Shown here: positions 1 to 64,000 of the stretch, piece after piece
How positions within the stretch are numbered: the first letter of the stretch is position 1
Layout of the letters: each line of letters begins with the position of its first letter
The notes under the pieces: model-generated
The model's input: only the letters and a program-made list of their open reading frames with translations
The model's database searches: none
What the model was told of the DNA's origin: nothing
Source: Dietzia psychralcaliphila
GTDB taxonomy: Bacteria > Actinomycetota > Actinomycetes > Mycobacteriales > Mycobacteriaceae
DNA: 64,000 nucleotides
Assembly: GCF_003096095.1 (NCBI RefSeq)
Contig: NZ_CP015453.1
Span: 2,418,001 to 2,482,000, forward strand
Direction of reading: 5' to 3'
Translations under genes and position numbers: made by a program

Positions 1-2
1 GC

Positions 3-797
3 ACCGAGAACACCGTCGCGCATGTGGCGACCTGGGTCATCGCCGGACTGCGGGACCAGCAGTTCGGTTCGCTACCGGAGCTCGAGGCCGCTATCGGGCA
101 GCGGATGGACGCCTACAACCGGCAACCGTTCCAAAAACGCCCCGGATCCCGCTACAGCGTGTTCACGGCCGAGGAGCAGCCGTTGTTGACCCCGCTGCCG
201 GCGGTGGAGTTCGAGATCAGCCGGTGGCTCTACGGGCGACGGGTCGGCCGCAACGCTCACGTGGTGTTCGAGCGCAACTACTACTCGGCACCCCTGGTGC
301 ACATCGGGGCGAAGGTCGATCTGCGGATCACCGCCCGCACGCTGGAGATCTACCTCGGCACCGAGAGGATCTCCAGCCACCTGCTGCTGCCCGAAGGGGC
401 GGCAGGTTCGTATCGCACCAACGACGCCGACCTTCCCGCCGGTGAGCGCTACCAGCAGTGGGACGCGGCCCGCACCCGTGCGTGGGCCGAGCGGATCGGC
501 CCGGCCGCCCAGATCGTGGTGAGCCGGATCTTCGAATCGGTCCCCATCGACGAGCAGGGACTCGACGCCGCCCTGGCGGTGCTGCGGCTTTCGCGGCGCT
601 ACTCGGCCGAGCGGGTCGAAGTGGCCTGCGCTCTGGCTCTGACCGGGCCAGTGCGTTCGCCCCGCTACGCGCACGTGCAGCCGATCCTGGCCACCGGGCA
701 GGACAAGACCGCCGCCCTGCGGCCACCACGCGAGGAACCCGGCGAGATCGGCGGGTACGTCCGCGGCGCCGACTACTACGCCCGAGGTGCCCGGTGA
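3..797 (+). CDS. istA: IS21-family transposase IstA, C-terminal part
   Basis: This is the C-terminal portion of an IstA DDE transposase, the subunit that cuts and joins the element ends. The frame is open from the first bases of the window (T-E-N-T-V-A-H-V before the first Met), so the gene begins upstream. The visible part covers the region after the catalytic core: the conserved RYSVF segment and the YYSAPL block of the C-terminal beta-barrel-like domain, followed by an Arg-rich tail. The TGA stop at 795-797 overlaps the GTG start of istB (GTGA), the usual translational coupling in this family. The protein looks intact where visible. Confidence 0.85.
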   Translation, partial: TENTVAHVATWVIAGLRDQQFGSLPELEAAIGQRMDAYNRQPFQKRPGSRYSVFTAEEQPLLTPLPAVEFEISRWLYGRRVGRNAHVVFERNYYSAPLVHIGAKVDLRITARTLEIYLGTERISSHLLLPEGAAGSYRTNDADLPAGERYQQWDAARTRAWAERIGPAAQIVVSRIFESVPIDEQGLDAALAVLRLSRRYSAERVEVACALALTGPVRSPRYAHVQPILATGQDKTAALRPPREEPGEIGGYVRGADYYARGAR

Positions 798-1540
798 CCG
801 CGCTCGACATCGAGACCAAGCGCAAGCTCCGCGAAATGGGCGCCCACCCGATGCTGGAGGCGATCGAGGCCCAAGATGACAACCACGTGTTCGGCATGAC
901 GTTCGAGGACCGGATGCAGCTGGTGGTCGACCATGCCCACGAGGCGTTCAATCACTCCAAGGTCGACGGGCTCATCCGCCGGGCCGGGCTCCGGTATCCG
1001 GGCGCTGACCTGCGGCGAGTTCACCTGATCGAAGAGCGAGGCCTGAATCGGGCGATGATCGCTCAGCTGGCGACCTGCTCGTTCATCGAGCGCCAGCAGA
1101 ACGTGGTGTTCCAGGGCTTCACCGGCTCGGGCAAGTCCTACCTCGGCTGCGCCCTGGCAAAGCAGGCCTGCCAGCACCGGATCCGGGCGCACTACATCCG
1201 GATGCCCGACCTCGAAGAGGCCTGGGCGCTGGCCAGGGACAAGCCCCAGGGGCAGATGAAGTTCCTCAAGAAGTACGCCGCGTTCTCTCTCCTGGTGATC
1301 GACGAATGGTTGCTCGACCACCCCGATGACGGGATGCGCAGCATGCTGCTGGAGCTGCTCGAGCGCCGCTACGACACCGGATCCACGGTCTTCTGCACCC
1401 AGTACGCCAAGAAAGACTGGCACCAACGCCTCGGCTCCGGGGTGCACGCCGACGCCATCATGGACCGCATCGTCCACAACACCCTCTGGATCGACACCGG
1501 CACGCACAACATGCGCGAACACGCCGCCGCGAACCAGTAG
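794..1540 (+). CDS. istB: IS21-family helper ATPase IstB
   Basis: This is an AAA+ ATPase that assembles on target DNA and recruits IstA. The GTG start at 794 overlaps the istA stop by 4 bp; an in-frame open stretch further upstream lies inside istA and is not coding. The 248-residue product has a Walker A motif GFTGSGKS at about residue 113 and a Walker B motif LLVIDEW at about 169. The region after it contains a VFCTQY segment in the sensor position. Length and motif order are normal for IstB, and no disruption is visible, so the element could be active if its left part is complete. Confidence 0.9.
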   Translation: MTALDIETKRKLREMGAHPMLEAIEAQDDNHVFGMTFEDRMQLVVDHAHEAFNHSKVDGLIRRAGLRYPGADLRRVHLIEERGLNRAMIAQLATCSFIERQQNVVFQGFTGSGKSYLGCALAKQACQHRIRAHYIRMPDLEEAWALARDKPQGQMKFLKKYAAFSLLVIDEWLLDHPDDGMRSMLLELLERRYDTGSTVFCTQYAKKDWHQRLGSGVHADAIMDRIVHNTLWIDTGTHNMREHAAANQ

Positions 1541-1654
1541 CCAGACGCCGACGGGAGGCCGGTGGCCCCGACCGACGCGGTCACTGGCCCCCAACGGCAA
1601 TACTGCTGGCCCCCGAAGGCAATATCCGGTGGCCCCCAAGCCTCCAAATACTCA

Positions 1655-1823
1655 TCGGGCGGACCGGTCTGGTCGGCACGGCGGCAGTGCGGTGATATTC
1701 GAGGAAGTCCCGGTACTCACGGTTGACCTCGCGGGCCCGGTCGCCGCGACTGATCTGATTCGACGCGGTCGAGGCGTTATCGGGGATGACCACCTGGGTG
1801 AGGCCGCCGAAGTACTCGAAAGC
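1655..1823 (-). pseudogene. Fragment of an interrupted istA (middle piece)
   Basis: On the minus strand this piece reads AFEYFGGLTQVVIPDN and then ends at a TRPVRP motif, which is the centre of an IstA catalytic domain including the second catalytic Asp (IPDN). It continues exactly from the fragment at 3966-4555: removing the element at 1824-3965 and one copy of its target duplication restores an uninterrupted L-Q-A-F-E-Y-F-G-G frame. The left side is cut at about 1654 by the end of another IS21-family element, before the catalytic Glu. The rest of this gene presumably lies left of the window. Confidence 0.85.
1819..1823. repeat. Target site duplication AAAGC (left copy)
   Basis: AAAGC lies directly before the first base of the 1824-3965 element and is repeated directly after it at 3966-3970. 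A 5-bp duplication fits the IS21 family. Confidence 0.85.
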
Positions 1824-1849
1824 TGTCAACGGCGGGTGAAAATTGACCC

Positions 1850-2644
1850 CTACGTGACGGGCGAATTCTGACCCCTCTGGTTGTTGGTCTGTGCGGTCAT
1901 GAGGTCTCGTCGTGCTTTGGTCCGGTAGGACTGGCCGCCGAGGGTCAGTACCTCGGCGTGGTGGACGAGACGGTCGATCATCGCGGCGGCGACGATGTCA
2001 TCGGCGAAGATCTCACCCCAGCGGCCGAATGGCATGTTCGAGGTCACCAGGATCGAGCCCTGCTCGTAGCGGTGGGCCACAAGCTGGAAGAACAGGTTGG
2101 CGGCGTCGGAGTCGAACGGGATGTAGCCGACCTCATCGATGATGAGCAGCTTGTAGCGGCGCAGCTTCCGCAGCTCGGCCTCTAGGCGGTTCTCGGCATG
2201 CGCGGCCTGCAGCCTGGCAAGCCAACCGACCGCCGTATCGAACTGCACGGCGTAGCCGGCGGCGATCGCCTTGTATCCGAGGGCGATCGCCAGGTGGGTC
2301 TTACCCACTCCGGGCGGCCCGAGCAGGACTACGTTGTCGGCCTTGCCGATGTAGGTGCTCGTCGCCAAGTGCGCGAGCACGTCCTTGCGCAAGGTGGGCT
2401 GATGGTCGACATTGAAGTCCTCGAGCGTCTTGACCTGCGGAAAGTGCGCCGCACGAGTACGGACCTGGATGCCGGAGGCCTCTCGGTCGGCGACCTGCCG
2501 ACCCAAGACGGCAGCCAGGTACTCCTCGTAGGTCCAGCCCTGCCTACGGGCGGTATCGGCGAGGTCGGAGAACACGCCCGAGATGGTCGGGGTCTTGAGC
2601 ACCCGGGCGGCGTAGGCGACCTGGGAAGAGGCGTCTTCGCTCAT
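1850..2644 (-). CDS. istB: IS21-family helper ATPase IstB
   Basis: A 264-residue IstB-type AAA+ ATPase. Visible motifs are Walker A GPPGVGKT at about residue 109, Walker B LLIIDEVGY at about 166 and the S-N-M-P segment at about 202 that follows it. The start overlaps the istA stop by 4 bp (ATGA). A GQSYR segment near the C-terminus is typical of IstB proteins. The protein is full length and ends just inside the left inverted repeat. It is a different subfamily from the istB at 794-1540 and the one at 32719-33489. Confidence 0.92.
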   Translation of the reverse strand: MSEDASSQVAYAARVLKTPTISGVFSDLADTARRQGWTYEEYLAAVLGRQVADREASGIQVRTRAAHFPQVKTLEDFNVDHQPTLRKDVLAHLATSTYIGKADNVVLLGPPGVGKTHLAIALGYKAIAAGYAVQFDTAVGWLARLQAAHAENRLEAELRKLRRYKLLIIDEVGYIPFDSDAANLFFQLVAHRYEQGSILVTSNMPFGRWGEIFADDIVAAAMIDRLVHHAEVLTLGGQSYRTKARRDLMTAQTNNQRGQNSPVT

Positions 2645-3921
2645 GCCGACACCTCCGAATCCACTGCTGCGTTGCCAGCGAAGTCGACGTCGTAGAGGTC
2701 GTCGTAGTCGCGCAGCGAGCGCACCACCGGATCAGTGAACGAACTCATCGGCGGTTGCTCCCGGACCCGCTGCCAGTAGTCCACGCGCAGCTGCTTGGCC
2801 AGGTCCACATGCTCTGGGCTAGTCACCGTCCCGCGGCGGGACCAGCTGCGGCGATGCTCGGCCACCACGGCCCCCGCGCAGGTCACCGTCACCGTATGCA
2901 GGCTGGCGACGACCTCGACCAGGCGCCCGATCACGCGGGGGTCGACCGAGTAGTCCACCGAGTCGATACGGACGTAGTAGTCCCGCGCCAACCTCACCGT
3001 CGTGCGCAGGCCCGTGGTCGGTGCGACCGGCGGAAGGGCGAGCATCCGCGCCCGGTCCTCGACCAACGCGTCTACCGGCCTCGATCCCAACACGCGCACG
3101 GTGCGCGTGTTGGCCGTCGCCAGCCACTCGGTGAGCTGGTCATTGAAGTCCGCGGGGCCCGCGAAGGTCCGGCCGGCCATGAACGACTGGCCGAGGTAGC
3201 CGTTGTGGCGCTCCACCATGCCCTTGAACTCCGGGTCCCGCGGCGGGGCGATCACCAGCTTCGACGACAGCGTCCCCGCGAACGCGGCGGCATCGACCGT
3301 CGGCTTGCCCGCCGAGGTAGCGATCGCCGACTCCCGATCCCACCACAGGCGATGGGATACAGCCCCGAGCTGGCCCAGCAGCAACCACATCCCCGCCAGG
3401 ATGTCCCCGGCCATCCGGGAGGGAATCATCGTCGCGGAGATGTACCGCGAGAACGCCAGCGTCATCACCAACACCGGCATCTGAGCGCTCTGACCTGCGC
3501 CCAGCGGAATCGGCGTCTTCGGGAACCACAGATCGCACTGCGTCGTATCGCCGGGCTTGTGCTCGATACGGTCCGCCGGATCGACCCCGCGATACTCGGG
3601 GCGGATCGCTCGCACGCGGTCCTTGAGCACGGTCATCGAGTGCGGCCACTCGATCCGCTCGGCGATCACCGTGGCCGGCATCGTCGGATACTCCGCCAGC
3701 AACTTCCGGATGTCCGGCTCGAACGCATCAGCCAGCGATCCCTTCGGAGCTCGCTTGTACTTCGGCGGCTCGGACGAGGCGAGCGCCGAGCGCACCGTGT
3801 TCCTCGCGATCCCCAGCCTTCTCGAAATCTCCTTGATCGGCACGCCCTCGCTGTTATGCAACCGGCGTATCTCGGCCCACTGCTCCACTGCAATCACCCT
3901 CCCAGGGTCGGGAGGGGTCAA
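2641..3921 (-). CDS. istA: IS21-family transposase IstA
   Basis: DDE transposase of about 415-426 residues. The N-terminal helix-turn-helix reads EISRRLGIARNTVR, near residue 32. The likely catalytic triad is the Asp in TTQCDLWF, the Asp in LWWDRESA and the Glu in GMVERHNGYL. The C-terminal YYVRIDSVDYSVDP block is the usual beta-barrel region. The start is uncertain: GTG codons at about 3897 and 3888 follow a GGGAGG ribosome binding site and suit better than the distal Met. The gene is coupled to istB by a 4-bp overlap. Confidence 0.92.
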   Translation of the reverse strand: MTPPDPGRVIAVEQWAEIRRLHNSEGVPIKEISRRLGIARNTVRSALASSEPPKYKRAPKGSLADAFEPDIRKLLAEYPTMPATVIAERIEWPHSMTVLKDRVRAIRPEYRGVDPADRIEHKPGDTTQCDLWFPKTPIPLGAGQSAQMPVLVMTLAFSRYISATMIPSRMAGDILAGMWLLLGQLGAVSHRLWWDRESAIATSAGKPTVDAAAFAGTLSSKLVIAPPRDPEFKGMVERHNGYLGQSFMAGRTFAGPADFNDQLTEWLATANTRTVRVLGSRPVDALVEDRARMLALPPVAPTTGLRTTVRLARDYYVRIDSVDYSVDPRVIGRLVEVVASLHTVTVTCAGAVVAEHRRSWSRRGTVTSPEHVDLAKQLRVDYWQRVREQPPMSSFTDPVVRSLRDYDDLYDVDFAGNAAVDSEVSA

Positions 3922-3965
3922 TATTCACCCGTCACCCGGGGGTCAGTATTCACCCGCCATCGACA

Positions 3966-3970
3966 AAAGC
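3966..3970. repeat. Target site duplication AAAGC (right copy)
   Basis: This is the right-hand copy of the 5-bp AAAGC duplication that flanks the element at 1824-3965. Confidence 0.85.
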
Positions 3971-4555
3971 CTGCAGGTGGGCGTCGAGCCAGTTCGGCAT
4001 CTTCTCATCGAGGCAGCCGCAGGCGAAAACCATCCCTGAGTACGGCAGCGAGGCCACGAACACCGACACTCGAGTTCGGTTTCCGGTGACGGGGTCGAAG
4101 ATCGCCATCGCGGTGCCGGCCCAGTCGACCTGCATTGTGTGGCCGGGCACGTGGGCGATCCGCATCGTCAGCTCGTTGACCTCGACGTACTCGCCGATGA
4201 TCTGGCAGAACCGCTGGTAGCTGTAGTGCCGCTGGCACGGCGAGCCGTCGGTATCGAGGTAGTTCGCCCATAGCACCCGCAGCGGCAGCTTCTTTCTGCC
4301 CGAACGCTTCTTGACCATCGCAGCGACATCGATCGGGACGAACTCGCCTGAGGGCTTCTTGCGGCCATCGGCGAACAGCCCGTCGATCTCCTCGGCGCTC
4401 AGTGCATCGACCTGGCTCGTGGCGGTCAACCCCTGATCGTGGCAGACCTTCTTCGCTTTCGCGATCGTGCGATGCGAGCATCCCGCGATCGCCTCGATGT
4501 CTCGGTAGGACCTGTCCTGCAGCAGTAGCGACATCACCAATCGGTAATCAGTCAC
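3966..4555 (-). pseudogene. N-terminal part of an interrupted IS21-family istA
   Basis: The GTG start at 4555 has a strong AGGAGG site 6 bases upstream. About 197 residues remain. They include an N-terminal helix-turn-helix (YRDIEAIAGCSHRTIAK) and the first catalytic region, with Asp in MQVDWAGT and the following YSGMVFACGC. The frame is broken after L-D-A-H-L-Q-A-F by the inserted element and then meets a stop a few codons inside it. The downstream piece is at 1655-1823. The sequence is otherwise free of stops and frameshifts, so the inactivation is recent. Confidence 0.88.
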
Positions 4556-4841
4556 TGGTGCCTCCTGTTCGGCTTCACGCGCAGCGGGACTGCCACGCGC
4601 AAATCCGAGACGAACACACCGCCACCGGCACCGCTACCCGATGCCCATACTCGTGCTATCCGATCGTCAGAACCCTGCTATCCGAAGGACGTTCCTAACA
4701 GCATAACCCTCAGACGCAAATCACGCTCCCCGAACCTCTCCCACCGTCAAACCTATCGGGCTGCTGAGCTGCGAAAACCCAGCACCGAAAACTCTATAAG
4801 CTTCCAAACCCTTTGTTCCATCGAACATCGCGTAAAGAAGC
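4556..4841. other. Terminal repeats of the host IS21 element and spacer
   Basis: On the minus strand, upstream of the broken istA, a CGGATAGCA-like motif recurs near 4678 and 4657 and in weaker form (CGGGTAGCG) near 4635. This matches the multiple terminal repeats of an IS21 element. Its end may be the CA at 4699-4700. The rest of the stretch up to the HEPN gene shows no gene I can support. Confidence 0.45.
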
Positions 4842-5591
4842 TCACTTGAACTCAGGGAGCTTAGACCAGTCGAGCGATTCGCCAAGCCAAGTGGCGGAGG
4901 AATCAGCAATATGCTGAGCGCCGAGAGTGTATATTCGGCAGCAGTTCAATGCGTTTTGCAACACCAGCGTATGACCATTCCCTGACTCACGCAGAACGCT
5001 AGATGCAGCGGGACGGCTCACGGTCTTCCTAAGCGGCGGCGGCCAACGAACATCGCTCCACGACGGAACGAGGCCGTGCGTCAAAGCATGACGAACCTGC
5101 ATCCATGCTGAGGCATCGAGAACTACTTGATCCCAAGCGACATCCCGTTCGGCCCATGTACTGTGCCCGGTTTTTGTGTTGACATTTAACCTAATGTCGC
5201 GACCACCAACGATCTTGCCAGCTCCCCCGAACACCGTCTCGACACGGGAAGAGAATTCTCGAAGATCGGGATTGTTCCACTTACCAATCTCCGCCGCAAT
5301 TTCCCCCATGGTCGCCCCTTGCTTCGACAGGCCAACGGCAACAAAGTCCTCGACGAAGCCCTCGAAGGCGGAAATGACGCCCAGAACCAGGGCCGGGTTC
5401 ACGGCCGCCCATTTTCCCGAGTTTCCCTTTTTTCGAGGGTGAATATCTAACAGGTCCTTCGGCATGCGAAGCATGGACACAAATCGATCGACAGACACTT
5501 GCAAAGGCGGAGCCGCTAATGAAAAGGACGGGGAGGACGACATGCTCCAATTGTGCATGATCCGCCGGACATCGTTTGCTTTTACCGGCAT
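4842..5591 (-). CDS. HEPN-superfamily (RiboL-PSP-HEPN-like) protein
   Basis: A 249-residue protein with the look of the HEPN fold used by toxin and defence RNases. An N-terminal helical part has the motif VISAFEGFVEDFV (about residues 71-83), resembling the helix 1 signature of RiboL-PSP-HEPN proteins. At about residue 168 it has VRHALTHG, an R-x4-H motif of the type that forms the HEPN nuclease site. No membrane segment or signal peptide is seen. The gene is alone, minus strand, just beyond the Res gene of a type III restriction island, which supports a defence role. The family call rests on motif reading only, and the start codon is uncertain because no good ribosome binding site precedes it. 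Confidence 0.55.
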   Translation of the reverse strand: MPVKANDVRRIMHNWSMSSSPSFSLAAPPLQVSVDRFVSMLRMPKDLLDIHPRKKGNSGKWAAVNPALVLGVISAFEGFVEDFVAVGLSKQGATMGEIAAEIGKWNNPDLREFSSRVETVFGGAGKIVGGRDIRLNVNTKTGHSTWAERDVAWDQVVLDASAWMQVRHALTHGLVPSWSDVRWPPPLRKTVSRPAASSVLRESGNGHTLVLQNALNCCRIYTLGAQHIADSSATWLGESLDWSKLPEFK

Positions 5592-6033
5592 ATGACAGGC
5601 TTTGCCACCAAATTAGTACGGAGTTGATCGCGCAGGCTTCGAAAGGGTACTCGAGCAGCTGGAAGGAAGTTCGACCTTTCGGAGCAATTCGCAGTAACGG
5701 GATAGGATTCGTGAGCGGGCCACGGCGAGTTCGATGAATGTCCTGGACAATCCCAACTGCTCGCACGATACACCGTTCGGATGGCCGAGCGATTTCGCAT
5801 CCGCCTCAAAGTCCGAGTTGCGGCAAGTCAACTAGGTCGGCAGATAGGGCCAGTCGGTACTTCCGATCCGGTGATCGGGTACCGCCACACCGGATGGCTG
5901 GACCGGGAGGACCGACCGTACTACCTGCCGCTCGGTCTTGCAGTAGGCATCGGCACTCTTCGCGCCGAGAACCTCAGTGATCGAATATGGTGCTCCGGCA
6001 GTGATGCGGTCTGCCTTGGCCACGGAACAGGTC
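5592..6033. other. Non-coding gap
   Basis: About 440 bases between the HEPN gene and the end of the Res gene. Open frames occur on both strands, but none has a recognisable product, a good ribosome binding site or plausible codon use. I see no terminator or repeat here. Confidence 0.5.
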
Positions 6034-9000
6034 TTACGCTGTGACGAGTTCCATGAGCTTCGAGTAGCTGTCGGCAACGTCGTACTTCACTTGGCCTTCA
6101 AACTTCTGGTTGACCTCGGCAAAGAACTTGCGTGCACACTCGATCTTCGCGTCCTCGACACCCCTTAACTGGAGAGTCGACAAGGAACCCTTGGTCTCCG
6201 CGACGAAGTACACGTGCTTGACCGACCCCTCGGTGAAGGCGATCGCCCAGTCGGGATTGTAGTCGCCCACAGGCGTGGGGATGAAGAACCCACGAGGCAA
6301 CTTCGCGTAAACCGCAACCTCGATGCTCGTGTCGAGCTCGGTGACGAACGCACGTTCGACCTTTGAGTCTGTGACCACATAGTCGTAGACATGCTTCTTG
6401 AGCTTCTCCCCCGCCTTGGTGAAGTCCTGCGCGCTCTGATTTTCGGTGAAAATCGCCGATGCAAACCGGTCTTCCAGTGTGTCGTAGGTCAGGTGCTCGA
6501 CGATGACAGTTGCCTTCTGCTCGTTGATCAAGTGAGCGGCTTCAGTGATGAACTGCTCAGGATTGAGACGGAACTTGGCGAATGTGTCGGGGGTGACCTT
6601 GCTGAGGATCTTGGCCGCGGTCCGCCGGATGAGTTGGGTCTTCTCGGTGATCTCCCCTAGCAGGTCGTACTTGACCTGGGAGCCAGCCGACACGGTTTCC
6701 GTCTGGGTCGAGGTAGTCGAGATTTCGAAGCCAACGCCAGATGTGAGGTCGTCGGCTTCGAGGGAGCCGCGTTGCTTGCCTGCCTGGACCACGTACTGCA
6801 GAGATGTGACGCTCAGGTGGGTGTCAAGCGCCTTGACACACTTCCGGACGAGTTCGTCGGAGTCGAACTCGACCTGGTAGACAGCCTTGTGGTTGATCCG
6901 GCTCCAGAGTTCTTGGAACTCCTTCTTCATAAAATTCGCCTCGTTGAGCGGGACTTTCTTGGGCTTGCGGCCATTGGTTGGTAGCGGCACCTCGATATAC
7001 AGCGCATCGACCAACGTGCAGACGAAGTCGATGGCCGGTTTGAGCACTTCCGAGGTCGGCTCGGCCAACGTGCCGGCCTCACGGCTGGCCTTATATGCCT
7101 CGGAGATGGTGTCATCGTCATTGATGTAGTCGTTCTTGGCCAGGTACTGGTAGAGCGCCTGCGCGAGGGCCTCCTCGACGACCGTCTCGCCGTCGTGAGT
7201 CTGAATGGTCTTGCCGGTGAAGAATTTGACGCTAGCCTTGCGTGGGCGGTCAGCCAGCGACTCGGCGATCTCCTTTTGCAGGCCGGTCACGAAGTCGGTG
7301 TAGGACTCGTCGGTAACGACGGTGAGTTCGTTGATATCGTGGACCGTGGCGGGGTTGTCCATCCGCTCACCGTGCTGGTCGACCGCAAGTCGTAGGCCAC
7401 GGCCGATCTCCTGCCTACGCGAAATGGCGTTGTCGCTCTTCTTCAGCATGCCCATGACGAAGACGTTCGGGTTGTCCCAACCCTCACGCAACGCAGAGTG
7501 GGAAAACAGGAAGCGCACCGGCTCGGCGAACGAGAGGAGGCGTTCCTTGTCCTTGAGGATCAGGTCGTACGCCCCGACGTCTTTAGACTGACCCTTCTCG
7601 TCACCGGTCTTGTGCACGGCGCCCTCAACGAAGTGCTTGCTCTTCTTGTCGATCGAGAAGTAGCCCTGGTGCACCTCTCGGGCTGTATCGCGCCGCAAGT
7701 ACTGCTGGTAAGTGGTGGTGGCCTCGTCGAGTTCGAGTTCTCCGAGCACTTCGGTGACGGCGGCCTCGTACTCCTCCTCGAAGACACGGGCGTAGTCACC
7801 GAGGGTGTCCTCGCGGCCGTAGTCGCGGTACTTGGCGACCTCATCAATGAAGAACAGCGAGAGGATCTTGATACCTTGGTTGAAGAGTTCGCGTTCCTTG
7901 TCGATGTGGGCGCGGATTACCTCACGGATTTGGATGCGACGCTTGGTCTCCTCGGTGACGTCGCGGTCCGCGAGCTGACCGGCCACCACCACGTCGCCGT
8001 TGCTGAGCGTGATGGTGTCGTCGATCGCGCTGACGTCGGTGACCACGAGGTCCTTGTAGGATTCGATGCCGTTAGCCAAGTCATGCAAGCGGGTGCCCTT
8101 GGTGACTCGTTTGAGGTGCCGCTTGATGGGGCCGGCTTTGGTCTGGACCTCAAGCTCTATCCGGGCCGTCGGAGGCTGTCCCTTCTTGACCTCGATCGCG
8201 TCCAAATACAGGTAGGCCGTCGAGCCAGCGAGTCCCTTGACCGTGATGCCGCGGACCGAGATTCTCTTGACAAGCTTCTGGTTGTAGGCATCCAAAGCAT
8301 CGAGCCGGTGCACTTTAGTGTGTTCGACCTTGTGTGTGGCCGAGTAGCGAAGCACCATCAGCGCGCTGAACCGCGACAGCGCCTCGAGCGACTGAGCCGC
8401 GCCGATCTTCTGTGGTTCGTCGATGATCACGATCGGCCGATTGGCGCTAATAACATCGATCGGGCGGCGTGACTGGAAATCGTCCAGCACATCGTAGATG
8501 CGTCGGTTGTCCTTGCCGGTGGCATTGAACGCCTGAATGTTGATGATCATGACCTGCACGCCTGCATCGGAACTAAACCTCTCAATTTCGTGCAATTGAG
8601 AGGAGTTGTAGACAAATGACCGCGGCTTGGTGCTATAAGTCTGCTGAAAGTGCTCAGCAGTTACATCGAACGACTTCTTCACACCCTCGCGGATGGCGAC
8701 CGAGGGCACCACGATGATAAACTTCGACCAGCCGTAGCGCTTGTTTAATTCCATGATCGTCTTGATGTAAACGTACGTCTTGCCGGTACCGGTCTCCATC
8801 TCGATATCGAGGTTCGGAGCACCAGGCGCCGCCTTGCTGTCGACTAGCTTCGACGCCAGCGGCAGGTTTCGAGACGTTTGCACCTGGTGCACGTTGGCCA
8901 AGAGGTGAGCGGCCGAGAGCTCAATCTCAGAGTTGCGCAAGCCAGAGTCCGGCGTCGTGTTGGTCTCGAACAGCGCCGGTGCAGCATTTGGCTTCACCTT

Positions 9001-9114
9001 GCCGGGATCGATGCGGTAGGAGAACCCGGAGCGACGAGGCTGCCCGGCGAACATGTCGACGACCGCGTCGACGGCATCGGTCTGGTATTGCTGAACTTTG
9101 AATTGAAGCTTCAT
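6034..9114 (-). CDS. res: Type III restriction endonuclease Res subunit
   Basis: The 1026-residue cleaving and translocating subunit of a type III restriction-modification system, acting with a Mod methyltransferase on unmethylated DNA. It starts with the family opening QYQTDAVDAVVDMF. Walker A is METGTGKTYVY at about residue 107. The DEAD-like motif is VIIDEPQKIG, the DEPQ form usual in Res proteins, near 233. Helicase motif VI is near RRQEIGRGLRL. The C-terminal nuclease shows a PD...ETK pattern (NPDWAIAF, then FVAETKG at about 985), fitting the PD-(D/E)XK site. It is the last gene of the operon, 7 bases after mod. Length is normal and no defect is seen. Confidence 0.93.
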   Translation of the reverse strand: MKLQFKVQQYQTDAVDAVVDMFAGQPRRSGFSYRIDPGKVKPNAAPALFETNTTPDSGLRNSEIELSAAHLLANVHQVQTSRNLPLASKLVDSKAAPGAPNLDIEMETGTGKTYVYIKTIMELNKRYGWSKFIIVVPSVAIREGVKKSFDVTAEHFQQTYSTKPRSFVYNSSQLHEIERFSSDAGVQVMIINIQAFNATGKDNRRIYDVLDDFQSRRPIDVISANRPIVIIDEPQKIGAAQSLEALSRFSALMVLRYSATHKVEHTKVHRLDALDAYNQKLVKRISVRGITVKGLAGSTAYLYLDAIEVKKGQPPTARIELEVQTKAGPIKRHLKRVTKGTRLHDLANGIESYKDLVVTDVSAIDDTITLSNGDVVVAGQLADRDVTEETKRRIQIREVIRAHIDKERELFNQGIKILSLFFIDEVAKYRDYGREDTLGDYARVFEEEYEAAVTEVLGELELDEATTTYQQYLRRDTAREVHQGYFSIDKKSKHFVEGAVHKTGDEKGQSKDVGAYDLILKDKERLLSFAEPVRFLFSHSALREGWDNPNVFVMGMLKKSDNAISRRQEIGRGLRLAVDQHGERMDNPATVHDINELTVVTDESYTDFVTGLQKEIAESLADRPRKASVKFFTGKTIQTHDGETVVEEALAQALYQYLAKNDYINDDDTISEAYKASREAGTLAEPTSEVLKPAIDFVCTLVDALYIEVPLPTNGRKPKKVPLNEANFMKKEFQELWSRINHKAVYQVEFDSDELVRKCVKALDTHLSVTSLQYVVQAGKQRGSLEADDLTSGVGFEISTTSTQTETVSAGSQVKYDLLGEITEKTQLIRRTAAKILSKVTPDTFAKFRLNPEQFITEAAHLINEQKATVIVEHLTYDTLEDRFASAIFTENQSAQDFTKAGEKLKKHVYDYVVTDSKVERAFVTELDTSIEVAVYAKLPRGFFIPTPVGDYNPDWAIAFTEGSVKHVYFVAETKGSLSTLQLRGVEDAKIECARKFFAEVNQKFEGQVKYDVADSYSKLMELVTA

Positions 9115-9121
9115 GTCTAGG

Positions 9122-11077
9122 TCACACCGTCGCGATCGTTGTGTTAGGGCTCAACTGCTTGAGCATCTGCTCAGCGTTGATGCGCGCGGCATCAGTGTTG
9201 AATGCTGCGTCTCGGAAGAGGACATGGAGCGGCTGCGTCCGCCCGATGTTCATCAACGCCTCCTGGCTCACTTGCTGAGAGAAGCAGGCCGAGACTGCCC
9301 CATCTGCGACGTCGAAAACCACGTGACCGTCAATAATTTGCCGAGTGATAGGAGAGGCAGGGTCGATCCCGAGGTCCAACATTGAACTGAACAGCAGGTC
9401 TTCGTCTGTGCGGTCCGACTTCACAGTCGACTGAAGGCCGAGAAGTGATTCTTGCTTGGTCTCGTCCGCAGTCATCCAAACTTCCGTACGCGTGCTGCTA
9501 TCTAGGCGCAGAGCCCTGAAACCAGTATCGCCAGTGAATCCGTGCTCCCGCAGTGCCGCACCAGCTCGTCGTATACGCTCTCGACCGATCGCCGCGATGG
9601 TCTCGAATCCTTCGGAGGCAGCTTGACTTCCCGAACCGCACTCTTCATCGAGCTGAACCATGATGAAGCGTCGGTGACCGCCATCTTTAGAATTCTGGCG
9701 GAGGACGGCTTCGGCAGTGGCACACGAACCCGCAAAGAAGTCCACGACGAGGTCGTCAGGACCTGTGGCAACTGAGATCAGCGTCTCGAGCAACCCGACC
9801 GGTTTAGGCGTGTCGAAAAGGCGCCCCATCTCGAGGGCGTCCAAGTCAGCCTTTCCGGTCATAGTCGACGGGCCGATGACGATGTCTTTCATTGTCATTC
9901 CGTCTACATCGCGAATTTTGGTACGGATTCGAAGCTTGCCGTTGGAGATGTCGAACTCAAGGTCTTCGTGCTCGGCAAGAATTTTTGCACGGCTCCAGCG
10001 CCATGCGTGCCAGTTCAGTCCTGGACGGGAATTGGCGTGGGGCATCGCGGTAATGAAGCCCGGATACGAGGTGTCGTCGTCGAGATCGCTGACGCGGACC
10101 TCACCGCTGTCGGGGTTATAGTGGATGCGGAATACCATCGTCCGGGCAGTGCGCTCATTGAATTTCGAGTTCGTGTTGTAGAGCTCATTCTTCGTTACGT
10201 ACGGACCCTTCGAATCTTCTTTGAGTGCGTAGGCGGCGCCCTTATATACGTCGGGCATTAACTTACGCAGCAACGCTCCGGAGCCCCGGAACTGGCTTAT
10301 AGACTGGGAGTTTTTCGCGAAGCATAAAATGTACTCGTGAGTGCCGGCTGGACCACCGTCGGATATCTGACGGCCCTTGAGGTTGCTGACCCACGTGATG
10401 GTGGCTAAGAAGTTGTCGGGTCCGAACAACTCGCTCAGAAGCAACTTGAGTTGCGCGACCTCATTACCGTCGATGCTGACGAACCCGATCCCGTCCTCCA
10501 TGAGCAACGAACGCGCCACCTTCAGGCGGGCGTACATCATGCTGAGCCAGGCAGAATGAAAGCGCCCCCCGGTCTCAGACGTCGCGACGAGACGCGCACC
10601 AGCTTCATTGACCTGTCCGGACTGCTTCAGGTAATCATCCCGCGAACTTGCGAAATCGTCGGAGTACAAGAAATCGTTGCCAGTGTTGTACGGAGGGTCG
10701 ATATAGATCATCTTCACTTGCCCCAGCAGCGGCTCCTGCAGAAGCTTCAGAGCGTCCAGGTTGTCACCTTCGATGAAGAGATTCCGAGTGCGATCGAAGT
10801 CGACCGACTCGCCTCGTGCCGGGCGAAGTGTCCGCGCTGTGGACGAGTTCGAGAGGAGGAGAGCCTCCCTCTTCCCGGGCCAATCCAGATGGAAACGCTC
10901 TTGCGGTCCCTCGACGAGATGCCCACTGAATTCCTGTCGGAGCACGTCCCAGTCCACAGCACGAGCAACAATCCCGTCGGCAGAGCGCGTTTCGGTGATC
11001 GCGTGAGGGAATCGTTCCGCCAGAAAGTCAATATTGTCTGAAGTATTATCGAATGAGGTAAGGCTAAGCCTGGACAA
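9122..11077 (-). CDS. mod: Type III Mod-like adenine DNA methyltransferase (second in operon)
   Basis: Site-specific N6-adenine methyltransferase of 651 residues, which in type III systems both modifies DNA and gives Res its specificity. The catalytic motif IDPPYNTGNDF (motif IV) is at about residue 132 and precedes the SAM-binding motif DFFAGSCATA at about 447, the beta-class order expected for Mod. Between them lies a target recognition region. The N-terminal block is clearly homologous to the adjacent methyltransferase at 11079-13052 but the central region is not. The start appears to be TTG, 1 base after the upstream stop, with AAGG upstream. Res follows 7 bases later. Confidence 0.92.
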   Translation of the reverse strand: MSRLSLTSFDNTSDNIDFLAERFPHAITETRSADGIVARAVDWDVLRQEFSGHLVEGPQERFHLDWPGKREALLLSNSSTARTLRPARGESVDFDRTRNLFIEGDNLDALKLLQEPLLGQVKMIYIDPPYNTGNDFLYSDDFASSRDDYLKQSGQVNEAGARLVATSETGGRFHSAWLSMMYARLKVARSLLMEDGIGFVSIDGNEVAQLKLLLSELFGPDNFLATITWVSNLKGRQISDGGPAGTHEYILCFAKNSQSISQFRGSGALLRKLMPDVYKGAAYALKEDSKGPYVTKNELYNTNSKFNERTARTMVFRIHYNPDSGEVRVSDLDDDTSYPGFITAMPHANSRPGLNWHAWRWSRAKILAEHEDLEFDISNGKLRIRTKIRDVDGMTMKDIVIGPSTMTGKADLDALEMGRLFDTPKPVGLLETLISVATGPDDLVVDFFAGSCATAEAVLRQNSKDGGHRRFIMVQLDEECGSGSQAASEGFETIAAIGRERIRRAGAALREHGFTGDTGFRALRLDSSTRTEVWMTADETKQESLLGLQSTVKSDRTDEDLLFSSMLDLGIDPASPITRQIIDGHVVFDVADGAVSACFSQQVSQEALMNIGRTQPLHVLFRDAAFNTDAARINAEQMLKQLSPNTTIATV

Positions 11078-11078
11078 G

Positions 11079-13052
11079 TCAAATCACCTTCATGTCAGTT
11101 GCAGGAGAGAGTTCCTTGAAGATCTGCTGGGAATTAATCCTGGCGCCGTCAGAAGGAAACCCCGAATCACGGAAGATAGCCCGAAGAGGCTGCAGCGCGG
11201 CGAGTTCGCGCACTAACTTCGGCGTCACGTTGTCTTCAAAGCAAGCAACTAAAGCACCTTCGTCCACTACGAAGGTCTCTTTTCCGTCGATCTGCTCAAT
11301 GGAAATTGGAAGCGTCGCTTCCAGCCCCCAGTCGAGAATCACCTGGAATAGCAGATCTTCCCCAGAACGCCCGGGCTTCACGCTGTCTTGCAGCCCAGTG
11401 AGGTCCAGCTGATTGGTATCGTCGGGAGTACGAAGAAAGTCGAGCAGGTTAGTCGTATCAACGCGCAGGGCTCGGAAGCCCACATCCAAGCTTTCTCCGA
11501 GCAGGCCCGCCCTTCCCTTCAACTCGACTCCAGCCCGCCGGAGGCGTTCTCGGGAGATTTCAGCAATGGTCGTGAACCCGTGATGTGCGGCGAACGATTT
11601 CGGTCCCGACGGCTCATCTAACTGCACGAGGATAAATCGACGCGAACCACCATCGCTCGCGTTCAACGCCATGACCGCGTGGGCGGTTGAGGCCGAGCCT
11701 CCAAAGAAGTCCAAGACCACCGCCTCTTTGTCGTTACCAGTCAGCGCGTTAATCCACGTTTCGAGTACCCCAACGTCCTTCGGGTAGTCGAAATACTTCC
11801 CGCCAAGAAGCCGCGCCAACGCATCGCTTGCTGGCGCTCGCTCTTTCGATATGACTGGCCGCATAGCCTGCGTGCTCGTATCTGAGAGGAAACGTTTGAG
11901 TCGCGGCGTTGTCGTGTGGTCGACGCCGAATAAGATGCGCCCCTCGCCGATGAGCGCTTGCATACGTTCCCTTGCATACACCCAGCCGTTAGGGTGACGC
12001 TTAACGGGGAGTCCAGTGCGCGGGTGAGGAACGTCGTACATCAAGTTCTCACGCGGGTTTGGAGAGCGAAGATTGTCACGGGTGAAGATCCGACCATCCC
12101 CATCGATCTCGCTATATGCCGTCAAACCGGGTTCAACGTCCGGCTTGGACCTCCACCAAGCGCGAAAACGCTCTGTCGCCCGAACTGGGTCCCCGCCTGC
12201 TTCTTTCCAGCACCGCTGACCTGCGGCTACAACGTCGTCGTAGCCGCGCTTAGGCCCCTTAAATCTGACATCGTTTTCGACCAATGTTGCCTTGCTTCGA
12301 GCGTATACCAACATGTAGTCAACGCCGCCAGAAGTGAAGCGGGCGTCATTCTTTCCGGAGCCTTGCCAGACTACATTAGCAAGAAAGTTCTCGGCACCAA
12401 ACACCGAATCTAGCATCGCCCGTAGGTTAGCGTGCTCATGATCATCGATTGCTGCAACAAAGACCCCATTATCGGCAAGAAGTTGGCGGGCGAGTTTTAC
12501 TCGCGGATACATCATGCTAAGCCAATCTGAATGGAATCTTCCGTTCGATTCAGAATGGGCGACGAGATGCTCGCCAGTCGACGCCCTCTGCCCCGACCTC
12601 ACAAGATACTCATCTGCGGTCTCCGCGAAATCATCCTCGTAGATAAAGTCGTTTCCAGTATTATAGGGCGGGTCGATATAAATGAGGTTGACCTTGCCGA
12701 GGTACGACTCCTGAAGAAGCTTCAACGCATCGAGGTTGTCGCCCTGTATGAATAAGTTCTTCGTCGTGTCGAAGTCAACCGACTCCCCACGGACCGGTCG
12801 AAGCGCCTTTGCAATAGGAGCGTTGGACACAAACGATGCCGCCCGCTTGCCCGGCCAATCGAGTTGGTAGCGCTCCTGAGGGCCCTCAACGATGTGGCCG
12901 GACAGCTCCTGACGTAGTAGATCGAAGTCGACGACACGATTCAGCTTGCCGTCGGCATCGATGGACTCGGTTACGACGCTCGGAAACAGTTCGGCGATCT
13001 TGGCGACGTTGTTTGCAGTTAAGTCAGGTGACGTCATTCGTAGTTTCTCCAT
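11079..13052 (-). CDS. mod: Type III Mod-like adenine DNA methyltransferase (first in operon)
   Basis: A 657-residue beta-class methyltransferase with motif IV IDPPYNTGNDF at about residue 140 and motif I DFFGGSASTA at about 475. I chose ATG 13052, preceded by GAGGA at a good distance and 7 bases after the DUF4391 stop; the longer open frame to 13175 would run 116 bases into that gene. The first 160 or so residues match the next methyltransferase closely (shared GHxVEGPQER, LDWPGKR, RGESVDFD and GDNLDALKLLQ), so the two are paralogues. The middle region differs greatly, which suggests a different recognised sequence. Confidence 0.92.
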   Translation of the reverse strand: MEKLRMTSPDLTANNVAKIAELFPSVVTESIDADGKLNRVVDFDLLRQELSGHIVEGPQERYQLDWPGKRAASFVSNAPIAKALRPVRGESVDFDTTKNLFIQGDNLDALKLLQESYLGKVNLIYIDPPYNTGNDFIYEDDFAETADEYLVRSGQRASTGEHLVAHSESNGRFHSDWLSMMYPRVKLARQLLADNGVFVAAIDDHEHANLRAMLDSVFGAENFLANVVWQGSGKNDARFTSGGVDYMLVYARSKATLVENDVRFKGPKRGYDDVVAAGQRCWKEAGGDPVRATERFRAWWRSKPDVEPGLTAYSEIDGDGRIFTRDNLRSPNPRENLMYDVPHPRTGLPVKRHPNGWVYARERMQALIGEGRILFGVDHTTTPRLKRFLSDTSTQAMRPVISKERAPASDALARLLGGKYFDYPKDVGVLETWINALTGNDKEAVVLDFFGGSASTAHAVMALNASDGGSRRFILVQLDEPSGPKSFAAHHGFTTIAEISRERLRRAGVELKGRAGLLGESLDVGFRALRVDTTNLLDFLRTPDDTNQLDLTGLQDSVKPGRSGEDLLFQVILDWGLEATLPISIEQIDGKETFVVDEGALVACFEDNVTPKLVRELAALQPLRAIFRDSGFPSDGARINSQQIFKELSPATDMKVI

Positions 13053-13059
13053 GTGATCC

Positions 13060-13761
13060 TCAGTTCGTGTCGCCCGCGGCAGGGCTGATGCTCGTGCTGG
13101 TGAGTTCAGCCAGGTCGGCTTGTTTGGCTCGCAAGGTTCGGCGCAGCACGACTTTGCGGTTGAGCTGTGGTTCATTGCGGAGTTTGCGCTCGAGCGCAGT
13201 GATTTCGCGCTCGAGTTTCCGAACGGTAGTCAGTCTGGTGACAACGTCCGACACCTTCTCGCCCGCATGGTTCTTCACGGGGGTGAGCGGTTGAAGCAGA
13301 GCGTTATAGAGTCCCGTCAAGTCAATGGCCGTGGGCAGGGTCGCCCGCTTGATGTCCGCGGAATACCACTCCGTACGAAAGTAGGTGCCCATCTTCGGCG
13401 CACCGTTTCCGAGCTGTTTGTGCGCCGCTACCATCTGGACCTCTTGCTGCGAGCCTTCGCCTCGGCGGTTTTCGAAGATGATCGGCGTTCGCACTGCTTT
13501 GTCGATCGCGGCGAGTACGCCTTCAGCGACATCATCGCCTTTGGCATCGATCTCGAAGACCTGGATTTCCGGCACCTCGGTGGTGCCTGGCAAGTTGATG
13601 GTCGAATCGGCCAGTTTGTAGGCCCAGGTGATCCGGCGAACGTCGGCCACGAACGCGTCCTTGACCGCTGCCCCGATGGTGGCGTGCTCGTAAAATTTGG
13701 TCTTTGGAACCGTGCGGGCGAACTCGGCCGCCGCCGGCCAGCGGTAGAGGAGGGCCGTCAC
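13060..13761 (-). CDS. DUF4391-family protein
   Basis: A 233-residue protein of the DUF4391 type, found beside helicases and methyltransferases in restriction and defence loci and without a known reaction. Recognisable features are the N-terminal LLYRWPAAAEFARTVPKTKFYEH, the central VQMVAAHKQL and a C-terminal Leu/Arg-rich coiled coil (about residues 185-220). The start overlaps the helicase stop by 4 bp (ATGA), and the methyltransferase follows after 7 bases, so it is made together with both. It may be an adaptor between the helicase and the modification subunits; that role is inference. Confidence 0.8.
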   Translation of the reverse strand: MTALLYRWPAAAEFARTVPKTKFYEHATIGAAVKDAFVADVRRITWAYKLADSTINLPGTTEVPEIQVFEIDAKGDDVAEGVLAAIDKAVRTPIIFENRRGEGSQQEVQMVAAHKQLGNGAPKMGTYFRTEWYSADIKRATLPTAIDLTGLYNALLQPLTPVKNHAGEKVSDVVTRLTTVRKLEREITALERKLRNEPQLNRKVVLRRTLRAKQADLAELTSTSISPAAGDTN

Positions 13762-16700
13762 TCGGTTCCCACCCCCGCATCCACCACCGCGATGAACGCG
13801 ATGAGCTCGAAGTCGTCGAGGCCACCGATCGTCTGGGTCAATGCGGTCGTGCCGCCATCGGTGAAAAGGCTGTCGAGGTCTCGTTCATCGGTGACTTCGA
13901 CCATTGATCGGATGGCTGAGGTCAGGAGTTCGGAGTACGCAGCCATCTCCGAACCTTCGTTGGTGGCAGCGTTGAAGACGCGAGTGACAGCAGCAACCGG
14001 CTCATCGTGTGGGCGGCAGCTCGCCCGGAGAAGGTCGAGCAGGCTCTTCGCCTCGGTATGGTCGGCGAGGACGCTGCCGTCGTCGCAGAGGTAGACCAAG
14101 TAATGCGGGTGCAGCCGATTGCCCCGGTTGGCGCTCTGGTCAACGCCGAGGTCGCGCAGGGCGAAAATTACGCCTGGGCGGAGTCCCTTTGCCGGGTCAG
14201 CCGGCACTACGGCGTGCAGGCCTCTGGGGGCCGCGTCGAGCTCCCCGTACTCCTGTATGTAGCCGAGCAGGTCCATGCGAAAGTCGTTGAGACCCAAGTC
14301 GGTAATGGAAACACCCGCCCGGACGTCTTCGAGCTCGATCACCTCGTCCTGGAGTTTGCGCAGCTGCTCCTTGCGGTAGGCCGCGTCCGCACTCGCTGGG
14401 TCGAGGATATTGTCGTCGCCGACGGCCGCGAGGTCGGCAATGACCATGCGGTTCTCGACGCGCTCCTTGAGGTTGATGTACTCGTCGAGGGAGATGTCGG
14501 GCCAGAAATTGACCAATTGGATCTTGGCGTTGATCGAACCGATGCGATCCACTCGGCCGAAGCGTTGGATGATGCGCACCGGGTTCCAGTGAATGTCGTA
14601 ATTGACCAGGTAGTCGCAGTCCTGCAGGTTTTGTCCTTCGCTGATGACATCGGTGCCGATCAGCACGTCGATTTCACCGGTCACCGCCGGCATCGTGAGA
14701 TGACGTTGCTTGGACCTAGGCGAGAACAAGGTCATCACCTGTTGGAAGTCGTAACCCTTTCCCAGCGTGGTCTTAGCCGCGTTCCCGCCACCAGTAATGA
14801 TTGCGCTCTCGAGGCCGATCTCGCTGAAGACGGGAGCGAGCTGCTTGTAGAGGTACTCCGCGGTGTCGGCGAACGCGGAAAAGATCAGCACCTTGCGATT
14901 GCCATCATTGATAGGGCGCTGCGCCTTGTGCGTAACGATCGCTTTCAAACGCTCCAACTTCAGGTCATGGGTCGGAGTGACCTTCTGCATCTCTTCGAGG
15001 AGTTCGCGCAGTGTCTCTCGGTCGTTCCACAGGTCGCGGTGCCAGGACACGATGTCGATGTCGTCCATATCGATCTTGATCTTCTCGCCGAACGTAAGCG
15101 CCTCGACGTTGGCGTCGTCCTCGTCGTCGACATCGAGATCATAATTGTTGAAGTCGACGTCGATCTCACTGATCGCTCCAGCGTGTGTCTCCAACAGCCC
15201 CAAAGTTCGATCGACCCCGGCCTCGATTTTGCCCAATGTGAGACGGAATGCCTCGACAGAGCTCTCCAGGCGCTTGAGAAGGTTGACTGTCATGAGTTGC
15301 TTGAGTCCCTGCTCACGGCCGCGCTGCCCCAAGTTTGAGCGCGCTGTTCCGACCTTGACGTCGTACAGCTCCTCGTACTTGCTCAGGCGGCTGGGGAACA
15401 CGTAGGCCAGCGGGGTGTAGACCGCGAGGGTGAGGGCTTGGATCTGCTCGAAAATCTCGTTGAACGTCGCAACACCGGACAGATCCGTCAGCGGTTCACG
15501 GATCGACACCGGCGGCATTCGGGCCGGAAACGCCCCGATCTCGCTGGTGTCGTAGAACGCCTGGATGTGCTTGCGCGACCGCGCGATCGTCACCGAGTCC
15601 AGCAACTCGAAAAAGTCGAAGTCGAGCATCTTGAGGATCTCATCGGTCGTCCGGGCCTCAGGGGGAAGCTTCGACCAGTCGTTGAAGACGCGCTGAGCTT
15701 CGCTGAAGACCTTTTCAACCGTGGTCGACAAGTTCAGATGCTGCGCGAGGTTCTCCGACTCGCCTTCGTAAGCGAGCTGCAACTGGTTTTTCAAGTCGTT
15801 GAACCGGTTGTTGACAGGGGTCGCCGACAGCATGAGCACCTTAGTCTTTACGCCCTCGCGTATCACCAGCCTCATTAGCCGCTGGTACCGCGACTCCTTC
15901 TCCTGTGAATAGTCGGCGTTGCGGAAGTTGTGCGACTCATCGATCACCACGAGGTCGTAGTTGCCCCAGTTGATCCGATCGAGCCGAAGACCCAGCGACT
16001 CCCCGCGCGTGCGTGACAGATCAGTGTGCGCTAGGACATCGTAATTGAACCGATCGCTCGCGAAGATGTTCGTGGTGAGATTGGCGTTGTAGTTCGTCCA
16101 ATTCTCCGCGAGCTTCTTCGGCGCCAGGACCAACACCGACTTGTTTCGCAACTCGTAGTACTTGATCACCGCCAACGCCGTAAAAGTTTTGCCCAAGCCA
16201 ACGCTGTCGGCGAGGATGCAGCCGTTGTACGTCTCTAACTTGTTGATGATCCCTGTGGCAGCGTCTCGTTGGAAGTTGTAGAGGCTCTTCCAGACCTGCA
16301 TCTCTTGATAGCCCGTGCGGTCGTTGGGCAGGACGTCTTCATTGATATCTTCGAGGAATTCGGCGAACAAGTTGTGGAGGATTAGAAAGTAGATCCGTGC
16401 CGGCGAGTTTTCGGCGTACACGGTGGCGATGTGCTCGTGCACCGCCTCCGTGACATCGTCGAGCTGCGTCGAGTTGCTCCAGATTTGATCGAACAACGCG
16501 ATGTACTGGGACGTCATGGGAGCATCGTCGACACGGTGGACCATGTTGGAGACCGCGTTGCCCCGCTCATAACCCAAGTCTGCGGTAGTGAAACCCTGCA
16601 GCGGCATATAGGCGGCCCGCTCGTCGACCACAGCGAACTGCTGCATCGGATTGCCGGTCGAGTTGGACCGGAACCGCACCTTGCGTCGCACCCACTCGGC

Positions 16701-17027
16701 ACACTCGCGAGCAATCGCCCGTTGGGTTAGTTTGTTGCGAAGACGGATCTCGAACTCTGACCCCGCCACACTGGACGCACCACGGGCGGTAGCGGGGATG
16801 AAGAATTCCCGACGCTCCTTGCGAAGTTTATCGGTAACCTTTGAGGTCACGAACGCTGGCGAGGTGAAGATAAACTCCAATTCGCTGACCTGGTTGAGCT
16901 CTGTTCGAAGCGCCTCGAACGCGAAGATCGAGAACGTCGAGGCCGCGATGCGGACCTTCGAGCCAGGCGTGATTTCCCGCTTCAGGTCATCACCCAGCAG
17001 CTCGCTAACGTTGTCGATTATTCGCAC
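13758..17027 (-). CDS. PLD-like/SNF2-type helicase of the restriction island
   Basis: The first gene of the operon encodes 1089 residues. Residues about 1-170 resemble a phospholipase D-like domain (KVRIAASTFSIFAFEAL, later the AVVDERAAYM segment), but I see no complete HxKx4D motif, so that domain may only bind. An SF2 helicase core follows: Walker A ADSVGLGKT at about residue 282, DESH box (VVIDESHNFRN) at about 360, motif III LSATPVNN, and motifs V-VI in GTDVISEGQNLQ and QRFGRVDRIG. It probably translocates on DNA during restriction, as SNF2-like partners do in other defence systems; that is inference. Codon use is like the rest of the island. The promoter is probably in the 130 bases before 17027. 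Confidence 0.88.
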   Translation of the reverse strand: MRIIDNVSELLGDDLKREITPGSKVRIAASTFSIFAFEALRTELNQVSELEFIFTSPAFVTSKVTDKLRKERREFFIPATARGASSVAGSEFEIRLRNKLTQRAIARECAEWVRRKVRFRSNSTGNPMQQFAVVDERAAYMPLQGFTTADLGYERGNAVSNMVHRVDDAPMTSQYIALFDQIWSNSTQLDDVTEAVHEHIATVYAENSPARIYFLILHNLFAEFLEDINEDVLPNDRTGYQEMQVWKSLYNFQRDAATGIINKLETYNGCILADSVGLGKTFTALAVIKYYELRNKSVLVLAPKKLAENWTNYNANLTTNIFASDRFNYDVLAHTDLSRTRGESLGLRLDRINWGNYDLVVIDESHNFRNADYSQEKESRYQRLMRLVIREGVKTKVLMLSATPVNNRFNDLKNQLQLAYEGESENLAQHLNLSTTVEKVFSEAQRVFNDWSKLPPEARTTDEILKMLDFDFFELLDSVTIARSRKHIQAFYDTSEIGAFPARMPPVSIREPLTDLSGVATFNEIFEQIQALTLAVYTPLAYVFPSRLSKYEELYDVKVGTARSNLGQRGREQGLKQLMTVNLLKRLESSVEAFRLTLGKIEAGVDRTLGLLETHAGAISEIDVDFNNYDLDVDDEDDANVEALTFGEKIKIDMDDIDIVSWHRDLWNDRETLRELLEEMQKVTPTHDLKLERLKAIVTHKAQRPINDGNRKVLIFSAFADTAEYLYKQLAPVFSEIGLESAIITGGGNAAKTTLGKGYDFQQVMTLFSPRSKQRHLTMPAVTGEIDVLIGTDVISEGQNLQDCDYLVNYDIHWNPVRIIQRFGRVDRIGSINAKIQLVNFWPDISLDEYINLKERVENRMVIADLAAVGDDNILDPASADAAYRKEQLRKLQDEVIELEDVRAGVSITDLGLNDFRMDLLGYIQEYGELDAAPRGLHAVVPADPAKGLRPGVIFALRDLGVDQSANRGNRLHPHYLVYLCDDGSVLADHTEAKSLLDLLRASCRPHDEPVAAVTRVFNAATNEGSEMAAYSELLTSAIRSMVEVTDERDLDSLFTDGGTTALTQTIGGLDDFELIAFIAVVDAGVGTE

Positions 17028-17161
17028 GGCACCCTTTCGCTTACTCGGAACTTGCCGAACTCCGCCAATTCGGAGGCGGAACTTTAGTCACCTTAATGGA
17101 CATTTGTCTAGGGCCGGAGGGTTCTGCGGATAGTGGTCTTGCAATGAGTGTTGACGAATCG

Positions 17162-17235
17162 TGCCCCCAGTCGGACTCGAACCGACACTTTGACGGTTTT
17201 AAGCCGTCTGCCTCTGCCAATTGGGCTATGGGGGC
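17162..17235 (-). tRNA. tRNA-Leu (anticodon UAA), short variable loop
   Basis: The minus strand folds into a 74-nt cloverleaf: acceptor stem GCCCCCA/TGGGGGC, D-arm with GCC/GGC, anticodon stem GACGG/CCGTC around loop CTTAAAA (anticodon TAA), a 5-nt variable loop AAAGT, T-arm GTCGG-TTCGAGT-CCGAC and discriminator A. No CCA is encoded. UAA reads the Leu codon UUA. Leu tRNAs normally have a long variable arm, which this one lacks. Its 3' end faces the defence island. Confidence 0.9.
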
Positions 17236-17289
17236 TAGTCGGCCTCGCCGAGGCGGGGCCGAGTGGACACGGAACGCCCAGGGTCGGAG

Positions 17290-18300
17290 TTAGCCGACCA
17301 TACGAGCTAGCACCGACATCGCGATCCCGTCCAGGATGTCCTTCTCGCTCACCGTGATCTCCGAGAGCCCGGCGCGCTCAGCCATCACATCACAGAGGGC
17401 GGCGGCCACGAGTGACCCTCCCCCGATCACATCTGCGCGGCCGGGATGCATCGGGCCGAGGCTGCGGCGTTCAGTGACGGTAGCGGCGACGAGACGCGCG
17501 CACACGTCCCGCAGCTGATGCAGCGAGATGACCGAATTGTGCAGCCGCTGAGAGTCGTACTCGGCCATGTTCTGCGCGATCGCCGACAGCGTGGTGAAGG
17601 TGCCGGCCACGCCGATCCAGCGCGTGGCCAGACCGAGCGGGAGCTCGCCGGCGTCGGCCAGCGCGGCGGCGATCACGGCCTGGGCGTCGGTGACCTCGTC
17701 GGCGGTCGGCGGGTCCGAGTGCAGCGACCGCTCCGTGATCCGCACGCAGCCCACGTCCACACTTCGGGCCCCGAGAATGCGCACCTCGCCGTCGACAAGC
17801 TCCCCCACCACGATCTCCGTGGACCCACCGCCGAGATCGGTCACCACGAACGGCCCGTCGGACGGGTCGAGGTCGATCACCCCGCCGGCAAAGGTCAGCT
17901 CGGCCTCGGTCTGCCCACTGATCACCTCGGCCACCGCGCCCGGGAAGTGCGCGCCCAGCACCTCGGCGGTCATACCGAAGAACTCGTCTTTGTTGCTGGC
18001 ATCGCGAGTGGCGGAGGTGGCGACCATGCGCACCGACTTCACGCCGAGCTCGGCCATCGTGACCGCGTAGTCAGTGAGCGCGGTGCGGCACCGGGAGATC
18101 GCTTCGGTCGACAGCCGGCCGGTGGCGTCGACGCCCTCACCGAGGCGGATGATCCGCATCTCGCGGGTGACGTCCGTGAGCCCGGGCTGGCCGGGAACGC
18201 CCTCGGCGACGAGCAGTCGGATGGAGTTGGTGCCGCAGTCCACTGCTCCGACACGAACAGGCCCCACCCGGACGGCGTCATCGGGAGCAGCCGCGGTCAC
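17290..18300 (-). CDS. ppx: Ppx/GppA family exopolyphosphatase
   Basis: A 336-residue member of the ASKHA phosphatase fold that removes terminal phosphate from polyphosphate or pppGpp. The N-terminal phosphate 1 motif is AVDCGTNSIRLLV and the phosphate 2 motif is VTDLGGGSTEIVVG at about residue 148. The length corresponds to the short actinobacterial Ppx2-like form without the C-terminal HD domain. It is the last gene of an ftsB-like, DUF501, ppx operon; its start overlaps the DUF501 stop by 4 bp. Cytoplasmic, with no membrane segment. Confidence 0.92.
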   Translation of the reverse strand: MTAAAPDDAVRVGPVRVGAVDCGTNSIRLLVAEGVPGQPGLTDVTREMRIIRLGEGVDATGRLSTEAISRCRTALTDYAVTMAELGVKSVRMVATSATRDASNKDEFFGMTAEVLGAHFPGAVAEVISGQTEAELTFAGGVIDLDPSDGPFVVTDLGGGSTEIVVGELVDGEVRILGARSVDVGCVRITERSLHSDPPTADEVTDAQAVIAAALADAGELPLGLATRWIGVAGTFTTLSAIAQNMAEYDSQRLHNSVISLHQLRDVCARLVAATVTERRSLGPMHPGRADVIGGGSLVAAALCDVMAERAGLSEITVSEKDILDGIAMSVLARMVG

Positions 18301-18848
18301 TCCTGGTCCTGCGCGTAGTAGTCGGGCACGCCCAGTTCCTCAGGGGTGGGCCAGTCCTCGGGAAGCGCGTTGCCGCGCAGGCCGGCCTCGCAGGCCAGCG
18401 CCACGGACTCGTCGCCCAGCCACACCACGCCCGGCCCTTCGGCCAGGGCATACGCCATCAACACATGCAGGCACTTGACCCGCTCGGGCATCCCGCCACC
18501 GGAGAAGTCGGTACCGAGGTCCTCGATCTCGTTGCGCTGCGCGAGATACCGCTCATGCGCCTGGGTGTAGTTGAGGGCCATCTCGGGGTCGGCGGTCAAC
18601 CTCGTCGTCATCCCCCTCATGATCCCCGCGGATTCCTGCCGACTCGCCTCGGCGGTGAGCCGCGGATCGGTGAGGTAGTACAGCGTCGGGAACGGGGTGC
18701 CGTCCTCCAGCCGCGGCGCGGTCTTGACCACCCCGGGCCTGCCGTCGGGGCTGCGGTAGGACACCTCCAGCACCCCGCGCGGCCGCCGGCCCAGCTGGGC
18801 CTCGATCGCCTCGAGATCGTCACTGGACACGCTGTGTTCGGCGCTCAC
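18297..18848 (-). CDS. DUF501 domain protein
   Basis: A 183-residue protein of the DUF501 family, conserved in actinobacteria between the DivIC/FtsB-like gene and ppx; its function is not known. Characteristic stretches are LGRRPRGVLEVSYR, PTLYYLTDP and GGGMPERVKCLHVLMAYALAEG. The GTG start at 18848 overlaps the upstream stop (GTGA) and has AGGAGG about 11 bases before it; longer frames upstream would lie inside the ftsB-like gene and are rejected. It ends with a 4-bp overlap into ppx, so the three genes are translationally coupled. Confidence 0.9.
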   Translation of the reverse strand: MSAEHSVSSDDLEAIEAQLGRRPRGVLEVSYRSPDGRPGVVKTAPRLEDGTPFPTLYYLTDPRLTAEASRQESAGIMRGMTTRLTADPEMALNYTQAHERYLAQRNEIEDLGTDFSGGGMPERVKCLHVLMAYALAEGPGVVWLGDESVALACEAGLRGNALPEDWPTPEELGVPDYYAQDQE

Positions 18849-19684
18849 GCTGGGGGGTCCTCCTGTGGTTGCCGGGGCGCATCGGCGCCCGGAGTGTCGA
18901 TGTCGAGGTTCCCGCGCTCGGGGTCTACCGGAACGGCCGGGGTATCGGGGCCGCCGGGGATGCTGGTGCCCTCGAGCACCGACGTGCCCCCCGGGAGACT
19001 CGAGCTCTCCGGGAAGACGGGATCGGCGGGCACGGAGATGGAGTCCCACACCCGCGTCTGCCACGGCAGCGCCGCCAACTCGGCCGCGCGCTGCTCGGCC
19101 GCCGCCTGCTCCACCGGATCCACCGGGCTGACCCGGTACGGGGTCTCCCCCGGCTTGACGGCACCGAAGCGGATCCGGGCCTGCTGCTCGATGTACGCCG
19201 GATCGGCGAGCAACTGCTCCTCGGCCTCGAGCTCGGCGATCGTGGCCTGCAGCGCGGCCCGCTCCTGCGCCACCGCCTTCTCGTCCGAGAGGAACTGGTA
19301 GTGATTGCGCAGGGGAAACGACACCGTCACCAGCAGAATGATGGCGACGACGGCGAGGAGTCCGATCCGCCGAGGCGTGTAGTTTCGCGGGCCCAGCACG
19401 GTGTCCGAGAGGTCGGTCCTCGTGGTGAGCCGGTGGGCCTCCGGATGCGCGGTCGAGCCCACCCGGCCGGAGCGGGCCGAGGCGGGGACCGGCCGGTCCC
19501 GCTCCCGGCTGGGCGTACGCCGCTGGGGCGTCTGCCGGCGGGTGGGGTCGACAGGAGACTCACCGCGGGTGCGACCCCGCTGGGGGGCCCGGCGGATGGG
19601 CCCCGACGCCTCGCCGGGACGCCGGGACGACGACCGATCTCGGCCGTCGCCCCGGCGATCAGAAGGGCGTGGTGGGCGAGCCAT
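18845..19684 (-). CDS. FtsB/DivIC-family septum formation initiator
   Basis: A single-pass division protein of 279 residues. It has a long basic, Arg/Pro-rich cytoplasmic N-terminus (about 1-105), one membrane helix (IGLLAVVAIILLVTVSFPL, about 108-126), then a heptad-rich periplasmic coiled coil (about 128-170) with YIEQQARIRFGAVKPGE, the family signature. The C-terminal tail is acidic and Pro/Ser rich and probably disordered. This matches the FtsB/DivIC homologues of Mycobacteriales, which bind FtsL/FtsQ at the septum. It lies downstream of eno, as in many actinobacteria. Confidence 0.9.
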   Translation of the reverse strand: MARPPRPSDRRGDGRDRSSSRRPGEASGPIRRAPQRGRTRGESPVDPTRRQTPQRRTPSRERDRPVPASARSGRVGSTAHPEAHRLTTRTDLSDTVLGPRNYTPRRIGLLAVVAIILLVTVSFPLRNHYQFLSDEKAVAQERAALQATIAELEAEEQLLADPAYIEQQARIRFGAVKPGETPYRVSPVDPVEQAAAEQRAAELAALPWQTRVWDSISVPADPVFPESSSLPGGTSVLEGTSIPGGPDTPAVPVDPERGNLDIDTPGADAPRQPQEDPPA

Positions 19685-19768
19685 GAGCCCTCCTCTCGAC
19701 TACCTACCTGCTCGGACTGGGCTTGCTCGAACTGTGCCTACTCCGACCGTGTGGTCCGGGGGCCTGGC

Positions 19769-21148
<1,380 letters not shown>

Positions 21149-21325
21149 TCAGGCGTGCTGGGCCACATCCCTTCGGGTGCGCTGCGTGTCTGATCACGTC
21201 ACGGCGGGATGCGATGCACGTCCGGACCAGACCGGCAGCGCAACCCGGAGGTGAAGAGTGAAGCCTCGGCCCATCAACCCGGCACGTGCTGCCCATTCGG
21301 ACAGATTCGTATTACGATAGTGCCC

Positions 21326-21586
21326 ATGGAGCGGAAAATTCAGGGTCAGAACGTCTCCGAAGAACAGCTCGACAATTGGGTCGCCGAGGCTGAAGAGGGT
21401 TACGACATCACCTGGCTGCAGAAGCGCATGGGTCGTCCCACACGATCCGACCGCGCGGCCCGAGTCGTCCCGGTTCGCCTGACCGATGCTGAACTCGAGG
21501 CTGTCATGGCCCGCGCCGACCGGGAGCACCTCAACCGATCAGAGGCGATCCGCCAGGCGTTGGCGCAGTGGGCCGCCGCCTCGTGA
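21326..21586 (+). CDS. Ribbon-helix-helix antitoxin-like protein
   Basis: An 86-residue protein whose C-terminal half fits the CopG/Arc ribbon-helix-helix fold: PVRLTDAELEAVMARADREHLNRSEAIRQAL (written here in parts, residues about 49-79), with the strand VVPVRLT and the N-R-S-E-A-I-R helix typical of such antitoxins. ATG 21326 is used; the longer frame upstream has no matching features. The stop overlaps the start of the next small gene by 4 bp. I read the pair as a type II toxin-antitoxin module with the DNA-binding antitoxin first. There is no Shine-Dalgarno sequence close to the ATG, so the transcript may be leaderless. Confidence 0.75.
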   Translation: MERKIQGQNVSEEQLDNWVAEAEEGYDITWLQKRMGRPTRSDRAARVVPVRLTDAELEAVMARADREHLNRSEAIRQALAQWAAAS

Positions 21587-21822
21587 TTGTTCGATCGTCC
21601 GCGCGGAAACACGGCATCTCCGACGAAGACATCCGAGCGGCCCTCGACACCGCCGTCCTCTCCGGACCGCTGGACGACGACCATCCACAGCGAAACCTCG
21701 TTCTGGGGTTCGACACGAACGCTCGCATCTTGGAGCTGGTCGCGCTGCACTATGACGACGGCACCGTCGAGGTCATTCACGCGATGAAGGCCCGCCGCAC
21801 ATATCTCAACCTGCTCGAGTAG
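21583..21822 (+). CDS. Putative toxin of a type II toxin-antitoxin pair
   Basis: A 79-residue basic protein starting at GTG 21583, which overlaps the antitoxin stop (GTGA); an alternative GTG lies at 21568. The sequence SSARKHGISDEDIRAAL, then LVLGFDTNARILELVAL and a C-terminal VIHAMKARRTYLNLL, resembles the small BrnT/RelE-like ribonuclease toxins in size and in its ending (a basic M-K-A-R-R-x-Y). I cannot place it in one family with certainty. Its position after a ribbon-helix-helix gene is the main support. Confidence 0.6.
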   Translation: MIVRSSARKHGISDEDIRAALDTAVLSGPLDDDHPQRNLVLGFDTNARILELVALHYDDGTVEVIHAMKARRTYLNLLE

Positions 21823-21959
21823 CTGCCGGTTCCGGACTTCGGCACCCAAATTCGCCGCCCGGCCTGAGCCCACCCCTCGAGCCTCGCTCGAGCAGCTCCC
21901 GGCAGACCCCGCCCAACGCGAGGTCGTCCGCCGAATGCTCGCTGCTGGTGACCACCGCC

Positions 21960-22440
21960 GTCAGCAGGTCCTTCATAGTCAGACGACCTCGTCGTCGTCA
22001 ATATCGGGGTTCTCAGCCCCGCGCCGGGAGGTCGGTCCGCGAACGTGCCCGCGAGGAAGCCCCGCAGATTGATGCCCTTGCTGATGGCATTGAAGAGGTT
22101 GTCGGGAGCGGCCGGCGGCTGACCGTTATAGCCGGCGATCGCACCGCAGAGGGCGACCCGGCCGAGCCGGCACAGGTGCGTAAGCGCGGCCTTGAGGTGA
22201 TCGCCTCCGACACTGTCGAAATACACGTCGATCCCCTCGGGCGCGAACTCGCTGAGCGGCTCGTCCAGTTCGTCGCGCCAGTTGATCGCCGCATCGAGCC
22301 CGAGCACCTCCGTGAGATAGGCGACCTTCTCGGCGCGGCGGGCGCTGCCGACAGCCGTGCGCCTTGGCGAGCTGCGCCGCGACACTGCCCACCGCACCGG
22401 CGGCAGCGAGGATCCACACCACGTCTCCGACGGCAATGCA
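21960..22440 (-). pseudogene. Decayed zinc-type alcohol/quinone oxidoreductase fragment
   Basis: On the minus strand two frames together give the middle of an MDR-family NADPH oxidoreductase. One frame reads the nucleotide-binding segment AAAGAVGSVAAQLAKAHGC; the frame then shifts by one base near 22365 to VGSARRAEKVAYLTEVLGLD, INWRDEL, GIDVYFDSVGGDHLKAAL and GRVALCGAIAGYN. Both the N-terminal domain and the C-terminus are missing. A single-base deletion plus both truncations make it a clear remnant. Confidence 0.8.
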
Positions 22441-22725
22441 GGCTAGCGCGACCCCGGCTTCAGGGCCCGACTACGAACCACCTCGCAGTCAGAATTCCGG
22501 CCGCGGCAGGCCCGTGTCGTCGTCATCGTCTTGCCTTCGACCCCCAACGCGCAGACTCACGCCGGCTCCCCTCGCTCACCCCGGCGGCCCGGCGGGGTGC
22601 GCGCCAGCTGACGCCGGCGGTGACGTACCCGGCCCCTACAGTGAGCCCGACCCCGCCACGACCACCCAGGAGGACTCCGTGGACTCACCCGCCCTCATCA
22701 CCGCCCGCGCCGGGGCCGGCCATTG

Positions 22726-23535
22726 ATGGCGGCTCGGCCCTCACGCAAGTCCACAACCAAGCGCAAGTCGAGCTCCAGGCGGGCGACGTCGGCCAAGAAG
22801 CGGCCCGCCGCGGCGCCGACGGTTCCGACGATCCCTCCCGGCCAGCGGGTGTGGCTGCTGGAGCTCCCGTGGGGAGGACTGGGCGGTGGGACGCCGGCCG
22901 GGGTGACCTACTTCAAGGCGCTCACCGCGCACGCCTATGTCGGCACCGCCCTGCCGAGTCCACTGGAGCCCTACGCCAGTAAGCCCTACTCCTACCTGCG
23001 GTGGCTGGAGGACGAGCTCAACGGCAGCGAGGGCCAGGGCGCGACCGCCGCGCCGATGTCGCTTCGGCCGGAGCAACACGCGGACGTGGACGCGATCGTC
23101 GCTGCCGCCCAGCGCCAGTTCCGGCAGGTCCACCTGGCGAACGATGTGGGCACCGGCAAGACCCTGGTGGCGGTGGCCGCGGCCAAGGCCATCGCGAAGT
23201 CGCGCGGCGCGCGCACCATCCTGGTGACGGTGGACCGGCCGGCGCGCATCACCATCCCGTCGTGGCGACGCACCATCGCCGCGCTGTGTAGCGACAACCA
23301 GTGTGACGACGACCTGCGCTGGATCATCATGTCCTCGGACAGCCTGGGCAAGCTCATGGCTCGAAACGGGCGCCCGCGGCTCAAGGTCGACGTGGCGGTG
23401 ATCGACGAAGCCCATCAGTTCCGACACGCCAGTAAGCGCACAAGCTACATGCGTCGTCTGACCCGGATGGACGGGCCGCACGAGAAGGCCCCGTTCGTGC
23501 TGACGATCACCGCCACCCCGGGCCATCACCCGGGC
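22726..23535 (+). pseudogene. SNF2/DEAD-type helicase, truncated by the recombinase element
   Basis: The N-terminal 265 or so residues of a superfamily 2 helicase. A basic Ser/Lys/Arg-rich tail is followed by Walker A NDVGTGKTLVA at about residue 143, DEAH box VAVIDEAHQFRHA and motif III LTITATPGHHPG. The homology stops there, at about 23532, and the frame runs into unrelated sequence and a stop. The C-terminal helicase lobe is not found on the far side of the recombinase cluster. GC content is high here and falls sharply beyond 23.6 kb, which marks the insertion edge. Start could be TTG 22723 or ATG 22726. Confidence 0.75.
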
Positions 23536-23623
23536 GTTATGCGCTCTTCGTGGCAGTGTCTCATCAGACGGCTACAGTGCCAGCGGGACTGGGCTGCTAG
23601 CCCCAGAGCCGTAGGGGTGGAAG

Positions 23624-25027
23624 TTGAGCGTGGAGTTGTACTTTGCCAAATGGGCGGCAATCGGTGACGGACCGATGTCTCTCGATCCAGAACTGACTCC
23701 ACGACGACGGATCAAGGATGGGACACCGATACTCGTAGATGACCAGATGCGACCGATGGAGCCCTGGTGCACTTTCCTACGCTTGTATTCTCAGAACTTA
23801 AGCCGCAATACAGTTCGATCTTATTCGCGAGATGCCGTGACATTTGCCAAATTTCTAGATGATCGTGGCGTAACAATTCTAGAGACTGTAGAGAGCGAAA
23901 TAGCCGCCTTCTGCGACGACCGGCTCAGCAGAGGAATATCGACGCGGACTCTCGACCGTCAATTAGTATTCGTACGCGCCTTTTTTAACTATCTATACGA
24001 AACTGGTCAGCGAGATGAACTGCCATGGATCCGGATAGCCAGCAGATCAGTCGTTCATCGTAAAACTCCCTCGACGGACCTAAGGGTGAGGGCTGTTACC
24101 CGTGCTCAATGGGATGCCTTCCGAAATGTTGGACTAGGTGGCCAATTACCATCCGGGGAAATGGATCAATCTTTCCGCGGTAGATCGACTGTGCGAAATA
24201 TGTGCGGTGCAGAACTAGCAATCACCACTGGAATGAGACTTCGTGAGTGGCAATCGTTGCTTGACATTGAAATTCCGGAAGGGGCGCCCGGCGCATCCGT
24301 TGAGCTACACGTTTCGGCGAAAAATTGTCGTCGGAGAAATATTTATATCCCAGCTTCCACGATACGTGAAATAGACCTGTATCGAGCGACAGAGCGCCGC
24401 CAGGCAGTGAGGCTTTCTCAGGCCTCGCTTCGAAAGAACTTGCATAATCTCGCGGTAGTCCGACAAGTGAAACCTGCTAGCAGAACTCTGACCTACACCA
24501 TAGGAGGCGTCGAGGAGACTTACGAAGTTCCGTCAATCCCACTGGCGCACCGCCGAATACTGGTGCGTCAAGACCAATCAGGATTGATCGAGCCAATGTC
24601 CCTGTTTCTGGGGAGAGGGGGAATGGCACCGAGCCCGCGGAGGTGGCAGCAATATTTTAACACGGCGAATACTCGACTGGCTCAATTCAGGGATCAACTT
24701 AGCCACATGCCGGCCGCAATTACGCCGCACGACCTAAGGCATACATTCGCACTAGTAATGCTGCGTAGCCTCCAACAGCAAGCCGCAAAACTCGAGCAGT
24801 CACGTCCAGCACACAGGACCGGAACGATCAGTGAACATGTCAGTCACAACCCACTGTTAACGTTGCAGCGACTCCTCGGGCACGCGAGCCCCTCAACGAC
24901 AATGGTGTACTTGCAATATATCGATGAATCCCATGAACTTGTACAACGAGCTTTCGAAGAGTGGAATGACGAAAATACGGACTATGCGACCTATGTTATA
25001 GATGCCATCACGAGGGACTCACGTTGA
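23624..25027 (+). CDS. Tyrosine recombinase, first of three (TnpA-like)
   Basis: A 467-residue site-specific recombinase with a complete catalytic set. The N-terminal SAM-like core-binding domain (YSQNLSRNTVRSYSRD, about residues 54-69) is followed by the catalytic domain with Arg in TTGMRLREWQSL at about 203, HDLRHTF at about 368, and the C-terminal GHASPSTTMVYLQY, whose Tyr is the nucleophile. The start is probably TTG 23624 with GGGGTGG upstream; GTG 23630 is possible. It overlaps the next gene by 4 bp. It should cut and rejoin the element ends together with the following two proteins. Confidence 0.88.
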   Translation: MSVELYFAKWAAIGDGPMSLDPELTPRRRIKDGTPILVDDQMRPMEPWCTFLRLYSQNLSRNTVRSYSRDAVTFAKFLDDRGVTILETVESEIAAFCDDRLSRGISTRTLDRQLVFVRAFFNYLYETGQRDELPWIRIASRSVVHRKTPSTDLRVRAVTRAQWDAFRNVGLGGQLPSGEMDQSFRGRSTVRNMCGAELAITTGMRLREWQSLLDIEIPEGAPGASVELHVSAKNCRRRNIYIPASTIREIDLYRATERRQAVRLSQASLRKNLHNLAVVRQVKPASRTLTYTIGGVEETYEVPSIPLAHRRILVRQDQSGLIEPMSLFLGRGGMAPSPRRWQQYFNTANTRLAQFRDQLSHMPAAITPHDLRHTFALVMLRSLQQQAAKLEQSRPAHRTGTISEHVSHNPLLTLQRLLGHASPSTTMVYLQYIDESHELVQRAFEEWNDENTDYATYVIDAITRDSR

Positions 25028-26826
25028 AACAACCAGGCTCGCACCAGCGCGTTGTCATACTCGAAAGCAGTCGAGCCGCAACCGCCAGGATTAACCCTGA
25101 TGACTACCGGGCTTCTACTCTGATCAGCGAATTTGCGGATGCGTGGGTAGCTCGCTCCAAACTACTGGCGCCTACAACGACCGCCAATTACGCTGCATGT
25201 ATTCGTCATCTAGGAACGTTTCTCAACGAAACACAGGATCAATTCCTAACAATGTCCGGTGACGGACACGCAGTAGCTGTGCGCTTGCATAACTGGGAGG
25301 AACAGCTAATCAAAGAGTACCTGCCACCGAGCACACGCGGGAAGAAAATGGCAATTCAAATTCGCGCGCTAGCCCAATACTGGCTACAGGACAACGCCAT
25401 AGATGCGGCAGTTCTAGCCGATTGGGCAAGCGGCAACGTGCTCGATCAACGGAGAGATACGAGTGTACCGTTAGATGAATTCAGCAACGCCGAGCGTATT
25501 GCACTACGGGACACGTGCAGACAAATTGTCCGGGAAACCGAACGCCGGCTACGCCTAGGTGAAACCCTTTTGGCCAGTGGGAGAGATCCTCGAAAACATG
25601 GCTGGAAAGAAATTGAAAATCTAGTGTGGGCAATAGCTAACATACCTTTCGAAGAAGCGTATCGCGATGAGGTAATCGGCCCTCAATGTCGTGAGTATGC
25701 GCGACGTATTGCCGAATTGGCCAACACCGGGCCTTCTGGAGTTAACTTTTCGACATGCCTGCCAGCGCTGGCCGGATTATTCTTGGCACCGACGCCCGAG
25801 TATGTATTGGCAATACGAGTTTTACTACATCTAGAGACAGGGTGGTCGCCAGAAGAGTCACGATTCCTGCTTCGTGAGGACGTAGTGCATGAGGGCGATA
25901 AAGTCAGGGTGAAGACAACGAAGCGACGCGCAAACAGGGTTCGGTGGGAGCACTTGCCGACCAGTGGAGGGCTGAACCCTGGATGGAAATCGGGCGATCT
26001 GATCATTCGCGCCATGAACTCAATGAAATTCTCGCATATCAACACGACTGAAAAGTCACCGTTTTGGGTCGCAGGATTAGTTACTTATGTCAGGCAACCC
26101 CCAGAGGACTATCCAGGGTTCTCAATTCGGCCTGTGCCCTTTAAAGCCAAGGCCAGACTAAAGTCTTTGATCGAAAGGCAAAATCTTCAGATATCTGAGC
26201 CGCATGATATGCGTCGACTACGGAAGACCGTCAAGAGCATCAGAGCAGCCACGTTAGGGACATTACATGGTTCCGCGGGAGACGATCATTCAGTCGAAGT
26301 TTTCCAGGGGTATTATGCGCCAGTAACCACCGTCAATACGGTCGCTGCCCATACTGTCATTCGAGCACAAGAGAAGGCGCTGAGACGAGCTCTTCGAGGC
26401 CCTACGGTGGTGACCAAGCCGGCAACCGAGCTTGTTGACTGTGAAAATTTGGCTATGGCACAAATCGCCGGCGAGGTTGCAAATGAATCCGACGTGGAGA
26501 AGGAACTGACACTGGCAGGTTGCTCAGCGCCTTATAGTTCCCCATTTGCGAAAGATGGGAGTTTGTGCCACGCCGCTCCTTCTCTCTGCTTGCAGTGCCC
26601 CAATGCATTGGTGTTCAAGGACCATTTACCGCGGTTGGTAGCTTACGAAACTATCTTGAAAGAGATCCAAAAGTCCCTGAGCCCGGTTGTCTTTGATGCG
26701 ACTTACGGAGAACAAAATAGAAACCTCCAAACAATCCTAAGTTTATTCGGCCAAGAGGACTTAAATAGAGCAAGAACGAATCCTGCGCCCTTACATAGGT
26801 CGCTTGGCGAGATGGGTACATTTTGA
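25024..26826 (+). CDS. Tyrosine recombinase-like protein, second of three (TnpB-like)
   Basis: A 600-residue recombinase relative. It has an N-terminal core-binding region (LLAPTTTANYAACIRHLGTFL, about 45-64, quoted only in part), and a catalytic-like domain with LETGWSPEESRFLL where the first catalytic Arg normally sits, then HDMRRLRKT. The usual LGH...Y ending is replaced by VFQGYYAPVTTVNTV. The first Arg is therefore not in its normal position and the His/Trp site is unclear, while Tyr candidates remain. A Cys-rich stretch (CSAPYSSPF...CHAAPSLCLQC, about 500-525) may bind a metal. Start TTG overlapping the upstream stop. Confidence 0.75.
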   Translation: MKQPGSHQRVVILESSRAATARINPDDYRASTLISEFADAWVARSKLLAPTTTANYAACIRHLGTFLNETQDQFLTMSGDGHAVAVRLHNWEEQLIKEYLPPSTRGKKMAIQIRALAQYWLQDNAIDAAVLADWASGNVLDQRRDTSVPLDEFSNAERIALRDTCRQIVRETERRLRLGETLLASGRDPRKHGWKEIENLVWAIANIPFEEAYRDEVIGPQCREYARRIAELANTGPSGVNFSTCLPALAGLFLAPTPEYVLAIRVLLHLETGWSPEESRFLLREDVVHEGDKVRVKTTKRRANRVRWEHLPTSGGLNPGWKSGDLIIRAMNSMKFSHINTTEKSPFWVAGLVTYVRQPPEDYPGFSIRPVPFKAKARLKSLIERQNLQISEPHDMRRLRKTVKSIRAATLGTLHGSAGDDHSVEVFQGYYAPVTTVNTVAAHTVIRAQEKALRRALRGPTVVTKPATELVDCENLAMAQIAGEVANESDVEKELTLAGCSAPYSSPFAKDGSLCHAAPSLCLQCPNALVFKDHLPRLVAYETILKEIQKSLSPVVFDATYGEQNRNLQTILSLFGQEDLNRARTNPAPLHRSLGEMGTF

Positions 26827-28916
26827 ACGCCGGTAGTGACAGGACGGCGCACCGTTCGTGGCAGCCGGTTTTTGCAGATGACGATGTTGTGATCCCTGAA
26901 GGCCGACGGATCAACTCCGGGGCGGTCCCGCTGTTCGGGGATATGCCGATATGGGACCTAACCGCGATGGGGGTTTTGCCGAGCCGGAGCGCCTCTAGTG
27001 CGCGCTTACGGTTTGACCGGATGCCGCAGGACTGGGTGCTGATAGCAAAAACCCTGGCGATGGCATTGTTAAACCCCGGGCATCGAGAATTATTAGGCGC
27101 CGGCCTATTCAGCATGAACCATGCCTTCAAGGTTGGAACAATCAAAGAGCAGCATTATGAGATGGCGCGCCTTGCACGGTGGTCAGAAAAAGTTGGCCTG
27201 ACGTCAGTTCTGTCGTCGTGGACCGCGGATGATTGTCAATCGTATTTATTGGAGGTCGAAACCACTCGTTCGATTGCCGCGCGGAAAAATGCCCAGTCCC
27301 TTCTAAGGCGACTTTATACTTGCCGGGGAATCCTGGGAGAGCGTGGCCTCTTAATTGAGGTTCCGCCAGCGGGTGGGAAGGCAGGTAGTGGCGAAATCTT
27401 GACTCGGCCAATACCTCCTGAGGTATTCTGGCCGCTAATAAGAGCATGTTGGACATACATAGACGTATATGCGCCGGACATCATCCGAGCCCGCGATGAT
27501 ATTCAAGACATGATTTTCGCATCCTCACAACTCAAGTCTGATGGGCATGGAAAGACGCTCGGTCGCCGGGAGTCCAGGCTCCGCATTGATCGCGCTTTGG
27601 ATGATTGGCTGGCCTCTCCGAGTGGCTTCGTTCCATTGCATATTTTAACGTACGGTAATGCTCGTAGAGGTGAAGTGAACTGGGGAAGATTCAGTCTTCT
27701 TTTCAGCCCCTTTGGTGGGGGTAAACACGTATTTGAGGGCCCGTACGGTAAAGGGCGGAGGACGCTGGTCGAGGACGCCGTAAGAAATGGATTTCCTACC
27801 CGAGACGGTTTTAGCTCGGTAGAACTTACAGTTGTTGATCGGGCTGATGGCACACGTGGTCCATGGTGTTCCGGATTCGATGACCTGCGCCTACATAGGG
27901 AGCTGGTTCAGCTTAGGAATGCCTGCTACATCTTCGTGTCGATCATGTCCATGATGCGTGACAGCGAGGTCCGGGGTATCACCTCGGGAGCAATTGTCAC
28001 GCACTACGGTGCTCCTGCAATTGAGAGCAGAGTCCACAAACACCAACCTGATGGTGGGACCTCGCGCAGGTGGTGGGTTAGTGATCCTGTCGTGAAGGCG
28101 ATTAAAGTGGCGGAGGCGATCGCGCTCGACGAAAACAAGATCTTTGGTAGTGCTATGAGGGGCGAGTCAACCGGGTTTAAGCCATTTACCCAAATCCCCT
28201 CTTTTGTTTCGTGGGTTAATAGTTACGCTGACGATAGGGGCCTCCAGAGGATTCCCGTGCAGCACATATCTCCACACATGTTTCGTAGGACGATGAGCAT
28301 AATTGCGGCGAACGAACCTGATGGAGAGATTGGGCTTGGGATCACGCTGAAGCATAATGCCGTTCGCGCTCTATCCAACGCAACGACTTCTGGCTACGGG
28401 GCGGTGACCCCAGCTTGGGCTCGCGAATTCGATCACGAAAACAAGAATGTCAACGCGGGTGAATTGGTATCTTATTGGTCGCGCAATAGCGATGGTCAGC
28501 GAGTGGCTTTTGGCAACGGCGAAAAGGGCTTCGTGGACGGCCTGAACCGTGTTTCTGCGACACTGGAATCAGCTGGGAAGATTGGCGACGAACGTATGCT
28601 CAGGAACCTTTTGCGCGACGAGTTTGCGTCAATTCGACTTGGTACAATCAATCACTGCTTAGGCGATCCGCTGAAGGCTCGGTGTCTGGAAGGGCAGTCT
28701 GAAATAGTCCGAGCGGGGGGACCAATCCCGAGCATGTGCCAGCCCGCGGCCTGCCATAATTCGATTATTACCGTTGAGCAGCTATCAATATGGAGGGGCG
28801 AGGAAGCAGATTTGATTGAGAAGCTGAGTGACCGGAAGATGGCTGGAGTGCATAGGGCTAGGTTGAAGAAGCAGTTACAAGACGTGCGAAAGGTTCTAGG
28901 GAGTTTAAGAACATGA
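26823..28916 (+). CDS. Tyrosine recombinase-like protein, third of three
   Basis: A 697-residue protein, longer than usual for an integrase. The catalytic part shows Arg in SIMSMMRDSEVRGI at about residue 378, HMFRRTMSII at about 480, and a LKHNAVRALSNATTSGYG region that fits the His and Tyr positions. Near the C-terminus it has a C-x-n-C pattern (CLGDPLKARC...CQPAACH), like the Cys-rich tail of the second recombinase. It starts at TTG 26823 overlapping the previous stop and ends overlapping the small downstream gene. All three recombinases are unrelated to the neighbouring genes in base composition. Confidence 0.75.
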   Translation: MNAGSDRTAHRSWQPVFADDDVVIPEGRRINSGAVPLFGDMPIWDLTAMGVLPSRSASSARLRFDRMPQDWVLIAKTLAMALLNPGHRELLGAGLFSMNHAFKVGTIKEQHYEMARLARWSEKVGLTSVLSSWTADDCQSYLLEVETTRSIAARKNAQSLLRRLYTCRGILGERGLLIEVPPAGGKAGSGEILTRPIPPEVFWPLIRACWTYIDVYAPDIIRARDDIQDMIFASSQLKSDGHGKTLGRRESRLRIDRALDDWLASPSGFVPLHILTYGNARRGEVNWGRFSLLFSPFGGGKHVFEGPYGKGRRTLVEDAVRNGFPTRDGFSSVELTVVDRADGTRGPWCSGFDDLRLHRELVQLRNACYIFVSIMSMMRDSEVRGITSGAIVTHYGAPAIESRVHKHQPDGGTSRRWWVSDPVVKAIKVAEAIALDENKIFGSAMRGESTGFKPFTQIPSFVSWVNSYADDRGLQRIPVQHISPHMFRRTMSIIAANEPDGEIGLGITLKHNAVRALSNATTSGYGAVTPAWAREFDHENKNVNAGELVSYWSRNSDGQRVAFGNGEKGFVDGLNRVSATLESAGKIGDERMLRNLLRDEFASIRLGTINHCLGDPLKARCLEGQSEIVRAGGPIPSMCQPAACHNSIITVEQLSIWRGEEADLIEKLSDRKMAGVHRARLKKQLQDVRKVLGSLRT

Positions 28917-29350
28917 CGGATGCGGAGCCGATAGCGGAGACACCCAGGGCAGGTGGAAGTGAGCAGAAGCTGCGCGCGGCTATGGAGCGACTGCTGAGTG
29001 GTACTCCAATTCGAACCGACGGCCGATTGATTAAAAAGAACCTGCATTTAGAGGCGGGGGTCAGCAGAGCGACCATGAACCGGGCATCGGCTGTGATTGA
29101 GGAGTGGAACTCAGCAGTCCGGGATACTCACCCGCGTGATTCAAAATATGACGCTCTAGAGCGAGAAACTGCGGCTCTGCGTGAGACAGTCGGCAGGCTG
29201 AGGAAAGAAAAATCTGAGCTTGGACGGAAGATTCAGGCGGCAGTGACGGTCAACGCAGAATTGAATGCCGAACTTCGGGCGTTGCGCGGAATGGATCCCA
29301 CCGGCACTATTGTTCCGTTGTTTCAGCCTCGAACATCGAGGCCGCGGTAG
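28913..29350 (+). CDS. Small HTH/coiled-coil protein of the recombinase operon (TnpC/DUF6262-like)
   Basis: A 145-residue protein. Residues about 19-65 (KLRAAMERLLSG, then LHLEAGVSRATMNRAS) look like a helix-turn-helix. Residues about 83-122 form a heptad-rich coiled coil (ERETAALRETVGRLRKEKSEL, quoted in part). This matches the small accessory protein that follows the recombinases in Tn554-like elements (TnpC, later annotated as DUF6262-like), thought to assist or orient recombination. It overlaps the third recombinase by 4 bp and is the last gene of the operon. Confidence 0.7.
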   Translation: MTDAEPIAETPRAGGSEQKLRAAMERLLSGTPIRTDGRLIKKNLHLEAGVSRATMNRASAVIEEWNSAVRDTHPRDSKYDALERETAALRETVGRLRKEKSELGRKIQAAVTVNAELNAELRALRGMDPTGTIVPLFQPRTSRPR

Positions 29351-29701
29351 AGGATCGTGGTCCTTCATCCGGCCCGTAGTCTGGCCTGGGTCGAACGCCT
29401 TAGTCTCCTATGCCTCCGCCGCAGTGGTTGTCATCGCTGATAGTCAGGGGTATGACGTACGAATGCGCGAATCCGGAACTTTTGATCCGGAAGGGCCCCT
29501 TTGTCTCCGCTCGCAGACTCCAGTACTGCTCCCCAGCGACGGAATCGCGCCGACACGTTGATGATGTCAAGCCAACTCGCGCACATTCCGGCCGGCCGTC
29601 GAACGAGACCGATAACCAGATGTTCTGTAAAGCTGACGGTGCCGAGTTGTAGATTGCGCGGCCGCAGGAGCTTCCTACAATCACCTAGACCGGAGTCGTC
29701 G
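29351..29701. other. Gap holding the right end of the recombinase element
   Basis: About 350 bases with no gene I can support. The continuation of the helicase cut at 23.5 kb is not here, so the right flank is either rearranged or the element brought extra DNA. No clear inverted repeat of the left edge was found by eye. Confidence 0.4.
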
Positions 29702-30851
29702 TTAGTCCGGTTTCGGAATTTCGATGGTGAAGCTCGCACCTTGGTCGGGCCCGTTGCTGTGTGCTCGAATGTGCCCGCCGTGGGCTTCGACGAGTGCGCG
29801 AGTGATTGTCAGGCCGATACCGCTGCCGCCGCGGTGGTGGCCGCGTGAGGTGTCGGCTCGGTAGAAGCGGTCGAAGAGGTGGTCGAGGTGGTGTGGGGCG
29901 ATTCCTTCACCGGAGTCTGACACGGTGAGCTTGACGTGGCGGTGTCCCACCTCCGTGCTGACGGTGACGGTGCCGCCGGCGGGGGTGTGGCGAAGTGCGT
30001 TGTCCAGGAGGTTGCCCAGTACTTGTCCCATGCGGTCGGTGTCCACCGTCACCGGCGCGTCGTCGACGTGGGCGTGTAGGTGGACTCCCTTGCTCTCGTA
30101 TCGTTCTCGGACGGCGTCGACTGCACTGGTGACCAGGACCCGCGTGGTGGTTGGACTGGGGCGAAGGCGGGTGAGGTGTTCTTCCGCGCGGGAGACGTCG
30201 ACGATGTCCGAGGCGAGTCTCTCCAGCCGCCGAGTAGCCGACCACAGAATGGTTCGGACGTCGTCGTCGAAGGTGTGGATGCCGTCGTCGATGGCTTCGA
30301 GGTAGGAGTCGAGTGTGGCAAGGGGTGTGCGCATTTCGTGTCCGAGGTCGGCCAGCATTCTGCGTCTGGTGGTCTCGGTGGCGTCGAGTCGTCGGGCGAG
30401 TTCGTTGACACTGTCGGCGAGATCGTCGAACTCGCGGCCCAGGCCTGGGCTAACGACCCGCGTGTCGTAGCGTCCACTGGCGATCTCGGCAGTCGAGGAG
30501 GTCACGGCGGTGACGGAGTGTTGAACTCTCCGGGTGAGATACCAACTCACCAGCAGCGCCAGTAACACTGCGATGGTCACCGCCAACCCCCACGCCACGA
30601 TGATGGACGCCGGGGAGTGCTTCCTCGACGTGGGCTGCCTCCGCCGAATTATGATCGATGCCGGCCTGGCCCAGGTGATCGTGGAAGATTCCCGGAGCTA
30701 GAGCTGAGGCGACAAACCACGCGCTGACCGCGCAGCCAACAACGACCACGCTCAATGCGGTGAGCAGCCTGGTGCCAAAGCTCGACCGGGCGAACAATCG
30801 GCGCGGCCATGATCTCGGCACGAAGGTGCGACTGGAGGCGCGAGAGTTCAC
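29702..30851 (-). pseudogene. Sensor histidine kinase with a frameshift (first two-component system)
   Basis: A CopS-like membrane kinase split by one extra base near 30611-30617. The first frame (GTG 30851, overlapping the regulator stop) gives a basic tail, membrane helix 1 and APGIFHDHLGQAGIDHNSAEAAHVEEAL. The second frame resumes with AWGLAVTIAVLLALLVSWYL (helix 2), HAMP, the phospho-acceptor His in DLGHEMRTPLA, the N box NLLDNALRHT, and the ATP lid motifs DSGEGI and GGSGIGLTIT. The intact paralogue at 39117-40274 aligns through the break without a gap, which shows that a single base was gained. A sequencing error in the C/G run is the main alternative. Confidence 0.8.
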
Positions 30852-31624
30852 TGTCCGATACCCATCCGGTAGCCGACACCCCGGACGGTACGAACGTAGC
30901 GCCCTCGAGAAGCCTCGTCGCCGAGCTTTCGGCGCAGATGCCCGATGTGCACATCGACAAGGTGATCATCGCCGACCCAGTTCGGCCCCCAGACCGCGGT
31001 AATCAGCTGGGGTCGACTGAAGACGACACCCGGGTCTCTTGCCAGCGTCGCGAGGATGTCGAACTCGGTGCGCGTGAGGGCAACCGGCGTTCCGGCGACG
31101 GTGACCTCACGGCCCTGGACATCGATCGCCAGGTCGCCGAACTCACGAAGCGACTCCCCCGCGGGCACCTCGGCGGGAGCGCCAGCCGCCGGGCCCGTAC
31201 GCGGGCGACGCATCATCGCCTGAATTCGGGCCGTCAACTCCCGCGGGCTAAACGGTTTGGTCATGTAGTCGTCTGAACCGACAGACAGACCGATCAGCGT
31301 ATCGACCTCCTCGGTGCGCGCCGTGAGCATGACGATGTAGGCGTCGGAATGCGTGCGAACCTGCCGACAGACCTCCACCCCGTCCAGCCCGGGCAGGCCA
31401 AGGTCAAGGACGATGACGTCTGGGTCGATTTGCCGGGCCAGTGTCACCGCCTGAAGACCATCGCCGCAGATCGTCACCTCGAAGCCCTCGCGTTCGAGGT
31501 AGGTGGCCACGACATCGGCCAAAGACTGCTCGTCCTCGACAACCATCGCCCGCAAGCCCGTGGCCGGACGTGGCGTCGGTGCGGCGACTTCTGTCGTTCC
31601 GAGCGCGCGGGCAGAAGAGTTCAT
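30848..31624 (-). CDS. OmpR/PhoB-family response regulator (first system, CopR-like)
   Basis: A cytoplasmic transcription factor of about 258 residues. The receiver domain has acidic residues in VVEDE, the phospho-acceptor Asp in VIVLDLGLPGLDG, Thr in MLTARTEE and Lys in MTKPFSPREL. A winged-helix DNA-binding domain follows, ending in HLRRKLGD...VRTVRGVGYR. The ATG at 31624 is my choice, since the frame upstream (to 31744) adds a basic, unlikely tail; the true start could be one of the Met codons just upstream. The gene overlaps the kinase by 4 bp. It is a close paralogue of the regulator at 38344-39120, so both may read similar sites. Confidence 0.88.
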   Translation of the reverse strand: MNSSARALGTTEVAAPTPRPATGLRAMVVEDEQSLADVVATYLEREGFEVTICGDGLQAVTLARQIDPDVIVLDLGLPGLDGVEVCRQVRTHSDAYIVMLTARTEEVDTLIGLSVGSDDYMTKPFSPRELTARIQAMMRRPRTGPAAGAPAEVPAGESLREFGDLAIDVQGREVTVAGTPVALTRTEFDILATLARDPGVVFSRPQLITAVWGPNWVGDDHLVDVHIGHLRRKLGDEASRGRYVRTVRGVGYRMGIGQ

Positions 31625-31810
31625 GTCCCCCATCATCCTCGGCGCCACCATATGGGCCACACGCGCGCGGGCCACATGCCGACCCGGACATCTCTCAATG
31701 ACTTGCGGCTGGAAGTCGAGCGCCGGGTGAGCGAGGGTGCCCACCCGGCCAATGCTGTGTTCGCTCGAGAACGTGGTTCATCGCGTCATCGGGCCGAAAT
31801 GGGCCAACCG

Positions 31811-32074
31811 TCAGCTGCAGCAGCAGCCACCCGTTCCACTCGCCATGGGCAAGGAGACGCCGACCGTCTGATCTGCGGAGACTATCGCGTATCCGGCGTC
31901 GGCCACGGCTTGGGATACGGCCTGGGTAGTCGCGGTTCCGGTCGTTGTCATACTTCCTGCCTGCAAGTTGACTTCGACGCCGATCACGCCGGGCAATGCA
32001 CCAACAGCGGCTTTCACGGACGAAACGCAATGCCCGCAGGTCATCCCCTGAACTTGGTATGTGGTGGCCGTCAT
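31811..32074 (-). CDS. copZ: CopZ-like copper chaperone with Cys-rich tail
   Basis: An 87-residue heavy-metal-associated domain with the metal site GMTCGHC at about residues 10-16 (the M-x-C-x-x-C loop) and the usual ferredoxin-like spacing (VSSVKAAVGALPGV). The C-terminus ends in GGCCCS, an extra Cys cluster that most CopZ proteins lack. ATG 32074 follows AAAGGA; the longer frame upstream is rejected. A CsoR-like palindrome lies about 50 bases upstream, so the gene is probably induced by copper through CsoR. The role would be to carry Cu(I) in the cytoplasm to an exporting ATPase. Confidence 0.85.
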   Translation of the reverse strand: MTATTYQVQGMTCGHCVSSVKAAVGALPGVIGVEVNLQAGSMTTTGTATTQAVSQAVADAGYAIVSADQTVGVSLPMASGTGGCCCS

Positions 32075-32120
32075 CGTCTTAATCCTTTCGCCGAACGCCG
32101 TGGGGCGATCCCACACCAGA

Positions 32121-32147
32121 ATCATATACCCCCGGGGGGTACATGAT
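32121..32147. promoter_or_regulatory. CsoR-like operator palindrome
   Basis: Near-palindrome with core TACCCCC-GGGGGGTA and outer arms ATCAT/ATGAT, upstream of the copZ at 31811-32074. It has the G/C-tract layout of CsoR sites and matches two other sites in the window (54268-54286 and 57481-57504). Confidence 0.7.
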
Positions 32148-32340
32148 TCGAGTCGTCAGGTTTCTTCACGAGATCTTGACCTTGGCACCGAGGGAGCGAG
32201 GTGGGCCCCCCAGGACACGTTGCCCGAGGCTGGTCGATCGGGCTCGGAGAACCGCGGTTTTCGGACTGGCCCCTGAAAGCACCCTTTACAGGTGTCGTAC
32301 CCGTTCAGTTGCCACCGATCGTGAGTCGCCCAGTGTGTGC

Positions 32341-32595
32341 TCACGCGCACCACGAACTCTCGGGCACCGGGTTGGTGAAGGAGTTGTCGTCCAGGTCGGT
32401 CGCGGTAAAGAGCAGGGCCTTGAAGGTGCTGCGGTCGGTGGCCACGGTGATCTCCGACAGCACACCGAACCGGGCTTCTGACCCCTTCCACGCCCCCAGG
32501 ATGGCGGTGATCATGATGATCATCCACGCCAGGATCGCCCAGGTGGCCGGGCGGAGACGGCGGCCGGTCAGTTCGGATTCATTGCGGGAGCTCAC
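32341..32595 (-). CDS. Small membrane protein of unknown function
   Basis: I do not recognise this 84-residue protein. It has a short polar N-terminus, one membrane helix (TWAILAWMIIMITAILGAW, about residues 17-35) and a roughly 50-residue outer or periplasmic tail ending in SSWCA. I start it at GTG 32595, because the frame further upstream crosses the end of the IS21 element at 32616. The insertion lies about 20 bases before this start, so any native promoter has been separated from it. The tail has no Cys or His cluster apart from the final Cys. Confidence 0.45.
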   Translation of the reverse strand: MSSRNESELTGRRLRPATWAILAWMIIMITAILGAWKGSEARFGVLSEITVATDRSTFKALLFTATDLDDNSFTNPVPESSWCA

Positions 32596-32610
32596 AGTTT
32601 CGTTCTGCCG

Positions 32611-32615
32611 GTCTC
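32611..32615. repeat. Target site duplication GTCTC (left copy)
   Basis: GTCTC directly precedes the element at 32616-35232 and recurs directly after it at 35233-35237. Confidence 0.85.
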
Positions 32616-32718
32616 TGGCAGATAGGGCTTGTCGGTACTGCGGGTCCGTCGAGTTGGTACTGCTGTTCCGGCGACCCGGAACCGGCCCGTGTGTGAGGCG
32701 GGCCGGCACCGTTGGGTC

Positions 32719-33489
32719 CTATTCCCAGTAGCCGGTGGTCGCCCGGGCTTGGTCGTCGCGTTGGCGGCGCATGTCGACTTCGCCGAGGTTGATCTCGCGG
32801 GCGTTGTTGGCCAGGCGGTTGACGATGGAGTCGGCGGCGACCCGGTCGGGTAGCGCTTCGAGCCAGTACGCCGGTCGGGATTGGGAGGCGATCATCGTCG
32901 GCAGGCGATGCTCCCGGTTGGCCAGCACGGCGAACAAGTCGTTGGCGGCTTCAGGATCGATGCCCACGGTGAGGAAGTCGTCGATGATCAGCAGCTCCAC
33001 GTCCGACAGGTCATTGAGCATCTTCTGGTGGCGGATGCCGTCGCCGCGGGCGATGACCAGTCGCCGGGCGAGTTCGTCCATGCGGGCGTAGGTGACGGTG
33101 TGGCCGTTCTGGCAGGCGGCGATCCCGATCGCGCAGGCCAGGTAGGTTTTCCCGCCGCCGGTCGGTGAGAGGACCAGCAGGTTGGTGGGATCTTGGCGCC
33201 AGTGGTGCCCTGCGTAGCGTTTCATCCGCACCGGGGTGATCCCGCGTCCTTCCTGGTAGTTGATCTCGGCGATCGAGGCCTGCGGGATGGGGAACTTGGC
33301 GGCGCGGATCAGCTTGTCGATCCGGTGGGCCTGGCGCTGGTCCAGGGCGTCGTCGACGGCGGTGAGGAAGATCTGCTCCGGGGTGAGCTCGTCATTGGCC
33401 TCATCGCTGATGAGCTCCTCGAACCGGGTCGCCACATGGGTGATGCGCAGGTTGCGGAACTTCTGGTGATCGATCTCGGTGAACATCAC
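32719..33489 (-). CDS. istB: IS21-family helper ATPase IstB
   Basis: A 256-residue AAA+ helper. Walker A is SPTGGGKTYLA at about residue 108, Walker B is LLIIDDFLT at about 166, and an ASQSRPAYW segment follows. The N-terminal region is the usual helical DnaA-like part. The start is GTG 33489 or ATG 33486; either way it overlaps the istA stop. Full length, with no damage seen. Confidence 0.92.
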   Translation of the reverse strand: MMFTEIDHQKFRNLRITHVATRFEELISDEANDELTPEQIFLTAVDDALDQRQAHRIDKLIRAAKFPIPQASIAEINYQEGRGITPVRMKRYAGHHWRQDPTNLLVLSPTGGGKTYLACAIGIAACQNGHTVTYARMDELARRLVIARGDGIRHQKMLNDLSDVELLIIDDFLTVGIDPEAANDLFAVLANREHRLPTMIASQSRPAYWLEALPDRVAADSIVNRLANNAREINLGEVDMRRQRDDQARATTGYWE

Positions 33490-35087
33490 ACGCCCTCCCC
33501 GCTGCGCCCGCGCGCATAGTGATCGGCCGAGCGCACCTGCACCGCGCCGTCGTCTCGGGCTCCGGCCGGTGGCGGCGGTTTTCGTGTGGCCGCCGCTGGC
33601 ACCACGGGCCGGGGCGCCTTGCCATCGGAGTCGATGGTGGCCATGACGCGTTTGAGCACGCTGTAGCTACCGGCACTGTTCTGGTTGAGCAGCACCTGGC
33701 AGGCCGCCTCGAGGCGCTGGCGACTCCTCTTCCCCAAAGTCTCGAGGATGTTCTGGCAGTCCAGATAGCCCTGCGCCTCGATCACATGACGATCCAGGAT
33801 CTGGGCGATCACCTGCTCGGTCGCTGGGCCGAACCCGCGGGCGCGGTCGGTGAACCACTGCCGCGACCACAGCCCGTCGATACCCTGATGGGCCTTCGGG
33901 GCGTGGGCGAGCACGGTCGAGTACTGGCCTTTGCGGCCGTGGCGCCGTGGGTGCTCGCAGACGACCTGGTCACCGTCGAAGAGCGTCACCGACTGCGCGG
34001 TCAACCGGACTCGCAGCAGCTGACCGGCGAAGGTGTACGGCACCGAGTAGTACTGCGAATCGCAGGAGACGTGATAGTTCCGGCCGACCTTGAGTTGCTT
34101 CCATTCCACCGTGGCGAACCCGTCGTCGGGCAGGGCCGCCAGCAGTGGCGCTTCGTCGAATTCGAACCTCTCCCACCGGGTCGTGCCGTCAGCCCGGCGG
34201 ATGGCGGTGTTGATCTCGGCGACGCGGTCGGCGATCGCGGTGTTCAGGGCCTCGACGGTGGTCCACACCTCCTCGGCGAGGTAGCCGATGACGCGTTTGT
34301 TGACCACCTCCACCGCCGATTCCACTGCTGCCTTGTCGCGGGGTTTGCGGACCCGGGCCGGCACGATCGCGGTGCCGTAATGGTCGGCCAACTGCTGATA
34401 GCGGACGTTGACCGCCCTGGCCGCCTCGCCCTGCTTCTGCCGATGAGTCGCGGTGGTCGGATTGTCGGGCACCACCATCTGCGGCGTCCCACCGAAGAAC
34501 GCGAACGCCGCCACGTGGGCATCGATCCACGACGGCGACTTCATGTCCGTGAAGCCGCGGCAGAACACCGCACCCGAGTACGGCAGCACCGCCACGAACA
34601 AGTACAGCTTGGTGACTTCCCCGGTGACGGCGTCGAGGACCTCGAGGGTGTCGCCGGCCCAGTCGACCAGCATCGTCCGACCGGGTTCGTGATGCAGCGT
34701 GGCCACCACGTCCTTGATGCGGGCGTGCTCGGCGAACAGGGCGCAGTACTGCGAGTACCCGTACTTCTTCCCGGCCCCGGCGGGGTCCGCGAGATATTTG
34801 CCCCAGGCCTGCTGGATGGTGAAGTGCCGGTTGAACTTCATCGACGCCAGCACCCGATCAAAATCGGGCTTGGCGTAGTCCTCCGAGACGCGTTTGCGCC
34901 CATCGGGGAACATCCCGGCGATCTCGGCCGGGTTCATCGACGACGCTTGGCCGGCGGTGATGCCGTACGCGGTGATCGTCTTCTTCACCGCCGCGATCTC
35001 CCGTCGCGAGCACCCGACGGCGGCGACGATCTCGCTGTAGCTATGCCCGGCCAGCGCCAACGTCATGATGGCCTTGTACTCGGCCAC
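33486..35087 (-). CDS. istA: IS21-family transposase IstA
   Basis: A 533-residue DDE transposase. The GTG start at 35087 has GAGGAG upstream; the frame extends to 35177 but without a comparable site. The N-terminal HTH is SYSEIVAAVGCSRREI. The catalytic residues are Asp in MLVDWAGD, Asp in MVVPDNPTT and Glu in RDKAAVESAVEVV. C-terminal YYSVPYTFAGQLLRVR block present. The tail is basic and Pro-rich. Its overall plan matches the interrupted istA at 3966-4555 (same FFGG...VVPDN arrangement), but it is a separate lineage by sequence. Confidence 0.93.
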   Translation of the reverse strand: MAEYKAIMTLALAGHSYSEIVAAVGCSRREIAAVKKTITAYGITAGQASSMNPAEIAGMFPDGRKRVSEDYAKPDFDRVLASMKFNRHFTIQQAWGKYLADPAGAGKKYGYSQYCALFAEHARIKDVVATLHHEPGRTMLVDWAGDTLEVLDAVTGEVTKLYLFVAVLPYSGAVFCRGFTDMKSPSWIDAHVAAFAFFGGTPQMVVPDNPTTATHRQKQGEAARAVNVRYQQLADHYGTAIVPARVRKPRDKAAVESAVEVVNKRVIGYLAEEVWTTVEALNTAIADRVAEINTAIRRADGTTRWERFEFDEAPLLAALPDDGFATVEWKQLKVGRNYHVSCDSQYYSVPYTFAGQLLRVRLTAQSVTLFDGDQVVCEHPRRHGRKGQYSTVLAHAPKAHQGIDGLWSRQWFTDRARGFGPATEQVIAQILDRHVIEAQGYLDCQNILETLGKRSRQRLEAACQVLLNQNSAGSYSVLKRVMATIDSDGKAPRPVVPAAATRKPPPPAGARDDGAVQVRSADHYARGRSGEGV

Positions 35088-35232
35088 ATCAGCCTCCTCA
35101 AATAGGAAGAAGCGGCGCAGTCGCGCCGCCTCACCCCGAGCAGACCACCCCGCCCGCCCCAAGGAGTACCGAGTCACCGGAATCGCAGTACCGGATCACC
35201 GGACTAGGCGTACCCACTGGCCCTATCTGCCA

Positions 35233-35237
35233 GTCTC
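35233..35237. repeat. Target site duplication GTCTC (right copy)
   Basis: Right-hand copy of the 5-bp duplication flanking the element at 32616-35232. Confidence 0.85.
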
Positions 35238-35457
35238 TTCGTAGTCGGACTCAGGGAGCCACCGGCTTCCCCGAGGTGCCGCGAACGGTTCCCATCAAGC
35301 CCAGTGTGGTTACCCGGCTCGCCTCGCACGGTGCCAAAAAGCGTCTCCTGCCCGAGTCGGACCGGGGCGATAGCCGGCCCCGTTTCTTTCATTTCGCGGA
35401 GTTGGATGCTGCGCTTTCCAAAGCAGATATCGAAACTGCGAAGTGCCCCTCAGCCAT

Positions 35458-36462
35458 TCAGTTCAGGCCAGCATAGGAGTGCAGACCGGAGACCACGATG
35501 TTGATAAAGAACAGATTGAAGATGAGCACCGCGAACCCGGCGAGGTTGATCCAAGCGGCCTTCTTGGGGCCCCAGCCACTGGTGGCACGGGCGTGCAGAT
35601 AGCCGGCGTAAAGGACCCAAGAGACGAAGGAGGCAGTCTCTTTGGGGTCCCAGCCCCAGAAGCGACCCCACGCGCCCTCGGCCCAGACAGCGCCCAGCAG
35701 GATGCCCACGCTGTAGATCGGGAATGCGATCACAGCGGTGCGATAGGCCAGTCGGTCGAGAGTGTCGGCATGCGGTAGTGGGCGGGAAAGCCCAGAGCTC
35801 CAGCCCGTTTCCTGACCCTGCGGTTGCCACACCCGGATCAGGTACATGATCGAGGCGACGCCGGATATCAACAGGATGGCCGATCCCAGCGAGATGATCG
35901 AGACGTGGATGGGCAGCCAGTACGACTGCAGTGCCGGCACGACGGGAGCGGCTTCGGAATACAGGTTGGTGCCGCCGAAAAACAGCAGGATAAGAACCGG
36001 TACCAGTACGAATGGCCAGGCCACCTGTAGGGCCGGCTTGCGCAGGAAAATCAGCCCGGCGCCCACGCCCAGCAGCGTGGTGGCCAGAATGAACTCGTAC
36101 ATGTTGCCCCACGGGAAGCGACCTGTGGCCACCCCGCGCAGGATCAGCGCAGCCGCTTGGAAGAGGAAGGCGATGATGATGAATAGCTGTGCGATCCGTG
36201 CCCAGCGGACACTGCCTGCGGACTCACGGTCCTCGTCTCCGGTGTCGGTGAGAGAGGTTGATTCTGTAAGCCCGGGCCCACCGGCACCCACTAGGTTCCG
36301 GCTTGATTTAGTCACCTTGGCTACCCGGAATCCGGCGTAGTAGATCAACGATGCGACAAGCGCCAGCACGTATAGACCGAACGCGGACCTATACGCCAGG
36401 TCGCTGTAGCTGGAGAGCGTCTCGTTGACAGGCAGTCCCTGCGCGAGAATCACAGTGTTCAC
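35458..36462 (-). CDS. ccsB: Cytochrome c biogenesis protein CcsB (CcsA/ResC type)
   Basis: A polytopic membrane protein of 334 residues from the System II cytochrome c machinery, which moves haem to the outside and joins it to apocytochrome c with ResB. About eight hydrophobic segments are seen. The haem-binding WWD-like motif is WGRFWGWDPKETAS near residue 275, with conserved His residues (LPIHVSI and the terminal GLHSY). I chose GTG 36462, which overlaps the resB stop by 4 bp; the upstream Met would overlap by 22. Cytochrome c maturation genes inside a copper region are notable. Confidence 0.93.
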   Translation of the reverse strand: MNTVILAQGLPVNETLSSYSDLAYRSAFGLYVLALVASLIYYAGFRVAKVTKSSRNLVGAGGPGLTESTSLTDTGDEDRESAGSVRWARIAQLFIIIAFLFQAAALILRGVATGRFPWGNMYEFILATTLLGVGAGLIFLRKPALQVAWPFVLVPVLILLFFGGTNLYSEAAPVVPALQSYWLPIHVSIISLGSAILLISGVASIMYLIRVWQPQGQETGWSSGLSRPLPHADTLDRLAYRTAVIAFPIYSVGILLGAVWAEGAWGRFWGWDPKETASFVSWVLYAGYLHARATSGWGPKKAAWINLAGFAVLIFNLFFINIVVSGLHSYAGLN

Positions 36463-38114
36463 CGGATGTTGTCCTTCCACGAAGCGTCGGGGTCGGCGCC
36501 TCGACTAGATGCAGTGTCGCTAGGTTCGGGCAAGACGGGTGTAGCAGTAGCAATGGTGGCCAGCCGGTCCCGGAGGTCGTCGAATTCCCGGCCCCAGCCC
36601 GATCTGTCCGTCTTAGCGAGGCCACCCAGGTCGACGCGGGTCGCCTGGGCCCCGTCGACAATGACCCGTGCCCAGATCCTTCGGCGACGGACCATCAACG
36701 ACAGGACGAGTCCACCCACCATGACGGCAGCGAACACGCCAACCCAGATCTGAGTAGGGTCCTCCGAGACCTGGATGTTGATGAACTCGTCGGCTCCATC
36801 GAAGCGAACCTCGGTGCCATCGGGCAGAGTCGTGGATTCGCCGGGCATGAGGTTGACGCGGGCCCTACGCTCCAACGCGCCCGACTCCATAAGGTCGGGG
36901 TCCAGCGAGAAGATCGACTGTGCGCCGCCATTGTCCAGGCCGGCGTTGCCCTGGTAGACGTCGATCGCCACCGCCGGGTCGTCCATCCGCGGGAAACGGG
37001 AGCTGAGTATGTTGCCGTCGAACGAGGCGGTCGGGGCGAACAGCCCCTGGATGGCGATCTGCTGCTCAAGGCGGTCGCCGATGTCCGGGTACATGCCGGC
37101 TGGCGGATCAAAGCGCATGATGCCGGAGGAGAGAAAAGTCAACAGGTCCGTCGGTTGCCACTGCACTGTGTCTGTACGGGTCTCGCCGTTGGGGAACGTG
37201 ACCGTGAACGTGGGCGCGAAGCCGTGACCTTGGAGGTAAACACGAGTACCGCCGATGCGCAGCGGGTGGTTGACCTGCAACGTGTAGGGCTCCCATGTGT
37301 CTGGATCGGTGGTAGTGACCTCCTCACTGAAGCGAATGTTGGAGGTGAACATCTCCGCCTGGCCATTGGGTAGATAGTCGGTACGGAAGTCTTCGACCTT
37401 GATACAGAACGGCGCCAAGTCAGTGCCGTCTACCAGCAGACCTGCCCGGAACGAGTCGTACGCACTAGGCGTGGTGTTGCAGAAGGCCGGCGCTTCCTCG
37501 TTGGCGATGATCACCCGCATGCCCTCCGCGTACACGAACTTGCCGGCCGCGAACGCGATCAGCAGGAACAGCAAGCCGAAGTGGAATACGATGTTGCCCA
37601 CCTCGCGCGCATATCCGCGCTCCGCGGACAGCTCGATGCTGCCCGACACGCGACCGTCCCCGTTGTTGCGACGGACCCGCCAGCCCTTGAGGCTCTTTTG
37701 GACCTGGTCCGCAGCCTGCTCCGGCGTGGCCGTGGTCCGGTACGCCGCATGATGCGGCAGGCGTGCAAGGTTACGCGGGGCGAGCGGCGGCGGGGCCTTG
37801 AGTTGTTTGACCAGATCAATCGACCGCGGTGTCAGGCAGCCCACCAGGGATATAAACAGCAACACGTACACGGCTGTGAACCACCAGCTGGAGAACACGT
37901 CGAACAGCTGGAGCTTGTCAAAGAACTCCCCCAGCCAGCCGTTGTCCGCGATGTACTGATTGACGTTTCCCTGGTTGAGGCTGCGCTGCGGCAGGAGTGC
38001 CCCCGGTATCGCCGCCACCGCCAGCAGAAATAGCAGAATCAATGCCGTGCGCATCGCGGTGAGAGTGCGCCATGAGTTGCGCATGAACGCGGTGACCGGA
38101 GCTATCCTAGGCAC
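36459..38114 (-). CDS. resB: Cytochrome c biogenesis protein ResB/Ccs1
   Basis: A 551-residue partner of CcsB. It has an N-terminal pair of membrane helices (TALILLFLLAVAAIPGALLP, and WWFTAVYVLLFISLVGCL), a third at about residue 175 (VFHFGLLFLLIAFAAGKFV), a large periplasmic domain with LRIGGTRVYLQGHGFAP, and a last helix near 490 (VGVFAAVMVGGLVLSLMV). This is the standard ResB plan, and the YLQGHGFAPTF-type motif is typical. Transcription probably starts from the repeat-box promoter at 38237-38295, with a short leader ORF between. It is coupled to ccsB by GTGA. Confidence 0.92.
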   Translation of the reverse strand: MPRIAPVTAFMRNSWRTLTAMRTALILLFLLAVAAIPGALLPQRSLNQGNVNQYIADNGWLGEFFDKLQLFDVFSSWWFTAVYVLLFISLVGCLTPRSIDLVKQLKAPPPLAPRNLARLPHHAAYRTTATPEQAADQVQKSLKGWRVRRNNGDGRVSGSIELSAERGYAREVGNIVFHFGLLFLLIAFAAGKFVYAEGMRVIIANEEAPAFCNTTPSAYDSFRAGLLVDGTDLAPFCIKVEDFRTDYLPNGQAEMFTSNIRFSEEVTTTDPDTWEPYTLQVNHPLRIGGTRVYLQGHGFAPTFTVTFPNGETRTDTVQWQPTDLLTFLSSGIMRFDPPAGMYPDIGDRLEQQIAIQGLFAPTASFDGNILSSRFPRMDDPAVAIDVYQGNAGLDNGGAQSIFSLDPDLMESGALERRARVNLMPGESTTLPDGTEVRFDGADEFINIQVSEDPTQIWVGVFAAVMVGGLVLSLMVRRRRIWARVIVDGAQATRVDLGGLAKTDRSGWGREFDDLRDRLATIATATPVLPEPSDTASSRGADPDASWKDNIR

Positions 38115-38189
38115 TGATTTGAGTCCCCTCTGCCGTTCCCGGTGCGACGAGCCGGATCGAGGGGCAGCTCCGGTGGGGCGTCGCCGGCT

Positions 38190-38228
38190 TCATAGCATCA
38201 TCAGCACCGCTCTAGCACGCATAGTCAC
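38190..38228 (-). CDS. Leaderless mini-ORF upstream of resB (12 codons)
   Basis: GTG at 38228 lies 8 bases after a -10-like GACAAT and encodes the peptide MTMRARAVLMML before a stop at 38190. The same peptide with small changes (MTVQARVVLML) starts at the same distance from the same promoter motif at 47564, upstream of tlpA. Conserved both in DNA and as a peptide, it is probably a translated leader that controls the following genes. It ends 75 bases before resB. Confidence 0.5.
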   Translation of the reverse strand: MTMRARAVLMML

Positions 38229-38236
38229 ATCTGGAG

Positions 38237-38295
38237 ATTGTCCTTCGCCGACCCCATTGATCCGGTCGGGGTTTGATGAAGGTCTGATCAAGATC
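38237..38295 (-). promoter_or_regulatory. CopR-box-like promoter of resB, shared with the regulator gene
   Basis: On the minus strand, tandem 11-bp repeats (TTGATCAGACC, TTCATCAAACC) at 38270-38291 are followed by CCCGACCGGATCAATGG and a -10-like GACAAT at 38237-38242. The same arrangement occurs at 41422 and 47497. The box lies between resB (leftward) and the response regulator at 38344 (rightward), so it may also serve autoregulation of that regulator. Confidence 0.65.
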
Positions 38296-38343
38296 GAGCA
38301 CGCGGTAGGCGCCAGTGGCAGACCTACGACGATGATTGGCCTT

Positions 38344-39120
38344 ATGTCCACATCCGATTCTCGAGACGCCGGACCTGAAGGTGAGTCACCGACCACTCGC
38401 GCGACCGCAGGGTTGCGGGCGATGGTCGTCGAAGACGAGCGTGAGCTCGCCGACCTCATCGGTACCTATCTGACTCGTGACGGCTTCGACCTCACGGTCG
38501 TTCATGACGGGCAGGACGCAGTCGACCTGATCCGGCAAGTCGATCCCGACGTCGTCGTGCTAGACCTCGGTCTTCCGCGGCTGGACGGCGTCGAAGTGTG
38601 CCGCCAGTTGCGCACCTTCTCCGATGCGTATGTCGTCATGCTCACCGCCCGCACCGAGGAGGTCGACACCCTCATCGGACTGTCCGTGGGAGCCGACGAC
38701 TACATGACCAAACCGTTCAGCCCACGAGAGCTCATGGCCCGCATCCAGGTCATGCTGCGCCGTCCTCGATCGTCTACGGCCTTACGCTCCCCGTCTGCGG
38801 CCTCCGATCACAGAGAGCTGCGAAGGATTGGGGCACTGGCAATCGACGTCGAAGGCCGCGAGGTCACCGTCGACACCACCCCGATCCAGTTGACCAGGAC
38901 CGAGTTCGACCTCTTGGCGGCACTGACGCGAGACCCCGGCTTGGTGCTGTCCCGGACGCAGTTGATCAATGCGATCTGGGGGCCCGACTGGGTCGGCGAC
39001 ACGCACCTTGTTGATGTCCACATCGCGCACCTCAGACGCAAGCTCGGAGACACTGCGTCCCGGGGCGCATACATCCGCACCGTCCGCGGTGTCGGCTACC
39101 GCACCGGAGATGGTCAGTGA
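38344..39120 (+). CDS. OmpR/PhoB-family response regulator (second system, CopR-like)
   Basis: A 258-residue regulator: receiver domain with acidic VVEDE, phospho-acceptor Asp in VVVLDLGLPRLDG, LTARTEE and Lys in TKPFSPREL, then a winged-helix domain ending HLRRKLGD...IRTVRGVGYR. ATG 38344 is chosen; an ATG four codons upstream is possible, and the long upstream frame runs back through the promoter and is not coding. The repeat box at 38266-38295 is just upstream. Overlaps the kinase gene by 4 bp (GTGA). It probably binds the tandem 11-bp repeats found through the copper region; that link is inference. Confidence 0.9.
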   Translation: MSTSDSRDAGPEGESPTTRATAGLRAMVVEDERELADLIGTYLTRDGFDLTVVHDGQDAVDLIRQVDPDVVVLDLGLPRLDGVEVCRQLRTFSDAYVVMLTARTEEVDTLIGLSVGADDYMTKPFSPRELMARIQVMLRRPRSSTALRSPSAASDHRELRRIGALAIDVEGREVTVDTTPIQLTRTEFDLLAALTRDPGLVLSRTQLINAIWGPDWVGDTHLVDVHIAHLRRKLGDTASRGAYIRTVRGVGYRTGDGQ

Positions 39121-40274
39121 GCCGGATCGATCTGGGTGACAACGTGACGCGCCTCAAGCGGTGGTTCACCACTGCCACCTTCGGTACCCGGCTACTGGCG
39201 GCGCTCGCTTTTGTGATGATCGGTTTCGCAGTCAGTGCCTGGGTCGTCGCCGCAATACTTGCCCCCGGAATCTTCCACGAGCATCTGGAGATGGCCGGAC
39301 TGTCACAGAACTCCTCCGAAGCAGCCCATATGGAGGAGGCATTCAACTCGTCAATGATGCTGTCTTGGTCGATCGCACTGGCGGTATCGGTGATCTTGTC
39401 GCTGGCTGTCAGCGGCTACATCGCCCGCCGCGTTCAACGATCGATCACCCCGGTCACCCGATCAGTCCAGCAGATCTCCGGTGGAGAATACAACTCACGA
39501 GTACACGAGCCGAGAATAGGTCGTGAATTCGACGATCTTGTCGCCAGCTTCAACGAACTGGCACGACGACTAGATGCCACCGAAACCACACGCCGACGGA
39601 TGCTCTCAGATCTCGCACACGAGTTGCGGACTCCCCTGGCCACGCTCGAATCCCACCTTGAGGCAATCGAAGACGGCGTCCGTGCACTCGACGACGACAC
39701 GCTGCGCATTCTGCGAACCGCGACTGGTCGGCTAGGCCGGCTCGCTCACGACGTCAGCGCGGTGTCCCGAGCCGAAGAACACCTCACGCGTCTCATCCCC
39801 ATCGGTACCGACACTCGCAGCATCATCGCGGCCGCGATCGACGCCCTGCGCCCCGAGTACTCGCACAAAAATGTGCTGCTCCAAGCACGTATTGATCAGG
39901 CAATACCGATCACTGTCGACAGTGATCGAATCAACCAGGTCCTGACCAACCTTTTGCACAACGCGCTCCGCCACACCGACTCAGGTGGGATGGTCACCGT
40001 CACCAGTCGCCTACACAACGGGAACGTGGAGATCACTATCGCCGACACTGGAGAAGGCATCGCAGCGCAGCACCTCGACCACATTTTTGACCGCTTCTAC
40101 CGCGTCGACACCGCACGCGACCGGGCACACGGAGGAAGCGGCATCGGACTCACCATTACTCGCGCACTGGTCGAAGCCCACGAAGGCCATATCCGCGTTC
40201 ACAGCGACGGGCTCGGCCGCGGCGCCCGATTCACGATCTCCTTACCGCAGACCCCGGCTCACTCCAAGGGCTGA
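39117..40274 (+). CDS. Sensor histidine kinase (second system, CopS-like)
   Basis: An intact 385-residue membrane kinase. Helix 1 is LLAALAFVMIGFAVSAWVV, then a short extracytoplasmic loop (about 70 residues, with HEHLEM, a SEAAHMEEAF stretch and many Met/His that could bind copper), then helix 2 (SIALAVSVILSLAVSGY), HAMP, the phospho-acceptor His in DLAHELRTPLATLE at about residue 165, and the ATPase motifs NLLHNALRHT, DTGEGI and GGSGIGLTIT. GTG start overlaps the regulator stop. Close paralogue of the frameshifted kinase at 29702-30851, so it may be the only working sensor of the two. Confidence 0.92.
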   Translation: MSRIDLGDNVTRLKRWFTTATFGTRLLAALAFVMIGFAVSAWVVAAILAPGIFHEHLEMAGLSQNSSEAAHMEEAFNSSMMLSWSIALAVSVILSLAVSGYIARRVQRSITPVTRSVQQISGGEYNSRVHEPRIGREFDDLVASFNELARRLDATETTRRRMLSDLAHELRTPLATLESHLEAIEDGVRALDDDTLRILRTATGRLGRLAHDVSAVSRAEEHLTRLIPIGTDTRSIIAAAIDALRPEYSHKNVLLQARIDQAIPITVDSDRINQVLTNLLHNALRHTDSGGMVTVTSRLHNGNVEITIADTGEGIAAQHLDHIFDRFYRVDTARDRAHGGSGIGLTITRALVEAHEGHIRVHSDGLGRGARFTISLPQTPAHSKG

Positions 40275-40275
40275 C

Positions 40276-41082
40276 TCAGTTGGTCGCGATACCGTTTTCC
40301 CGGAGCCACTCGATGGGGTCGGCGCGCTCCCGTCCCTCGTTCAACCACACCTCGAAGTGCAAGTGCGACCCGGTGGAAAAGCCACGACTTCCCATGAGGG
40401 CAATCGTCTGTCCAGCCTGTACACGCTGGCCGGTGGACACGAGAACCTCTTCCATGTGTCCATAAACGGTCATCGTGCCCTCATCCGACAGCAGTCGGAC
40501 CCAATTGCCGAACCCTTGCGCCGGGCCGGCATCGATGACGGTCCCGTCAGTCGCCGCCACGATCGGGGTTCCGATCACGTTTGCGATATCGATGCCGCCG
40601 TGGAGCGAGCCCCAGCGTTGGCCGAACTCAGACGTGAGGGTCCCGACTGTCGGCATCGCTGCTGTTGGACGGCGCGCGGTCTCCTCGGCAACTTGCCGGC
40701 GAGCGTCGATTTCGGTGCCTGCCGCCAATGACGACACCATGGCGGCAGCGCTCTCCAGCGGGATGTCGCCTTGCACCGCAACGGGCCCAGGCAGTTCAGC
40801 CGGGGGAAGGGCTATGTCTCCAGACTGGCCAGCAGGACTGATCGACTCCTCGTGCGCGATGAGGTGAATGTGCTCACCACCAGCCTCTGTGTGCTGGTCC
40901 ACTAGAAAACTTATCGAGGACACGATGGCCCCGGCGGCGACCGTGACGACGACGACCTGATCGCGTAACTCGGGCCGGGCGGAGGGTTGGCGATGCGTAC
41001 CGCCACCTCGAGGGCGACCAGAACTCGCCCAGATGTCGACAGTTAAAGGGTGTGCCTTGCGGCGTGCACGTCTTCGCTCCAC
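40276..41082 (-). CDS. M23-family (LytM) metallopeptidase
   Basis: A murein hydrolase or hydrolase-like protein of 268 residues. A basic N-terminus is followed by one membrane helix (VVVVTVAAGAIVSSISFLV, about 42-60). The C-terminal M23 domain has LHGGIDIANVIGTPIVA (zinc His and Asp), VYGHMEEVLV and HLHFEVW, the H-x-H pair that completes the zinc site. I prefer GTG 41082 (AGGGGAG 11 bases upstream) to the distal Met at 41187. It converges with the kinase gene, 1 base away. A repeat box at 41107-41128 suggests copper control. Confidence 0.85.
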   Translation of the reverse strand: MERRRARRKAHPLTVDIWASSGRPRGGGTHRQPSARPELRDQVVVVTVAAGAIVSSISFLVDQHTEAGGEHIHLIAHEESISPAGQSGDIALPPAELPGPVAVQGDIPLESAAAMVSSLAAGTEIDARRQVAEETARRPTAAMPTVGTLTSEFGQRWGSLHGGIDIANVIGTPIVAATDGTVIDAGPAQGFGNWVRLLSDEGTMTVYGHMEEVLVSTGQRVQAGQTIALMGSRGFSTGSHLHFEVWLNEGRERADPIEWLRENGIATN

Positions 41083-41106
41083 TGCCGCCGTGTCTCCCCT
41101 GCCGCT

Positions 41107-41128
41107 ATACCGTGATGGTTTCGTGATG
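41107..41128 (-). promoter_or_regulatory. Weak CopR-like tandem repeat upstream of the M23 gene
   Basis: On the minus strand CATCACGAAAC is followed directly by CATCACGGTAT, an 11-bp spaced repeat 25-46 bases before the GTG start of the peptidase gene. It is less like the other boxes, so the assignment is tentative. Confidence 0.35.
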
Positions 41129-41421
41129 TGACTTCTGCTCGAACTTAGACGAGCAGAGTCCCCGTCGCAAGAAGTGGGGGCCTGCACGCCCGTGTCGAAG
41201 AACGACCGGGAGCGGCTCCCTCAAGCGTGCATCGTGCCTAGAGTCTCCCTCTGACCACAGCCTCTGGCAGCGTTCATCAAGCTGCCTGTTGCGAGTGTCA
41301 GGGACTACGTGGGCGACATGGGAAGGCCTTCGGAAGCTGGACGTCCTGACAGGCTTCACCCAGGTTCACCCCAACTGGCCGCGCACCAATTCAGCACCGC
41401 GTCAGCGACCGTCACGTCCGG

Positions 41422-41487
41422 GATCTTGATCAGACCTTCATCAAACCCCGACCGAATCAAGAGGTCAGCACAGCACAATCTCCAGAT
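41422..41487 (+). promoter_or_regulatory. CopR-box-like promoter of the membrane protein/cytochrome b5 pair
   Basis: Tandem 11-bp repeats TTGATCAGACC-TTCATCAAACC (41426-41447) are followed by CCCGACCGAATCAA and -10-like CACAAT at 41474-41479, 8 bases before GTG 41488. It is nearly identical to the promoters at 38237-38295 and 47497-47555. Confidence 0.65.
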
Positions 41488-41982
41488 GTGACAGTGCGTG
41501 CGGCATTGGGGGACAAGTGGGGCGGGTCGCCGGCCGCCTCCCACCACGAAGAAGTGGACGAGCAGCTCGAGAAAGGGAAAGTGTCGCGATCACAAGATTT
41601 ACAGATTTCCGGACGATTGTTGTTGCTCGCACGAGCGGTGGCGTTAGTGACAGTCAGCGCCCTCGGACTCCTCTTCACTTCGGCAGGGGTGCTGGTCCAG
41701 GACGGCACCAGTCTGGACGTCCACAGCTCGGCCGCCATCGCCCTTCATGTCCTCACCGGCGTGCTGGCTCTGGTTCTAGGGTGGCGCGCGTGGGCTACAC
41801 GGCGAGGTCGCTGGGCTGCAGTCGTCGCCCTCGTCCTGTTCGGGGCCACGTTCGCCCAAGCGAGCTTAGGGGGCAGTTCGACCTTGGCATTTCACATCGG
41901 CGTAGCACTGGTGCTCACGGTCCTGTGTACGTGGCTGGCCGCCTGGACTTTCGGTAGATCACTATACGAGGAGATCGAATGA
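41488..41982 (+). CDS. Four-helix membrane protein, haem A synthase-like half
   Basis: A membrane protein of up to 164 residues. Four hydrophobic helices are seen: LARAVALVTVSALGLLFTSAGV, IALHVLTGVLALVLGWRAW, WAAVVALVLFGATFAQASL and AFHIGVALVLTVLCTWLAAW (each quoted only to its core). The second and fourth each carry a His (ALHVLTG and AFHIGVA), and with the QASLGG turn this recalls one half of CtaA/haem A synthase or a b-type cytochrome. The leaderless GTG 41488 keeps the start of the conserved leader peptide (MTVRAALGD), but GTG 41581 after GAAAGGGAAA may be the real start (133 residues). The exact function is unknown. Coupled by ATGA to the next gene. Confidence 0.6.
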   Translation: MTVRAALGDKWGGSPAASHHEEVDEQLEKGKVSRSQDLQISGRLLLLARAVALVTVSALGLLFTSAGVLVQDGTSLDVHSSAAIALHVLTGVLALVLGWRAWATRRGRWAAVVALVLFGATFAQASLGGSSTLAFHIGVALVLTVLCTWLAAWTFGRSLYEEIE

Positions 41983-42344
41983 GACTGCGCAGGACACTCA
42001 CCGCCTCCGGCTCCACCGCCGCCCTGCTCCTAGCTGTGGGCTGCGCCGGGAACGACACGGGCGCGCCAGAGCAGGCAGAGCAGCTCCAGACGGGCGAGAG
42101 AGCCGAGAAACAGGTCACGATGGCCGAGGTCCAGCAGAACGATTCGACCGACTCGTGTTGGACCGTGATCGAGAACATCGTCTACGACCTCACCGCGTGG
42201 GTCGACCAACACCCGGGCGGGCCGGACCGGATCGAGCAGCTGTGCGGCACAGACGGGACAGAGAGTTTCACCGACCAGCACAGTGGAGCGTCCCAGCCAC
42301 AATCGCGGCTCGCCGAGTTCCAGATCGGCCAGCTCGCCGGGTGA
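41979..42344 (+). CDS. Cytochrome b5-like haem-binding lipoprotein
   Basis: A 121-residue exported protein. The signal peptide ends at a lipobox-like LLAVGC (Cys about 21), so it should be anchored outside the membrane. Residues about 46-120 fit a short cytochrome b5 domain: VTMAEVQQ, CWTVIENIVYDLTAWVDQHPGGPDRI with the haem His in HPGG, and a second His in FTDQHSG. It is coupled by a 4-bp overlap to a membrane protein that may be its electron partner. Exported b5 domains are uncommon next to copper genes. Family assignment from motif reading only, but the HPGG signature is strong. Confidence 0.75.
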   Translation: MRLRRTLTASGSTAALLLAVGCAGNDTGAPEQAEQLQTGERAEKQVTMAEVQQNDSTDSCWTVIENIVYDLTAWVDQHPGGPDRIEQLCGTDGTESFTDQHSGASQPQSRLAEFQIGQLAG

Positions 42345-42399
42345 CCCGGCAGATATGCTTCCGATCCGCTCTGTGCGTCCCGGTCGGAGGCATGTGCCG

Positions 42400-42416
42400 G
42401 GCCCCGCTCCGGGGCC
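42400..42416 (+). terminator. GC-rich hairpin after the cytochrome b5-like gene
   Basis: Perfect 7-bp stem GGCCCCG/CGGGGCC with a 3-base loop, 55 bases after the stop. There is no T-run, as is common in actinobacteria. It may end the promoter-41422 transcript before lnt. Confidence 0.4.
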
Positions 42417-42507
42417 GCGCGCGTGGACTCAGCGAGGCCGTGAACGGGTTCGATTCGCTCCCCCCGCGACCTCTGCGGAAGACGAGAGCGCACCTCGCGA
42501 GCGTGAC

Positions 42508-44136
42508 ATGACAACACGACAGAAGAACCGTGGGCCGCAATCGGTGGTACTGCCAGCAGTCGGCCTCAGGATGGGCGGGGTTACCCGAAATCAACCGCGG
42601 TCAACGCCTTCTCGGCGGTGGCTAAATAGTCACCCCGTCGGCCGTGCGCTTGGTCGAATGGTGTCGTCATTGGGCGCAGGAATACTGCTGTACACCAGTT
42701 TCCCGCCTCTATCCTTGTGGTTTCTCGCCCCGGCCGGTCTTGCCATTTTGGTTCTGGCGGTCCGAGGGATCGGCGTGCGCGGCGCGTTCGGATTGGGATA
42801 CCTGGCTGGTCTCGGGTTCTTCGTACCTTTACTGCCCTGGGTGGGGGTTTATGTCGGCGCTGTCCCCTGGCTAGCATTAGCGGCGCTACAGGCCGTGGCA
42901 GTCGCTGTCTTCGCTGGGGCCACCGCACTGGTGGCGCGGCTGCCCGGGGCTGCACTGTGGATCGCGTGCTGCTGGGTGGCCACCGAAGCGGTTCGAGCGC
43001 GCCTGCCCTTCGGTGGGTTTCCCTGGGGCCGGCTGGCGTTCGGTCAGACTGATGGACCATTGCTGGCGATCGCTCAGATCGCTGGGGCGCCAGGGGTGAG
43101 CCTGTCCGTTGCACTGGTGGGCAGCGCGACGGCTGCAGTGGTCGTCGGACTTGCTCGGCGCTCCGCCTGGCGCTCGGTGTTGCTACTCGGGGCGGTGCTT
43201 GTGACCGCCTCTGCACTCGGCTCGATACCCGTCTCTACCGCACCAATCACCACCCCCTCTAAAACGGTTGCCCTAGTCCAGGGCAACGTGCCCCGACTCG
43301 GTCTGGATTTCAACGCGCAACGGCGCGCTGTACTGGACAATCATGTGGCTCGTACCGACGCTCTCGCCGCCGAGGTCGCAGCGGGGGTGAAGCCCGCACC
43401 GGATCTGGTGATCTGGCCGGAGAACGCATCAGACATCGACCCGTTTCGCAATGCCGACGCTGCAGAACAGATCGATGCGGCCACAGAGGCAATCGGCGCT
43501 CCGATCCTTGTGGGGGCGGTGGTGTCCACTGGCTCCGGTACCACCCGAAATACAGCGCTGGTGTGGGAGCAAGGAACAGGACCTGGCGATGCGCACGACA
43601 AAAGACGACTGGTTCCATTTGGTGAATATCTGCCAATGCGATCGATCGTGAGCAAGCTTTCGCCTTATGCCGCGCAGGCGGGCAACTTCGTGCCCGGTAA
43701 CGGCGATGGTGTGGTGACCATCGATGAGACACCGCTCGCTGTGGCCACCTGTTATGAGGTCGCGTTCGATGATCTGGTGGCCGAGTCGGTTCGGTCGGGG
43801 GCGCAGTTGATCGCGGTACCAACGAACAATGCAACCTTCGGCGATACCGACATGACCTATCAGCAGCTGGCGATGTCGCGGCTGCGCGCTGTCGAACACA
43901 ACCGCACGGTGGTGGTAGCGGCCACCAGCGGTGTCAGCGCGATTATCGCGGCGAATGGCGATGTGCTCGAGCAGACCGAAATGTTCACTGCCGATGCCCT
44001 CGTCGCACAGGTCCCGCTCAATACCGAGTTCACACTTGCCACCCGATTACGTTCAATTCCTGAACTCATCATCACGGTCACCGCAGTATTCGCGATGCTG
44101 GTGGGGTGGATTGCTAGCCGCCGTCGGCGGGGCTGA
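42508..44136 (+). CDS. lnt: Apolipoprotein N-acyltransferase
   Basis: Lnt adds the third acyl chain to the N-terminal Cys of lipoproteins. About 542 residues: several N-terminal membrane helices (LGAGILLYTSFPPLSLWFLAP onward) and then a nitrilase-like domain with the catalytic triad Glu in VIWPENASD, Lys in DAHDKRRLVPFGEYLP and Cys in ATCYEVAF. A last membrane helix closes the protein (IITVTAVFAMLVGWIA). The start is not certain: ATG 42508, 42571 or 42658 are all in frame, and the frame further up overlaps the previous gene. Many genes of this region encode lipoproteins, which could explain its presence here. Confidence 0.88.
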   Translation: MTTRQKNRGPQSVVLPAVGLRMGGVTRNQPRSTPSRRWLNSHPVGRALGRMVSSLGAGILLYTSFPPLSLWFLAPAGLAILVLAVRGIGVRGAFGLGYLAGLGFFVPLLPWVGVYVGAVPWLALAALQAVAVAVFAGATALVARLPGAALWIACCWVATEAVRARLPFGGFPWGRLAFGQTDGPLLAIAQIAGAPGVSLSVALVGSATAAVVVGLARRSAWRSVLLLGAVLVTASALGSIPVSTAPITTPSKTVALVQGNVPRLGLDFNAQRRAVLDNHVARTDALAAEVAAGVKPAPDLVIWPENASDIDPFRNADAAEQIDAATEAIGAPILVGAVVSTGSGTTRNTALVWEQGTGPGDAHDKRRLVPFGEYLPMRSIVSKLSPYAAQAGNFVPGNGDGVVTIDETPLAVATCYEVAFDDLVAESVRSGAQLIAVPTNNATFGDTDMTYQQLAMSRLRAVEHNRTVVVAATSGVSAIIAANGDVLEQTEMFTADALVAQVPLNTEFTLATRLRSIPELIITVTAVFAMLVGWIASRRRRG

Positions 44137-44294
44137 GATCCCCGGCCATGAGTGCGCGCCGATATCGGGAGCGGACCCGTCGTCGGCCGGGCCGGCTGCA
44201 GGCGCTCAACGTGAGCATGTCGGGCAGGGCGCCGAGGGCGAGAAATTGATGAGCTCCCGCGAGGTAAGGGCGAGAGCCAGCTCGAGGATTGGAC

Positions 44295-45263
44295 TCAGTA
44301 ATCGAGCCTATTTCTCGGACGTAGACGCCGTCGGCGTTCAGCCTCAAATCTGGTGCCGTAGCGATCACGAACGGTCATCGTTACGAGGCGGTCATGGGCC
44401 ACTGCCTCCGTGGCCGCATCCACCTCAGCAATATGACCGGATACGACATCAGGATCGATATCCCTGTCACCAGGTCCCACAGCACCGTCGCCTAGGCTGC
44501 CTTGCTCGTCGTTGCCCTGGCTACGTTGGCGGCGCCGCTCCCGGATTTCACTCCACAGAAAGTAGCCAAGCCCAATTGGCGCTAGAACTCCGAATGCAAG
44601 CCATTGAAGCCCATAGGACAGGTACGAACCCGCCTCGACTTCCGGTATCGGAGTTGGCTCGAGTGATCCTGGTTGGCCTCCGGGGAGCTGGAGATGATAG
44701 CCAGCAAGATCGAGATCCAGAACCCGACCGATCGTCGAGGTTTCAATGGAGCGCACCATGTGACGATCGTGCAGAACTATCGGTTCGGCCGGGGTGTCGG
44801 TGGGCATTCTGAGCCTGGCGGTGATGGTCACTGGATCGGCTACCGCGGCCGGGTAGGTCGGCACCGTGTTGTTCTCGCCAACGCGAACCCATCCACGATT
44901 AATAAGCAGATCATCGCCGCCCTCGGTCCGAAATGCGGTGAGAACTTGGTAAACCTGTTCCCCGTCGACAGCTTGCTGCCGCAAGAGCACTTCGTCTTCG
45001 GGCAGATAGCGACCGGTTACTGTGACCCGATGCCACTCGGATTCGTCCAACGGCGCGTCCCGCGCCGTCAATTCCGTCAACGGCACTGGATCGGCTTCGA
45101 CGCTGTGAAGAAGTTGGGAATTGCGCGTCTTCAAATCCTCGTTCTTGCCTAACTGCCATGGCGCCAACAGTGTGAAGCACGTATAGACGAACAGTGCGAC
45201 GGCGATGAAGGAAATCAACCACCCCGGCGTCATCACGCGAAAGACCCTCTGCACGCCGTTCAC
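44295..45263 (-). CDS. SURF1-family cytochrome oxidase assembly protein
   Basis: A 322-residue membrane protein of the SURF1 family, which helps assemble haem A or copper centres of cytochrome c oxidase. N-terminal helix (LISFIAVALFVYTCFTLLAPWQL, about 15-37, quoted in full core only), a periplasmic domain with LINRGWVRV, the family hallmark, and a second helix near residue 225 (LQWLAFGVLAPIGLGYFLW), with a charged C-terminal tail. ATG 45263 is plausible. Oxidase assembly beside copper efflux fits a role in protecting or metallating respiratory enzymes; that is inference. Confidence 0.85.
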   Translation of the reverse strand: MNGVQRVFRVMTPGWLISFIAVALFVYTCFTLLAPWQLGKNEDLKTRNSQLLHSVEADPVPLTELTARDAPLDESEWHRVTVTGRYLPEDEVLLRQQAVDGEQVYQVLTAFRTEGGDDLLINRGWVRVGENNTVPTYPAAVADPVTITARLRMPTDTPAEPIVLHDRHMVRSIETSTIGRVLDLDLAGYHLQLPGGQPGSLEPTPIPEVEAGSYLSYGLQWLAFGVLAPIGLGYFLWSEIRERRRQRSQGNDEQGSLGDGAVGPGDRDIDPDVVSGHIAEVDAATEAVAHDRLVTMTVRDRYGTRFEAERRRRLRPRNRLDY

Positions 45264-45458
45264 GGTAGGCGTGGTGGTAGGACGGTCGGCATCGGGGCCC
45301 TCCTGTCGGCACCAGCTCCGGCGATCATTAATCGTGCCCGCCTCCCGCCACTGTCGGCAGGGATGGTTCCGATCCGGCGAGATCAGCGTGTTGCGTGCCG
45401 AATTGTGGCATCCGGGCCTGGATCGGAAGTGTCGAGCAGCAGGTCGTTGTCTACGTCC

Positions 45459-46202
45459 TCAGATGACGACGCCGTTCGCGGCCAACCATGACACCGAGTC
45501 GATCCACTGGCCGGCGGGATTCTGTACGCCGAAGTGCACATGCGGACCAGTCGAGTAGCCACGGTTACCGACTTCACCGATCACCTGGCCGGCGGTGACC
45601 TGCTGGCCTTCGGTGACGTAGTTGGCATTGTTGTGGCCATACTCCAAGAGATAGCCGTCATCGGTCTTGATGCGAATCCATAACCCATAACCGGAAGCGG
45701 GGCCGGAGGCCACGACCGTGCCGGACTTGGCTGCATACAAGGGTGTGCCGATCGGCGCAGCGATGTCGGTGCCATTGTGGTTAGCGCCCCACCGCGAGCC
45801 GAAGCCAGAGGTGATCGTTCCATCAGTCGGCCTGTGAGCTTGGCTGGCGACCGAAAACGCCGAAGACGACGACTGAGCAGTATCGAATCCGAGCGCCTGG
45901 CTCAGCCCGGGGGCCTGACTTGCATACTGGCGGACCGCGTCAGCTCCGATGCCATAGCGGGCGGCAGCCTCTTCGACCATCTGTCCGACGTGCTCGGGAT
46001 CAGACGATTGGGCAGCGGCCACAGGGGCGACACTAAGCGCCGCGCCACCGGCGATTGCGGCGCCAGCCAGCGTGGTGGCGGCGATCCGGCCCACTCCCCT
46101 GGATCGGTTGGCGCGATGACGCCCACCAGCAGAGATGCGGTGGCCCACACCAAGCGAGTCCATGAGATCGGCGAACGGAACGCTCTTGGAGGAGCTCGAC
46201 AT
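45459..46202 (-). CDS. M23-family peptidase, exported
   Basis: A 247-residue exported murein peptidase. ATG 46202 follows AAGGA. A basic N-terminus leads to a signal-like segment (TLAGAAIAGGAALSVAPVAAAQ, cut after A-A-A-Q probable, about residues 44-65). Then a helical linker, and the LytM domain with NHNGTDIAAPIGTPLYAA, YGHNNANYV and HVHFGVQNP (all zinc ligands present). It resembles the secreted M23 enzymes that RipA-type or MtrA-controlled loci of Mycobacteriales carry. A 270-base upstream region to the CDF gene holds its promoter; I see no riboswitch that I can identify there. Confidence 0.9.
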   Translation of the reverse strand: MSSSSKSVPFADLMDSLGVGHRISAGGRHRANRSRGVGRIAATTLAGAAIAGGAALSVAPVAAAQSSDPEHVGQMVEEAAARYGIGADAVRQYASQAPGLSQALGFDTAQSSSSAFSVASQAHRPTDGTITSGFGSRWGANHNGTDIAAPIGTPLYAAKSGTVVASGPASGYGLWIRIKTDDGYLLEYGHNNANYVTEGQQVTAGQVIGEVGNRGYSTGPHVHFGVQNPAGQWIDSVSWLAANGVVI

Positions 46203-46472
46203 GATTGATTCCTTCAACTTAAGCGATGGTCGCAGCTTCATACCGACGACCACTGGAGACTCCCGAAACGGTAACAGTTGCATATCGTCCGGTCACGGAG
46301 AGTTTCCTGAGAATCCAGAAATCAGCAGTTCATACGCCATTTGTTAGTCATCTACGGCATCGCCCGACCGTTACCCCGACGTGATTTTTGGTTCGGATGC
46401 GGTCCGGTCGGGGCCACCCCGCAATCGTCCCGGGTGACTAGACCGCGATCAACGCAAGCAGGATCAAGGTCC

Positions 46473-47408
46473 TTACTCCTGCCCCCTCCTCGTACCCGCC
46501 GCACGTGTGATGTCGATCGCTGATGCCGCAGTCTCGTCGGGACAGTCGGTCTCCACCTGCACAGTAGAAAAGAAGAAGCGGTACCGAGCTTGAAGCAGGT
46601 TGGAGGCGGATTGGAGAACGATCTGCGGATCGGCGCTTGCGGAGGTGCGCAGGTGGCCGGAGAACACGAAACGTCCACTGGTTAGTGCCCAAGCATGGGC
46701 ATGATGGACGTCTTCCACCCCATCTATCGCTGCCAGGTCTTCAGTCACGTCAGACAGGTAGACCTCGTCGGGTGTGCCCTCCATGAGCAGATGGGTGGCG
46801 TCGCGCAGGATGCTCCAGCTTGCCCATACAAGCACGAAGCCGAACGCCAAACCGAGCAGCGGATCGATCAGCAAGAACCCGGTGAACTTGATCACTAGTG
46901 CGGTGACGATGATGAGCAGGCTGCCGACGAAGGTCTGGATGATGTGCCACAACGCGCCACGAACGTTCATGTCGCTGCGGCTTTGTTTCCAGATCAGGCT
47001 CAGGGCGACGATTTCGGTAAGCAAGCCTCCCGCGGCTGCCCACAGCATGGGCGTCGTGGGCAGGTCAACCGGATCATTCATGCGCATGGCAGCCATCACG
47101 ATCACCACCATCGCCATGATTAGCAGGAAACCGCCATTGACCAGCGCGCCTACGATCTCGGCGCGGTACCAGCCAAAGCTGCGATTTTCGTCTGCGGGGC
47201 GGCGGGCGAGTCGAGCAGCGAAGATGGCGACTAGGACACCACCGACCGCCGAGAAGGTGTGAAAAGCGTCCGAGATCACCGCAACCGAGCCGGTCCACAG
47301 CCCGATCGCCAACTCGATGACGAAGTAGATTCCCGTCAGCCAGGCCGAGATAGCCATGCCCCACCCACGAGCCTGCACCTGCCCGTGTCCACCATGCCCA
47401 TGTGCCAT
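46473..47408 (-). CDS. Cation diffusion facilitator family transporter with altered metal motifs
   Basis: A CzcD-like membrane transporter of 311 residues with a His-rich start (MAHGHGGHG) and six membrane helices, then a cytoplasmic C-terminal domain (DGVEDVHHAHAWAL). ATG 47408 is preceded by AAGGAG. The two H-x3-D motifs that hold the transported Zn in helices 2 and 5 are changed: helix 2 reads DAFHTFSAVGG and helix 5 reads WHIIQTFVGS, so both final Asp are lost (Ala and Thr). FGWYRAEI, NVRGALWH and LLMEG are family-typical. Metal choice may differ, perhaps Cu or none. It is divergent from tlpA and shares the promoter region at 47.4-47.6 kb. Confidence 0.85.
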   Translation of the reverse strand: MAHGHGGHGQVQARGWGMAISAWLTGIYFVIELAIGLWTGSVAVISDAFHTFSAVGGVLVAIFAARLARRPADENRSFGWYRAEIVGALVNGGFLLIMAMVVIVMAAMRMNDPVDLPTTPMLWAAAGGLLTEIVALSLIWKQSRSDMNVRGALWHIIQTFVGSLLIIVTALVIKFTGFLLIDPLLGLAFGFVLVWASWSILRDATHLLMEGTPDEVYLSDVTEDLAAIDGVEDVHHAHAWALTSGRFVFSGHLRTSASADPQIVLQSASNLLQARYRFFFSTVQVETDCPDETAASAIDITRAAGTRRGQE

Positions 47409-47496
47409 GGGGGTCTCCTTTTTGCACTCGGAATCCGGTTCTCGTGTCAGCTGCACACTGTGCATCGGTCTCGCGGCGCCCACAGCTTCTCTCGGG

Positions 47497-47563
47497 AATC
47501 TTGATCAGACCTTCATCGAACCCCGACCGAACCAATGGGGTAGGGGCGGCACAATCGTCCGGT
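47497..47563 (+). promoter_or_regulatory. CopR-box-like promoter of tlpA-ccdA
   Basis: Tandem 11-bp repeats TTGATCAGACC-TTCATCGAACC at 47501-47522 are followed by CCCGACCGAACCAATGGGG and -10-like CACAAT at 47550-47555, 8 bases before GTG 47564. Third copy of the cassette also seen at 38237-38295 and 41422-41487. Confidence 0.7.
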
Positions 47564-47599
47564 GTGACTGTGCAGGCAAGAGTGGTGCTGATGCTGTGA
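47564..47599 (+). CDS. Leaderless mini-ORF overlapping the tlpA start (11 codons)
   Basis: GTG 47564 opens an 11-codon frame, MTVQARVVLML, whose TGA stop at 47597-47599 overlaps the ATG of tlpA by one base (TGATG). Ribosomes ending on it could restart on tlpA directly, since no ribosome binding site is needed. The DNA and peptide match the mini-ORF at 38190-38228. Confidence 0.55.
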   Translation: MTVQARVVLML

Positions 47600-48252
47600 T
47601 GACGACGGATGTGTTCGGCAAGGGTGCGCAGCCCGGTAGCTGGGGCAGACGGGCAAGATGCCAACTGGCCGCAGTGGTGGTGAGTTCGCTTGTACTTACT
47701 GGCTGCGCTAGCGGCACTGATGCCGTCGCTTCAGGTGAGACGTTCGATTTTGTCAGCCCGGGCGGCCAGATTGAGATCTTCTATGATCCGCCGGCGGACC
47801 GCCAGAAGATCGCTCCGATGTCTGGCCCGGAAGTAGTAGATCCGGAGGCCACTGTGGCGGTCGCAGACTTTCCTGGCGAGGTGGTGCTGATCAACCTGTG
47901 GGGTCAGTGGTGTGCGCCCTGCCGGACGGAAACCGACGACCTGCAGCGACTGCAGGACAAGTACCAGGCGCAAGGCTTCACCAATCTCGGCGTCAACTTG
48001 CGGGACCCGAATCGGCAAAAGCCTGTCGACTTCATCGAGGACAACGGGGTCACCTATCCCTCAATTTGGGACCCGTCGCAGGCCGCGGTGGCGGCGCTAC
48101 ATGGTTTCCCCACCTCGGTGGTGCCAGCGACACTGATTCTCGACAAACAGCACCGAGTCGCTGCGGTGTATCTAGCAGAGGTCACCGACACCCAGTTGGA
48201 GCCGGTCATCGAGAGACTGCTGGCCGAGCCTGCTGAAAGCGACGCTGCATGA
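47599..48252 (+). CDS. TlpA/ResA-like thioredoxin lipoprotein
   Basis: A 217-residue thiol-disulfide redoxin outside the membrane that keeps the CXXCH Cys of apocytochrome c reduced. Signal peptide with lipobox LVLTGC (Cys about 36), then a TlpA-like domain: [16 protein letters not shown] with the active-site CxxC, the cis-Pro region [13 protein letters not shown], and the redox helix. ATG 47599 is set by the TGATG overlap with the leader ORF; the long frame upstream runs back through the promoter. It is coupled to ccdA by ATGA. Together with resB-ccsB at 35.5-38.1 kb it completes a System II set. Confidence 0.93.
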
Positions 48253-49103
48253 ACACGGTGCTGATTGCGCAATCTATTGGCCAGACGTTCCAACAAACTG
48301 CTGCCTCCGGACCTCTGCTGCTCGCGTTGGGAGCATGTGTCCTCGCTGGACTCGTCTCGTTCGCCTCGCCGTGCGTAGTCCCGCTCGTGCCCGGGTATCT
48401 GGCATATATGGCCAGCATCGTGGGTGCAGAGCGCCCGGCGGTGACTGTGCAGGCCGCCGAGCAACGCCGCGCCGAAGCCAGCTCGCTCACTCTTGAACAG
48501 CAGCGTCAGCGGGTGTCATCGCGACGACGAGTCGTCCTCGCCGCGGTGCTATTCGTTGCTGGATTCACGGTGGTCTTCGTACTGCTGTCGGCGATGGTGC
48601 TGGGCACCGTGCAATACCTCGCCCCCCGGCAAGAATTGCTGCAACGGCTCGGCGGTGTGGTGACCATCTTGATGGGACTGGTGTTCATCGGGGCCATACC
48701 CGCCCTCCAGAGGGACACTCGAATGCAGCCGAAAGCACTTTCCACCTGGGCGGGCGCGCCGCTACTTGGCGCCGTCTTCGCCCTGGGATGGACGCCGTGT
48801 CTCGGACCGACTCTGGCAGCGGCGTTGTCAGTTGCCGCCGGAACCGGACTCGACGCCGCACGCGGAGTACTGCTCATCGTGGCGTACTGCCTGGGGCTCG
48901 GACTGCCTTTCATTGTGGTGGCCTTCGGTTCGACGAGAGCCATCCGCACAGTGGGCTGGCTGCAACGACACACGCGAACGATTCAGATCGTCGGCGGCAT
49001 CATGCTCATCGTCGTCGGAATCTTGCTGCTCAGCGGCATTTGGACGCAGTTCGTGTACTGGCTCCGCGACTTCGCCGTCTCCGACACCACTCTGCCGATC
49101 TGA
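48249..49103 (+). CDS. ccdA: CcdA-like thiol-disulfide transporter
   Basis: A 284-residue polytopic protein that carries reducing power from cytoplasmic thioredoxin to TlpA-type proteins outside. Six membrane helices; the two redox Cys are in [13 protein letters not shown] (helix 1) and [11 protein letters not shown] (helix 4), both with the family Pro context. A charged loop (about 65-92, [19 protein letters not shown], quoted in part) lies between helix 1 and 2. It overlaps tlpA by 4 bp. Normal length for actinobacterial CcdA. Confidence 0.93.
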
Positions 49104-49151
49104 CAGTGCTCCGATGGCCTCTCCCAACTCGAGTCGAGCTTGTCAGAGAAG

Positions 49152-49181
49152 AACCTTGATCAGATCTTGACGAAACGATGA
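49152..49181 (+). promoter_or_regulatory. CopR-box-like repeat before the multicopper oxidase genes
   Basis: TTGATCAGATC (49156-49166) is followed directly by TTGACGAAACG (49167-49177), the same 11-bp spacing and a similar consensus to the other boxes. It lies 60-90 bases before the small membrane gene and the oxidase, so it probably controls both. Confidence 0.6.
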
Positions 49182-49240
49182 CCCAGATCTCGCAGTTCAC
49201 ACCGCAGAATCGAGTTTCTAAGACAGGCGAGGAGTTGAGT

Positions 49241-49468
49241 ATGATGGGGTGGCTTTACGGTGTGAACTGGATCGACATCGTTCTGTTGATCGCGTTCGTA
49301 CTCGGTTTCTGGGCGATGGTTCTGGCCTTGGCGACCAGTCTTTTTGGAGGGCATCGGCACCTGCGCGGGCCGCACTCTCCTGCTAATGGGGTCGTCTCTT
49401 CCGGTATCTCATTCGCATCTCCCGCAGGGACCGCGACTTCGCGAAGCGTCGATCATGATGAACGCTGA
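49241..49468 (+). CDS. Small membrane protein preceding the multicopper oxidase
   Basis: I do not recognise the family. The 75-residue frame starts at ATG 49241 with GAGGAG 6 bases upstream, much better than the distal Met at 49178. It has one hydrophobic helix (WIDIVLLIAFVLGFWAMVLAL, about 8-28, quoted in part) followed by FGGHRHLRGPHS, a His-rich short stretch. It ends 14 bases inside the oxidase gene, so the two are coupled. Small single-helix proteins with a His patch beside copper oxidases could help metal handling or anchoring; that is a guess. Confidence 0.6.
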   Translation: MMGWLYGVNWIDIVLLIAFVLGFWAMVLALATSLFGGHRHLRGPHSPANGVVSSGISFASPAGTATSRSVDHDER

Positions 49469-51005
49469 CGCCACGGGGCGGGCAGGTGCGCTAAGCCGTG
49501 CGCCGCGCGTGCTGGTCTCCCGCCGGTCCTTCTTGGCCGGATCGCTTCTCGCCGGCGCCGGCGCTCTGACTGCATGTTCTGGTTCCGGATCAGCCACGGG
49601 CAGTCCCGTGGGAGCCTCGTCAGATCTCGTGAGGCGGCTTGAACAGGAGCGACGCTCCCCCGGCCAAACGGTGGTATCCGCGCAGTTGTCCCCCCGTCCG
49701 GTCGATGTTGATCTGGGTGGCCGCGTTGTCTCAACGTGGGGATATGACCAACAATTGCCAGGCCCACTGGTGCGGGCCCAAGCTGGAGATCGGCTGCAGA
49801 TCACCGTGGACAACCAGCTGCCACAGGAGACCAGCGTGCACTGGCACGGGATCGCCATGAGCAACGACATGGACGGGGTTCCCGGGTTGACACAGGACCC
49901 GATCGCACCAGGCACCACGTTCACCTACGACTTCACCGCCCCAGACCCAGGCACGTACTTTTACCACTCACATTCGGGTCTGCAACTCGATCGGGGCCTG
50001 TACGGAGTGGTGATCATCGATGATCCGGACGAGCCCGGCGACTACGACCATGAATGGCTCGTGGTCCTTGACGACTGGCTCGATGGGACCGGTCGGACTC
50101 CCGACGATGTCGCCCGTGATCTGGGCATCGGTGCCGACACCGCAGATGCCGGGATGCAGGGGATGGACCACGACATGATGGACATGCATGGGGGTGAGGG
50201 GTCGATGATCTCCCCCATCCTCGGCAGCGCCGGGGATGTCACCTACCCGCACTTTCTGATCAATGGGCGACTCCCTGTCGACCCCTACGTCTGGAGAGCG
50301 TCGCGGGGCCAACGCGTGCGCATCCGGTTCGTTAATGCCGGCGCCGACACCGCGTTCCGGGTAGCGCTTGGCGGGCACCGGATGACCGTCACTCACACCG
50401 ACGGCTTTCCCGTGCTTCCCGAGGACACCGATTCCCTTCTGATCGGCATGGGTGAACGGTTCGATGTTGTGGTCACGCTCGGCGACGGCGTGTTCCCGTT
50501 GTTCGCTCAGCCCGAAGGCAAGGATGGTCACGCGCAGGCCCTCGTACGTACAGCAGCGGGCGATCTCCCGACAAATTCCCGACCAGTCGAAGTGGACCGG
50601 CGTCCGCTATTGGGTACCGACTTATCCCCCAGCGAGGCAGTACGTCTGTCTAGCCAAAGTCATGATCGGTACCACAGCGTCGACCTGGGCGGGACGATGT
50701 CGCCGTACCGGTGGACCCTCAACAGCCAAGTCCACCCGGATTCGGCGCCGCTGGAGGTCAACAGTGGGGAGCGGGTGCGAATGCGGATGCGGAACATGTC
50801 CGACATGTTCCACCCGATGCACCTGCACGGACATACGTTCGCGCTCGCGGACAGCGGGCTTCGCAAAGATACCGTCACGATTCGGCCGATGCGCACTATT
50901 GAGATCGAGTTCGACACCGATAATCCTGGCCAGTGGGCGTTGCACTGCCACAACGCCTATCACCAAGAGGCCGGGATGATGACCACTCTGTCCTACCTCG
51001 CCTGA
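49455..51005 (+). CDS. Multicopper oxidase, Tat-exported lipoprotein (CueO/CopO-like)
   Basis: An extracytoplasmic Cu(I) oxidase of 516 residues. Twin-arginine signal SRRSFLAGSLLAGAGAL with a lipobox-like LTAC, so it should fold with copper and then be exported and lipid-anchored. Three cupredoxin domains hold the copper sites: HWHG at about residue 131, FYHSHSG, HPMHLHGHTF and HCHNAYHQEAGM near the C-terminus (type 1 Cys-His with Met). A Met/His loop (GMQGMDHDMMDMHGG, about 236-250) resembles the Met-rich insert of copper-detoxifying CueO. Start ATG 49455 (or the next Met). Confidence 0.95.
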   Translation: MMNADATGRAGALSRAPRVLVSRRSFLAGSLLAGAGALTACSGSGSATGSPVGASSDLVRRLEQERRSPGQTVVSAQLSPRPVDVDLGGRVVSTWGYDQQLPGPLVRAQAGDRLQITVDNQLPQETSVHWHGIAMSNDMDGVPGLTQDPIAPGTTFTYDFTAPDPGTYFYHSHSGLQLDRGLYGVVIIDDPDEPGDYDHEWLVVLDDWLDGTGRTPDDVARDLGIGADTADAGMQGMDHDMMDMHGGEGSMISPILGSAGDVTYPHFLINGRLPVDPYVWRASRGQRVRIRFVNAGADTAFRVALGGHRMTVTHTDGFPVLPEDTDSLLIGMGERFDVVVTLGDGVFPLFAQPEGKDGHAQALVRTAAGDLPTNSRPVEVDRRPLLGTDLSPSEAVRLSSQSHDRYHSVDLGGTMSPYRWTLNSQVHPDSAPLEVNSGERVRMRMRNMSDMFHPMHLHGHTFALADSGLRKDTVTIRPMRTIEIEFDTDNPGQWALHCHNAYHQEAGMMTTLSYLA

Positions 51006-51060
51006 CCGGCAAGGTGATCCACCCGCGGGCCCGAAAGTCCGCAGAAGAAAGGGAACCCAG

Positions 51061-51714
51061 ATGAATCGAAAGAAGCTTGTGATGACCGCCGCTGCCGCCG
51101 CGGTCCTGCTGGGGCTGTCCGCCTGCACCAGCGACGAGACCGACACGGCCAGCGAGACCACGACCGCCGTCGAGACCACTGCGACCAGCGGGAGTTCGAC
51201 CACCGAGCAGGCAGAGGAGTCAGCTCAGCATTCCGAGGCTGACGTGATGTTCGCCCAGATGATGATCCCCCACCATGAGCAAGCCATCGAGATGAGCGAC
51301 ATCATCTTGTCCAAGGATGATGTCCCCGCCGACGTCACCTCGCTGGCCGAGGAGATCAAGGCCGCCCAGGGGCCCGAGATCGCGCAGCTGACCGACTGGC
51401 TCGAGCAGTGGGGAGAGCCGACGCAGCCCGAAGGCATGGACATGGACATGGACATGGGCGGTGACCATGACATGGCGCAGATGGAGGGCATGCTCTCCGA
51501 TGAGGAATTGCAGCTGTTGTCCGACGCTCCCGGCCCTGAGGCTGCCGAGTTGTTCCTCAACCAGATGATCGCCCACCACGAAGGCGCCGTGGCCATGGCC
51601 GAAGACCAGGTCGAGAACGGCACGTACCCGCCGGCTGTCGACCTGGCGCAAACCATCATCGACACCCAGCAGCAGGAAATCGACACCATGCAGCAGATGC
51701 TCGACTCCATGTAA
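51061..51714 (+). CDS. DUF305-family copper-region lipoprotein
   Basis: A 217-residue lipoprotein with a signal peptide and lipobox LSAC (Cys about 22), then a low-complexity Thr/Ser linker and the DUF305 fold: MIPHHEQAIEMSDIIL and NQMIAHHEGAVAMAEDQ, two repeats of the His-His helix. A Met/Asp/His-rich segment (GMDMDMDMGGDHDMAQM, about 121-137) could bind Cu(I). DUF305 proteins occur in copper loci of Mycobacteriales. It follows the oxidase gene by 55 bases with AAGAAAGGGAA before the ATG, likely the same operon, and precedes a strong terminator. Confidence 0.92.
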   Translation: MNRKKLVMTAAAAAVLLGLSACTSDETDTASETTTAVETTATSGSSTTEQAEESAQHSEADVMFAQMMIPHHEQAIEMSDIILSKDDVPADVTSLAEEIKAAQGPEIAQLTDWLEQWGEPTQPEGMDMDMDMGGDHDMAQMEGMLSDEELQLLSDAPGPEAAELFLNQMIAHHEGAVAMAEDQVENGTYPPAVDLAQTIIDTQQQEIDTMQQMLDSM

Positions 51715-51734
51715 AAAAACGAAGGCTCGCATTC

Positions 51735-51767
51735 CCGGCGGGGTCGATGGCAGTCCGACCCCGCCGG
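51735..51767 (+). terminator. Strong hairpin after the DUF305 gene
   Basis: A 12-bp perfect stem (CCGGCGGGGTCG/CGACCCCGCCGG) with a 9-base loop, 20 bases after the stop. There is an A-run upstream but no T-run; typical of an actinobacterial terminator. Confidence 0.7.
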
Positions 51768-51824
51768 AGACCGTCTGGACATGAGCACATTTTCTTGTCC
51801 CTGCCAGAAACGAGATACGCACTC

Positions 51825-52667
51825 ATGCTTTCGCACCGAAAGCGGGCCTGGACCCCAATAGCCATCCTTGCATCGGCTCTCATCGCGACCGCGTGTTCGA
51901 GCCCGCAGCAGACGCCAGCACCCGAATCCGGGGACGCCTCATCGACGGTCGGCACCGCATTAACACCCGCGCTTGACCATGTGCACGGACTCCACCTCGA
52001 TGCTGAGGGAAGGGTGCTGGCCGGCACGCATACGGGGCTTTTCGTCCTCAACCCCGATGGCGCGACCACCCGCGTCGGCGACGCCGACGACGACTTCATG
52101 GGGCTCACAGGCGCGCCCGGGACGGATAACCTCTACGCTTCGGGCCATCCTGGCCCGTCAAGCTCCGCCCCCAATCCTCTCGGACTCATCGAGAGTGTCG
52201 ACGGCGGCCAGTCGTGGGCGACGAAATCCCTCTCCGGCGAAGTCGACTTTCACGCCCTGACCACTGACGGAAACACCCTTGTCGGATTCGACACCGCCAA
52301 CGGAATTCGAACGTCCACCGACTCGGGCGTCAGTTGGACCGACGGCATCGAGATGGCCGCGAGAGCATTGGCGATTACCGACGAGGGCATCTGGGCCACA
52401 ACCGCAGGAGGCCTACAACTCAGCACCGACATCGGGCGCACATTCGCATCAGTACCAGCTGCTCCCGAACTCCTGCTGATATCTGCAGCCGAAGACGGCA
52501 CCCTCTGGGGGATCGATACCGACGGCACCGCCTGGCGCAAGAACGTCAACGACGATGAGTGGCAGCAGGGACCAGTTGTCGGTGATGTCGAAGCCATCAT
52601 CGCCGCGGACCAGGACACTGCCTACGCTGCTGATGGACGGTCATTTCATACATTAACGATTCCCTGA
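51825..52667 (+). CDS. BNR/sialidase-repeat lipoprotein
   Basis: A 280-residue exported lipoprotein with signal peptide and lipobox ATAC (Cys about 25). The mature part is a beta-propeller by its Asp-box repeats: SVDGGQSWAT, STDSGVSWTD, STDIGRTFAS. It starts with DHVHGLHLDAEGRVLAGTHTGL, like the F510_1955-type propeller proteins. No sialidase catalytic Arg triad is evident, so an enzyme role is doubtful. ATG 51825 was preferred because it begins the signal peptide. Its place between the oxidase and the L,D-transpeptidase suggests a copper-induced surface protein. Confidence 0.8.
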   Translation: MLSHRKRAWTPIAILASALIATACSSPQQTPAPESGDASSTVGTALTPALDHVHGLHLDAEGRVLAGTHTGLFVLNPDGATTRVGDADDDFMGLTGAPGTDNLYASGHPGPSSSAPNPLGLIESVDGGQSWATKSLSGEVDFHALTTDGNTLVGFDTANGIRTSTDSGVSWTDGIEMAARALAITDEGIWATTAGGLQLSTDIGRTFASVPAAPELLLISAAEDGTLWGIDTDGTAWRKNVNDDEWQQGPVVGDVEAIIAADQDTAYAADGRSFHTLTIP

Positions 52668-52708
52668 AACGTCGTCGGCGGCGCAAACCAAGGCCGACCG
52701 AAGACGGA

Positions 52709-53983
52709 ATGGAAACTACCGGTCAGAACGCATACGAACTCGAGGGAGAAGTGGTGAGGAAAGAAGCGATGCTCGCAGGCGGAGCCGCACCAGAGCGCAC
52801 ACCGGCGAAACGGCTTGCCTCGGTCGCGGTGGCCTTGGTGGCCGCAGTAGGGCTGAGCGCGTGCACGATCGGAGATACCGAGGACACCTCGACGGCCGCT
52901 GCACCGAAAGAAGCCCCCGCCGCTGCGGCCGTCATTCACACCTCGTTCGAAGATGGGACAGTGGCCGCGACGCCGCGGGAACCGATCGTCTTGGATGTGA
53001 CAGACGGTGCGTTCGACGATGTCACGGTCACAAACGAAGAAGGCCGCGAGGTCGAAGGCGAGTTCAACGCGGAACGCTCCCAGTGGCGCACCACCGAGAC
53101 TCTGGGCTACAACCGGGATTACTCGATCGAGGCGAGCGCTACTAACGACGACGGTGAGACGATTACAGACTCGTCCTCGTTCAGCACCGTGGTCCCGAAC
53201 TCGACCACCAGCGCGAGCCTGGTGACCGGTCAGGGCCACACGGTAGGTATCGCGCAGCCGGTCGCGGTGCGTTTCGAGTCCGCCGTCGGCGACCGTAAGG
53301 CCGTCCAGGACGCCATCGAGGTCACCACGACCCCCGCCGTCGAAGGAGCCTTCTACTGGGTGTCGCCCTCGGAGGTTCGCTGGCGCCCCGCCGAATTCTG
53401 GGCACCGGGCACCGAGGTCGACGTCGACGTCAACATCTACGGCACCGATATGGGCGAAGGCCTTTACGGAGCCCAGGACGCAAACAGCAACTTCACGATC
53501 GGCGACGAGGTCATCACCACGATCGACGACAACACCAAGACAATGACGACCCGAATCAATGGCGAGGTCGTCAGCAGTAGCCCGGTCTCACTAGGAAAGG
53601 CATCGACACCCACCCCGAACGGCACCTACTACATCGGCGACCGATACGAATCGCTCATCATGGATTCATCGACGTTTGGTGTGCCGGTCGACTCGGCCGA
53701 CGGCTACCGGCTTTCAGTCAACTGGGCCACCCAGATGTCCTACAGCGGGATCTACGTCCATGCCGCCCCATGGTCCGTTGAACAACAGGGCTTCACCAAC
53801 GTCAGTAACGGCTGTATCAATGTCACCGACGCCTACGCCAAGTCGTTCCAGAACAGCAGCAACCGGGGCGACGTGGTCAAGGTCATCAATACCGTCGGAC
53901 CGACGCTTCCCGGGACCGACGGGCTGGGCGACTGGAACATCCCGTGGGAAACCTGGCGTGCTGGAAATGCCGACCTAGCCTAA
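52709..53983 (+). CDS. L,D-transpeptidase lipoprotein (YkuD, Ig-like domains)
   Basis: A cell-wall cross-linking enzyme that forms 3-3 peptide bonds. 424 residues from ATG 52709; GTG 52754 is an alternative start. Signal peptide and lipobox LSAC (Cys about 52), an Ig-like/BIG region with WYWVS-type segments (FYWVSPSEVRWRPAEFW), and the YkuD catalytic domain with YVHAAPW (His) and the catalytic SNGCINVT (Cys) near residue 370. The plan matches mycobacterial Ldt enzymes. Carried within the copper region with two M23 peptidases, it may repair or harden the wall under copper stress; that link is inference. Confidence 0.92.
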   Translation: METTGQNAYELEGEVVRKEAMLAGGAAPERTPAKRLASVAVALVAAVGLSACTIGDTEDTSTAAAPKEAPAAAAVIHTSFEDGTVAATPREPIVLDVTDGAFDDVTVTNEEGREVEGEFNAERSQWRTTETLGYNRDYSIEASATNDDGETITDSSSFSTVVPNSTTSASLVTGQGHTVGIAQPVAVRFESAVGDRKAVQDAIEVTTTPAVEGAFYWVSPSEVRWRPAEFWAPGTEVDVDVNIYGTDMGEGLYGAQDANSNFTIGDEVITTIDDNTKTMTTRINGEVVSSSPVSLGKASTPTPNGTYYIGDRYESLIMDSSTFGVPVDSADGYRLSVNWATQMSYSGIYVHAAPWSVEQQGFTNVSNGCINVTDAYAKSFQNSSNRGDVVKVINTVGPTLPGTDGLGDWNIPWETWRAGNADLA

Positions 53984-54360
53984 GAGGCCCTCGGCCAGGG
54001 TTCCGAACAATTGGTTGCGGATACAGACATGGCCGGGTGTTGGCCTGCGTTAATACGCGTCGCCCGTCTCTATGACGAACTGCTCGACTGCGGCAGCAAG
54101 GGCCTGGTTCGCGCTGCACCGCCAGCACGGTGAGCTCGTCTCCGCGCTTCCAAAGACCTTGCCGCCACGGCTCTTGCGCCCGCCTACTGGTCAATCCATA
54201 CGGCGTCCGGGCGATCAGAGTGCAGGCGGAGTGAGCCGCGGACACAAGCGAACATCACCCTTGACCACTACCCCTACGGGGTATAGGTTCATTGGTGTTC
54301 GGATTGATCCGAGCCATCGGATGTCTCAACGAACTACACCCGTCAACGGAAGGAGCCGTC
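53984..54360. other. Intergenic region with a copper operator
   Basis: About 375 bases between the L,D-transpeptidase and copZ. No gene is supported. The only clear signal is the CsoR-like palindrome at 54268-54286. Confidence 0.5.
54268..54286. promoter_or_regulatory. CsoR-like operator before copZ-copA-csoR
   Basis: CTACCCC-TAC-GGGGTATAG palindrome 75 bases before copZ. It matches the CsoR-type layout at 32121-32147 and 57481-57504, and csoR itself is the last gene of this operon. Confidence 0.75.
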
Positions 54361-54570
54361 ATGGCTACCAGCACCAAGGAGTACACCGTCCAGGGCATGA
54401 CCTGCGGACACTGTGAGTCGTCGGTCAAGGAGGAAGTCGGCGAAATCGCGGGCGTCTCCATGGTGGAGGCCTCGAGCAAGACCGGAACGGTGTCGGTCTC
54501 CGGCGAGGGCTTCACCGACGAGCAGGTCGTCGCCGCCGTCAAGGAAGCCGGCTACACCGTCACCTCTTGA
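54361..54570 (+). CDS. copZ: CopZ-like copper chaperone
   Basis: A 69-residue heavy-metal-associated domain with the Cu(I) site GMTCGHC at about residues 12-18 and the usual C-terminal AVKEAGYTV. Delivers cytoplasmic Cu(I) to CopA. ATG 54361 with GGAAGGAG upstream. First gene of the copZ-copA-csoR set; the operator at 54268-54286 is upstream. An 11-bp-stem hairpin follows before copA. Similar but not identical to the CopZ at 31811-32074, which has an extra Cys tail. Confidence 0.93.
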   Translation: MATSTKEYTVQGMTCGHCESSVKEEVGEIAGVSMVEASSKTGTVSVSGEGFTDEQVVAAVKEAGYTVTS

Positions 54571-54578
54571 CGCGAAGC

Positions 54579-54609
54579 GATCTCGCCAGCCCCAGCAGCT
54601 GGCGAGATC
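54579..54609 (+). terminator. Hairpin between copZ and copA
   Basis: Perfect 11-bp stem GATCTCGCCAG/CTGGCGAGATC with a 9-base loop, starting 9 bases after the copZ stop. No T-run. It could be a partial terminator or a stabilising end that raises copZ over copA mRNA. Confidence 0.5.
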
Positions 54610-54656
54610 CCTGGCCCCGAGCACACCACCCGTTCACCGTGAAGGATTGATCCTCG

Positions 54657-57029
54657 ATGACCCAGACTCAACCCTCCCAGATGCACCCCGCGGTGGATCT
54701 GATCGACATAGATCTGGGCGTCACGGGCATGACCTGCACTTCGTGCTCGGGGCGGGTCGAGCGCAAGCTCAACAAGCTCGACGGGGTGGACGCCACGGTC
54801 AACTTCGCCACCGAGTCCGCGTCCATCTCCTTCGACCCGAGCAAGGTCGACACGGACGCGCTCATCGAGACCGTGCGCGGTGCGGGATACGACGCGTTCA
54901 CGATGAAGAATGACGACGACCAGGCTGTGGACGCAACTTCCGCAGGTGGCGGCGCCGGTCCCCGAGACCAGATCGAGGAGGCCAGGGAACGCGAGACCGC
55001 AGACCTCAAACACCGTCTGATTGTCTCGGCTGCACTCACGGTCCCGGTGGTCTTGCTGAGCATGATCCCGGCACTGCAGTTCACCAATTGGCAGTGGGCC
55101 GTGCTGACCATGGCCACCCCCATCTTCTTCTGGGGAGGCGCACCCTTCCACAAGGCCACCCTGGCCAACCTGCGGCACGGCTCGTTCACCATGGACACCC
55201 TGGTCTCCATGGGCACGGCGGCCGCCTACCTCTGGTCACTGTGGGCACTGTTCCTCGGCAACGCCGGCATGCCCGGCATGACCATGGAAGTGCATCTGCT
55301 GCCCACAAACTCCACGATGGACGAGATCTATCTGGAGACCGCCGCCGTGGTGATCTCCTTCCTGCTGCTGGGCCGCTGGTTTGAAACCAAGGCCAAGGGG
55401 CAGTCCTCCGCCGCACTCAAGGCGCTCCTCGACATGGGAGCCAAGGACGCCGCCGTCCTCCGCGACGGCGTCGAGGTCCGCATCCCCGTGGGTCAGTTGA
55501 AGGTCGGCGACATCGTCGTGGTGCGCCCGGGCGAAAAGATCGCCACCGACGGTCGCGTCACCGAGGGTTCGTCCGCGATCGACGAGTCCATGCTCACCGG
55601 CGAATCCGTCCCGGTTGAGGTCACGTCCGGCTCCACGGTGACCGGCGCAACCATGAACACCTCGGGAAGACTGCTGATCGAGGTCACCCGCACCGGCGAG
55701 AACACCACACTGTCCCAGATGGCCAAGCTGGTCACCGAGGCGCAGTCCAAGAAGGCCCCGGTCCAACGACTGGTCGACCGCATCTCGCAGGTCTTCGTGC
55801 CCATCGTGATCGTCATCGCGATCATCACCCTGCTCGTGCACTTGTTTGTGGTGGGAGCGGGACTGGCCACCGCGTTCACCGCCGCCGTGGCCGTGCTCAT
55901 CATCGCCTGCCCGTGCGCACTGGGCCTGGCCACTCCCACCGCACTCCTGGTCGGTACCGGCCGCGGCGCCCAGATGGGACTGCTCATCAAGGGGCCCGAG
56001 GTCCTAGAGTCCACCCGGCGCGTCGACACCATCGTCATGGACAAGACCGGCACCGTCACCTCCGGAGTGATGTCCGTCAGCCAGGTCACCACTGCCGCCG
56101 GATTCGACCGGACGGATCTGCTGGTCAAGGCCGCTGCGGTGGAGGCCGCGTCCGAGCACCCGATCGCCCAGGCCATCGCCCGCGAGGGTGCAAAGAGTCT
56201 GGCGGGCGAGGGCCCCGTGGCCGACAGGGAGGCCGGATCCGCCATTCTGCCGGAGGTCACCGGGTTCACCAATACTGCAGGCCGTGGCGTCACGGGCACC
56301 GTCGACGGTGCCGTGGTGACCATTGGTCGCCCTGAGGGCTCCCTGCCGGCGGACCTGCGGACCGCGTTCGACGATGCCCAGAAGCAGGGCGGCACCCCTG
56401 TGGTCGCCCAGATCGACGGCACCGTCGCGGGCGTGATCACCGTCCGCGACACCGTCAAGCCCACCTCCGCCGAGGCGGTAGCCGGACTCAAAGCTCTCGG
56501 ATTGACCCCGTGGCTACTCACCGGCGACAACGCCGGAGCCGCACGTGTCGTGGCCAGCGAGGTCGGCATTGATCCGGCCAACGTGATCGCCGAGGTCATG
56601 CCCCACGACAAGGTCGCCCAGATCGAGAAACTGCAGGCCAAGGGCAAGAACGTCGCCATGGTCGGCGACGGCGTCAACGACGCGGCAGCTCTCGCCCGGG
56701 CCGAGCTCGGACTGGCGATGGGCGCCGGCACGGACGTGGCGATCGAAGCCTCCGACATCACTCTGATGAACGACGACCTGCGATCCGCCGTGGACGCGAT
56801 CAGGCTGTCACGCCGGACCCTGGGCACCATCAAGGGCAACCTATTCTGGGCGTTCGCCTACAACGTCGCACTGATCCCCGTCGCTGCGATCGGACTGCTC
56901 AATCCCATGCTCGCAGGCGTCGCAATGGCGTTCTCGAGTGTGTTCGTGGTGACCAACTCCCTACGCCTGCGCGGGTTCACCTCAAGCCACGCGACCCCCA
57001 ACCACGACCAGACCAGGAGCCAGTCATGA
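54657..57029 (+). CDS. copA: Copper-exporting P1B ATPase CopA (CPC type)
   Basis: A 790-residue P-type ATPase that exports Cu(I). One N-terminal metal domain ([11 protein letters not shown], about residues 23-33), eight membrane helices, the actuator TGES motif, the transport site [11 protein letters not shown] at about 418, the phosphorylation site DKTGT at about 462, the ATP-binding HP (SEHPIAQA), and hinge [10 protein letters not shown]. CopZ is upstream and csoR overlaps the 3' end (ATGA), so copper sensing and efflux are made together. Normal length, no defects. Confidence 0.96.
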
Positions 57030-57382
57030 CGGATACCCCGGACCTCGCCATCGACCCTGCAGCCGAGCACGATGCCGAAGCCGCTGGCTGCGAGACCCAC
57101 AGTCACCACGGCTACATGAAGGAAAAGGACCGCTACAAGGCCCGGCTCAAGCGGATCGAGGGCCAGGTGCGGGGCATCCACCGCATGATCGATGAGGAGC
57201 AGTACTGCATCGACATCCTCACCCAGGTCAGCGCCATCAATTCCGCACTGCGCAACGTCGCCCTCGGCCTGCTCGACGACCACATGCGCCACTGCGTCGC
57301 CGACGCAGTGAACGAGTCCGACGAGGCCGCAGAGATCAAATTCAAGGAAGTGGCCGACGCCATCGCCCGCTTCTCCCGCTAA
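57026..57382 (+). CDS. csoR: Copper-sensing repressor CsoR
   Basis: An all-helical repressor of 118 residues that leaves DNA when it binds Cu(I). The three ligands are Cys61, His86 and Cys90 (EEQYCIDIL and DDHMRHC), with the same spacing as Cys36-His61-Cys65 of the Mycobacterium tuberculosis protein. A His-containing N-terminal tail (ETHSHHGY) is additional. The family motif [12 protein letters not shown] is present. Its start overlaps the copA stop. Three CsoR-like palindromes in the window (32121, 54268, 57481) are the obvious targets, giving it a regulon wider than its own operon. Confidence 0.95.
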
Positions 57383-57480
57383 GCGGGGGCGGGTAGGTGC
57401 ATGGGAGGCCCCGGCAAGGTCGCGAGCAGGATGCTTCGCGGATGTAGCCGAGCCCCGAAATTCGGTGAACACGCCTCACC

Positions 57481-57504
57481 AATATACCCCGTTGGGGTAT
57501 AGTT
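57481..57504. promoter_or_regulatory. CsoR-like operator downstream of csoR
   Basis: AATATACCCC-GTT-GGGGTATAGTT, a nearly perfect palindrome and the best of the three sites. It is followed 50 bases later by a ribosome binding site and a truncated frame. Confidence 0.78.
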
Positions 57505-57862
57505 TGCGGGTGGGAAAGCCAATGAACTCGCACGGCAGAAACCAGGAGAGAACATGACATCTGATCGAATTCAGGATCCGGTCGACGCCGCCGGTTAGCT
57601 CGACGAACTCGCGGGCCCTATCCCGGGCTGGCAACCCGGTTGTTCCAATCGTCCCAGGCCATCACCGCAGGTCGTCACCGAAAAAGCCTTCGGGTTCGAG
57701 CAATGTGGCTACGGAGTCGGGCCAAAGGCAGCTCACCCTGGCCCACGCCCTTGGGCGCCCGAAAGACCAGCAGCGGCGGAGGGTGCTTCCATCGTTCCGA
57801 GCGCCCTAGAAGGGAGCCGCCATCATCGTGGCGCCAGCCCGAACCACTCCCCTGACGAACAT

Positions 57863-57893
57863 CTTGAGCAAACCTTCACACAATCTTCACCAC
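57863..57893 (+). promoter_or_regulatory. CopR-like repeat before the Cys-rich gene and copB
   Basis: TTGAGCAAACC, TTCACACAATC and TTCACCACAAT follow one another at 57864-57896, three 11-bp units. The central AAACCTTCA-CA-CAATCTTCA matches, as I recall it, the TGAAGATTT direct repeat (reverse strand) of Corynebacterium CopR better than the other boxes do. Confidence 0.65.
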
Positions 57894-58097
57894 AATCCGC
57901 TGGCTCACCCACGATCCTGACTGTCGGCCGGACCCCAGAACGCCAGGACGTGCGTCATCACCGACGGGAACGGCGATCCTGGGATGGGCGGTGTCACGAA
58001 CGTGGTCGGCCGAGCACAGATGTCAGCACGATTCGATACCCTGCGGCGGTATCGGCTCGTGGCCCGGAGCAACTGCTACTTGGCCCCACGGGAAGAG

Positions 58098-58268
58098 ATG
58101 TCCATGACCCCTAGAACACATCATGCGCTAGGGCTCACCGCTGTCAGGGAATCATGTTCTTGCTGTTTCACTCCCTCGAAACTCCTGCATATCGAAGCTG
58201 CCGGACGCATGCCGCTCGAAGATCACGCCAACCAGGTGGCAATGGACAAGACGGAAGGGACCAAATGA
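58098..58268 (+). CDS. Small Cys-rich protein coupled to copB
   Basis: A 56-residue frame starting at ATG 58098 or 58104 (GGGAAGAG just upstream). It contains a CSCC cluster (RESCSCCFTPSK, about residues 17-28) and two His early on (THHA). The stop overlaps the copB start (AAATGA). I know no family for it; the Cys cluster and position suggest a copper-binding peptide in the manner of MymT or small metallochaperones. Confidence is modest because the frame is short. Confidence 0.45.
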   Translation: MSMTPRTHHALGLTAVRESCSCCFTPSKLLHIEAAGRMPLEDHANQVAMDKTEGTK

Positions 58269-60439
58269 ATCAGTCGCACGATCATCATGACCACGCCCAC
58301 AGTCATGGATCCGGCGGAGCCGCGGCCGGGCACCTCAACGAGCGAGACACGGCGGTAGCTGAGCACCATCACCCGGACGGGCCCCAGGAGACGACGGGCC
58401 ACGCCCATGCGGGGCAGCATCACGCTGGCCATGAAGACCATGGCGGTCATGCCGGGCACGGAGACCATGTCGGGCAGTTCCGACGTTTGTTCTGGATCAT
58501 GCTCGTCTTGGCGGTGCCGGTGGTCGGCTTCAACGAGATGTTCGCCGACCTCATCGGTTACCAGCTGCCCGACGCCGGATGGGTGTGGTGGGTCTCCCCC
58601 GCCCTGGGCACAGTGATTTATCTCTGGGGTGGTCGGCCGTTCCTTACTGGCGCGGTGTCTGAGGTTCGCGCTCGGCAGCCCGGCATGATGCTGCTCATCG
58701 GCTTGGCGATCACCGTGGCGTTCATCGCCTCCTGGGGCGCAAGCCTGAGCTTGTTGGATCATGAGCTGAACTTCTGGTGGGAACTGGCGCTGCTGGTGGT
58801 CATCATGCTGCTGGGCCACTGGATTGAGATGCGTTCTCTGGCGCACACCACCTCTGCACTCGATTCTCTGGCGGCGCTGCTGCCTGATGAGGCCGAGAAG
58901 GTCGACGGCGACGACGTGGTCACCGTCGCACCGGCCGATCTGCTGGTCGGCGACGTCGTAATTGTCCGCCCCGGTGCTTCTGTGCCCGCCGACGGCAGGA
59001 TCATCGACGGCTCGGCCAGCATGGACGAGTCCATGGTGACCGGCGAATCCAAGGCGGTCCGGCGTGAGATCGGCGAGCAGGTGGTCGCCGGCACGGTGGC
59101 CACCGACTCCGGCTTACGCGTCGAGGTCTCCGCAATCGGTGACGACACTGCCCTGGCCGGAATTCAGAAGCTGGTGGCCGACGCGCAGGCATCCTCCTCG
59201 CGGGCCCAGCGCATCGCTGACACCGCGGCCGGCTGGTTGTTCTGGTTCGCCCTCGCATCGGCCGTGATCACCGCTGTCATCTGGAGTGTTCTGGGGATGC
59301 CGGATGCGGGGGTGGTGCGCACGATCACCGTGCTGGTGATCGCCTGCCCGCACGCGCTGGGTTTGGCGATTCCGTTGGTGGTCTCGATCGCTACCGAACG
59401 CGCCGCCCGCGGCGGGGTGCTGATCAAGGACCGCCTCGCGTTGGAATCGATGCGCACCGTCGACGCCGTCCTGTTCGACAAGACCGGCACCCTGACCAAG
59501 GGCGAACCCACCGTCACCGGAATCGAACCGATCGAGGGACACACCCAAGACGAGGTACTCGCCCTCGCCGCGGCGGCCGAGAGCGACAGCGAGCACCCGC
59601 TGGCCAGAGCAGTGGTCGGGGCCGCACAGACCCGCGACCTGACCGTGTCGAAGGCGACCGACTTCTCCTCCTCGCCAGCTGTGGGCGTGAAGGCCACGGT
59701 GGAGGGCACCGTGGTCGAGGTCGGCGGCCCCTATCTCCTCGACCAGCACGATCGCGACGAACTCCCCGTCGCCGATCAGTGGCGTACCGAGGGCGCGATC
59801 ATCCTGCACGTCCTCGCCGAGGGCCGGGTGATCGGCGCGCTGCGGTTGGCCGATGAGATCCGGCCCGAGTCCCGTGACGCCGTCGACGCGCTCCATGCTG
59901 CCGGTGCGCAGGTCGTCATGATCACCGGCGATGCTCAGGCCGTCGCTGACACCGTCGCCGCCGAGCTCGGCATCGACCGGGTCTTCGCCGGGGTCCGGCC
60001 AGAAGACAAGGCCGCCAAAGTCGCCCAACTCCAGCACGAGGGCCGCAAGGTCGCCATGGTCGGCGACGGGGTCAACGACGCGCCCGCACTGGCCCAAGCC
60101 GATGTGGGCATCGCCATCGGCGCCGGGACCGACGTGGCGATCGGCTCCGCCGGCGTCATCCTGGCCTCATCGGATCCCCGCTCGGTGCTCTCGGTCATCG
60201 AACTCTCCCGGGCGAGCTACCGCAAGATGAAGCAGAACCTGTGGTGGGCCGCCGGCTACAACCTCGCCGCCGTGCCCCTGGCCGCAGGTGTCCTGGCCCC
60301 GATCGGATTCGTACTGCCCATGGGCGTCGGCGCCATCCTCATGTCCGCCTCCACCGTCGTCGTTGCTCTCAACGCTCAGCTGCTGCGCCGTCTCGACCTC
60401 CGCCCGGACACCGTCACCACAGCGATGCAACGAGGATGA
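58265..60439 (+). CDS. copB: Copper P1B-type ATPase CopB (CPH type)
   Basis: A 724-residue P-type ATPase. The N-terminal 70 or so residues are extremely His-rich (HDHHDHAHSHGSG, HHAGHEDHGGHAGHG), with no Cys-based metal domain. The transport site is ACPHALGLAIP at about 360 (CPH, typical of the Cu(II)/Cu(I) P1B-3 group, versus CPC in CopA), and the catalytic DKTGT is at about 405, with TGES, SEHPLARA and GDGVNDAPAL also present. ATG 58265 has GGAAGGGA upstream. A repeat box at 57863 and a small Cys-rich frame precede it, so it is probably controlled by the two-component system, not by CsoR alone. Confidence 0.95.
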   Translation: MNQSHDHHDHAHSHGSGGAAAGHLNERDTAVAEHHHPDGPQETTGHAHAGQHHAGHEDHGGHAGHGDHVGQFRRLFWIMLVLAVPVVGFNEMFADLIGYQLPDAGWVWWVSPALGTVIYLWGGRPFLTGAVSEVRARQPGMMLLIGLAITVAFIASWGASLSLLDHELNFWWELALLVVIMLLGHWIEMRSLAHTTSALDSLAALLPDEAEKVDGDDVVTVAPADLLVGDVVIVRPGASVPADGRIIDGSASMDESMVTGESKAVRREIGEQVVAGTVATDSGLRVEVSAIGDDTALAGIQKLVADAQASSSRAQRIADTAAGWLFWFALASAVITAVIWSVLGMPDAGVVRTITVLVIACPHALGLAIPLVVSIATERAARGGVLIKDRLALESMRTVDAVLFDKTGTLTKGEPTVTGIEPIEGHTQDEVLALAAAAESDSEHPLARAVVGAAQTRDLTVSKATDFSSSPAVGVKATVEGTVVEVGGPYLLDQHDRDELPVADQWRTEGAIILHVLAEGRVIGALRLADEIRPESRDAVDALHAAGAQVVMITGDAQAVADTVAAELGIDRVFAGVRPEDKAAKVAQLQHEGRKVAMVGDGVNDAPALAQADVGIAIGAGTDVAIGSAGVILASSDPRSVLSVIELSRASYRKMKQNLWWAAGYNLAAVPLAAGVLAPIGFVLPMGVGAILMSASTVVVALNAQLLRRLDLRPDTVTTAMQRG

Positions 60440-60555
60440 ATCCGATGAACACCACCCACTCCACTCGGAGACGAGCCGCGATCGCGCTCGTTGCCGCCGC
60501 TGCCCTGACCCACGAGGGCGAAGATGCCGGCTCCGATCTCCACGGGCGACGATGA
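60436..60555 (+). pseudogene. Remnant of a small exported-protein gene
   Basis: ATG 60436 overlaps the copB stop (ATGA) and starts a signal-like peptide (TRRRAAIALVAAAAL). After about 23 codons the DNA switches to an inverted copy of part of the permease gene downstream, and the frame ends after 39 codons. This looks like a lipoprotein or secreted-protein gene cut by a rearrangement. Confidence 0.5.
60504..60538. repeat. 35-bp inverted copy of the permease gene start
   Basis: The stretch from CCTGACCCAC to GGCTCCGATC is the reverse complement, with two mismatches, of 60731-60765, which codes IGAGIFALVGQ in the permease. The spacing is about 190 bases. It is either a local duplication or the remains of a second, inverted permease. 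Confidence 0.7.
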
Positions 60556-60656
60556 CCTCACCTGCCTGACCACTATGCAACTCGCCTGACATCCCCACTC
60601 GCGCCGATATCGCCACCGACGCGGCCACCCACCGGCAGGAAGGTAGTGCGGTCAGC

Positions 60657-61958
60657 ATGGACCACAGCACACAGTCCCAAGACAAGCTCACTCTCACCGG
60701 ATCCGTCGCGCTGGGAACCGGGGTAATGATCGGAGCCGGCATCTTCGCCCTGGTGGGCCAGGTCGCGGAATTGGCCGGCGGCTGGGTGCCGTGGGCGTTC
60801 CTCGCCGGCGCGGTGGTGGTGGCGTTCAGTTCCTACTCCTACATCCGGTACTCGGCCATCAACCCGTCCTCGGGCGGGATCGCGATGCTGCTCAAAGCCG
60901 CCTACGGGCCCGGGGTGGCGGCCGGCACGTTCTCCCTGTTCATGTACGTGTCGATGATCCTCGCCGAGTCCCTGCTGGGGCGGACCTTCGGCACCTACGT
61001 GCTGCGGCCGTTCGGCATGCAGGACTCCTCCCTGTGGGTGCCGGTGCTGGCAGTGTTCGCCATCGCCGCCGCCGCGCTGGTCAACCTGGTGGGCAACCAG
61101 TGGGTCGAGCGGTCAGCCACCGCTACCGCGGCGCTCAAGATCGTGGGCATCGCTGTGCTGGCGATCGCCGGCATCCTGGCCGCGGGCGTGTCCTCGCTGG
61201 GCCGACTGTTCACCGTCGCCGAACGCACCCCACCGGAGCACGGCTGGATGGGCTTTCTGGCCGGGGTGACCCTGTGCATCCTGGCCTACAAGGGCTTCAC
61301 CACGATCACCAACCAGGGCGCGGACCTACGGGACCCGGAGCGCAACATCGGCCGCTCCATCATGATCTCCATCGCCCTGTGCACCGTCCTCTACCTGTTG
61401 ATCACCGTCGCAGTAACCGCCAGCCTGACCGTTCCGCAGATCATCGGGGCCCGCGACTACGCCCTCGCCGAGGCTGCCAAGCCGATGTTCGGATCCTGGG
61501 GCGTCACGCTGACCGTGATCATCGCGGTGGTGGCGACGCTGTCAGGACTCATCGCGAGCTTGTTCTCTGTCTCCAAGCTCTACGACATGCTCCGCGACAT
61601 GGGCCAGGTGCCGGGACTACCCGGGGCCGGCGGACACCAGTCGCTCTACATCACAGCCGGCCTGGCGATCCTCATGGCAGCCTTCTTCGACCTGTCACAG
61701 ATCGCCTCCCTGGGGGCGATCTTGTACCTGGCAATGGACATCGCCATCCACTACGGGATCATCCGACGCCTCAAGGACGACGTCAATGCCAAGGCGTGGA
61801 GCCCGTGGGTCGCGATCGTCCTCGACGTCGCAGTGCTCGTGCCCTTCCTCCTGCTCAAGGCGCAATCAGACCCGCTCACGCTGGGCATCACCGCCATCGT
61901 GGCCCTAGTCATCATCGCAGCGCAGTGGCTCACCGTGCGTCACCGCTCGGAACAATGA
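60657..61958 (+). CDS. APC-family amino acid or amine permease
   Basis: A 433-residue transporter with about twelve membrane helices. The helix 1 signature GTGVMIGAGIFALVG is that of the APC superfamily, and NPSSGGIAMLLKAAYGPG follows. The helix 6 region reads LAYKGFTTITNQGADLRDPERNI. The substrate cannot be told. It lies between copB and the Csp gene, in the same direction, possibly a passenger of the region. ATG 60657 with AGGAAGG upstream. Confidence 0.9.
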   Translation: MDHSTQSQDKLTLTGSVALGTGVMIGAGIFALVGQVAELAGGWVPWAFLAGAVVVAFSSYSYIRYSAINPSSGGIAMLLKAAYGPGVAAGTFSLFMYVSMILAESLLGRTFGTYVLRPFGMQDSSLWVPVLAVFAIAAAALVNLVGNQWVERSATATAALKIVGIAVLAIAGILAAGVSSLGRLFTVAERTPPEHGWMGFLAGVTLCILAYKGFTTITNQGADLRDPERNIGRSIMISIALCTVLYLLITVAVTASLTVPQIIGARDYALAEAAKPMFGSWGVTLTVIIAVVATLSGLIASLFSVSKLYDMLRDMGQVPGLPGAGGHQSLYITAGLAILMAAFFDLSQIASLGAILYLAMDIAIHYGIIRRLKDDVNAKAWSPWVAIVLDVAVLVPFLLLKAQSDPLTLGITAIVALVIIAAQWLTVRHRSEQ

Positions 61959-62120
61959 TCCGCCCCCTGCCAAAAGCAGCTAAAACGGGTACTGGACGCT
62001 TGCTATTACAAAGATTCTGCGAAGGTCGGCCCGAGGGACTGTAGCCAGCACTGCGCATCAGTAGCGTCGGCGTCAGCTGGGCGCCTCCAGCGACGACTCG
62101 GAGAAGAAGGGAGCACATCG

Positions 62121-62528
62121 ATGTCTCACATCACTTCAATGATCGAAACCCACCCCAACGACGCTTCCGGCATAGACGTGCAGAAGCTTGCCGACTGCAT
62201 CGCCGCGTGTCTCGAATGCGCACAGACTTGCACCTCGTGCGCTGACGCCTGCCTGGCCGAAGAGATGGTCGCAGACCTACGGAACTGCAGTCGCCTCAAC
62301 CTTGACTGCGCCGATCTCTGCGCAACCACTGGCAAAATCCTCAGCCGTCGCACCGGGCAGAACCTCGCCACGGTCAAAACCACGCTCGAGGCATGCCGGA
62401 CAGCATGCGCAGAATGTGCCACCGAGTGTAAGAAGCACGAGGACATGCACGAGCATTGTCGCGTCTGCGCCGAAGCCTGCCGCAAATGCGAACAGGCCTG
62501 CACCGAACTCCTGTCCGCGATCAGCTAA
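62121..62528 (+). CDS. Four-helix-bundle copper storage-like protein (Csp/DUF326)
   Basis: A 135-residue, Cys-rich helical protein with 17 or so Cys in C-x3-C / C-x2-C steps along the helices (CIAACLECAQTCTSCADAC, CRTACAECATECKK, CRVCAEACRKCEQAC). This is the pattern of the copper storage proteins, whose bundle holds many Cu(I) inside. No signal peptide is seen, so it is a cytosolic form. ATG 62121 follows GAAGGGAG. It is the last copper gene of the region and converges with the CHAT gene. Confidence 0.92.
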   Translation: MSHITSMIETHPNDASGIDVQKLADCIAACLECAQTCTSCADACLAEEMVADLRNCSRLNLDCADLCATTGKILSRRTGQNLATVKTTLEACRTACAECATECKKHEDMHEHCRVCAEACRKCEQACTELLSAIS

Positions 62529-62537
62529 CGATCAATG

Positions 62538-62575
62538 CCCGGCCTGGTCGGTCGTACGACAATCGACCAGGCTGG
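62538..62575. terminator. Bidirectional hairpin between the Csp and CHAT genes
   Basis: GCCTGGTCG/CGACCAGGC, a 9-bp stem (62542-62550 with 62564-62572) extended by GGG/CCC pairs, 14 bases after the Csp stop. Suits both converging genes. Confidence 0.55.
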
Positions 62576-62698
62576 GTCACCCGCCGATATCCAAACGTTA
62601 CGTAAAGTCGAAGCAGGGGCCGTATGCACAGTTCAACGATATGAACCGCCCAGCCCTAAGCCACAGCTAGCAGACTCCCCGCAAGGAAAACCGCATCG

Positions 62699-63763
62699 CT
62701 ATTCAGTCGGTTTGACGAGAACGACCTGGGATGGATCTATGCCATCCGCGGAAGCCAAGGTAGGGAGTTCGTACCCCTCGAGACCGTCAAGCTCAAGACT
62801 CGCCCGAGCTGCTCGATGCGAAGAATGAACTGACTGGCCATTGGCGATGGCAGCATAGAACTGTGCGGCGTAGTTGATGGCATCGGTGTCGGCAATGCTG
62901 TCCGCCATCCCAATGGCGAGGGGGACGATCTTCTCCTCAACCAGGTTGTTAGCCTGCGGAGCCGAGTTGCACGAGTTCAAGAGAACGAGCAGGGGTGGAC
63001 TGTCAGTGGCTTGCACGGCTCGGGCGAATGCCTGTGCAGTCACTATCACGCCGTCGTGCTGCTCATCTCGGTCTCTCTCGAAGACGATGAGAGCACTGCT
63101 GCTGTGACCTGAGAAGTGAACGACGTGGGGACGGAACTTAGTGATCCCGTCCATCAAGTCCGCCGTAGTAGCGGCGGGCCGCGCGTCGAACTGAATCTGA
63201 TCACGGTGAAGCGCAGCTTCAACCGCAGTTCGAATCCGTTTCTGCTCTCGGCCGATCCTCAGGTCCCCCTCGGAAGCGGCGCCCAGCAGCAATATTCTGA
63301 GCACTTCCGCTTTGGGCGATGGTACCGAGCGCATTACCTCGTTCACCGCATCTTCTGCTTGCCTGAGCCGCGAGTTGAACGCCTGCCTTTCGCCAGCAGC
63401 CCTACGCGCAGCCTCTTCCTCTGCCTTCTTGCGCTTACGCTCCGCCGCCTCAAGCTCTGACTTTTGTGCTCGCTCCAATTTCGCCTGGAGATCCAGCTCC
63501 TGTTTTGAGTAGCTGTCCACTCTCTTCTGCCACTGTGCGGCGTCTTTACCTGCCGTTTCCGCCTCTTTATCCTTACGCTCCGCCTCCCTGAGCTTACTCT
63601 TCATGGTGGTCGAGCTCTTGGTGGCCGCCGCTGCACCGCGGGCCTTGGCAGCCGCTGCCCTGGCGGTCGATTCCTTAGTCCTGCAGTTCCCCACCTTGGA
63701 TTCTGCGTCTCGTCGCTGCTTGCGCTTTTGTTCCAGCTGCCTGCGGTACATGCTCGAACTCAT
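62699..63763 (-). CDS. CHAT-domain (caspase-like) protease with coiled-coil N-terminus
   Basis: A 354-residue protein. Residues about 1-150 are a highly charged, Ala/Lys/Glu-rich coiled coil. Residues about 155-350 fit a caspase-HetF-associated (CHAT) domain: LRILLLGAASEG, the catalytic His in VVHFSGHSSSALIVF at about 222, and the catalytic Cys in LLVLLNSCNSAPQ at about 260. Such proteases act in bacterial abortive-infection and CRISPR-associated systems, cleaving partners on a trigger. ATG 63763 has AGGAGG 7 bases upstream. No obvious partner gene lies inside the window; it may be to the right. Confidence 0.8.
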   Translation of the reverse strand: MSSSMYRRQLEQKRKQRRDAESKVGNCRTKESTARAAAAKARGAAAATKSSTTMKSKLREAERKDKEAETAGKDAAQWQKRVDSYSKQELDLQAKLERAQKSELEAAERKRKKAEEEAARRAAGERQAFNSRLRQAEDAVNEVMRSVPSPKAEVLRILLLGAASEGDLRIGREQKRIRTAVEAALHRDQIQFDARPAATTADLMDGITKFRPHVVHFSGHSSSALIVFERDRDEQHDGVIVTAQAFARAVQATDSPPLLVLLNSCNSAPQANNLVEEKIVPLAIGMADSIADTDAINYAAQFYAAIANGQSVHSSHRAARASLELDGLEGYELPTLASADGIDPSQVVLVKPTE

Positions 63764-63845
63764 CTGGTCCCTCCTGGTCGGAGATTGGGTTCTCGCAAGC
63801 TACAGCAGGGGTCCGACACTCGAGCACCACAGCGCGAACCGCCCT

Positions 63846-64000
63846 TCAGTTTGTGTGCACGCGCTGCAAAGCGCGGTACAGCGTGGACCGCCCCACACCG
63901 AGGTCACGGGCGATCGCCGACGGCCCCTCCCCCGCCTCGACGCGGGCCCGGGCCTTGTCGACCTGCTCGTCAGTCAGGACGCGTTTGCGTCCCTTGTACT
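63846..64000 (-). CDS. Serine recombinase/resolvase, C-terminal HTH (partial)
   Basis: The last 50 codons of a gene that begins beyond the right edge. They read YKGRKRVLTDEQ, then ARARVEAGEGPSAIARDLGVG and RSTLYRAL (in parts), the C-terminal DNA-binding helix-turn-helix of Tn3-type resolvases and DNA invertases. The catalytic Ser domain would be outside the window. The frame is intact to the stop at 63846. It indicates another mobile element at this edge. Confidence 0.85.
   Translation of the reverse strand, partial: YKGRKRVLTDEQVDKARARVEAGEGPSAIARDLGVGRSTLYRALQRVHTN

Follow-up and report, generated by a model that had tools for sequence, protein, structure and literature searches.

Copper regulons and coupled leaderless ORFs in related bacteria

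The closest described regulatory system is CopRS of Corynebacterium glutamicum, whose regulon corresponds to cg3281-cg3289 according to the relevant sections of PMC3140484. The 64,000-nt stretch of the Dietzia psychralcaliphila genome analysed here (the window) resembles the arrangement set out in those sections in that an OmpR-type regulator and a kinase lie divergent from a multicopper oxidase operon including tlpA, and in that the binding site is a direct repeat with an 11-bp period, given there as TGAAGATTTnnTGAAGATTT. It differs in that the same sections describe one CopR binding site in the C. glutamicum genome, while the window holds five; in that the site at cg3286 precedes the transcript start by 266-285 bp, while here box and -10 element are a fixed distance apart; and in that ccs genes lie within the island itself. 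Copper is stated there to raise the cytochrome c maturation genes of C. glutamicum as well.

Leaderless small ORFs coupled to the following gene through RTGA are established in mycobacteria, and the linkage may outlast the peptide, as put in the parts of PMC4633059 that treat them. As proposed for our cassettes, an RTG lies at or near the transcript start and opens 5-50 codons ending in a TGA that overlaps the next RTG. Unlike our case, which is deduced from the DNA, the mycobacterial one was proven by 5' ends and ribosome profiling; conversely, the arrangement found here has been copied to three operons. About one third of C. glutamicum mRNAs are leaderless, starting with AUG (79%) or GUG (21%), and share with our case, where such starts are putative, leaderless starts behind a -10 element, there TAnnnT, but the pertinent sections of PMC3890552 describe no duplicated unit of promoter plus start. 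In Rhodobacter, where CutF is the product of a small upstream ORF before copper genes and controls CutO, the sections of PMC9973294 concerned describe CutF as exported and as carrying a copper motif and a stalling motif, with a stem-loop in the mRNA; none of these features was seen here.

Three copies of a promoter cassette with a putative start codon of its own

Sequence inspection and a genome search bore out the original prediction that one cassette occurs three times in the window, with these elements:

38260..38292, minus strand: copy 1 box, a response-regulator box of three 11-bp units (matrix score 40.2)
38237..38242, minus strand: copy 1 -10-like hexamer GACAAT, at box positions 51-56
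38190..38228, minus strand: copy 1 mini-ORF, GTG at 38228, MTMRARAVLMML, 12 codons plus TGA at 38192-38190, terminal ATGA
41425..41457, plus strand: copy 2 box (matrix score 39.7)
41474..41479, plus strand: copy 2 -10-like hexamer CACAAT, one base closer to the box
47500..47532, plus strand: copy 3 box (matrix score 37.2)
47550..47555, plus strand: copy 3 -10-like hexamer CACAAT
47564..47599, plus strand: copy 3 mini-ORF MTVQARVVLML, 11 codons plus TGA at 47597-47599, terminal GTGATG

The order claimed for all copies stands as to box, -10-like hexamer, 8 nt and GTG, the 8-nt gap being present in copies 1, 2 and 3, but the spacer between box and hexamer is one base shorter in copy 2. The GTG of copy 2 (41488, plus strand) meets no stop and stays open into a frame of 164 amino acids. 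When copy 2 was searched against the 3.9-Mb genome, it returned itself (E 6e-38), copy 1 (3e-23) and copy 3 (5e-14); because the next match reached only E 0.15, the likeness of the cassettes is not due to chance. Between copies 1 and 3 it begins at the box and fades around the mini-ORF stop, the 30-nt flanks being identical at 8/30 positions upstream and 10/30 downstream. Copies 1 and 2 do not differ at GTGAC or at any of the eight bases that precede it, and RTGTGAC is retained in all 13 listed cassette copies.

The box as a probable target of an adjacent CopRS-like system

The window also contains a two-component system and two further sites:

38344..39120, plus strand: OmpR-family response regulator, CopR-like (Pfam Response_reg and Trans_reg_C; relatives found)
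39117..40274, plus strand: sensor histidine kinase (Pfam HAMP, HisKA, HATPase_c)
49155..49210, plus strand: fourth site, lacking a mini-ORF; box with CAGAAT at positions 51-56 (matrix score 19.1)
57863..57918, plus strand: fifth site, lacking a mini-ORF; box with GATCCT at positions 51-56 (matrix score 43.5)

By its sequence the cassette box, a direct repeat with 11-bp units, belongs to the CopR type, and most likely it is bound by the adjacent CopRS-like system. This box, again with a -10 hexamer equally far away, adjoins related response regulators and, on two named plasmids, precedes a multicopper-oxidase operon. A box matrix was built from 19 distinct of 28 site sequences (loci L020, L021 and L106-L131), none of them from the window, the sites having been picked with three 22-mers of which one was the window's own box. 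It detected five sites in the window, scoring 19.1 to 43.5 with the next best at 7.3; across 400 kb of this genome a single match exceeded 8. Of the 26 family loci L106-L131, among them some that are almost identical to one another, 25 carry nAnnnT at box positions 51-56, and so do the two plasmids; among 10 more distant loci (L020-L029) the hexamer stands there in only 4. Against the C. glutamicum CopR motif the cassettes agreed at 13, 13 and 14 of 18 positions, a count of at least 13 being reached in 15 of 20 shuffles, and the sites at 57859 and 57870 at 15 and 16 of 18. That copper is the signal, and that the regulator binds these boxes, is what we infer.

The description of the cassette as thrice repeated holds for the three full copies, but the box itself also occurs at 49155 and 57863. 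The fourth site is followed by a start at 49241 with a Shine-Dalgarno (SD) sequence (-8.2) and then a multicopper oxidase; the fifth precedes a P-type ATPase frame at 58154 (Pfam E1-E2_ATPase). The matrix sites and the fixed distance from box to -10 support a single promoter type common to the resB-ccsB, cytochrome b5 and tlpA-ccdA groups, as had been proposed. A sigma-70 consensus scan of 37900-47800 found 0 promoters, compared with 2.5 in shuffles, and gives the promoter no independent support, an outcome expected if the -35 element is weak and an activator is required.

The cassette GTG as a leaderless start

We favour, at a probability of about 0.57, duplication of a regulated promoter together with a leaderless start that serves ribosome delivery rather than attenuation. 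Once active, the CopR-like regulator would bring in RNA polymerase at the -10 element that occupies box positions 51-56, and this promoter would have been duplicated at three operons along with the start of its transcript, probably located at the conserved GTG or about 2 nt before it; ribosomes would then load at the transcript 5' end without an SD site. A leaderless GTG, as originally predicted, is plausible given that the 8-nt gap is found elsewhere in this genome and that the in-frame reading of copy 2 is coding-like. TAnnnT precedes candidate starts by 6 nt in 16 cases (0.4 expected), by 7 nt in 15 (0.8 expected) and by 8 nt in 8 (0 expected). For hexamers beginning with CA, as in the cassettes, the enrichment at 8 nt is lower (4 versus 1.2 expected).

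If the transcript began 2 nt before the GTG, it would open with AUG (copies 1 and 2) or GUG (copy 3) followed directly by UGA, ribosomes would be held there and the GTG frame would be little used. This start-stop arrangement would agree with the prevalence of 6- and 7-nt gaps in the genome (10 and 11 ATG starts versus 2 at 8 nt), with the retention of RTGTGAC in all 13 listed copies, and with the 48 novel ORFs of M. tuberculosis that consist of a start and a stop only, as given in the part of PMC9094748 that reports them. We nevertheless regard it as improbable: GTG starts show gaps of 6 and 8 nt equally often (6 and 6), the retention may reflect recent ancestry, and the coding-like frame of copy 2 is the GTG frame.

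The downstream genes of copy 2 are:

41488..41982, plus strand: membrane-protein frame of 164 aa that begins at the cassette GTG (no Pfam match)
41979..42344, plus strand: cytochrome b5-domain protein (Pfam Cyt-b5)

Codons 1-31 of the 164-aa frame carry G or C at the third position in 24/31 and at the second in 14/31 (p 0.009; p 0.016 with the start codon removed), while the other reading frames of this extension are not coding-like in composition. The 30 codons after the GTG are open in 43% of shuffles, and across four genomes the sole change in the first 32 codons is silent. The GTG frame itself may form the N-terminus of the membrane protein; an internal GTG with an SD lies at 41581.

Linkage of the mini-ORFs to tlpA and resB

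Copy 3 leads into tlpA and ccdA:

47599..48252, plus strand: tlpA, ATG at 47599 or GTG at 47596 (Pfam AhpC-TSA/Redoxin)
48249-49103, plus strand: ccdA, after tlpA (Pfam DsbD_TM)

In GTGA at 47596-47599 the TGA stop of the mini-ORF overlaps the RTG start of tlpA, with TGA (47597-47599) and ATG (47599) having one A in common, and tlpA has no SD (-2.5 kcal/mol). Both features support the predicted coupling at tlpA, where translation of the 11-codon frame would stop in GTGATG and restart at the SD-less gene. The missing SD is not unusual for tlpA, since ccdA and the regulator gene also have none. In this genome RTGA-coupled small ORFs were not enriched behind -10-like sites (1/106 for TAnnnT versus 12/428 for control hexamers).

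Copy 1 is followed on its strand by:

38107..38193, minus strand: 28-codon frame opened by the copy 1 ATGA, ending within the resB start
36459..38114, minus strand: resB, starting at a GTG behind an SD of -8.1 kcal/mol (Pfam ResB)
35458-36480, minus strand: ccsB, after resB (Pfam Cytochrom_C_asm)

Here ATGA leads not into resB but into the 28-codon frame, whose GC contents by codon position (0.61, 0.68, 0.79) are not coding-like. It might at best relay ribosomes into resB, which needs no coupling because it has its own SD.

These SDs, at resB and at the internal GTG of copy 2, fit the proposal that duplication carried a piece of transcribed DNA along with the promoter, that likeness beyond the -10 reflects nothing but common ancestry, that the mini-ORFs have no role, and that resB, tlpA and the membrane protein use starts of their own. 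The two sites of the same regulator without a mini-ORF, neutral codon changes and a mini-ORF likeness not significantly above that of copied spacers (p 0.14) point the same way. We consider this account unlikely, if worth keeping in mind: it leaves aside that the SD-less tlpA exactly abuts the mini-ORF stop, that the copy 2 extension is coding-like, and that the single indel between copies 1 and 3 measures 3 nt.

The mini-ORF peptide shows no sign of constraint

Conservation of the peptide had been taken to imply a function, which the substitutions do not bear out. What separates the mini-ORFs of copies 1 and 3 is 3 replacement changes, 2 silent ones and one 3-nt indel, and comparison across genomes shows 2 more replacement changes and no silent one; with 26-30% silent changes expected without constraint, the total of 5 replacement and 2 silent (2/7) is a neutral ratio, albeit from small numbers. 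Identity over the mini-ORF (30/36) is not significantly higher than that of the co-copied spacers (17/25; p 0.14). The likeness of the peptides is probably a trace of duplication, their sequence itself being irrelevant.

Attenuation, in which the peptide is sensed or stalls ribosomes to control the operons, had also been suggested, and fared no better. The similar peptides at two operons and an indel of exactly 3 nt would suit it, and polycysteine leaderless attenuators, with a short leaderless ORF before an operon as here, have reportedly been found in mycobacteria (work attributed to Canestrari, 2020). In contrast to these, we saw neither a cysteine run nor any other attenuator feature: no residue run hints at a sensed amino acid, a terminator scan gave no terminator-like site between any mini-ORF and its gene, and the folds of the three leaders are ordinary (z -0.18, 0.14 and 1.21) with no Rfam match. 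The 5 replacement against 2 silent changes and the absence of the peptide from two of the five sites and from the nearest relative outside the island (G003, below) add to making attenuation very improbable. Even harder to credit is a role of the stretch past the -10 as DNA or initial transcribed sequence, in promoter escape or as a second binding site: the identical bases around GTGAC in copies 1 and 2 would accord with it, but the stretch is missing at 49155 and 57863 and no motif was identified.

The cassette in the genomes searched: one island

A DNA search of 23 genomes of the genus found the cassette in four, with three copies each. Among 301 family genomes six matched, namely these four, G295 from another genus (75% complete, 4% contaminated), which carries the tlpA copy, and G025, where the match spans 19 nt and is apparently fortuitous. 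In 348 genomes of the order, a sample that like the family one was drawn from a larger group and overlaps it, the sole match was the genome itself. Conservation of the peptide in other species thus came down to near-identical copies of the same island in these three samples, a comparison of low power. Copy 1 matched no plasmid, and a pattern scan of viral contigs found no cassette.

Relatives of tlpA match at E 1e-30 in 296/301 family genomes. The region 5' of tlpA was compared outside the island in the nearest relative, G003, where resB-ccsB-tlpA-ccdA are contiguous and 80-90% identical, without box and without mini-ORF. As all copies, only three, lie within 9.4 kb, local duplication is preferred, and a mobile element was rejected.

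Implications

A coupled leaderless small ORF is an arrangement already in print for mycobacteria, in the portion of PMC4633059 devoted to it, and the cassette opens no new class of leader peptide. Tentatively, and with the odds somewhat against it, a unit of about 100 bp consisting of regulated promoter and leaderless start travels as one, and a cytochrome c maturation operon whose two parts lie side by side in G003 was thereby recruited, part by part, to a copper regulon. Copied before a gene, the unit would confer both the regulator's control and SD-free ribosome loading, joined to its target by in-frame fusion or stop-start overlap. If this is true, a promoter with its own start codon would need no Shine-Dalgarno site in the target, leaderless translation, common in these bacteria, would offer a simple route to easier regulatory rewiring, and the entry of cytochrome c maturation genes into apparent copper control in this group would be explained.

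Organization of the cassettes and their probable regulator

Re-reading of the window confirmed the three promoter cassettes of the original prediction at their positions, each consisting, in order, of a 33-nt box, a spacer, the hexamer GACAAT or CACAAT, 8 nt and a GTG. The box is composed of 11-bp units, CTTGATCAGAC, CTTCATCAAAC and a degenerate third unit, CCCGACCGAAT; the hexamer occupies box positions 51-56 in copies 1 and 3, whereas the spacer of copy 2 is one base shorter. A whole-genome search with copy 2 returned the three cassettes (E 6e-38, 3e-23 and 5e-14), followed by a match with E 0.15. A weight matrix built from 19 distinct sites of relatives identified five box sites in the window (scores in parentheses), the next-best score being 7.3:

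38292-38190, minus: copy 1 (40.2), 12-codon mini-ORF, upstream of resB-ccsB
41425, plus: copy 2 (39.7), GTG at 41488 opening a 164-aa membrane-protein frame, then a cytochrome b5 gene
47500-47599, plus: copy 3 (37.2), 11-codon mini-ORF, upstream of tlpA-ccdA
49155: box and -10 without mini-ORF (19.1)
57863: box and -10 without mini-ORF (43.5)

In a register shifted by one unit the 47500 box scored 25.1. Since the sites at 49155 and 57863, overlooked originally, carry box and -10 without the mini-ORF, the regulator's promoter does not in itself include the mini-ORF, which belongs to the duplicated version. Downstream of the 49155 site the next gene start, at 49241, has a good Shine-Dalgarno site (SD, -8.2 kcal/mol), an arrangement shared by most relatives' loci. 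No description of a promoter duplicated together with a leaderless start was found in the open-access collection searched, judged by title and abstract opening.

By Pfam, the genes next to copy 1 encode a regulator of the OmpR family and a sensor kinase. At a threshold of E 1e-60, 108 of 301 family genomes carry regulators of this family. At 25 of the 26 family loci sampled from that search (L106-L131), nAnnnT occurs at positions 51-56 of the best box match. Four of these boxes (loci L113, L120, L122 and L128) have ATG AAC AA(G/C) 6-7 nt past the hexamer and therefore may drive leaderless genes directly. On two plasmids, one from Gordonia pseudamarae and one from Rhodococcus pyridinivorans, the box separates the regulator from a divergent gene run comprising a small SHOCT or hypothetical gene, a multicopper oxidase, a DUF305 gene and a copper ATPase. 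The cassettes agree with the CopR motif given in PMC3140484, TGAAGATTTnnTGAAGATTT, at 13, 13 and 14 of 18 positions, and 57859/57870 agree at 15 and 16; shuffles reach 13 in 15/20 and 14 in 0/20 cases. Copper is the likely signal, because the window also encodes two P-type ATPases and a CsoR-family metal-sensitive repressor.

In 400 kb of the same genome one matrix hit exceeded 8, at L191:10305 (C1, ~1,710,305; score 32.2), with a gene start preceded by CAATGT downstream of it; it is likely another target of the copy-1 regulator or of a sister regulator. Another response regulator, sharing 71% identity with the one beside copy 1, is encoded at 30851-31594 (minus); its kinase loses frame near 30610 when aligned with the kinase beside copy 1, and this kinase gene may be interrupted.

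The GTG as a candidate start codon

Spacing between -10 and start was surveyed in 464 kb (the window plus 20 stretches), comprising 311 gene-like frames and 835 candidate starts. TAnnnT was found 6, 7 and 8 nt before candidate starts 16, 15 and 8 times versus 0.4, 0.8 and 0 expected, and CAnnnT, the cassette kind, was more weakly enriched at 8 nt (4 versus 1.2). Thus, an 8-nt gap is acceptable and a 6-nt gap at least as good; the latter would place an RTG-TGA start-stop at the transcript 5' end.

The copy 2 GTG frame runs for 31 codons up to an internal SD-led GTG and has a coding-like composition (GC3 24/31, GC2 14/31, p 0.009; start codon excluded, p 0.016), which was not found in the other frames of this stretch. 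Among four genomes compared, its sole change is silent. The frame stays open in 43% of shuffles, so that openness alone is no evidence for coding. Copy 2 thus favours the GTG as start; for the mini-ORFs pooled, start codons excluded, coding-like composition was not significant (p 0.11). About 32 nt of the copy 2 leader (41534-41565) are 87.5% identical, in reverse orientation, to 55830-55860, where the P-type ATPase gene at 54657 encodes a membrane segment.

The putative leader peptide and possible coupling to tlpA and resB

The likeness of the peptides had been taken as a sign of function, which was not borne out. Between genomes, the copy 1 peptide shows a replacement of R to T (comparison genomes G005 and G012) and that of copy 3 of Q to H (G005); the two mini-ORFs differ from each other by three replacement codons, two silent codons and one 3-nt indel. 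Without selection, 25/98 and 26/88 of possible changes would be silent, and the observed 2/7 fits this expectation, although the test has low power because all cassette copies are recent. Identity in the mini-ORF (30/36) did not differ significantly from that in the copied spacers (17/25; p 0.14). Attenuation, also proposed, found no support: no terminator-like site lies between mini-ORF and gene at the cassettes, fold z-scores of the three leaders were -0.18, 0.14 and 1.21, and an Rfam search of the leaders gave no match.

The suggested translational coupling is supported at tlpA, whose start lacks an SD (-2.5 kcal/mol versus -5.5 to -8.7 at SD-led starts nearby) and whose GTG-ATG start is overlapped by the copy 3 stop. 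Probably, tlpA is served via this coupled leaderless mini-ORF, an arrangement of the same class as the coupled leaderless small ORFs described for mycobacteria in PMC4633059. ccdA and the regulator gene (38332-38344, plus; -0.9 at its ATG) likewise lack an SD; bases upstream of the latter shift frame between genomes, and its expression would have to come out of the shared intergenic region. At resB, in contrast, the start has its own SD and would not require coupling. The copy 1 stop shares bases with the ATG that opens a 28-codon frame ending inside the resB start, and this frame, which is not coding-like, would be either a relay into resB or nothing. Coupling through RTGA is not claimed as a habit of this genome, since it occurred behind 1/106 TAnnnT and 12/428 control hexamers in the own-genome sample.

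History of the island

Island proteins are mostly 95-100% identical in G005, G012, G020 and G295, the last from another genus (75% complete, 4% contaminated), the lowest values being those of a small frame at 49178 (84-85%) and of part of the CDF gene in G295 (93%). Next to the ccsB end lies an IS21-family transposase (33486-35177, minus), 93-95% identical to Dietzia and Rhodococcus plasmid copies; the element is 95% identical to a Dietzia lutea plasmid copy, which makes a Dietzia the probable host, although identity to those on Rhodococcus plasmids is 94%. Also within the island, 42553-45263 carries a lipoprotein N-acyltransferase-like and a SURF1-family gene.

Another genome of the genus, G003, has resB, ccsB, tlpA and ccdA in one contiguous block at 80-90% identity, and no box was detected in 20 kb around these genes at the thresholds used. 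The 5' end of tlpA was replaced, since likeness to the G003 copy begins only at residue 16-23. The cassettes appear to have been added as resB-ccsB and tlpA-ccdA, the two halves of this block, were separated into operons of their own around the regulator.
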